Assembly: GCA_903891045.1 (NCBI GenBank)
Contig: CAITDH010000315.1
Span: 1-33,009 of the forward strand
Direction of reading: 5' to 3'
Source: an uncultured Desulfobulbaceae bacterium
GTDB lineage: Bacteria > Desulfobacterota > Desulfobulbia > Desulfobulbales > Desulfocapsaceae
Length of the DNA stretch: 33,009 nucleotides
Within the stretch, counting starts at the first letter, position 1, and the number at the start of each line of letters is the position of its first letter. Shown here in pieces: positions 1-33,009 of this stretch. Position numbers and translations under genes: made by a program. Under the pieces are notes generated by a model. It made no database searches. It saw nothing but the letters and a program-made list of their open reading frames with translations, and was not told the DNA's origin.

Positions 1-59
1 AAAGTTGTGGTGTAAATAAACAGGGGACGGAGCACGATAGAATGCCAGAATCCGGACAT

Positions 60-455
60 TTAGAACGAGTACTTTGTCAATGGCAATTGAGTTACTTCTA
101 CGTTGTTTTTTAGCCGCTCGAGATTTTCCATTGCAATTTTTGCGTCTTTATTCGGTGTTTTTCGAGTTTTTTTAATAAACCCATGCAATAGCACAATGTC
201 GTTGTGTGGTGTTTTTACAAACAGTACTCGGGCTGACTCTTTGCCGCAATCTACGCGAAGCTTATAAATGGTTCCTTTATAACCCCATATCTTAGGGCTC
301 AGAATTTTCAAGCTGTTGCAACTATAAATGTCATTAAGTTCAACATACGCATGAAATTTTTTACATATAGCAGCTGCGAGTTTGTCAGAAACCATATTCA
401 AAAATACTTCGAACTCTGATAAGTCATTATACTCTTGTATACTTAGTATCTTCAT
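60..455 (-). CDS. HigB/RelE-superfamily toxin (phage Gp49-like)
   Basis: A 131-residue protein. Its middle part reads LLHGFIKKTRKTPNKDAK, the typical core of Gp49/HigB-type RelE-superfamily mRNA interferases, preceded by a conserved-looking RVLF strand and followed by a basic helix. Members of this family cut mRNA on the ribosome and are normally paired with an XRE-type antitoxin. The start is an ATG at 455. In higBA-type loci the antitoxin follows the toxin; that would place it left of position 60, mostly outside the window. The 59 bases visible there do not read like the start of an antitoxin. A REP-like hairpin lies immediately upstream. Assignment to the superfamily is fairly safe; activity and partner are unknown. 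Confidence 0.72.
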   Translation of the reverse strand: MKILSIQEYNDLSEFEVFLNMVSDKLAAAICKKFHAYVELNDIYSCNSLKILSPKIWGYKGTIYKLRVDCGKESARVLFVKTPHNDIVLLHGFIKKTRKTPNKDAKIAMENLERLKNNVEVTQLPLTKYSF

Positions 456-490
456 GTGGCAAATGGGGACATAAAAACATAAAAAGCAGC

Positions 491-548
491 ATAAAAAGGG
501 GTCAGAGTAAAATTAAATCAGTTTAATTTTATTCTGATCCCTTTTTAT
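491..548. repeat. REP-like perfect-stem hairpin
   Basis: Two 27-nt arms (491-517 and 522-548) are inverted copies separated by the loop TCAG. They differ at two positions, and both become G-U pairs if the plus strand is read as RNA. The arm core AAAAAGGGGTCAGAGT resembles dispersed elements that accompany REP-associated tyrosine (Y1) transposases in proteobacteria; that link is from memory, and no such transposase gene is in the window. It lies between two convergently unpaired toxin loci, so it could also end transcripts from either side. The structure is certain; the class is inferred. Confidence 0.7.
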
Positions 549-565
549 GTTTGCGAGAGGGGATA

Positions 566-820
566 TTAATAATGATATCGGAGTTGGGCAATTATAAGGG
601 AATCATTTTCAACCTTATATACAATGCGATGCTCATCCGTGATTCTACGAGACCAATAGCCAGAGAGGCTATGTTTCAGAGGTTCAGGCTTCCCTATCCC
701 CTCGTATGGCATCCGTTCGATGTCACGGATTAATGTGTTGATTCGTTTTAAAACTTTTTTATCGGTATTTTGCCAGTAAAGATATTCGTCCCAAGCATGT
801 TCTGAAAATATGAGCTTCAA
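566..820 (-). CDS. yoeB: YoeB toxin (ribosome-dependent mRNA interferase)
   Basis: An 84-residue protein, the usual YoeB length and colinear with the E. coli protein. The residues known to matter for cleavage are all present: Glu46 in KPEPLKH, Arg65 in EHRIVY, and the C-terminal RYHY giving His83 and Tyr84. YoeB binds the ribosomal A site and cleaves mRNA, and is held inactive by YefM. The start codon is TTG at 820, not ATG. It overlaps the yefM stop as TTGA, so translation is probably coupled to the antitoxin and kept low by the weak start. It is the second gene of the yefM-yoeB operon. No inactivating change is visible, so the toxin is probably functional. Confidence 0.95.
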   Translation of the reverse strand: MKLIFSEHAWDEYLYWQNTDKKVLKRINTLIRDIERMPYEGIGKPEPLKHSLSGYWSRRITDEHRIVYKVENDSLIIAQLRYHY

Positions 821-1068
821 TCTGCAAGCTCTCGCTCAGTCCCCTTACCTGCTTCAAGTTGAGCTATTGACTCAAGCAGTCGGCGGGCATTCTTGGGGCT
901 TCGTAAGAGGTAGGCAGTCTCTTCGAGTGCTTCGTAGTCATCAAGGGACATCATTATGACGGGTTTAGCTGCTTTCCGGGTAATAATAACCGGGGCATGA
1001 TCATCGCAAACTTTTTCCATCGTTTGTGCGAGGTTGCTTCGAGCCGAGGTGTATGTAATTGTATTCAT
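817..1068 (-). CDS. yefM: YefM antitoxin (Phd/YefM family)
   Basis: An 83-residue antitoxin. It opens with MNTITYTSARSNLAQTMEKV and continues with the PVIITRKAAKPVIMMSLDDYEAL block typical of the Phd/YefM N-terminal DNA-binding fold; the C-terminal tail is the part that wraps YoeB. The ORF track starts further upstream at 1122, but the ATG at 1068 is the true start because AGGAGGAAC sits directly in front of it (1072-1080), and the extra 18 residues would run across the promoter and operator. YefM represses its own promoter, more strongly with YoeB bound. The yoeB reading frame overlaps the stop codon. Confidence 0.95.
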   Translation of the reverse strand: MNTITYTSARSNLAQTMEKVCDDHAPVIITRKAAKPVIMMSLDDYEALEETAYLLRSPKNARRLLESIAQLEAGKGTERELAD

Positions 1069-1088
1069 GGTGTTCCTCCTGGGTGACA

Positions 1089-1132
1089 TGTACAGATAAG
1101 TGTACAATAAGCTAAAGTGCATAACAAGTCAA
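1089..1132 (-). promoter_or_regulatory. yefM-yoeB promoter with double TGTACA operator
   Basis: Read on the minus strand there is a -35 TTGACT (1127-1132), a 17-nt spacer, and a -10 TATTGT (1104-1109). Two TGTACA hexamers lie at 1101-1106, overlapping the -10, and at 1089-1094, just downstream. They are 12 bp apart start to start. TGTACA cores at this spacing are the established YefM/YefM-YoeB binding sites in E. coli, so this is a strong candidate autoregulatory operator. Confidence 0.87.
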
Positions 1133-1221
1133 TAAGCCGGACCTCTATAACTGAAAAGTCAAAACGCTCTTTGACAATCAGCGCGCCACCTTTTGATAGC
1201 ATCAGAATAATCTATCATCAA

Positions 1222-4200
1222 TCATATCCCTTCTTTCCGGCCGCTGTCACGGAGCAGGGCGAGCAGTTCGCCCGCGTTCAGTTTACCGGCAACATCCGCC
1301 CCATCCAGCAGCGAATCGGCAAGATCGCGCTTGTCTTTGTGCAGGCCGATGATTTGCTCCTCAATGCTGTCCTTCATCACCAGCCGATAGACGGTGACCG
1401 GCCTCTCCTGACCGATGCGGTGGGCCCGGTCCGAGGCCTGGTCTTCTACCGCCGGATTCCACCACGGATCCATGTGGATCACATAGTCAGCGGCGGTCAG
1501 ATTCAGCCCGGAGCCGCCTGCCTTGAGGCTGATCAGAAAAACCTCACCCATCCCCGATTGGAAGGCGGCGATCCGCTCTTTACGTTGCGCGGCTGAAGTT
1601 GACCCGTCCAGATACTGGTAGGGGATTTTTTTCTCATCCAGCAAGGTGCGGATGATGGCCAGGTGGTCGATAAACTGGCTGAAGACCAGGGCCTTGTGCC
1701 TGTTTTCCAGCATCTCGGCCAGGATATCACCAAAGACCTTGAGCTTGGAGCTTTCAATACCGGCCTCCGGCAGGACCAGGGCTGGATTGCAGCAGAGGCG
1801 GCGCAGTTTCATGATCTCGGCCAGGATCTGCAGGTGCTGGGTGTCACCCTGACCATTGCCGTCACTTTCCAGCTTGGCAAGGGCAGTCCGACGTTGGGCC
1901 TCGTAGAGTGCCGCCTCCGGTGCGGACATCTCCACCTGCAGGGTGATCTCGGTCTTGGCCGGCAGCTCCTGGAGGACCTCGTTTTTCATGCGCCGGAGGA
2001 TGAAGGGGTGGATCAGTCGCTGCAATTGCTGCAGGCGATTACGGTCCTTGTCGCGCTCAATGGGGATGGCAAAGTTCTCGGTGAAGCGTTGATGAGTGCC
2101 GAGCAGGCCGGGGTTGATGAAGTGAAAGAGGGCCCACAGCTCGCCCAGATGGTTCTCCAGAGGGGTGCCGGTGGTGATGATGCGGAATTCCGCATTCAGG
2201 GTCATGGCCGCCTTGGCCCGTTTGGTCTGGCGGTTTTTGATGGCCTGGGCCTCGTCCAGGACCACGGTCTGCCAGGCGACCCCGGCCAGCCGTCCTCCCT
2301 CCACCTGGAGCAGGCCGTAACTTGAGATCATCAGGTCAAAGGGGCCAAGACCGGCCAGCATCTCCTGGCGATCACCCTGGCCAAAGATCTTGACCTGCAG
2401 AGTGGGGGCGAAACGGCCAGCCTCCTCTTGCCAATTGCCGGCCACCGACAGGGGGGCGACTACCAGGGTTGGGCCATGAGGGGCGCGGAGGAGGATGGCG
2501 GCCAGGGCCTGGATGGTCTTGCCCAGGCCCATGTCGTCGGCAAGGCAGGCCCCCATTTGCCAGTGGCTGAGCTGGGCCAGCCAGGAAAAGCCTTGGCGCT
2601 GGTAGTCACGCAAGGTGGCAGTGAGCGTCGATGGGACAGGGGGTTGTACCACTTCAGCCAACCTGTTCTTGTGGGCCTGCCACTCTTTGTCGCCATCCAC
2701 GGACGCCTCCGAGGTCAGGTCGTCGAGGGCCAGCGCCGCCAGGGGGTTGAAGCGAATCCCGTCTTTGCCCTTTTCCGAATAGGTACGAAATTCCTCCAGC
2801 CGTTTTTGCAGGGCCTTGGTCAAGGCCAGGAAGGAGCCGTCCTCCAGGGGGATAAAACGGCCCTTGGCCTGGTCGAGCAGACCCAGGAGCTTCTGCAGAT
2901 CAAGGACAATCTCCCCCTCCACCTGCAGGCCGCCCGAGGCGGCAAACCAGTCGCGATCTTTTTTGATGTGCAGGGCGAGATTGCTAAAGCCGGTCTCCGC
3001 CCGCAGGGAAAAGGTCTGACCCTTTGGCCAGTGCAGGGTGCAGTCGGGAAACTGCCGGAGTTGACAGAGCAGTTCCAGGCTTGTTGCCGGATCGGGAAAG
3101 AAAAACTGGCCATCCACCTCTTCGGTATGGGTCATGATCGGACAGGCGTCAAGGAGCCGGTCGCGGTGGCTCGATTCTTTGGCCAGATCGCGCCTGGCCT
3201 GCACCCGTTTGCCCTCCTGCTCGCCAAAGACAATGGCCCCGCCCTGGCCCGGCTGATGCCATGAGCCGCCGGTGCTGATCGGCCTGACCAGGATTTCGGC
3301 CCGCAATCCGTCCTGAAAGGGGAGCAGCTGAAGATGAGGTCGAGGGTCTGAATCCACCTCCTCCACCTCCTGACCGCCACCCACATCGGAATGAACCGTG
3401 ACCATGGCCGACAGGGAGGATGCCAGCTCCCGCACCTGCTCAGTGGCGCTTGCGGGCAGAACCAGTTTCTCACTGAGCAGGGTGGCCAGATTGGCTTGGG
3501 CCGGCTTGATCTCAAAGACCTTGAAGCAGGTGGCACTTTCCCGCTGGAGAAAGGCAGAGGTGGCGGCTGCGGGTGGGGTCGGCCACAGCGAGAGGGTGAG
3601 TTTGTCGTCTTTTTTGGTGATCCGCAACTCCAGCTCGCCACGCATCAGTTCAACCTGCACCCCGGGGGTATCCGCCAGGAACAGGAGGGGGTGGTCAATG
3701 GCTGCAACCAGGGTCTTCTTCATATCGAACTGGTAGGCATCCTCGTAGTAATAATATTGGCGATTGTAGATAAGGGTTCGGCACATACGCCGGTCCTGGT
3801 CGCTCAGTCCCTCCATCTTCTCAAACTGTTCGTACAGGGTCTTGAGGGCGACACCCCGGCCCTTGCTCCACTTGCCGGTTTTGCCCATCTTCTGCAGAAC
3901 CGGGGCGAGAATACAGTAACTTTTTGATGGGTAGTAAGAGAACATCCAGATCAGCCGTTGACCATTGGGGACCGCCGCATTTCCCGGCAAACTATCCTTG
4001 GCAATCAGTGCCAGCAGGGCTTGCAGACGCTGGGTGTTCTTGTCCTTGGGCTGGACGATGGGGACGCAACTGGTGGTCTGGCAACGCTTATGAAGATCAG
4101 CCGCCAGTTTTTTGTTGTCGTCTGCCTTCCTGCCCATGGCTGCAAGCAATGCCGCGCCTTCGGCGGCGATCCAGGGGTAACCATTTTTAACGGCATTGAG

Positions 4201-5400
4201 GTAAAGGGGCTCGCATAGCTTGGGTAGCACCTGGTATGCCTTCTCCCGGTCAGCCCACCAGAGGCTGAGGAAATACAGGAATTGGTAGAGGGGGTATTGG
4301 GATAAGTTGTTTTTTCCCCAATACCCTTCTTCATGCGGTTGGCCTTCTTGCTGGGCAAAGACGATCTTGAGGTTGTTGGTGATTCCATCCGGCAGCAGCT
4401 CCTGCTTGTGAGCGGTTTCCACCAGATCAGTGCCTGTCTTCAGGTTCTGCATCCCAGGGATGGCCAGGAGCGAGCAGAGGTGGAAGATGCCGGGGATCCC
4501 GAAAATGATTGTTTTTCGTTTCCCCGTGTATTTTTTGATTTCCTTCAGGGCCTCATCAAAGAGGAAATTGGCCGTTTCGTATTGTCCCTGGAAAAAATGG
4601 ATGGTTGCCAGACTGCATTTCCGGTTTGTGGAAAAGTGGTCTGGCCAGGAAAGATTGACGATCTCCATGGCCTGATCCATCTTGCCGGTCACGAGCAGAT
4701 ACAAGATCAGGGTCAGGGGGGAGGCGGTCATGGGCGCACTGCGAAAATCTTCGATGAGGAAGTTCGCGAGTTCCGGGTTGGGCTGCATGGAGTTGAAGTC
4801 GTCTTCAAGAAAATGCTGGCCAATGGTTTGGCGGTGGGGTGAGTGGCGCAGGAGCGGCAAGGAGAGGGGCGAACCGAACAGGGTGTCCAATGGATGAGAA
4901 TCCATGACATGACCAAACTCATAATAGATGGTGTCGATGGTCTTTTGCACCTCGGTCATGGATATCGACTGGTCGAAGATCTGCCCTTGCAGGATCCGCA
5001 GGGCATGGTCAAGGGATGGGAAAAAACGATTCCAGGCGGGTTTGGCGCCTCGGTAGAGGACGGTCAGGCAATCGTTGAGCGTGGCAAAAAGATTGTGGTC
5101 AAGGAGATCAAGAAGGACATGGCCTCTGAGCAGCGGTTGATGGCTGGCCATTCCTTTTTGTTTGCAGGTCAGTTCGGCTTCTTCGAGCCGGTGCAGGGCT
5201 GCGGCAATCTCTTTGCGGTCTGGGTACCATTTTTTCTGGTTGCGAAGATCAAGACGCTCCAGACAGCTAAGCAGTTCGTCCTGGCGCATGGTCCCGATAT
5301 TGAGGCAGAGCAGGTGGACAATGGCCTGCTCCAGAGGAGCGAGGGCCTGATAGCGGGCGATAAGTTCAACGGTTGTGGTGGTCATGATGGCGCGTGGCAT
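1222..5400 (-). CDS. SNF2/Swi2-family DEAD/DEAH-box ATPase with long N-terminal extension
   Basis: A 1392-residue protein whose last ~500 residues are a complete SNF2 motor. The Walker A segment DDMGLGKTIQAL is near residue 958, the Walker B box DEAQ near 1049, TGTPLENHLGELW follows, LDGSTSAAQR is near 1266, and the motif V/VI region GGSGLNLTAADYVI to DRAHRIGQ near 1330. Such ATPases translocate on double-stranded DNA and remodel protein-DNA complexes; RapA/HepA is the best-known bacterial relative. The first ~900 residues hold a possible winged-helix start and helical, TPR-like stretches around residues 240-400, with no zinc-binding SWIM motif seen. No methyltransferase or nuclease lies alongside. 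The start is uncertain: ATGs at 5400 and 5385 both lack a clear ribosome site. Confidence 0.9.
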   Translation of the reverse strand: MPRAIMTTTTVELIARYQALAPLEQAIVHLLCLNIGTMRQDELLSCLERLDLRNQKKWYPDRKEIAAALHRLEEAELTCKQKGMASHQPLLRGHVLLDLLDHNLFATLNDCLTVLYRGAKPAWNRFFPSLDHALRILQGQIFDQSISMTEVQKTIDTIYYEFGHVMDSHPLDTLFGSPLSLPLLRHSPHRQTIGQHFLEDDFNSMQPNPELANFLIEDFRSAPMTASPLTLILYLLVTGKMDQAMEIVNLSWPDHFSTNRKCSLATIHFFQGQYETANFLFDEALKEIKKYTGKRKTIIFGIPGIFHLCSLLAIPGMQNLKTGTDLVETAHKQELLPDGITNNLKIVFAQQEGQPHEEGYWGKNNLSQYPLYQFLYFLSLWWADREKAYQVLPKLCEPLYLNAVKNGYPWIAAEGAALLAAMGRKADDNKKLAADLHKRCQTTSCVPIVQPKDKNTQRLQALLALIAKDSLPGNAAVPNGQRLIWMFSYYPSKSYCILAPVLQKMGKTGKWSKGRGVALKTLYEQFEKMEGLSDQDRRMCRTLIYNRQYYYYEDAYQFDMKKTLVAAIDHPLLFLADTPGVQVELMRGELELRITKKDDKLTLSLWPTPPAAATSAFLQRESATCFKVFEIKPAQANLATLLSEKLVLPASATEQVRELASSLSAMVTVHSDVGGGQEVEEVDSDPRPHLQLLPFQDGLRAEILVRPISTGGSWHQPGQGGAIVFGEQEGKRVQARRDLAKESSHRDRLLDACPIMTHTEEVDGQFFFPDPATSLELLCQLRQFPDCTLHWPKGQTFSLRAETGFSNLALHIKKDRDWFAASGGLQVEGEIVLDLQKLLGLLDQAKGRFIPLEDGSFLALTKALQKRLEEFRTYSEKGKDGIRFNPLAALALDDLTSEASVDGDKEWQAHKNRLAEVVQPPVPSTLTATLRDYQRQGFSWLAQLSHWQMGACLADDMGLGKTIQALAAILLRAPHGPTLVVAPLSVAGNWQEEAGRFAPTLQVKIFGQGDRQEMLAGLGPFDLMISSYGLLQVEGGRLAGVAWQTVVLDEAQAIKNRQTKRAKAAMTLNAEFRIITTGTPLENHLGELWALFHFINPGLLGTHQRFTENFAIPIERDKDRNRLQQLQRLIHPFILRRMKNEVLQELPAKTEITLQVEMSAPEAALYEAQRRTALAKLESDGNGQGDTQHLQILAEIMKLRRLCCNPALVLPEAGIESSKLKVFGDILAEMLENRHKALVFSQFIDHLAIIRTLLDEKKIPYQYLDGSTSAAQRKERIAAFQSGMGEVFLISLKAGGSGLNLTAADYVIHMDPWWNPAVEDQASDRAHRIGQERPVTVYRLVMKDSIEEQIIGLHKDKRDLADSLLDGADVAGKLNAGELLALLRDSGRKEGI

Positions 5401-5774
5401 GGATGTTTGCGGGATGGCGGATGATTTGGGAGCGACCCCATGGGATGGATTTTTTCAAGATTGAAAAAATAATTTATCCCATAACCCGGCTCGTGTCCAT
5501 TGCCATTTACACAGGGGAGGTGTGTTCTTGGAGTTTTACCAGAGGTTTAGGTGGTAACACTTTGCGGGACAAATGAAGGTAATGGCAGCGGATTTTAAGA
5601 TGTGCAAAGGAAAATCAGTGGTGATGGCTACAGCATGAGGGACAACGGAGTATTTCACCACGATAAATTCAGAGATCTTTATAGATAAGCTCTAAGTCCG
5701 CAACTACTTGTAACTTGACAAAGATTTCCAGCCACACACCGCTTCCCATACCAGAAAACCAAACAATTGACTCC
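5401..5774. other. Divergent intergenic region, no gene seen
   Basis: Together with the following 156 bases this forms a 530-bp spacer between the minus-strand SNF2 gene and the plus-strand barrel gene, so it should contain the SNF2 promoter. The only clear structure is a 20-bp perfect AT-rich palindrome at 5450-5469 (TTTTTTCAAGATTGAAAAAA), about 50 bp upstream of the SNF2 start. It could be a protein-binding site or simply AT-rich promoter DNA. The ORF-track reading frames here (5394-5576 and 5704-5901) have no recognisable content. Confidence 0.5.
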
Positions 5775-5825
5775 ATCTTGATACTTTTGTGACAACTTTA
5801 CCAGATGTTTTGACCCTATCTTTAT
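5775..5825 (+). promoter_or_regulatory. kdp-like upstream control block, copy A (before barrel gene)
   Basis: This 51-nt block aligns without gaps to 8872-8922 upstream of kdpA, with 38 of 51 positions identical. Its 3' part, GTTTTGACCCTATCTTTAT, matches 18 of 19. TTGACC could serve as a -35 element, but no convincing -10 is evident in either copy. Because it is shared with the K+-uptake operon it is a candidate KdpE-dependent promoter or binding site; that function is inferred. Confidence 0.6.
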
Positions 5826-5864
5826 GCAAGAACTGATACAAACAAGGAAATCTGAAATATCGCA

Positions 5865-5912
5865 ATGAACATCTATGATTGGCAGAAAACACTTTTATCA
5901 AGAATCTATTAA
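5865..5912 (+). pseudogene. Truncated copy of the 5' end of kdpA
   Basis: A 15-codon frame, MNIYDWQKTLLSRIY, ends in TAA 18 bp before the barrel gene. Its first ten residues match the KdpA start [10 protein letters not shown] at 8 of 10, and about 28 of the first 33 bases are identical to kdpA from 9040. It lies 39 nt downstream of control block A, in the same order as block and gene at kdpA, but without roughly 76 nt of the kdpA leader. The simplest reading is that a duplicated kdp promoter plus first codons was left in front of the barrel gene. It might still be translated as a leader peptide, but its ribosome site is weak. Confidence 0.65.
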
Positions 5913-5930
5913 TGGAAAAGGAGAAAACAA

Positions 5931-6734
5931 ATGAAAACGAAAAAAAAGATCAGTCTGGCAGTATTGGGAGCCTTGTGCTGCATGCAGTTTAGCGGCGTGG
6001 CCATGGCAGAAGAGGACAAACCTACGGCGAACCTCGCGGTCAGCGCCCTGAGCAAGTATGTCTGGCGCGGCTTTGAAATGACCAAGGACAGCCTTGTCCT
6101 CCAGCCGTCAATGACGGTTGCCTACAAAGGATTTTCCGCCAATGCCTGGGGCAACGAAGACACCAAGGTGTATGTGCAAAGCGCCGAAGGAGCGGGGACA
6201 AATAACTGGACAGAGACCGATTTGACCCTGGCCTACGACTGGACCATGGGCCCAGTAGGCCTGACCGCTGGCTATATCTATTACAGCCTTATCGGTTTGG
6301 ACAGCCAGGAGGTCTTTGGCCGTGCCACCCTCCACACCCTCTTGACACCGACCTTGACAGTGTATCGGGATTACGACCACTATGCCGGCTGGTATACGAC
6401 GCTTGGTATGTCTCATACCGTGCCGCTCATGGACCAGATCAGCCTCAACCTCGGCGCCCAGATAGGCTACCTGGCGGCTGACGATGCCAATTCCTACGCC
6501 AAGGTCGGCACCGCCGAGGCCTACAAAGGCTTCCATGACGGCCTGCTGTCGGCCTCCATCGCTATCCCGATAAATCAGTACATCTCCATCACCCCAGTGC
6601 TGAACTACTCGTTCCCATTGACCAGCAACGCCCGTGACCTGCTTAAGACCAATAGCCAGGAGTTTCTCAACAGTGGCTCTGACGGCAGGAGTGATTTCAT
6701 CTACGGCGGAATTACGGTCTCCATGGCCTTCTAA
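5931..6734 (+). CDS. Putative outer-membrane beta-barrel protein (TorF/Gcw_chp-like)
   Basis: A 267-residue exported protein. A basic start MKTKKKIS and a hydrophobic core end at a probable signal-peptidase site after GVAMA (about residue 26). The mature part begins with SALSKYVWRGFEMTKDS followed by alternating short strands (for example LTLAYDWTMGPVGLTAGYIYY) and ends in ITVSMAF, the terminal Phe typical of barrels inserted by the BAM machinery. The KYVWRG-type opening resembles the Gcw_chp/TorF family of putative porins, whose substrates are mostly unknown. AAGGAG at 5918-5923 supports the ATG at 5931. The kdp-like block upstream suggests induction under K+ limitation, which would fit an ion-permeable porin; that role is inferred. 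Confidence 0.7.
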   Translation: MKTKKKISLAVLGALCCMQFSGVAMAEEDKPTANLAVSALSKYVWRGFEMTKDSLVLQPSMTVAYKGFSANAWGNEDTKVYVQSAEGAGTNNWTETDLTLAYDWTMGPVGLTAGYIYYSLIGLDSQEVFGRATLHTLLTPTLTVYRDYDHYAGWYTTLGMSHTVPLMDQISLNLGAQIGYLAADDANSYAKVGTAEAYKGFHDGLLSASIAIPINQYISITPVLNYSFPLTSNARDLLKTNSQEFLNSGSDGRSDFIYGGITVSMAF

Positions 6735-6753
6735 TGGAAGTTAATTGATCGAT

Positions 6754-6973
6754 GCCGTGAAAACGGCAGGTTGTTGATGGCTCAAGTTTAATAGCCGGAG
6801 ACCTGCCGTCTCCATTTTCCCCACGCCACTTGGGCGTTTGTCTTTGATGCCTGATCAACAGCTCCCTATTCCATTGGTTCACCGGGTGAAAATTCCTTGC
6901 TGAGAAAAAGAACACCGTACAGGCGTAGGTGCAGTGTATCTTCCCAGCGAGGGGGCCAATGCACCCCCAGGGT
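6754..6973 (+). ncRNA. Candidate structured leader RNA upstream of the lysozyme-like gene
   Basis: This stretch carries many mutually exclusive helices. They include GCCGT-GAAA-ACGGC (6754-6767), ACGGCAGGT/ACCTGCCGT (6763-6771 with 6801-6809), GGCT/AGCC (6779-6782 with 6793-6796), GGAGAC/GTCTCC (6797-6802 with 6808-6813), GGTGCA/TGCACC (6928-6933 with 6960-6965) and GGGGG/CCCCC (6951-6955 with 6964-6968). Shared strands such as 6763-6767 and 6964-6965 can pair two ways, as in riboswitches and attenuators. It ends about 40 nt before the lysozyme-like gene. I could not match it to a riboswitch class with confidence. The 5' part could instead simply be the 3' end of the barrel-gene transcript. 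Confidence 0.4.
6823..6846 (+). terminator. Candidate intrinsic terminator or attenuator
   Basis: A short stem ACGCC/GGCGT (6823-6827 and 6833-6837) with loop ACTTG is followed by TTTGTCTTT. The GC-rich stem and interrupted T tract fit a weak Rho-independent terminator, either ending the barrel-gene transcript or acting as an attenuator inside the structured leader. Confidence 0.4.
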
Positions 6974-7012
6974 AGCCTGCCAAGTCATCAAGAGTTTATA
7001 GGAGTCTAAGAA

Positions 7013-7678
7013 ATGGTTTCTCTCTGCAAAAGAAAATCGGCTGGTATCTTGTTAACTCTGGCTGTTTTCTTGTCAATGTGTGCTCCAACGTGTCGAGCAT
7101 CCATTGACTCTCATATCATGTCCTCCAGTTTCCGCGCGGGCCTCGCTTCGCCTCTTCCAAACATGACCGGAGTTACTCTTGATCCGTTCCTTGATAACAC
7201 CGCGTTCTCTGAGCAAGATTCCAACCAGGCCATAAGGAGAAAAATGCCACCTGAGCAGAGCGTACTGCAGAACGTACCTAACAGAACTACCAGAAAAGCT
7301 GACACCTCTCACCGCCGTTCCTCCAGGAGCCTCTCGGCAAAAGGCAATGTCAGGCCGAACAATTACGGCAAGGTCAGTGGCCCCTTTCTGTCGGAATCCA
7401 AAGTCAGACAAGTTTTAGAAAGAACAGGCTTCCCGGCAAAGACAATTTCCACGATGCTTCAGATCGCAAGCTGTGAATCTTCTTTTTCCGCAACAGCCGA
7501 GAATGTGAATCGGGATGGATCAATAGACGTCGGACTCTTTCAGATCAATGAACGTAACTGGCGGGAGTGCCACGTTTCCAAGACAGAACTCTCTGATCCC
7601 TACAACAATGCGCGATGTGCCTATCAGGTCTGGCAACATCAAGGCTACAATGCCTGGGGCTGTTTCAACCATATTTAA
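7013..7678 (+). CDS. Secreted lysozyme-like / lytic transglycosylase-like protein
   Basis: A 221-residue protein in three parts. First is a signal peptide (basic MVSLCKRK, hydrophobic LLTLAVFLSMCA). Residues 30-120 are a polar, Ser/Arg-rich, probably disordered linker. The C-terminal ~95 residues form a lysozyme-fold domain containing IASCESSF, with Glu ~154 as the likely catalytic acid, then DVGLFQINERNW and DPYNNARCAYQVWQHQGYNAWGCFN. Four cysteines in the domain suit two disulfides in an extracytoplasmic enzyme. The expected role is cleavage of peptidoglycan glycan strands. AGGAG at 7000-7004 supports the ATG. The 278-nt space in front is unusually rich in hairpins. The lysozyme-like fold is well supported; whether it is a hydrolase or a transglycosylase cannot be told. 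Confidence 0.8.
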   Translation: MVSLCKRKSAGILLTLAVFLSMCAPTCRASIDSHIMSSSFRAGLASPLPNMTGVTLDPFLDNTAFSEQDSNQAIRRKMPPEQSVLQNVPNRTTRKADTSHRRSSRSLSAKGNVRPNNYGKVSGPFLSESKVRQVLERTGFPAKTISTMLQIASCESSFSATAENVNRDGSIDVGLFQINERNWRECHVSKTELSDPYNNARCAYQVWQHQGYNAWGCFNHI

Positions 7679-7839
7679 TGCCGCAAAAATTAAACGAGAT
7701 AACATCCTGTAAATTCGATATATTTACCTGAAGGGCAAAAATAATAAATGGAAAATGGTTATCCCGCTGCAACTGATATATACTGACAAGTATGGATTAC
7801 TCATCCGCATCTTAAATTCAAACAATAAAGGAGATGGTC

Positions 7840-8763
7840 ATGCAGTTTCCCAAGGATACGAATCGAAATGCAGTTTTATGGGGTATCGGAATTGTCGTTG
7901 GATTATTACTTTTCGCTGTTATTTCAAAATATTATATATCTCCTATACATCTGGAGGATACCTACAAAAATATCATGAAGAAAAATGCAATCGTGTCCCA
8001 AATGCGCATTAATCTCCTGAAATCTGTAGAAATGGAGAAAAATGCAGTCATGGCCATAACGGATGAGGAATCCCAGAAGTTTGCCGACCAGTCGCTCGCT
8101 GCCTCGGCAGCAGTTGAACAAAACCTGACACACCTTCGCTCTCTCATCGATGCAGCCCCCCTGCAAGATGAGAAGAAACTGGACAGCGAATTTAACACCT
8201 GTTGGACAGAACTCCGCAAGCTCGATCAAGTCATTTTGGAGCTTGCGGTCCAGAACACAAATCTCAAGGCGGCAAGCCTTTCTCGGGAAAAAGGCGCCGA
8301 AACAATACAACGGTTTGAACATGCCCTTGAAGAGCTTATGCACTCTTATGCAGGGACTCCAAACGAAGGCCGAATAACCAACCTTTCATTCCACGCCATT
8401 ACTGCAGGTCTTAAAATTTACAATCTGCACAGTTCCCACATAGCCGAGGCAAGCGATGAGAAAATGGACCAAATCGAGACGCAGATAAAAGCAGAGGAAA
8501 ACGAGACGACAAAATCTCTTGATGGACTTGCCGAAATCGTTGGTGAAGGGAGTAAGGATTTATTATTGCAGGCGAAAACGGCTTTTTCCGAATTTAATGA
8601 CGTTGCCGTCAAGGTGATCAAACTGTCGAGACAAAACAGCAACATCAAATCGTTAGAACTCTCGTTGGGCAGAAAACGTAAAATTGCGGCTCAATGTGAT
8701 GAGATCCTTGCTGCTTTCCAGGAGACTGTTCAAAAAAACAGTACTTCCAGGGCGACACGGTAG
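7840..8763 (+). CDS. Membrane-anchored helical-bundle protein (4HB-sensor-like, no output domain)
   Basis: A 307-residue protein with one N-terminal membrane helix (AVLWGIGIVVGLLLFAVISKYY). The rest is almost entirely charged, heptad-like helix, for example LLKSVEMEKNAVMAITDEESQ and SKDLLLQAKTAFSEFNDVAVKVIKL. The layout resembles two tandem four-helix-bundle ligand-binding modules as found outside the membrane in chemoreceptors, but there is no HAMP, signalling or catalytic domain and no second membrane helix. The start was moved to the ATG at 7840 because AAGGAG (7828-7833) directly abuts the ATG at 7834 and is correctly spaced only for the second one. It could be a periplasmic sensor or an envelope structural protein. 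The function is unknown. Confidence 0.6.
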   Translation: MQFPKDTNRNAVLWGIGIVVGLLLFAVISKYYISPIHLEDTYKNIMKKNAIVSQMRINLLKSVEMEKNAVMAITDEESQKFADQSLAASAAVEQNLTHLRSLIDAAPLQDEKKLDSEFNTCWTELRKLDQVILELAVQNTNLKAASLSREKGAETIQRFEHALEELMHSYAGTPNEGRITNLSFHAITAGLKIYNLHSSHIAEASDEKMDQIETQIKAEENETTKSLDGLAEIVGEGSKDLLLQAKTAFSEFNDVAVKVIKLSRQNSNIKSLELSLGRKRKIAAQCDEILAAFQETVQKNSTSRATR

Positions 8764-8836
8764 ATTGCATCATCCCCAAACAAATTGCTGACGTCCCGAT
8801 GTGTTATCAAACACGTTCCCGCCCGCTTTTTCCCCC

Positions 8837-8851
8837 TGCAGCAGAGCTGCA
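8837..8851. repeat. Short perfect inverted repeat downstream of the helical-bundle gene
   Basis: TGCAGC (8837-8842) and GCTGCA (8846-8851) flank the loop AGA. It lies between the stop of the helical-bundle gene and the kdp control block. No T tract follows on either strand, so it does not look like a complete intrinsic terminator. It may be a protein-binding palindrome. Confidence 0.4.
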
Positions 8852-8871
8852 ATCAGCAACAGTCAGACCCA

Positions 8872-8922
8872 ATCTTGATGATTTCTTGATACCTTCGTCA
8901 TGCGTTTTGACCCCATCTTTAT
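8872..8922 (+). promoter_or_regulatory. kdp upstream control block, copy B (before kdpA)
   Basis: This is the partner of block A at 5775-5825 (38 of 51 identical). The most conserved part is GTTTTGACCCCATCTTTAT. It ends 114 nt before the kdpA start, leaving a long leader. It is the best candidate for the KdpE-activated promoter region because KdpE is encoded in the same operon and normally activates it. No E. coli-type KdpE box or clear -10 could be identified by eye. Confidence 0.55.
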
Positions 8923-9036
8923 ATCAAACATGCTAAATATGTGAACGAAAGAAAAAACCCGCAGCTTAGGGGTATCAGAAAAAAATTACACAGGACGGAT
9001 TTGATTGATTATGAACACTACAATGGAGGCCTCCCC

Positions 9037-10824
9037 ATGATGAACACCTACGATTGGCAGCAAACACTCTTCTTTTTCGCGGTGCTGCTCCTCCTGGTCA
9101 AACCGGTCGGCACCTTTATGGCCAAGGTTTATCAAGGCGAGCGGACCTTTCTCTCGCCCCTCCTTGGCCCCTGCGAGAACCTGCTCTACCGGATCTGTGG
9201 AGTGAACACGAACGAGGAGATGGGCTGGCAGCGCTACGCTGGCACCATGCTCCTCTTCAATCTTGTGGGTTTCCTGGCGCTCTTCGCCATATTGCTCCTG
9301 CAGCATCTGCTGCCCCTGAACCCGCAAGAATTTCCAGCCTTTTCCTGGCAGCTGGCGCTCAACAGCGCCATCAGCTTCATCACCAACACCAACTGGCAGG
9401 CCTACAGCGGCGAGTCAGCGGCCAGCTATTTTACCCAGATGGCGGGGCTCACGGTGCACAACTTTGTCTCTGCCGCCACCGGCATGGCCATCGTCATCGC
9501 CCTGATCCGCGGCTTTGTCCGGCGCAAGACCTCACTCGTCGGAAACTTCTGGGTCGATATGAGTCGCGGCACCCTCTACATCCTGCTGCCGATGGCGCTG
9601 GTCGCCGCCCTTGTCCTGGTCTCTCAGGGGGTGATCCAGAATTTCAGCTCCTACCAAACCGCGCCCTTGGTGCAGGCCACCAACTACGATAAGCCGCAAT
9701 TAGACGAAGCGGGCAAGCCACGCCTGGATGCTGCCGACAAACTGATGACCGACAAGGTAATCGTCAACGAGGTCACCATCCCCATGGGGCCGGTCGCCTC
9801 CCAGGAAGCCATTAAAGAGCTCGGCACCAACGGCGGCGGCTTCTTCAACGCCAACTCGGCCCACCCTTATGAGAACCCGACCCCGCTCTCCCATCTGCTG
9901 GAGATCCTGCTCATCCTGCTGATCCCGGCCGGCCTCACCTACACCTTCGGCATCATGGTTGGCAATACCCGCCAGGGCTGGACGCTGCTGGCGGTCATGC
10001 TCCTGCTCTTTGTGGTTGCCTTTAGCGTCCTGCAATGGGCCGAGACCAGCAGCACCCCGCAGCTCACCCAGCTCGGGATCGATGGCGGCAATATGGAAGG
10101 CAAGGAGGTCCGCTTCGGCATGGCCAGCACCAACCTCTTTACCGTGGCCACCACCGGCACCTCCTGCGGGGCGGTCGCGGCCATGCACGACTCGCTCACC
10201 CCCATCGGCGGCATGATTCCCTTAAGTCTGATCCTGCTGGGCGAGATCGTCTTCGGCGGGGTCGGCTCCGGTCTCTACACCATGCTGGCCTTTGCCATCA
10301 TCGCCGTCTTCGTCTCCGGCCTGATGATCGGCCGGACACCTGAGTACCTGGGCAAGAAGATCGAGGTGCGGGAGATGTGGGTGTCAATCATCACCATCCT
10401 CAGCGCCGGGATTGTGGTGCTGATTCTCTCGGGGATCGCCATGATCACCCCCTCGGCCGTGGCCGCCATGGCCAATCCCGGGGCTCACGGCCTCTCCGAG
10501 GTGCTTTACGCCATAGCCTCCATGGCCAATAATAACGGCAGCGCCTTTGCGGGCTTAAGTGCTAACATCAACTTCTATAACATCCTCGGTTCGTTGGCCA
10601 TGCTGATCGGCCGCTACGTGCCGGCGGTGGCCATCCTCGCCATGGCCGGATCGCTCGCCGGCAAGAAGTACGTGCCGCCCAGCCTCGGCACCCTGCCCAC
10701 CGACAAGGCGCCATTTGCCCTCTGGTTGACCCTGGTCATCCTCATCGTCGGCGCCCTTACTTTTTTCCCGGCCCTCGCCCTGGGACCGATCGTTGAACAC
10801 CTGACCATGCTTGGAGGTAACTAA
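9037..10824 (+). CDS. kdpA: Potassium-transporting ATPase subunit KdpA (K+ channel-like subunit)
   Basis: A 595-residue polytopic membrane protein that binds and passes K+ in the KdpFABC pump. Pore-loop signatures are clear: [11 protein letters not shown] near residue 115, [21 protein letters not shown] near 262, [21 protein letters not shown], and [15 protein letters not shown] near the end. The ORF track begins at a GTG at 8941, but GGAGG at 9025-9029 and the family start MNTYDWQ point to the ATG at 9037 (or 9040). Compared with E. coli there are roughly 30-40 extra residues around 212-247 ([18 protein letters not shown] region), just before [11 protein letters not shown] nine-codon frame (9011-9040) ends inside the kdpA start. 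It is the first gene of kdpABCDE; no kdpF was recognised upstream. Confidence 0.98.
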
Positions 10825-10828
10825 AGCC

Positions 10829-12895
10829 ATGTCGACACACATCCCACAACCAAAATCAGCCTTTGATAAGGAACTGATGGCGGGCGCTCTGCTCGACGCC
10901 CTCAAAAAACTCGACCCGCGCTCCCTGTGGCGCAACCCGGTCATGTTTGCGGTTGAGATCGCCAGTTGCATCACCCTGGTGACCTTCATTCTCTCGCTCA
11001 CCGGCGCTAACAGCGAGCCGGTCTGGTTCACCGGCGCCGTCTCGGTCTGGCTCTGGTTGACGGTCCTCTTCTCCACCTTTGCCGAGGCCTTGGCCGAAGG
11101 CCGCGGCAAGGCCCGGGCTGCGTCTTTGCGCAAGTCACGCACCGACGTCACCGCCAAGCTGCTCAAAACCCCTGATTTCGCGAGCAGCCAGACCTCGATC
11201 GGCGCCGACCAACTCCGCAAGGGCGACTACATTCTGGTGGAGGCAAACGACCTGATCGCCGGCGACGGCGATGTGGTCGCCGGCGCCGCCTTGGTCAACG
11301 AGGCAGCGGTGACCGGTGAGTCTGCCCCGGTGGTCCGTGAATCGGGTGGGGACCGGAGCGCGGTCACCGGGGGCACCACGGTCATTGCTAATTCAATAAT
11401 TGTCCAGATCACCGCCAATCCCGGCGAGACCTTCATCGACCGCATGATTTCGCTCATCGAAGGGGCCAAGCGCCGCAAGACCCCTAACGAGGTTGCGCTG
11501 GAGGTATTGTTGATCGCCCTCACCCTGGTCTTTTTACTGGTCTGCGCCAATATCAGCCCGCTTTCCATCTACAGCGTCGCCACCGCAGGCCATGGCAGCC
11601 CGGTATCACTGACCATCCTGGTGGCGCTCTTTGTCTGTCTGGCCCCCACCACCATTGCCGCCCTCCTGCCCGCCATCGGCATCGCCGGCATGGACCGCCT
11701 CTTCCAGAAAAACGTCATCGCCCTCTCCGGCCGGGCCATCGAGGCCGCCGGCGACGTCAACGTGCTGCTCCTCGACAAGACCGGCACCATTACTCTCGGC
11801 AACCGGGAGGCGGTCGCCTTTGTGCCGGTAGGCGGCCATTCGGAGATGGAACTGGCCAAGGCGGCCCTGACGGCCTCGCTCAGCGATGAGACGCCGGAGG
11901 GACGCAGCGTGGTGGCGCTCGCCAAGCAGAATCATGGTTTGCTGCCGGATGCGCTGCCCGTGAGTGCAACGGCGATCTCCTTCAGCGCCGATACCCGTCT
12001 CTCCGGGGTCGATATTGATGGCATCATGTACCGCAAAGGGGCCGCCGACTCCATCACCGCCTTTATCGGCAAGCAGGGCGGCATTGTGCCCAAGGACCTG
12101 GAAGAGCGGGTCAATGCCATCGCCCACGCCGGGGCGACGCCGCTTGTGGTCTGCCGTGGGGCTGAGGTCTTAGGGGTCATCAACCTCAAGGACATTGTCA
12201 AGAGCGGCCTCCAGGAGCGCTTTCAGCAACTCCGCAGCATGGGAATCAAGACGATAATGATCACCGGCGACAATCCGCTTACCGCCGCCGCCATCGCCGC
12301 CGAGGCCCAGGTCGATGACTTCCTGGCCCAGGCCAAGCCCGAAGACAAGCTGCGCATGATCAAGGATTATCAGGAAGCCGGTTTCATGGTGGCCATGACC
12401 GGTGACGGCACCAACGATGCCCCGGCCTTGGCCCAGGCTGACGTGGCGGTGGCCATGAACACCGGCACCCAGCCGGCCCGCGAGGCGGCCAACATCATCG
12501 ATCTTGACAGCAACCCGACCAAACTGCTCGATATCGTCGAGATCGGCAAACAGATCCTCATGACCCGCGGCAACCTGACCACCTTCAGCATATCGAATGA
12601 TATTGCCAAATATTTCGCCATCATCCCGGCGGCGCTCCTTTCCATCTATCCGCAATTGGGGGCGCTGAACGTCATGCATCTGGCCAGTCCCTACAGCGCC
12701 ATCCTGTCGGCGGTCATTTTCAACGCCATCGTGATCCCGATGTTGGTGCCATTGGCGCTGAAGGGCACCAAATTCCGCCCCATGCCGGCCGAGAAAATGT
12801 TGATCTACAACCTGCTCGTTTACGGGGTCGGCGGCATCATCGCCCCATTTATCGGGATCAAGGCCATCGATCTCGGTCTCGGCCTGTTCATCTGA
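10829..12895 (+). CDS. kdpB: Potassium-transporting P-type ATPase subunit KdpB
   Basis: A 688-residue P-type ATPase that hydrolyses ATP to drive K+ uptake through KdpA. Visible are the actuator TGES (residues 162-165; the Ser corresponds to the regulatory Ser162 of E. coli KdpB), the phosphorylation motif DKTGTI with Asp316, and the hinge [11 protein letters not shown] followed by [30 protein letters not shown]-type sequence. Seven membrane helices are expected, with the C-terminal pair readable in [13 protein letters not shown] and the tail. The ATG at 10829 is preferred over the TTG at 10811 in the track because GGAGG lies at 10813-10817, inside the kdpA tail, and kdpA ends four nt earlier. 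No catalytic residue is missing. Confidence 0.98.
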
Positions 12896-12924
12896 ACAAA
12901 AACCAGCGACTAAGGAATTCCACC

Positions 12925-13494
12925 ATGAAAGAAATAAAATCAGCCCTGCTCATGTTCATCCTGTTCACCGTCATCTGCGGCGGCATCTACCCCGCCGTGG
13001 TTACCGGCCTGGCCCAGGTCATTTTTCCGAGACAGGCCAGGGGCAGCTTCATCACTAATCCTGAGGGCAAGGTAGTTGGCTCCGTTCTCATCGGCCAACC
13101 ATTTTCCGAACCGAAATACCTGTGGCCGCGGCCCTCTGCCACCACTGATTTTGGCTACAACCCGCTGGCCTCCAGCGGCTCCAACGCCGGGCCCACCAAT
13201 CCAGCCTATTTGAAGACCGTTGACGAACGCCTGCAAGGGCTGCGTGCTGCAGGGGTAACCGGGCCGGTTGCCGCCGACCTGGTGCAGGCCTCAGCCAGCG
13301 GCCTCGACCCCCATATCTCGCCGCAGGCCGCAAGCCACCAGGTAGGCCGCATCGCCCTGGAACGCGGCCTGAGTGAGGAGACGGTCGACCGCGTCATCAC
13401 CGCTCACACCGAAGACCGCCAATTCGGCTTTATGGGTGCGCCACGAGTAAATGTGCTTGCCATAAACCTGGAGTTGGATACAATAAGTCCATGA
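12925..13494 (+). CDS. kdpC: Potassium-transporting ATPase subunit KdpC
   Basis: A 189-residue protein with a single N-terminal membrane helix (ALLMFILFTVICGGIYPAVVTGLAQVIF) and a periplasmic domain. The KdpC signatures GQPFSEPKYLWPRPSAT, GSNAGPTNPAYL and SASGLDPHISPQAA are all present. KdpC is needed to assemble and stabilise KdpAB and raises ATP affinity. It starts 29 nt after kdpB with AAGGA upstream, and its stop overlaps the kdpD start as ATGA, so pump and sensor genes are translationally linked. Length and motifs are normal for the family. Confidence 0.97.
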   Translation: MKEIKSALLMFILFTVICGGIYPAVVTGLAQVIFPRQARGSFITNPEGKVVGSVLIGQPFSEPKYLWPRPSATTDFGYNPLASSGSNAGPTNPAYLKTVDERLQGLRAAGVTGPVAADLVQASASGLDPHISPQAASHQVGRIALERGLSEETVDRVITAHTEDRQFGFMGAPRVNVLAINLELDTISP

Positions 13495-16193
13495 ACACTG
13501 AGAACGACAGCCGTCCCTCTCCCGAGACCATGCTGAAACTGGCCAATGCCGAAGAGGCGGGCAACAGCGGGCTGGGCAGACTGCAACTGTTCCTGGGCTA
13601 CGCCCCCGGAGTCGGCAAAACCTACACCATGCTGGAGGCAGCCCACCTGCGGCGGCGCGATGGCCGGGATGTAGTGGCGGCCTATGTGGAGTCCCATGGC
13701 CGCAGCGAGACCGATGCGCTTCTCGTTGGCCTGGAGGTCATGGCCAAGGCCGCCATCGAATATCAGGGGGTGCGGCTGCCGGAACTGGATATCGATGCGG
13801 TGCTGGCCCGAAAGCCGCAGATCGCGCTGGTGGACGAGCTGGCCCATACCAATGTCCCCGGCTCCCGGCACGAAAAACGCTGGCAGGATATTGAAGAACT
13901 GCTGGCCGCCGGCATCGACGTCTATACCACGGTCAACGTCCAGCACTTCGAGAGCTTAAACGATGTCGTGGCCCAGATTACCGGCGTCGTTGTCCGCGAG
14001 ACCGTGCCCGACCGCCTGCTGGATCTGGCGGCGGAAATACGCCTAGTAGACATCCCGCCGGAGGAGCTTTTGCAACGCCTGCGTGAGGGCAAGGTCTATA
14101 TCCCGGAGCAGGCGGCGCTGGCCACGGAAAAATTTTTCAAGGCCGGCAACCTCATCGCCCTCCGTGAGTTGTCGCTGCGGCGCGCAGCCTCAAGGGTTGA
14201 CACCGAGATGCGGGCCTACATGGAGACGCAGTCCATTCCCGGTCCCTGGCCAGTGACTGAGCGGCTTCTGGTCTGTGCCAGCGGCAGTCCTTTCAGCGAA
14301 AAACTGATCCGCACTACCCGCCGTCTGGCCGATGAGTTGAAGGCGGATTGGTTTACGGTTTACATCGAGACCCCAAGCCTGGGTACTCAACAACAGGAGA
14401 ACCGGGAACGGATCTGGCGCGATCTGCGTCTGGCTGAACGCCTTGGCGCCCAGGTGGCGACCGTGACCGGCGCCAAGGTCGCCGAGACAATCATCGACTA
14501 CGCCGTGCGCCATAATGTCACCCGTATCGTAGTCGGCAAACCGACTAAACCCCGCTGGCGTGAGTTTCTGCGCCCTCCCATTGTCGATCAGCTTATCCGC
14601 CTGAGCGGGGCCATCCAGGTGCATGTCGTCAGCATCGAGCCGGGGCCTCTTAAACCTGGCAGCCAGATTACCAAGGCCAAGCAGCAACTCCCTTGGTCCG
14701 GCTTCCTGGCAAGCCTGGCGCTGGTGAGCGCGACAACCGTGCTCGCCACCCTGATGAGACCCCTGTTGTCGCCAACCAACACGGCCATGATTTACCTGTT
14801 GGCGGTCGTGCTTGCCGCCGTCCGCCTTGGTCTGAAGCCTGCTATCCTCACCTCGACCTTAGGCGTCCTGGCCTTTGATTTTTTCTTTGTCTCTCCCCGC
14901 TTCACTTTTTCTGTTGCCGACTCAGAATACATTTTCACCTTTATTGGACTGTTCACAGTCGGAGTGGTCATCAGCACTCTGGTGGCAAAATCCAATGAAC
15001 GGCTGGAGGTCGTGCGGGAGCGCGAGGTGCAGACCGAAAGCCTCTACTCCCTGAGCCGCGATCTGGCAGTTGCCGCCGATATGGACGCCATCATGGATAC
15101 CGTACTCAAGAATATCAGCGAGGCCCTGAACGCGCAACTTGCCATTCTGGTTCCGGAAGGGGAACAGATGAAGATCATGGCTATTAGCCAGGACCTCTTC
15201 CTCGACATGAAGGAGTTGGCGGTGGCCGACTGGGCTTTCCGAAACTGGCAGCCCGCCGGCCAGGGCACCGAGACGCTCAGCTCGGCGGCCCTTCTCTATC
15301 TGCCGCTCTCGACGACGGCCTCTCTTCTCGGCGTGTTGGGGGTCAAACTGGGACAGGCGGTCGATTACCGTTCACCGCAAAACCGTCGTCTCCTCGATGC
15401 CTTTGTCACCCATATCTCACTGGCCATGGAACGGGTCCATCTCTCCCTCCAGGCGGAACAGGCCCAGATCCTGCAAGCCCGAGAGAGCCTTGAACGGGCG
15501 CTGCTCAACTCCATCTCCCACGACTTGCGGACGCCCCTGGTGTCAATTATCGGCGCCTTGAGCAGCCTTCACGATGAAAACCTGCGGGTAAGCGACAAGG
15601 TCCGGCGAGCGCTGTTGAGTGGCGCCTGGGACGAAGCGGAACGCCTGAATCGCTTTGTCGGCAACCTACTCGACATGACGCGCCTGGAGGCCGGCGAGTT
15701 GAAATTGCAGGCTGAGCTTTGCGATGTGCAGGATTTAGTGGGCTGTTCGCTGGCCGCACTCGACCAGCGACTGAATGGCAGAGGCGTGACGGTGACACTT
15801 GCCCCCGATCTGCCATTGGTTTCCATGGACATGGTCCTTGTGACCCAGGTCATGGTCAATCTGCTTGATAACGCCTTGAAATATTCGCCGGTCGAAAGCT
15901 CCCTGGAGATCCGAGCTCGAACCGATAAAGCCTGGCTGACCATCGAGGTCCTTGATCATGGCCCCGGTATTCCCGACCACGACCTGAAACGGGTATTCGA
16001 TAAATTCTACCGCCTGCCAGTCCCGGAGGGGAAAGGCGGCGGCACGGGCCTGGGACTTTCCATCTGCCGGGGGATTGTCGAGGCCCATGGCGGCATCATC
16101 TGGGCCGAGAACCGATCCGGCGGCGGACTGCGGATAACGCTCCGCCTGCCATTACAACGAAAACAGGAAACAAGGAGTGCTCATGGGAAATAA
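13491..16193 (+). CDS. kdpD: Sensor histidine kinase KdpD
   Basis: A 900-residue K+ sensor kinase of full-length type. The N-terminal KdpD domain carries the Walker A segment GYAPGVGKTYTML (about residues 37-49) and DELAHTN. A universal-stress-like domain follows (residues 255-375), then four closely spaced membrane helices (about 400-500), a GAF-like region, and the HisKA box NSISHDLRTPL with His677 (E. coli His673). The ATPase domain shows NLLDNALKYSP, DHGPGIP and GGGTGLGLSI. KdpD phosphorylates KdpE when K+ is limiting. The gene overlaps kdpC by 4 nt and kdpE by 11 nt. Nothing appears truncated. Confidence 0.97.
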   Translation: MNTENDSRPSPETMLKLANAEEAGNSGLGRLQLFLGYAPGVGKTYTMLEAAHLRRRDGRDVVAAYVESHGRSETDALLVGLEVMAKAAIEYQGVRLPELDIDAVLARKPQIALVDELAHTNVPGSRHEKRWQDIEELLAAGIDVYTTVNVQHFESLNDVVAQITGVVVRETVPDRLLDLAAEIRLVDIPPEELLQRLREGKVYIPEQAALATEKFFKAGNLIALRELSLRRAASRVDTEMRAYMETQSIPGPWPVTERLLVCASGSPFSEKLIRTTRRLADELKADWFTVYIETPSLGTQQQENRERIWRDLRLAERLGAQVATVTGAKVAETIIDYAVRHNVTRIVVGKPTKPRWREFLRPPIVDQLIRLSGAIQVHVVSIEPGPLKPGSQITKAKQQLPWSGFLASLALVSATTVLATLMRPLLSPTNTAMIYLLAVVLAAVRLGLKPAILTSTLGVLAFDFFFVSPRFTFSVADSEYIFTFIGLFTVGVVISTLVAKSNERLEVVREREVQTESLYSLSRDLAVAADMDAIMDTVLKNISEALNAQLAILVPEGEQMKIMAISQDLFLDMKELAVADWAFRNWQPAGQGTETLSSAALLYLPLSTTASLLGVLGVKLGQAVDYRSPQNRRLLDAFVTHISLAMERVHLSLQAEQAQILQARESLERALLNSISHDLRTPLVSIIGALSSLHDENLRVSDKVRRALLSGAWDEAERLNRFVGNLLDMTRLEAGELKLQAELCDVQDLVGCSLAALDQRLNGRGVTVTLAPDLPLVSMDMVLVTQVMVNLLDNALKYSPVESSLEIRARTDKAWLTIEVLDHGPGIPDHDLKRVFDKFYRLPVPEGKGGGTGLGLSICRGIVEAHGGIIWAENRSGGGLRITLRLPLQRKQETRSAHGK

Positions 16194-16875
16194 TCTGCCG
16201 CGCCTACTCATTGTTGATGACGAGCCGGCAATCCAGCGTTTCCTGCACACGGCGCTCGACAACGACGAATTTTCCCTGCATCAGGCCGAAAACGGCCACG
16301 CCGCGCTGACGGCCGCCGTGGCCTCAAAGCCTGACGTTATCCTGCTGGATCTGGGGCTGCCGGACATGGATGGGGTGGAGGTGATTCGCCGGATACGGCA
16401 ATGGTCGCAGGTACCGATTATCGTCCTCTCCGTGCGCGACCGGGAAGATGACAAGGTCAAGGCCCTGGATGCGGGCGCCGATGACTACCTGACCAAACCC
16501 TTTGGCGTCGGCGAGCTGCTGGCGCGGATCCGGGTTGCATTACGGCGTTCCTTGCAGCAGGCCCCGGAGCCTGTCTATCGCATTGATGAGCTGGAAGTGG
16601 ATCTGGCCCGGCGGCGGGTGCTGATGCGGGGCGAAGAGATATCATTGACCCCCACAGAATATGACGTCTTGCGACTGTTGGTCGCCAACGCTGGAAAGGT
16701 GCTGACGCACCGTCAGATTCTCAAACAGATATGGGGCTCTGCCTATCTGGAACAGCCCCATATCCTGCGAGTCAATGTCAGCAATCTCCGTCATAAACTT
16801 GAAAAAGATGCTTCGCGACCTTGCTATATTGTGACCGAATCAGGAGTGGGATATCGTTTTAAAGGGCAATCATGA
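16183..16875 (+). CDS. kdpE: Response regulator KdpE (OmpR family)
   Basis: A 230-residue regulator with an N-terminal receiver (LLIVDDEP acidic pair, phosphoacceptor Asp56 in ILLDLGLPDMDG, Lys in DYLTKPFG) and a C-terminal OmpR-type winged helix (LTPTEYDVLRLLVANAGKVLTHRQIL, ending in the hairpin ESGVGYRFK). The ATG at 16183 is chosen over the GTG at 16177 in the track because AAGGAG (16172-16177) lies 5 nt before it. As the last gene of the operon it would activate the kdp promoter. The shared upstream blocks suggest that it may also control the barrel gene. Confidence 0.96.
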   Translation: MGNNLPRLLIVDDEPAIQRFLHTALDNDEFSLHQAENGHAALTAAVASKPDVILLDLGLPDMDGVEVIRRIRQWSQVPIIVLSVRDREDDKVKALDAGADDYLTKPFGVGELLARIRVALRRSLQQAPEPVYRIDELEVDLARRRVLMRGEEISLTPTEYDVLRLLVANAGKVLTHRQILKQIWGSAYLEQPHILRVNVSNLRHKLEKDASRPCYIVTESGVGYRFKGQS

Positions 16876-16919
16876 GCCAATAAGACAAGAATGAAGTTGG
16901 GATAAATGTATGCCCGTGA

Positions 16920-17111
16920 GAAGCAGTAAAACGCCAGCGGTCCCCGGTGGAAGTGATAGCCGCCATGCTTCCTGTTGCTATGCCCCTTCCTGCCATCTTC
17001 AGCCGCCTCGATGGTATGGCCGAGGCCGTGGACATTTCAACACTACTTCAATTGAGATTTCACACCCGTTTTTACGACCAGATTTTTCAACCGGCTAAAC
17101 CGTCCGGTTAA
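16920..17111 (+). pseudogene. Unassigned coding fragment downstream of kdpE
   Basis: An open frame of 63 codons plus stop that is absent from the ORF track because it lacks an ATG at its left end. It reads as plausible protein (VIAAMLPVAMPLPAIF followed by LLQLRFHTRFYDQIF) and looks like the C-terminal end of a larger gene. A GTG at 16947 without a ribosome site would give 54 residues. I do not recognise the family. It may be the remnant of a gene lost from the kdp 3' flank, or a chance frame. Confidence 0.3.
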
Positions 17112-17191
17112 GTAGCTCAACCATCGTGGTCGTTGCAATATATTCCAAGTGTTTCTGTTCACTACTAAGTCGTTCGTAGGAGAATGATGTT

Positions 17192-17314
17192 TTGAAGAAT
17201 CAAGATATTTTCAAAAATATAAACTCTGGCTTCAGACTTACAAAATCAAGATTACTAGAACGAACTTTAACCAATTTAGCACTGGTCCTAATATTAATTT
17301 GCTACTGTATGTAA
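17192..17314 (+). CDS. Possible small membrane-associated peptide (40 codons)
   Basis: A TTG-initiated frame preceded by AGGAGA (17178-17183, 8 nt spacing). It encodes 40 residues: a basic, polar N-terminal half (FRLTKSRLLERTL) and a hydrophobic C-terminal end (LALVLILICYCM). It lies in an AT-rich stretch unlike the GC-rich kdp genes, which suggests foreign or decayed DNA. It could be a small membrane peptide or a fragment of a transposase-like gene. There is no family match. Confidence 0.25.
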   Translation: MKNQDIFKNINSGFRLTKSRLLERTLTNLALVLILICYCM

Positions 17315-17330
17315 ATGTCAGATTTAATAA

Positions 17331-17691
17331 AGCTTCTTTTGTCAGAATTGTCAAGTCGACTCTGAGTTTCCACAGCTAATTGATCTGAACAGCGTGGTGA
17401 TCTTTAGCGAAGTCAAAAGACTCCGTGATGAAGGCAAAATTGCCAAGGAGATTATTGCCGCTCTCAAAAAAGAGCCATCTACCCCCAACGATCCCGGCAG
17501 TCACGAACTCATCTGTCAACAGATCAGGGCCGAACAAACTGGTCAAACCGGCCAGTTTGATGATGCGTACAAGCGCAACCTTCAGGAACTTTACCAAATA
17601 ACTGCTTGAGGAAAAAGAGAAACGAATTCAGGAACGGGACGAAAGAGATATGTGGATCGTGCGTCTGGAGATCCAAAACGTCAAGATGTAG
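17331..17691 (+). pseudogene. Frameshifted remnant of a regulator-like coiled-coil protein
   Basis: The first frame, open from 17331, includes SEVKRLRDEGKIAKEIIAALKKE and YKRNLQELYQ, then stops at 17609. A second frame opening at 17602 continues naturally with LLEEKEKRIQERDERDMWIV to a TAG at 17691. Joined, they give one continuous helix, so a single-base indel near 17600 has broken the gene. The EVKRLRDEGK-AKEI helix plus a charged coiled coil resembles MerR-type or plasmid-partition-like DNA-binding proteins that lack their N-terminus here; the family is uncertain. Its end overlaps the 3' end of the convergent cyclase gene by 11 nt. Confidence 0.45.
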
Positions 17692-19021
17692 GAGGCCTTG
17701 AAGCTCCTGCCTGATGGTAAAATGCTTCAGCGTCCTCGGCTTCGACCCGGTTGCGGCCATTTCCCTTGGCTCGATAGAGGGCATTATCGGCCCGATTGGT
17801 CAGGCTGAGTTCCGTGTCATTGGATCTGAAGACAGAGACACCAAAGCTGGCGGTGACTTTACGGGGAACGGAAAAGGTCGTTTGTGCCACTCTGAACCGT
17901 AACATTTCAGCAAATTGGACCCCTTGGTCGAGGGTACAGCTTGGGGCAATGACCATGAACTCTTCACCACCCCAGCGGGCGAAAATATCCGTGGTTCGGA
18001 CATTGGCGTTGACCACTCGTGCCATATCAATCAACACGCTATCACCTGCCTGATGGCCGTAGGCATCGTTGATCTCCTTGAACTTGTCGATGTCGAACAT
18101 GATAATGGCCATCGACGATTGGTAGCGCCGGGCCCTGGAAATTTCCATGGCCAGCAGTTTGGAGAACTTCAACCGGTTATAAATTCCGGTCAGGGTGTCG
18201 GTCGAGGCCTGCTTTTCCAGCAGGGCGTTGATGGTCTGCAAAGATTCCTGGTATTTTTTTTGCTCGGTAATGTCATGGAAGGCAATGACGGTTCCTTCCA
18301 GTTTGCCGCCGGTGATCACTGGGCGGCAGGCCAAGGATACCGGCATCAACCGGCCGGACTTGCAGGCGAAGACACAGTCGTCACTATTGTAGGCCTGGCC
18401 GGTCCGAATGGCGGTGCCCAGTTGCGTTCCCTCCGGGGGAAAGAAGGTGCCATCGGCATACTGCTTATGGATGACGTGAAGCACCATCTCTCCGGTCATC
18501 TCCTGAAAGCTGTAGCCTAACAGGCGCTCGGCCTCGGGATTGGCAAAGATGAGACGTCCTTCCGTATCAACGAGGTAAACGCCTTCGCCGAGCACGTCGG
18601 TGATGGTTTTCAGGCGCTGCTCCAAGGACTTCTTGTCCCGTAGCGATTTAATCATGCGGTTGAATGAGAGGGAGAACTCCCCCAGAAAATCGACTTGTTG
18701 ACTGAGGTCACCGTCAGCAACCTGGTTGGTTTGCCAGGTAAGATGGCGGAGGCTGGCCTGCAAGGCTTTGAGCGGCATGGCGAAGATGTTGGAGCGGGAG
18801 ACTTCGGTCTTCAGCTCACCATTGGCCAGAGCCTCGGCAAAACGGTAGGACTCGTTCATCTGGGCGAAGATTTGTTGCAGATTTTGGCAGGAATTTTGGA
18901 AGGTATCATCTTCTGCTTCCTTGCATTCTACGGGGAAAACCAGGCCGTTTTTACCGAGCCCCCGTTCCATGGCAAGTGCCAAGCAACTGCCGATTGCATT
19001 CAGGGCTTGTGTTGAATTCAT
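17681..19021 (-). CDS. Diguanylate cyclase with HAMP-like and PAS domains
   Basis: A 446-residue soluble protein with no membrane helix. An N-terminal helical part is followed by a HAMP-like segment (about residues 60-130, QTNQVADGDLSQQVDFLGEF), a PAS domain (about 140-255, ending AFHDITEQKK) and a GGDEF domain (about 275-440). The active-site loop is GGEEF (about residue 350), and an RTTD inhibitory site lies exactly five residues before it, so it should make c-di-GMP and be feedback-inhibited. It starts one nt after the V4R gene stops, the closest non-overlapping junction in the operon. V4R sensing may therefore feed this cyclase, perhaps through the N-terminal helices. It is the last gene of the signalling operon. 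Confidence 0.92.
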   Translation of the reverse strand: MNSTQALNAIGSCLALAMERGLGKNGLVFPVECKEAEDDTFQNSCQNLQQIFAQMNESYRFAEALANGELKTEVSRSNIFAMPLKALQASLRHLTWQTNQVADGDLSQQVDFLGEFSLSFNRMIKSLRDKKSLEQRLKTITDVLGEGVYLVDTEGRLIFANPEAERLLGYSFQEMTGEMVLHVIHKQYADGTFFPPEGTQLGTAIRTGQAYNSDDCVFACKSGRLMPVSLACRPVITGGKLEGTVIAFHDITEQKKYQESLQTINALLEKQASTDTLTGIYNRLKFSKLLAMEISRARRYQSSMAIIMFDIDKFKEINDAYGHQAGDSVLIDMARVVNANVRTTDIFARWGGEEFMVIAPSCTLDQGVQFAEMLRFRVAQTTFSVPRKVTASFGVSVFRSNDTELSLTNRADNALYRAKGNGRNRVEAEDAEAFYHQAGASRPPTS

Positions 19022-19022
19022 A

Positions 19023-19541
19023 TCAGGCCTCGACGGGTTTTACTTCAAATCGGCAGGTTCGATCGCCGATGGCCCAGCAGTCCACTTCTTTGGCGGTGAA
19101 GTCTTTGCCGGTGTACTCCTTGAGAATGCCGGCGATGAAGCCTTCGTCATAATCGCATACAGTTTCACCAAAGATAGGCAGCCCGGAGCAGTCAAGGTCT
19201 TCGGAGACCGTCAGCACGAAATTCAGGCTTTCCATGTCGGCCTGTTCTACTCGCAGCACTCCGACCTTGAGGTCAATGAGCTTGGCTTTTAAATCGGCGA
19301 TAAATTCGTCAAAGGGCAGGTCGGGATTGAGCACATTGCGGCAAAACTCCCGGCCAGCCAGGAGGCCAGCCTTGACAAACAGCTCGCAAGTCTTCTCCCG
19401 TCCCAGCTCCTTGGACAAAACATCCTTGAAGGTAAATTGCATGAGACGATAAATCGCTACCGAGGTCTCGCCCCCCAGGTTCGGGCGGCCCTCTGCCAGG
19501 TTGCCAAGATCCTCCCAGGAAAAATTATACACATTTTTCAT
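19023..19541 (-). CDS. V4R-domain small sensor protein
   Basis: A 172-residue single-domain protein. The C-terminal half has the V4R (4-vinyl-reductase-type) signature: DEGFIAGILKEYTGKDF, then VDCWAIGDRTCRFEV with the typical Cys-x7-Cys. V4R domains bind small hydrophobic ligands or act as sensory modules, for example in XylR/DmpR-type regulators. The N-terminal half (SVAIYRLMQFTFKDVLSKELG, KAGLLAGREF) is the helical part usual in this family. AGGAGA lies upstream of the ATG at 19541. It sits between the EAL protein and the cyclase, 15 nt and 1 nt away. It probably acts as a detached input domain for one of them; the ligand is unknown. Confidence 0.82.
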   Translation of the reverse strand: MKNVYNFSWEDLGNLAEGRPNLGGETSVAIYRLMQFTFKDVLSKELGREKTCELFVKAGLLAGREFCRNVLNPDLPFDEFIADLKAKLIDLKVGVLRVEQADMESLNFVLTVSEDLDCSGLPIFGETVCDYDEGFIAGILKEYTGKDFTAKEVDCWAIGDRTCRFEVKPVEA

Positions 19542-19556
19542 CCATTCTCTCCTTTT

Positions 19557-22277
19557 CTATTGAAATAATTCTGGTTTGCATACGCCATACCCTTGAGCGT
19601 AATCAACGCCGATTTCCTTGAGGAGCTTGATGATGTCGTCGTTTTCGGCAAATTCGGCAATATTCTGCAGACCCATTACATGGCCCACATGATTGATCGA
19701 TTCGACCATGGCGCGGTCGATCTTGTTATTGACGATTTCTTTGACAAATATCCCATCAATCTTTAGAAAATCCACTTCAAGATTTTTCAGGTAGGCAAAG
19801 GAAGACAAACCACTGCCGAAATCATCCAGTGAGAAACGGCAGCCCATTTTGCGCAGGACGCGCATAAACTGCTGGGCTTTGTCGATGTTGGCAATGACTG
19901 CAGTCTCAGTGATTTCAAAACATAAACGCTGAGGGGCCATGCTGTATGTTTTGATCAGGTCAATGACGTATGCGAGAAACCCGTCATCTGATAGGGTCTG
20001 GCCCGAGAGGTTGATAGCGCACACGTAAGGGAAATCTACACCTTTACGTGCTATGATCGAGAGGGCTTCACGCACCACCCAGCGATCGATGAGCGGCATC
20101 AGGTGATAGCGTTCGGCCACAGGCAGAAAATATCCTGGCGGATAAAGTGTGCCATCATCGTCCTGCATGCGGACAAGCAACTCGCAATGCTGCTCAGCGC
20201 CTATCTTCAGGGTTGCCATGCGCTGGATGTAGAGGACCAACTGATTTTTTTCCAGTCCTTGGTGGATACGTGATAGCCAATCGAGCTGGCAGTTGTGTTG
20301 TATTAGATCTTTATCATCTGGGCGAAACACATGAATACGGTTGCCGCCCTCTTTCTTGGCGGTATAACAGGCTGAATCTACTGTACTGAGTAATTCACTC
20401 AGAGTGTGGGAGTAATCTGGCGTGATTTCGGTCAAGCCGATACTGGCACCAACCTTGAACACCTTATCATCGAAGATGAAGCGGTATTCCTTTATCGCTT
20501 GCAACAAACCTATGATGACTTTGTACCCTTTATCTAGTTCACATCCCATCAATAACACGGCAAACTCGTCCCCCCCCAAACGTGCCAACGTGTCTGAGCT
20601 CCGCATCTTATCTTTTAGATGGGTCGCAATTTGCCGAAGCAGCACATCCCCTGCCATGTGACCACACGTGTCATTGACTACTTTGAACTGATCCAGATCG
20701 ATATAGGCGAGACAATGAGTACATTTTTCTGTGGAGGTATTTTCAATGGCGTCTTGAGCAATGCGATCGAACTCATAACGGTTGATAAGGCCCGTCAGGG
20801 CATCATGCTGCGCTTGAAAAATGAGCTGTTTGGACAGGGATCGTATGGCGGTGACATCATGCAGCACCGTGACCGCGCCAAAGTAGTCGCCGGTGGGGTC
20901 ATACAGTGGTGCCGCCGACTTCCGCACGAGAAGTTCTTGTCCATCGGTACGTTCAAGAATCACCTCTTTAATATTGCTGGTTGGATCAGTCAGCCAGACA
21001 CTGTCAACCGGTGTGGTTTTGTCCTCCGCCATAAGACAGAATAAAGATTGCAATGTCTTGCCACTGGCCTCGCTCAGAACAACCCCAGTTAGGTGTTCTG
21101 AGGCTTTATTCATATAAGTGACACATCTGTCAGCATTACTCGTGATCACCGCATCGGCGATTCCTGCCAGCGTAGCCTGGGCATGCTCCTTCTCGATGTG
21201 CAGTGCATACTGCGCTTGATCGAGGCGCTCCAGCATGCTGTTGATACCGTGGGCAAGACTGGAGAGTTCGTCATTGCCATTGAGTTCCTGTAGGCGCGTT
21301 GTGATGGTGGTAGCTTCACCGATATGTTTTACATTATCACTCAACCGCGTCAATCGCGACAAGATCAATTTATTCAACAGCCAACTGAAGACAACCAATG
21401 TCAATGCGATCAGCATCATTGACCATAACAAAAAATGCAGGTTGAATTTACCCTGCTCAAAAATTCTCCGATCGCCCACTGTCCGTACGATGAGTTGGTC
21501 GGAACCGCCAATGTTCTCCATCAAGGCGTAACCAGCCACTTCCTGGTCTCGCAAAGGTATTACGGCCATCGCGCCCTGGGTCTGTATCCTGGCCACAGCT
21601 GTAATCCGATCGGCTGACAAGTCCTGACTGGCCAAAGTTTCGATGGTGATATGGGCGTCGACAATTTTCTCAATGTGCTGCACCAACAATTGATCGATAG
21701 CACGGATCATAATCAATCTGCCGTTGGCTGATCCCTGTCCATTGCTGGGCAGAACATCGAAAGCAGAAATAAAACAGATGCCTTCCGGTGTCCAGAATAA
21801 TCCAGAAACATGACCTTGCCCAGAGGTTGATCCCAGCAGGGCGCCCCCTTTAGCCGCTGCCTGCTCAATCATCTTGGGAATGGGCCAGGGTTTCCCGCTC
21901 TCGGCATTAAAACCCTTCTTGAACAAGACGTCCCCTTCGAGATTGACGAGGATGACGGCGTTAATATTCAGGTGTCGAAAGGTGTCGGGACCGTAGTTGC
22001 TTTCGATATAGACTGGATTTGAGGTTATTATGTGTTGATAGGTCTCGTCCCACTGGGCCCAGTCGCTGACGATGCCATCAAGTTGTTGAGACTGGTCTTG
22101 CAAAAGGCTTACGGCGCTACCGATTTGAATCAGGGTCTTGTCTTGTTCAAGCTGAGAATACCCATTGAGCAGCAAGGCCCGTGCGGCTATAAATTGCGTG
22201 GCAAATAATGCCAGCATGCCCATGGCGACCATGATGACCAGTTTGGTTCGCAAACCCTTAAGGTGCATTCCTGTCAT
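19557..22277 (-). CDS. Membrane CHASE4-HAMP-PAS-GGDEF-EAL c-di-GMP turnover protein
   Basis: A 906-residue protein. Membrane helix 1 (about 10-33) is followed by a periplasmic CHASE4-type domain with its hallmark SDWAQWDETYQ (about 65-75), helix 2 (about 280-305), HAMP, PAS (about 362-480), GGDEF (about 490-650) and EAL (about 670-905). The cyclase loop is intact GGDEF with RSSD five residues upstream. The phosphodiesterase part shows ELLVR, INLSG, FEITETA, DDFGSG, LKIDGIF and AEFAEN, so the main metal and catalytic positions appear kept. It could therefore both make and degrade c-di-GMP, with the balance set by periplasmic and PAS input. Its start overlaps the upstream kinase stop as ATGA. 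Confidence 0.94.
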   Translation of the reverse strand: MTGMHLKGLRTKLVIMVAMGMLALFATQFIAARALLLNGYSQLEQDKTLIQIGSAVSLLQDQSQQLDGIVSDWAQWDETYQHIITSNPVYIESNYGPDTFRHLNINAVILVNLEGDVLFKKGFNAESGKPWPIPKMIEQAAAKGGALLGSTSGQGHVSGLFWTPEGICFISAFDVLPSNGQGSANGRLIMIRAIDQLLVQHIEKIVDAHITIETLASQDLSADRITAVARIQTQGAMAVIPLRDQEVAGYALMENIGGSDQLIVRTVGDRRIFEQGKFNLHFLLWSMMLIALTLVVFSWLLNKLILSRLTRLSDNVKHIGEATTITTRLQELNGNDELSSLAHGINSMLERLDQAQYALHIEKEHAQATLAGIADAVITSNADRCVTYMNKASEHLTGVVLSEASGKTLQSLFCLMAEDKTTPVDSVWLTDPTSNIKEVILERTDGQELLVRKSAAPLYDPTGDYFGAVTVLHDVTAIRSLSKQLIFQAQHDALTGLINRYEFDRIAQDAIENTSTEKCTHCLAYIDLDQFKVVNDTCGHMAGDVLLRQIATHLKDKMRSSDTLARLGGDEFAVLLMGCELDKGYKVIIGLLQAIKEYRFIFDDKVFKVGASIGLTEITPDYSHTLSELLSTVDSACYTAKKEGGNRIHVFRPDDKDLIQHNCQLDWLSRIHQGLEKNQLVLYIQRMATLKIGAEQHCELLVRMQDDDGTLYPPGYFLPVAERYHLMPLIDRWVVREALSIIARKGVDFPYVCAINLSGQTLSDDGFLAYVIDLIKTYSMAPQRLCFEITETAVIANIDKAQQFMRVLRKMGCRFSLDDFGSGLSSFAYLKNLEVDFLKIDGIFVKEIVNNKIDRAMVESINHVGHVMGLQNIAEFAENDDIIKLLKEIGVDYAQGYGVCKPELFQ

Positions 22278-25200
22278 TTTTCATCCAGTCCCTTGCGCAC
22301 TGCCAGCGCCAGTTGGTGGATCGAGATGGGCTTCATCAGGTAGGCACGGATGCCGAGGGCGAGGGCCTGTTCTTTGTTGATCAGTTCGCTGAACCCGGTG
22401 CAGAGAATGATCGGCAGATCTGGGCGGATGGCCAGCGCCTTTGTCGTGAGCTCAAGGCCGGTCAGGTGCGGCATGGTCATGTCGGTGATAAGCAGGTCAA
22501 AGGCCGAAGGGGCCAGGGCAATACGGGCCATGGCCTCCTCGCTGTCGTTGATAATAGTGACCTGGTAGCCAAGGCTGGTGAGGATGGCCTCAAGCATAGT
22601 GGTGATCACTGCCTCATCATCGACCACCAGTAGTCGTTCGGTGCCGGTGGGGATGGGGTCGCTTCCGCCCGCCTTAATAAATGAAGGATTTTCCGCTATC
22701 CTCGGTAGATAGACATGAAAGCGTGTACCCTTGCTCGGTTCGCTTTCCACCGTAATATGCCCCTGATAGCTTTTAACAATGCCATGGACCACGGACAGAC
22801 CGAGGCCGGTACCCTCTCCCTTTTTTTTGGTGGTAAAGTAGGGGTCAAAGATATGGACCAGTGTCTTTGGCTCCATGCCATAACCGGTATCGCTGATCTC
22901 AAGCAACACATAGTTCCCCGGAGTGAGTTCGGTGCCGGGGACCCTATTGTCATCATCAATGGTGATTTTTGCCAGTCTCACCCCCAGTACTCCGCCGCTC
23001 TCGCGCATGGCATGGTAGGCGTTGGTGCAGAGATTCATGATGACTTGGTGAAGCTGGGTCGGATCGGCGAGGATAGCGCCGCACTCCGGGGAAATCTCCT
23101 CGCGGATTTCAATAGTGGAGGGGAGGGAGGCCCGGAGAAGTTTGAGCGCCTCCTTCACCACCAGATGCGGCTGAAGCGGTTTTCGCTCCTGAGGGGCCTG
23201 ACGGCTGAAGGCAAGGATCTGCTGCACCAGATCCTTGGCCCGTCCGGCAGCGGTGATGATTTGCTGCAGATCGGTAGTCAGGGGATCGCCTGGGGAAAGC
23301 TTGGCCATGGCCATCTCGGAATAGCCGAGAATGGGGGCCAGGATGTTGTTGAAGTCATGGGCAATGCCGCCGGCCAGGGTGCCGATGGCCTCCATCTTTT
23401 GAGTTTGTCTGAGTTGTTCCTCAAGTTGCATCTGTTCTGTCACATCACGTTTTACCGCCACCTGATTGATAATTTCTCCAGCTTCGTTCAGGACCGGGGT
23501 GATCGAGGCTTCTTCTTCAAACAGGGTGCCGTCTTTTTTCTTGTTAATCAGGTGTCCCTGCCACGCCTTGCCACTGGTCAGTGTCTTCCACATCTCCTGA
23601 TAAAAGAGGGCATCATGTTTGCCGCTTTGTAAAAATCTCGGGTTCCTACCGATCACTTCAGCTTTGGTGTAGCCGGTGATCTGTTCAAAACCGGGGTTGA
23701 CATATTGGATCATGCCGTCTCTATCAGTAATGACAACGCTGTCTATGCCTTGTTCGATGGCGGTTACCAGGCGACGCCGTTCTTCTTCTCCCTGTTTGCG
23801 TTCACTGATATCCAGACAATATTCAATAACCTGACTGAGATTGCCGTTGCTGTCAAAGATTGGATAGGCATGGATCTCAACACGTTGTTCCTTGCCGGCT
23901 TGATCGGTGTGAATATGTTCAACAACGACCGGCTGTTTCGTTTTTTTAATCTCTTTGAGAGTACAGGGATGTTTATCACCTGCACAGGGTTCGGAACGGT
24001 CATGGGTGAGCTGGAAACAGGTTGTGCCCTCTTGATATGTGCCGAAACGAGAAGCCTTGTTGGACAGTTGAATGGTATAGTCATTGGCGTCGATGATATA
24101 GAAGGGGAGGGTCAGGGCATCCAGGGCGTTTTGCAGAAATGTCTGCTGTCCCTTGATTTTTTCCTCAGCTAGCTTACGCTCGGTAATATCAATTACATTC
24201 CAGAGTACGCCCGGCTCACCATTGGGCAGTTGCATCTTGACCCCGGAAAATATGCACCAGAAAACCGTGCCATCTTTACGGCGCCAAGGGTAATCAATAC
24301 TGGCAAGAGGGAGACCCGCCTGGGCTTCATGGAAGCAAGGGGCCCAGGCTTCGTAATGCTGCTGATCAATATGCAGAATCCGGGCGCTCTGCCCCACCAG
24401 CTCATCATGGTTGTAGCCGAACAGGTTGCAGAATTGGTTGTTGACCCTCTGGATGTGCCGGGTGGAAGAGACAATCAGCATGCCAGAGCCGTTCACCTCA
24501 AACAGGCTCTGTATGTGATCGCGCTCAAGAGCGAGCTCTGCTTCCGCCTGCTTGCGTTCGCTGATGTCGCGGGCAATACCAAGGATGGCTGGTTGGCCGT
24601 TGATCTCCAGCATGCCTATATGAATTTCCACCGGAAATAATGAACTGTCCTTGCGCTGATGCCTGCTTTCTATTGTTAGAGTCTTGCCAATAGAGAGTTC
24701 TTCCCAGATCTTCTTGGCGTGCTGCTCTGTCACAAAACTGGGATCAACATCGCCAAGGTTCAATGTCAGCAGTTCTTCTCTTGTATAGCCGAGGCCTTCG
24801 TAGGCTTTTTTGTTCACGTCAATAAAGTGGGCGTTCATATCACTGACAAAGATGGCATCCGTTGCCTGATCAAGCAGGGTACGATACCGGTTCTCCTTTT
24901 CCCTTAAGGCTTGCTCAGATTGTTGGCGTTCGGTGACGTTTCTGAGTACATCATCGGCCATGGCGTTAAAGGCTTGGGAAAGTTCAGTCAGCTCGCCCTG
25001 GCCGGTGACAGCCGTCCTGACCAGATAATCACCTTGACTGAAACGGTTCACACTCTCTTTTAGATGGAAGAGTGGTTGTGTCAGCCAGCGGTTCAGCGCT
25101 GCCCAAAGGGACAGCATCAGGAGCAGACCAACCGCCCAGACAGAGATGGTGTTTACAAGCAGGGTATGAAAAAGCCTTGCCTTGCTCCGGGACAGGTCAT

Positions 25201-25702
25201 AGCTCATGAAGATCATACCAACGCGGGTGGGCCGAATCTGTCCCGATTCCACGGCGAGCACAACCGGCTGGTAGGCAACGATATCTTTGCGGCCGGACGA
25301 CAGCTGGATATCCGGTTTTCGGTTTTTCTGGGCGGAGAGAAAACGATTCCGGTCAAAGAGAGGCAGGACTTCATGGACAGGACGGCCCAGCCATCCCATT
25401 TGCGAACCGTAGAGAACAACGCCCTGATCGTTCACAAATACGACTGACCGAACCTCGGTCGGAATGTTCAGATCGGCGATTTCAGCTTCAACAAGGTTGT
25501 CCATACCGTTTTTCAGGAAGGTTTCGAACCTGGGGCCTGTTCGGGCTAAAAGCTCTTGCAGCGAAGTGAGCACTCTTCTTTCGACATTGAGCTCATATTG
25601 ACGATGTTCTTGCAAAGTGAAGAATAAAAGGAGCAGACTGAAAGCCCCAAAGACAAGAACTGGAATCCAGAGACGCAAGCGGATGGTGGTAAAGTCCTTC
25701 AT
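22274..25702 (-). CDS. Membrane hybrid histidine kinase (HAMP, four PAS, HisKA, ATPase, REC)
   Basis: An 1142-residue kinase. Membrane helix 1 (about 9-28), a ~150-residue periplasmic domain, helix 2 (about 183-205) and HAMP lead into four PAS domains (about 275-390, 400-520, 530-645, 655-770). The DHp box GGIAHDFNN carries His782; the ATPase domain shows NLCTNAYHAM, DTGYGM and GEGTGLGLSV; a terminal receiver carries Asp1074 in LLITDMTMP. PAS 3 holds a cysteine pair (SEPCAGDKHPC). No output domain follows the receiver, so the phosphate must pass on or be drained. It overlaps the solute-binding protein stop (ATGA) upstream, suggesting that this periplasmic domain reads that protein. Its receiver shares a 95-bp identical DNA block with the next kinase. 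Confidence 0.94.
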   Translation of the reverse strand: MKDFTTIRLRLWIPVLVFGAFSLLLLFFTLQEHRQYELNVERRVLTSLQELLARTGPRFETFLKNGMDNLVEAEIADLNIPTEVRSVVFVNDQGVVLYGSQMGWLGRPVHEVLPLFDRNRFLSAQKNRKPDIQLSSGRKDIVAYQPVVLAVESGQIRPTRVGMIFMSYDLSRSKARLFHTLLVNTISVWAVGLLLMLSLWAALNRWLTQPLFHLKESVNRFSQGDYLVRTAVTGQGELTELSQAFNAMADDVLRNVTERQQSEQALREKENRYRTLLDQATDAIFVSDMNAHFIDVNKKAYEGLGYTREELLTLNLGDVDPSFVTEQHAKKIWEELSIGKTLTIESRHQRKDSSLFPVEIHIGMLEINGQPAILGIARDISERKQAEAELALERDHIQSLFEVNGSGMLIVSSTRHIQRVNNQFCNLFGYNHDELVGQSARILHIDQQHYEAWAPCFHEAQAGLPLASIDYPWRRKDGTVFWCIFSGVKMQLPNGEPGVLWNVIDITERKLAEEKIKGQQTFLQNALDALTLPFYIIDANDYTIQLSNKASRFGTYQEGTTCFQLTHDRSEPCAGDKHPCTLKEIKKTKQPVVVEHIHTDQAGKEQRVEIHAYPIFDSNGNLSQVIEYCLDISERKQGEEERRRLVTAIEQGIDSVVITDRDGMIQYVNPGFEQITGYTKAEVIGRNPRFLQSGKHDALFYQEMWKTLTSGKAWQGHLINKKKDGTLFEEEASITPVLNEAGEIINQVAVKRDVTEQMQLEEQLRQTQKMEAIGTLAGGIAHDFNNILAPILGYSEMAMAKLSPGDPLTTDLQQIITAAGRAKDLVQQILAFSRQAPQERKPLQPHLVVKEALKLLRASLPSTIEIREEISPECGAILADPTQLHQVIMNLCTNAYHAMRESGGVLGVRLAKITIDDDNRVPGTELTPGNYVLLEISDTGYGMEPKTLVHIFDPYFTTKKKGEGTGLGLSVVHGIVKSYQGHITVESEPSKGTRFHVYLPRIAENPSFIKAGGSDPIPTGTERLLVVDDEAVITTMLEAILTSLGYQVTIINDSEEAMARIALAPSAFDLLITDMTMPHLTGLELTTKALAIRPDLPIILCTGFSELINKEQALALGIRAYLMKPISIHQLALAVRKGLDEK
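22395..22489. repeat. 95-bp identical receiver block, copy 1
   Basis: Every base is identical to 26947-27041, in the same reading frame of the two receiver domains, including the phosphoacceptor Asp codon. Flanking sequence differs at many silent and replacement positions. This suggests recent gene conversion or recombination between the two kinase genes. Confidence 0.85.
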
Positions 25703-26718
25703 TGATTCCTCTCGGGAAGAAAGGACGGATCGGCAAGGTGGTCAACAGCAACTGCCTTTTGCAACAGACTTCGGCGTAGCATAAGGTCGGCCAGTGCGCC
25801 CGCTGTGATCTTCAATGGCGGGGTGTTGCCGCCAAGCAAGCTCCGGTTCTCCTTGATGTCCGGAATCTTAAGGCCGGTAAACTGTGCCAGGGCATTGCCG
25901 CCCAGACGTAGTGTCATCCTTTGCTCAGCGTCTTGCGGCTGACTGGCAAGGTGTTCTCTTGCCCGGAAGTGGCCTGTCAGTAACTCTTTGAGTGCCTTTT
26001 GATGAAGGTAGGCGATCTCCGAACGTACCACCAGAACATCAACGATTCTTCCCGAGATCTGCGAACTGTCAAAGAGGATATGGGCGCCCTCCTTGAGAAG
26101 CTGACTGCGGACTGGCTCAAAGGTCACGGCGGCATCGATCTTGCCGGCAAGATAGGCGGCAGCGTGTTCATCGACCGTTAACGGGACGATCGTGATATCC
26201 TTGGCCTGGAGATTTCCAGCCTCGAGTGCCGCATCCAGCATGACTGCGCCTACTGCTGCGTTCTCGACGCCGATCCTTTGACCGCGCAGCGATTGCAGGG
26301 TGTCGATTCCGGGTCTGGCCATCATCGCATCCGCTCCGTGTGATACGTCCATGATCAGTACAACCCGCAGATCCATCCCGTCCTGCATGAGAGAGAGCGC
26401 CTCATCAAGGGTCAGGCAGGCTGCCTCGATCATGTTGTTGCGCAGGGCTTGAGAAACCTGGCTGTTTGAGGGCATTTCCACCAGACGGATATTTTTATTA
26501 TCGTAATATCCAAGGCTGCGTGCCAGATAGAGGGTTTCGTAGCCGGGCCACACATTCGAGGCCACGCGCAGCAGTGGTTCCTGCAGCTTCGTACATCCGT
26601 TCAGCGCCAGTGCACTCATAATAAGAATGATGAAACTGAGGCATGCCAATACCACGTTGCCGGTTGTCCAGATATTCTTTTGCATGAAGCGATGGCAGTT
26701 GAAAAGAGTGGCGCTCAA
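25699..26718 (-). CDS. Solute-binding lipoprotein (NMT1/SsuA-like), without ABC partners
   Basis: The mature protein begins RVASNVWPGYETLYLARSLGYY and contains VSQALRNNMIEAACLTLDEAL, LRGQRIGVENAAVGAVMLDAAL and DAAVTFEPVRSQLL. These are hallmarks of periplasmic binding proteins of the nitrate/sulfonate/thiamine-precursor type. A membrane helix ends at LNGC, a probable lipobox anchoring it outside the inner membrane. The track start (TTG at 26817, overlapping the upstream stop) would place about 75 residues before the lipobox. TTG at 26718 with GGGAG 8 nt upstream, or ATG at 26685 without a ribosome site, gives a normal signal peptide. I prefer 26718. No permease or ATPase is nearby, so a sensory role with the adjoining membrane kinase is likely. 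Confidence 0.82.
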   Translation of the reverse strand: MSATLFNCHRFMQKNIWTTGNVVLACLSFIILIMSALALNGCTKLQEPLLRVASNVWPGYETLYLARSLGYYDNKNIRLVEMPSNSQVSQALRNNMIEAACLTLDEALSLMQDGMDLRVVLIMDVSHGADAMMARPGIDTLQSLRGQRIGVENAAVGAVMLDAALEAGNLQAKDITIVPLTVDEHAAAYLAGKIDAAVTFEPVRSQLLKEGAHILFDSSQISGRIVDVLVVRSEIAYLHQKALKELLTGHFRAREHLASQPQDAEQRMTLRLGGNALAQFTGLKIPDIKENRSLLGGNTPPLKITAGALADLMLRRSLLQKAVAVDHLADPSFLPERNQ

Positions 26719-26813
26719 ATTGTTTTCTCCCGGAATCTTGTCGAAGCTGAAGAAAATTCTGTTTGCAACTTTGTGATTTTGATTTGGGTTCCTCCTGTTT
26801 TTGTCATCCACCG

Positions 26814-29627
26814 TCAAGGGCGTTCTTGTTTCGTATCCAGCGCCGCGCGCACTGCCAGGGCCAGTTCGTGGACTGAAACGGGTTTCATCAGGTAGGCCCG
26901 GATGCCGAGGGCGCGGGCCTGTTCTTTGTTGATCAGTTCACTGAAACCGGTGCAGAGAATGATCGGCAGATCTGGGCGGATGGCCAGCGCCTTTGTCGTG
27001 AGCTCAAGGCCGGTCAGGTGCGGCATGGTCATGTCGGTGATGAGCAGGTCAAAGGATGAAGGGTCATGGGTAATACGAGCCAGGGCCTCCTCGCTGTCGT
27101 TGACAACAGTCACCTGGTAGCCAAGGCTGGTGAGGATGGCCTCAAGCATGGTGGTGATCACTGTTTCATCATCTACCACCAGCAATCGTTCGGTGCCTGT
27201 GGGCAGGGACGGCGGCGTGAGCGCTGATCCGTCTATGGCTGGCGTTTGAGCTATCAGCGGCAGATAGACATGAAAACATGTGCCCTTGCCCACTTCACTG
27301 TAGACCGTGATCTGTCCCTGATAGCCTTTGACAATGCCGTGGACCACGGACAGGCCCAGGCCGGTGCCTTGTCCCTTGGCCTTGGTGGTGAAATAGGGCT
27401 CGAAGATCCGTTCCAGGGTCTCGTGTCCCATGCCGCAGCCGGTATCGCTGACCTCAAGTTGAACATAATTGCCAGGGAGAAGCTCGGAGCTGGCAACCTT
27501 GCTGTCTTTTTCACTGATGCTAGCCTTAAAAAGGCGGACGCCCAGGATCCCGCCGCTCTCCCGCATGGCCTGGTAGGCATTGGTGCAGAGGTTCATGACG
27601 ATCTGGTGGAGCTGGGTCGGGTCGGCGAGGATCGCTCCGCAGTCGGTGTCGATTTCTTCACGGATCTCGATGGTGGCGGGCAGGGAGGCCCGCAGGAGTT
27701 TGAGCGCCTCTTTGATCACCAGATGTGGTTGCAGGGGTTTTCGTTCCTGGGGGGCTTGACGGCTGAAGGCCAGGATCTGCTGGATCAGATCCTTGGCCCG
27801 CAAGGCCGCCCTGGTAATCTGTTGCAGATCTGAGGCCAGGGGAGTTTGGGGATCAACCATGGTCAAAGCGAGTTCACCATAACCGAGGATGGGGACCAGG
27901 ATGTTGTTGAAATCATGGGCAATGCCACCGGCCAGGGTCCCGATAGCCTCCATCTTCTGTGATTGCCGGAGCCGTTCTTCCATCTTGATCAATCCGGTAA
28001 TGTCCTTGGCAATGTGGACAAAGCTGGTGACTCCTGTGTTGTCAGTAAGGGGAAAGGCGGTGGCGGCAAAGGTCTTGCCCAGGTTCTCGTGGCAGATATT
28101 GGCCCGCTGATTGGTCAGGGTCTGGCGGGCGAGAACCTCCGGGCAGCCGGCGCAGGGTTCGGTGCCGCCGCGAAAAACTTCATAACAGTATTTGCCGATG
28201 AGCTCGGTGGGCGCCATCTGAAAAAGCTCACCCGCTGCCTTGTTCGCCCGGATGATCCGCATATTCTGATCATGAATGGTGACGATATCATCAATGGCGT
28301 CAAAGGTTTGTTCCCATTGTTCTTTGATGGTGCGGATCTCAAGTTCCATGAGCTTCTGTTTAAGAATACTCCAGACCTCGTTCATATAGAGGGAAAGCTG
28401 GGTCGCGTCCGCCTGATCGTAAGGCTCTTTCTTGTTGCCGACACCGATGACGGCGACAATGCGCTCGCCGTCAAGGATGGGTACACTCAGGTGGCGCAGC
28501 ACGGGGAAATGGCCTTCCGGGTAGCCTTTACGATTTGGGGTGTTCGGGTAATCGTTGTGGATCACCGGTTGGCGGAGGCGGATACAATCGGTCCAGATCC
28601 CGGCCTGTTCCAGCGGATAGTGCAGGTATTTGGAAGCAGTACATTCGTTTCGCACCTTTTCCGACCAGGTAAAAAGTTCAAGGGTTTGCTGATCCTCATC
28701 CATGAAATGCAGATAGCCAACATCGCTGCTGGTGAACTGCATCGCCTCGGTCAGGGCATGATCGGCCAGGGCCTCTCTGGAGCTCCATGGCTGACGCGCC
28801 AGGGTGAGTACGGCATCGGCTCGTTCTTTATCGCGCCTGGCCTTTTCCTCTGCTGCCCTGCGCTCGGTGATGTCGGTGGCGATCTCCAACCGGACGAGAC
28901 GGCCGTTGGTCCAGGTGATGACCCGGTCCTGGATGTGAAACCAGCGGCCAGTGGCGGTGTTCTGGAAATTCCAGGTATAAACTTCTGCCGGTCTTCCTTC
29001 CGGGGTGGTCAGATATCTGTTGGTGCAAAAGGGACATGGCCCAGCCTGACCGACTTGCAGGGTCTGCCAGCAGATGGCGCCGGTGATATCTTTTCCCAGC
29101 ATCTTCTGGACGTACTTGTTGATAAAGAGGACCTCGTAGCTCTCCATATCGGCCACATAGACAAGGGCATCCATGCTGTCGAGAATGGTCTTCAGCATGG
29201 TGTGGGAGGTCAGCAACTGATGATGGGTTGCCTGTTGTCGCTCCAGTTGCTGGTTGAGGGCGATGAATTTGTCGCTTACGCTTTTCGATTGGGAACAACG
29301 GATAAAGATTAGGGGAGGCTCTTTCTGCTGCGGCTGGATGCGATAGCCGAAGCAAGAGTATGGACAGATCGTGCCGTTTGCGTCCAGGCGGGAAAGGAAT
29401 CCCGGCATCTGCTGCCGATTTCTGATGCAGGTGGTGAGATAGTCAGAGATTACCTGGGCCGATTCTTGAAAATACTCGGTAAAGTTGCGCCCGCTTACCT
29501 CCTGGGGAGGTAGTCCAAGCATGGCTGTGCCGGCAGGATTGGCGGCCACGATAGTCCCTTCTCTGGTGAGAAGAAAACAGCCCTCAAGCCAGGGGCCACT
29601 CAGCTCTGTAAACAGCTTGGTTAGCAT
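26814..29627 (-). CDS. Soluble hybrid histidine kinase (PAS, PAS, GAF, PAS, HisKA, ATPase, REC)
   Basis: A 937-residue cytoplasmic kinase with no membrane helix. PAS 1 (about 10-115) contains ICPYSC. PAS 2 (about 150-260) has GPCPFC. A GAF domain (about 275-430) reads SSDVGYLHFMDEDQQTLELF. PAS 3 (about 445-555) has CYEVFRGGTEPCAGCP. The kinase core follows with His571 in GGIAHDFNN and GQGTGLGLSV, and the receiver has Asp865. Every PAS module carries a cysteine pair, pointing to redox, metal or cofactor sensing, although this is unproven. It starts three nt after the methanogen-output-type sensor gene. The receiver lacks any effector domain. Confidence 0.94.
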   Translation of the reverse strand: MLTKLFTELSGPWLEGCFLLTREGTIVAANPAGTAMLGLPPQEVSGRNFTEYFQESAQVISDYLTTCIRNRQQMPGFLSRLDANGTICPYSCFGYRIQPQQKEPPLIFIRCSQSKSVSDKFIALNQQLERQQATHHQLLTSHTMLKTILDSMDALVYVADMESYEVLFINKYVQKMLGKDITGAICWQTLQVGQAGPCPFCTNRYLTTPEGRPAEVYTWNFQNTATGRWFHIQDRVITWTNGRLVRLEIATDITERRAAEEKARRDKERADAVLTLARQPWSSREALADHALTEAMQFTSSDVGYLHFMDEDQQTLELFTWSEKVRNECTASKYLHYPLEQAGIWTDCIRLRQPVIHNDYPNTPNRKGYPEGHFPVLRHLSVPILDGERIVAVIGVGNKKEPYDQADATQLSLYMNEVWSILKQKLMELEIRTIKEQWEQTFDAIDDIVTIHDQNMRIIRANKAAGELFQMAPTELIGKYCYEVFRGGTEPCAGCPEVLARQTLTNQRANICHENLGKTFAATAFPLTDNTGVTSFVHIAKDITGLIKMEERLRQSQKMEAIGTLAGGIAHDFNNILVPILGYGELALTMVDPQTPLASDLQQITRAALRAKDLIQQILAFSRQAPQERKPLQPHLVIKEALKLLRASLPATIEIREEIDTDCGAILADPTQLHQIVMNLCTNAYQAMRESGGILGVRLFKASISEKDSKVASSELLPGNYVQLEVSDTGCGMGHETLERIFEPYFTTKAKGQGTGLGLSVVHGIVKGYQGQITVYSEVGKGTCFHVYLPLIAQTPAIDGSALTPPSLPTGTERLLVVDDETVITTMLEAILTSLGYQVTVVNDSEEALARITHDPSSFDLLITDMTMPHLTGLELTTKALAIRPDLPIILCTGFSELINKEQARALGIRAYLMKPVSVHELALAVRAALDTKQERP
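26947..27041. repeat. 95-bp identical receiver block, copy 2
   Basis: Partner of 22395-22489. The corresponding part of the third kinase (around 30366-30467) codes for nearly the same residues but differs at many silent sites, so the identity is not explained by protein constraint alone. Confidence 0.85.
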
Positions 29628-29630
29628 GGT

Positions 29631-30155
29631 TCAGTCCCCGTAATATTCCCGGCCTTGGGCGGTATCGGCCTCAGGGCTCTGTTCCAGATAGATGGTAACC
29701 CGGCACTGTTCACATCTTTTGGCAATGGTTTCTTCTAATACCACCTTGGCATAGCCCAGATTGGTGGCGGTGATGACCCCGAAGACATTGGAGGTCATCA
29801 TGCACATGGATGGCCGGTCAAATACCGCACCTCCAAAGGGGCAGGAAGAGCTGGAGAGGATGATCTTGTGGTGATCTTGTGTAACGATGGAGAAATCACC
29901 GTGGATCCGTTGTTTCAAATCAACCAGAACCTGGGCTACCTGTTCCCGGCTTAGCGAGGTAACCCCAAATCCTTTGGTGTAGAGGCTGTTGATCCAGTCC
30001 CCCAAGTGTTGGCCGACCAGGCTGATATAGCCGGCTGCTTCCTCATAGCCAATCACGGCCTCCAGAGTGCCCGCCAGTTCCCGGATCAGGGTTTTGAAAA
30101 AAATATCGCTGTTTAAGGGAATATCGAGTTGCTGCATGGCCGTTATCTCATCCAT
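29631..30155 (-). CDS. Small cysteine-containing sensor protein (methanogen-output-domain-like)
   Basis: A 174-residue single-domain protein. Its C-terminal half reads SSCPFGGAVFDRPSMCMMTSNVFG, then TNLGYAKVVLEETIAKRCEQCRVTIYL. The CPFG, MCMMTSNVFG and C-x-x-C/RVTIYL blocks resemble the MetOD1 domain (methanogen output domain 1) found next to sensor kinases; I give that name with moderate confidence. Four cysteines could bind a metal or cofactor. AGGAG 7 nt upstream supports the ATG at 30155. It lies 84 nt after one hybrid kinase and 3 nt before the next, so it probably works as a detached sensory or relay partner. The ligand is unknown. Confidence 0.65.
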   Translation of the reverse strand: MDEITAMQQLDIPLNSDIFFKTLIRELAGTLEAVIGYEEAAGYISLVGQHLGDWINSLYTKGFGVTSLSREQVAQVLVDLKQRIHGDFSIVTQDHHKIILSSSSCPFGGAVFDRPSMCMMTSNVFGVITATNLGYAKVVLEETIAKRCEQCRVTIYLEQSPEADTAQGREYYGD

Positions 30156-30239
30156 GGTAAGACTCCTTTCTGGAGAACCCAGATTCCTGCGGTTATGCCT
30201 TTACGGATACGCTATGGCGTTTTCTCTTGAACTTTTTCC

Positions 30240-32507
30240 TTAAAAACGTTCCTTTTTTGCATCCAGCGCCTCGCGTACTGCCAGTGCCAGTTCGTGCATC
30301 GCCACGGGTTTTGTCAAGTAAGACTGGATGCCGAGGGCGTGGGCCTGTTCTTTGTTGATCAGCTCGCTGAAACCGGTGCAGAGAATGACCGGCATATCGG
30401 GGCGGATGGCTAGTGTCTTGGTCGTGAGTTCAAGACCGTTCAGATGTGGCATGGTCATGTCGGTGATGAGCAGGTCAAAGGCTGAAAGGGTATTGGTAAG
30501 AAGGGCCAGGGCCTCCTGACTGTTATTGATAACCGTTATCTGATAGCCAAGGTAAGTGAGAATTGTCTTGAGCATAGTGGTGATCGCTTCTTCGTCATCC
30601 ACCACTAATAGCCGTTCGGTACCGGTAGGCAAGGATGTGAGAACTGACTTGCCCAGGTTTGGCGTTTCGGCGATCAGAGGAAGATAAATATGAAAAGATG
30701 TGCCTTTGCCTAGCTCACTGTTAACGGTGATCTGCCCCTGATAACTTTTGACAATGCCGTGCACCATGGAAAGTCCAAGACCGGTGCCTTCTCCTTTGTC
30801 CTTGGTGGTAAAATAGGGTTCAAAGATCCGTTCTAGGGTATTGCGCTCCATGCCATAGCCCGTGTCGCTGACATCAAGCTGGATATAATTACCAGGCGTA
30901 AGCTCGGAATTGCCAGCCTTGTAGTCTTCTGCGCCAACGCTTATTTGAGAAAGGCGTACTCCCAGGATACCGCCGCTTTCCCGCATGGCATGGTAGGCAT
31001 TGGTACAGAGGTTCATGATGATCTGATGGAGCTGGGTCGGATCGGCGAGGATCGTCCCGCAGTCGGTGGCGATCTCTTCACGGATCTCTATAGTGGTGGG
31101 CAGAGAGGCCCGCAGCAGTTTAAGCGCTTCCTTGATCACCATATGTGGACGCAGAGGGGTTCGTTCCTGGGGGGTTTGACGGCTGAAGGCAAGGATCTGC
31201 TGGATCAGATCCTTGGCCCGCAACCCCGCCCTGGTAATCTGCTGCAGATCTGAGGTCAAGGGATTGTCTGGGGTAACCCTGGTCAGGGCCAGTTCGCTAT
31301 AACCGAGAATGGGGGTCAGAATGTTGTTGAAATCGTGGGCAATGCCACCGGCAAGCGTCCCGATGGCCTCCATCTTCTGGGCCTGCCTGAGCTGTTCCTC
31401 CAGCTTTTTCTGGGCAGTGATATCACGGACACTTTCAATGCCGGCGATAATATTGCCATCTGCATCTTTCATCGGACTGGAGGTGACTTCCAGATGGATG
31501 AGTCCATGTTCACCAGGGGCTGTGACCTCGCGGCGATGAACCTTGCCGTCGGCAAAGGATTGCACGAGAAGACAACCTTCACATATGGTTGCCCGGTGTT
31601 GATATGCCTGGTAGCAGTATTCACCGGTATGAATCCCCTGTTTGTCGGTATGGACCTTGTTTTGATACAGAACCTTGAAGTTGCTATCCTGAACGGTGAT
31701 CCCATCTGATAGGGTGGCGAATAACGACTCAAGTTTATTTTTTTCTTCCAGGAGTGCTCGGCTCTGAGTCTTGCGTTCGCTGATATCGCGCACTACCGAG
31801 ACAATAAAATTCCTCTCCCGGCGGTGGACAAAGCTGGTATTGACCTCAACAGGGATGAGGCTGCCATCTTTGCGAATCTGTTCAGCTTCAAAAAGACGGC
31901 TTTGCTTGCGGACCCGATCCACATGCTTGTGCCAGCTCGGCATATTGACGTTATACTTCGAGATGTCGATGACCCGGAGAGCCAGGAGCTCCGTGGCGCT
32001 GTAGCCCAGACTGGAGCAGGCCTTGTCGTTGACGTAGATGATGGCGCTGGTATCGGCATCGATAACGAAGATGGCATCATTGCTCTGGTTGATAAGGGTC
32101 TGAAACAGGGAAAGTTCTTCTTTGGCAAGATGGCTCTCGGTGATGTCCATGAGCAGGGACTGTTTGGAGAGGGTGCCATCGTCATTGCGGATCGGGGTGT
32201 TAATGACATCGTACCAGCGTCCATCTTTGGGGCTTTTTAATTGTCGGCGTAGAGTCTTTTGTTCGCGAAATAATCTGTCGTTATTGCAATAGGGGCAGAC
32301 TTCTTCAAGACCGTGCAGGATTTTGTAGCAGAATTCTCCGGTGGCGTCATAGCCGGTACGTTCCCGCAGCTTGTCGTTCATGTATTGAATGCGACGATCT
32401 TGAGAACAGATGTAGATGAAACCATCAAAGGCCAGGGTTAGGGCGTCAAGGTCTGGCGCTCGCTGCAAGGAGCCGGTTGTTGTTTGGGGGGCAGGAGGAG
32501 GGGGCAT
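30240..32507 (-). CDS. Soluble hybrid histidine kinase (three PAS, HisKA, ATPase, REC)
   Basis: A 755-residue cytoplasmic kinase and the first gene of the signalling operon. PAS 1 (about 20-130) contains FCYKILHGLEEVCPYC. PAS 2 (about 135-250) is a plain PAS ending VVRDISERK. PAS 3 (about 255-365) has YCYQAYQHRATICEGC. The DHp box carries His391 in GGIAHDFNN, the ATPase domain reads GEGTGLGLSM, and the receiver has Asp683 in LLITDMTMP. It is clearly a paralogue of the two downstream kinases but the most diverged at DNA level. The ATG at 32507 follows a purine-rich but weak ribosome site. As in its paralogues, no output domain follows the receiver. Confidence 0.94.
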   Translation of the reverse strand: MPPPPAPQTTTGSLQRAPDLDALTLAFDGFIYICSQDRRIQYMNDKLRERTGYDATGEFCYKILHGLEEVCPYCNNDRLFREQKTLRRQLKSPKDGRWYDVINTPIRNDDGTLSKQSLLMDITESHLAKEELSLFQTLINQSNDAIFVIDADTSAIIYVNDKACSSLGYSATELLALRVIDISKYNVNMPSWHKHVDRVRKQSRLFEAEQIRKDGSLIPVEVNTSFVHRRERNFIVSVVRDISERKTQSRALLEEKNKLESLFATLSDGITVQDSNFKVLYQNKVHTDKQGIHTGEYCYQAYQHRATICEGCLLVQSFADGKVHRREVTAPGEHGLIHLEVTSSPMKDADGNIIAGIESVRDITAQKKLEEQLRQAQKMEAIGTLAGGIAHDFNNILTPILGYSELALTRVTPDNPLTSDLQQITRAGLRAKDLIQQILAFSRQTPQERTPLRPHMVIKEALKLLRASLPTTIEIREEIATDCGTILADPTQLHQIIMNLCTNAYHAMRESGGILGVRLSQISVGAEDYKAGNSELTPGNYIQLDVSDTGYGMERNTLERIFEPYFTTKDKGEGTGLGLSMVHGIVKSYQGQITVNSELGKGTSFHIYLPLIAETPNLGKSVLTSLPTGTERLLVVDDEEAITTMLKTILTYLGYQITVINNSQEALALLTNTLSAFDLLITDMTMPHLNGLELTTKTLAIRPDMPVILCTGFSELINKEQAHALGIQSYLTKPVAMHELALAVREALDAKKERF

Positions 32508-32592
32508 TTGTTATCTCTGATCGATTTTAAAAAAATCTGGGTAGAGTTTTTGAGTGCATTTCAGGTAAATTGTTGTAGTGAAAATCAGATCT

Positions 32593-32631
32593 GGAATAAG
32601 CCTTCTTTTTGATTAGGTTATCACTTATTCC
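32593..32631. promoter_or_regulatory. Inverted repeat upstream of the signalling operon
   Basis: GGAATAAG (32593-32600) and CTTATTCC (32624-32631) are perfect inverted copies with a 23-nt spacer, about 85 bp before the first kinase start. In the same 140-bp spacer the minus strand offers a weak TTGATT-N16-GATAAC promoter. The repeat could be the operator of the operon. The stem has no T tract, so a terminator for the upstream glucanase gene is less likely. Confidence 0.4.
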
Positions 32632-32647
32632 CTTTCTAAATCAAGCG

Positions 32648-33009
32648 TTAACGAGGCCTTTTTTCTGCGTCCGCTATATCTTGCAGTCTGGGCAGGGAAT
32701 CAACCACCTGTTTTCCCTTGCCGTCCTTGGTGAAGAATCCCCAGAAGGCCTCACTGGCGTGATTGCCTGGCAGGGTTGTTGCCATTTCCTGTGGTTTCCA
32801 GGGGGCGTCAAAGGCCTCAAAACAGGCCAGAGATTGATTGGGAGAGAAGGGGAATCGTTTGAGAAGTTCTGACCAGAACAGCGTCTGTCGTTCCGGGGAA
32901 AAGCCTTGGTCCTTGGGGCCGGATGGCAGGCCCGTCTCCTTGATCAGGAGCGGTTTGTGGTAGGTTGTCTTGAATTTTTCAGCCATCTGGATGACCATGT
33001 CCACCCCCT
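32648..33009 (-). CDS. GH17-type beta-1,3-glucanase, C-terminal part (runs off window)
   Basis: About 120 C-terminal residues of a longer protein; the frame stays open to the window edge, and the 'M' given by the track is an internal GTG (Val). LLIKETGLPSGPKDQGFSPERQ holds the catalytic nucleophile Glu of GH17 enzymes. ACFEAFDAPWK followed by EAFWGFFTKDGKGK is the family's conserved end. Bacterial GH17 proteins act on beta-1,3-glucans and are often linked to glucan synthesis or remodelling. The gene ends 140 bp before the signalling operon on the same strand, so read-through is possible. The 5' part and any signal peptide lie outside. Confidence 0.8.
   Translation of the reverse strand, partial: GVDMVIQMAEKFKTTYHKPLLIKETGLPSGPKDQGFSPERQTLFWSELLKRFPFSPNQSLACFEAFDAPWKPQEMATTLPGNHASEAFWGFFTKDGKGKQVVDSLPRLQDIADAEKRPR

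Follow-up and report, generated by a model that had tools for sequence, protein, structure and literature searches.

A second kdp-type promoter, apparently older than that of kdpA, precedes a putative outer-membrane barrel gene in an uncultured Desulfobulbaceae bacterium

The stretch of DNA analyzed here (33,009 nucleotides in full, hereafter the window) contains two kdp-type control regions, one (block B) in front of kdpA and another (block A) in front of a putative outer-membrane barrel gene. We consider it quite likely that block A is a working KdpE promoter, the older of the two, which drives a transcript of the barrel gene and of the genes lys and mcp; KdpE would bind to it, and the transcript would respond to K+. 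Comparison of sequences carries the promoter's identity and conservation, the age order and the link between mcp and potassium. The features concerned are as follows.

5723 to 5774, forward strand: left flank of promoter A (blastn and sequence comparison)
5775 to 5824, forward strand: promoter A, with two pairs of KdpE-type half-sites (matrix score, near-unchanged in G007 and G015, E. coli-like layout)
5834 to 5842, forward strand: extended -10-like element TGATACAAA (alignment; inference)
5865 to 5912, forward strand: kdpA-start fossil, MNIYDWQKTLLSRIY* (comparison with the KdpA start at 9040)
5918 to 5923, forward strand: Shine-Dalgarno sequence of the barrel gene, AAGGAG (sequence)
5931 to 6734, forward strand: putative outer-membrane beta-barrel with a signal peptide and 12 predicted strands (profiles, AlphaFold2 model, PDB fold matches)
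7013 to 7678, forward strand: lys, small exported lysozyme/transglycosylase-like protein (Pfam SLT_3, Lys, SLT)
7834 to 8763, forward strand: mcp, membrane-anchored periplasmic double four-helix-bundle protein (model, fold search, genome context)
8872 to 8921, forward strand: promoter B, the KdpE-type boxes of kdpA (matrix score 56.8 bits)
9040 to 10824, forward strand: kdpA (Pfam PF03814)
10829 to 12895, forward strand: kdpB (position; conserved in relatives' kdp operons)
12925 to 13494, forward strand: kdpC (position; conserved in relatives' kdp operons)
13491 to 16193, forward strand: kdpD, sensor kinase (Pfam KdpD)
16177 to 16875, forward strand: kdpE, response regulator (comparison with relatives)

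The preliminary description of this DNA had reported a gapless 51-nt block with 38 identities to the region upstream of kdpA, and we recovered exactly that match, between 5775-5825 and 8872-8922. It had staked the similarity on local alignment against shuffled sequence, and the observed score lay beyond every dinucleotide shuffle of block A under two scoring schemes (0/2000 in either; 44 versus a shuffle maximum of 35 in one scheme, and 30 versus 24 in the other). The next-best segment of the window reached a local score of 19 against the kdpA control region. A 50-nt matrix was then trained on kdpA promoters from 12 other genomes of the order, with the source genome and its three nearest relatives excluded. 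When the whole window was scanned, block A scored 54.2 bits at 5775, second only to block B, the kdpA promoter, with 56.8 bits at 8872; the window mean was -48 (sd 12) and the best non-kdp site reached 7.5 bits. In the 2.85-Mb genome, the box pattern was found at A and B only (two mismatches or fewer). The promoter pair is not an assembly artefact, given that independent assemblies of two relatives carry both. These sequence data support block A as a true control region of the kdp type, with half-sites resembling those of KdpE.

The order-wide consensus of the boxes is TTGAY-N6-TTGAY-N16-TTGA-N8-TTKA, i.e., two half-site pairs of 11-nt period, and an extended -10-like element, TGnTAnan, lies at a fixed distance 3' of them. 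The KdpE site of E. coli is TTTATA-N5-TTTACA, and the first T of the half-site was found to be invariant across genera (PMC3264566). Pair 1 of the consensus is like the E. coli kdpFABC promoter in having two T-rich 6-bp direct repeats, 5 bp apart and with an 11-bp period; in both cases the repeats lie upstream of the promoter core and belong to a response regulator of the OmpR/PhoB family (PMC3264566). Unlike in E. coli, there are two pairs here, the second of which overlaps the -35 region, and the element stands also before non-kdp genes. In promoter A, pair 1 reads TTGATA (5778) N5 GTGACA (5789) and pair 2 TTGACC (5810) N5 TTTATG (5821). TTGATA, TTGACC and TTTATG fit the repeat form (first two T conserved, 5-bp spacer), while the second half-site, GTGACA, has lost its first T, a departure common to all three genomes that carry block A. 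The spacing between the boxes and TGATACAAA equals that at kdpA. Since both half-site pairs, one of them weakened, are followed, with unchanged spacing, by an extended -10, control by KdpDE is the best reading of block A, with KdpE as the presumptive binding protein. A simple sigma-70 scan missed promoter A, whose -10 is of the extended type and lies outside the consensus of the scan. A riboswitch explanation was dropped because Rfam gave no match; PADLOC likewise returned none.

To see where the box pattern occurs elsewhere, 258 genomes of the order were scanned with one mismatch or fewer, and the sites were set against kdpA positions and the genes downstream. Among the 52 sites found, 35 precede kdpA (counting contig-end fragments and one divergent kdpA), five precede kup-type K+ transporters, two precede kdpD and four the mcp module; one is a relic at a native kdp site, one stands before an exported protein beside kdpA, and four were left without a class. 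The kup identity comes from NCBIfam for one copy (L120) and from similarity to that copy for the others. A phylum scan (297 genomes, slightly different pattern) yielded two sites outside the source genome, both before kdpA.

Several of these loci deserve separate mention. The kup genes with their own KdpE-type box (L116, L117, L118, L119, L120) lie directly upstream of kdpA in three cases. In Geobacter, too, a kup gene is next to the kdp cluster, 3' of kdp, but it has been attributed to a putative riboswitch (PMC2700814), whereas kup of this order has its own KdpE-type box. The exported protein of G093 (L072 7940-8386, minus strand) is small and lacks a Pfam match; its gene, a short way upstream of kdpA, follows a second box of the KdpE type. 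In G045, a second, divergent kdp operon is flanked on both sides by KdpE-type boxes (L124 4965 and 6305), one of which precedes a kdpE homologue.

Downstream of promoter A, the 15-codon frame MNIYDWQKTLLSRIY*, said to match the KdpA N-terminus at 8 of 10 residues, proved to be as described: eight of its first ten residues match KdpA, and 26/30 bases are identical to the kdpA start (27/32 in a local alignment). No Shine-Dalgarno sequence is present for this frame (5865..5912), which would be an inert leader; it is eroded in G015 and absent in G007, its sequence having changed freely. G015 retains the promoter, the eroded fossil and a mere remnant of the barrel start, and G007 keeps the promoter with neither fossil nor barrel. 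Box A of these two genomes differs from the window copy at 1-2 of about 55 positions, as against 16-22% of the 4-fold sites of mcp in the same genomes (Fisher p = 0.004 and 0.0016, related genomes being counted as independent). The lys-mcp pair follows promoter A in all three genomes (G000, G007 and G015). In G007 (L062 5928-6113), the SNF2-type helicase that neighbors block A in the window is reduced to a fragment beside the promoter.

The preliminary description had explained block A as a duplicated kdp promoter with the first codons of kdpA. The kdp-type region and the kdpA-start fossil stand, but block A was not copied from the promoter that kdpA has today. Block A is identical to the kdp promoters of the congeners G003 and G009 at 56/68 aligned positions and to block B at 46/68 over the same positions; block B agrees with the congeners at 50-51/68. 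In this genus, a conserved gene of 65 aa neighbors the native kdp site, and G003 has tRNA-Leu(CAA) on the far side; in several members without kdp, the 65-aa gene directly adjoins that tRNA-Leu. The native site of G015 has a decayed A-type box and no kdp, and that of G007 only the start of a box, which is truncated. In G008, a B-type promoter at the native site directly adjoins the left flank of block A, a fusion best explained by deletion. This flank (5723..5774) is common to the native kdp sites of G008, G015 and G007. Together, the congener matches, the native-site relics and the G008 flank indicate that block A is an older kdp promoter with the first kdpA codons, descended from the native kdp promoter, and that block B is a diverged promoter now used by kdpA; by the same comparisons, A and B split long ago. 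Exchange between species is possible in the tandem placement or in the movement of the locus (G000, G007, G015). At the G015 native site (L115 6500-6982), next to tRNA-Leu, the operon has gone and the promoter has been left behind.

The first gene after promoter A is predicted to encode an outer-membrane beta-barrel, on the basis of a signal peptide, judged by inspection, and a closed antiparallel barrel in the AlphaFold2 model (mean pLDDT 86.4, 12 strands). PDB structures matching the model are outer-membrane barrels, e.g., PcoB, Tsx and OmpG; a PDB sequence search with the barrel profile gave zero matches. The protein is like the Gcw_chp/TorF putative porins (PF09694, TIGR02001) in its weak profile match, signal peptide and predicted barrel, with scores short of the curated cut-offs (Pfam 19.9 vs. 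24, NCBIfam 26.7 vs. 47.15). Barrel relatives are common in the order, and many adjoin an ammonium transporter gene, several also P-II; a trio of P-II, ammonium transporter and family barrel recurs (L057 5802-8810; L056, L058, L059, L060). Unlike these ammonium-linked relatives, the window copy stands behind a kdp-type promoter. As its relatives are mostly found beside ammonium-transporter genes, the barrel's own history points to nitrogen, and the window copy seems, from these sequence neighborhoods, to be an ammonium-linked paralogue recruited to K+ control, in keeping with the comparable size of K+ and the ammonium ion. A sigma-54 pattern was found at three loci only, so that sigma-54 promoters for ammonium-linked barrels are treated as a hint, and their presence at all such barrels was rejected. 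Nor was it supported that the window barrel arose by recent duplication of the C225 copy in the same genome: the tree, in which its neighbors are poorly placed, sets it outside the clade of C225 and the C225 orthologues. No KdpE box was found before the barrels near kdp in genus g18 (L067, L068).

The barrel does not hold up as the conserved target of the promoter. Two relatives keep the promoter and have lost the barrel, which makes the barrel an optional passenger, and lys-mcp always follows. A link between outer-membrane permeability and K+ limitation is therefore a plausible hypothesis for the source genome, one not conserved in relatives, given the promoters kept without a barrel and the nitrogen-linked history of the barrel. 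A search of the available literature found no paper linking KdpE with a porin.

The gene lys is present only in G000, G007 and G015, and relatives of mcp were found in 13 of the 258 genomes. The barrel and lys are separated by 278 nt containing terminator-like hairpins, no more than shuffles give; because of this gap, lys-mcp and the barrel may belong to separate transcripts in the source genome. Eleven of the 13 mcp genomes also have kdpA (p = 1.5e-8, with related genomes counted as independent). mcp lies between kdpC and kdpD in G132, G134, G136, G121 and a fragment of G137, after kdpE in G035 and beside kup in G033 and G045, and it has its own KdpE-type box in G206; G004, which has mcp, lacks kdp and shows no box near mcp. 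By genome context, mcp is a potassium gene, potassium-linked across the order. The family is conserved beside kdp or kup, often in the order kdpABC-mcp-DE (window 7834-8763; L154-L161, L121). In its model, an N-terminal anchor helix is followed by eight further helices arranged as two four-helix bundles; the closest PDB folds, at modest TM-scores of 0.39-0.52, come from the periplasmic portions of PilJ, McpS and TorS. The predicted stack of two periplasmic four-helix bundles is like the helical bimodular sensor domains of those proteins; unlike them, mcp stops after the bundles, without a second membrane segment or signalling domain. No MCPsignal domain is present, which sets it apart from methyl-accepting chemotaxis receptors. 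mcp may act as a periplasmic partner or sensor for K+ uptake.

With this second kdp-type switch in front of them, the barrel and the two further envelope genes are probably switched on at potassium shortage. KdpE binding, co-transcription, the K+ response and the protein roles belong to a model that we infer as follows. Low external K+ would lead KdpD to phosphorylate KdpE, which would bind the half-site pairs of both A and B. B would drive kdpABCDE, and A, which retains the opening codons of a kdpA copy that is otherwise gone, would drive a short envelope transcript encoding the barrel, the lysozyme-like enzyme and mcp. The barrel would give K+ a passage across the outer membrane, and mcp would help Kdp/Kup or periplasmic K+ sensing.

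Promoter A could be functional and KdpE-controlled and yet be selected for lys-mcp only, with the barrel a recent or neutral passenger that has no K+ role. G007 and G015, which keep promoter and lys-mcp without an intact barrel, favor this account, as do the independent potassium links of mcp alone. In the window, however, no other real gene stands between the promoter and the barrel, which is intact, has a good ribosome-binding site and retains the residues that are invariant in its family, and we judge the account rather unlikely. It is improbable that promoter A is a non-functional leftover, kept by chance, of a kdp operon that was relocated or in part deleted. True relics do exist, such as the decayed box at the G015 native site and the truncated one in G007, but these are changed or cut short, whereas A has stayed nearly constant in three genomes in which neighboring sites have diverged as given above.

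Origin of block A by recent duplication of the promoter now in front of kdpA would account for fossil codons so close to the present kdpA start, but such copying from B to A was rejected on the promoter distances and the native-site relics: the A core resembles the congeners more than it resembles B, and both its left flank and an A-type relic are found at the native kdp site, by the 65-aa gene and tRNA-Leu. We give this origin very little credence. Direct repeats with an 11-nt period are a feature of OmpR/PhoB-family boxes, so the similarity might reflect a site of another regulator of that family, or a common sigma-70 layout. That the pattern occurs almost only at potassium loci in the 258 genomes, and that the 297 phylum genomes add just two sites, both before kdpA, makes such a coincidence hardly credible. 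We retain the reading of block A as a KdpE promoter; the feature is real and functionally credible, and its regulatory interpretation is well supported by comparison of sequences, with the barrel-specific physiology put forward as a hypothesis.

In the usual picture of Kdp regulation, one response regulator serves one operon. To our knowledge, the passage of K+ across the outer membrane under starvation has seldom been addressed. The present evidence points to a KdpE regulon that extends to a second K+ transporter, to a new partner in the periplasm and, within one lineage, to an outer-membrane barrel, and it names specific candidate genes for K+ crossing of the outer membrane in starvation. 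E. coli KdpE has essentially one direct target locus and a few genes (PMC7657598). We suggest, tentatively and with some doubt, that the KdpE regulon of this order is wider than that of E. coli, taking in kup, mcp and, here, an ammonium-derived barrel, and that K+ starvation remodels all layers of the envelope. If true, this would be a rare case tying a porin-like protein to the supply of one named cation. Promoter A also offers an example of a promoter that outlived its gene and was then reused. Elsewhere in the window (22274-32507, minus strand) are three large hybrid histidine kinases with very similar kinase-receiver ends, which suggests repeated duplication or exchange.
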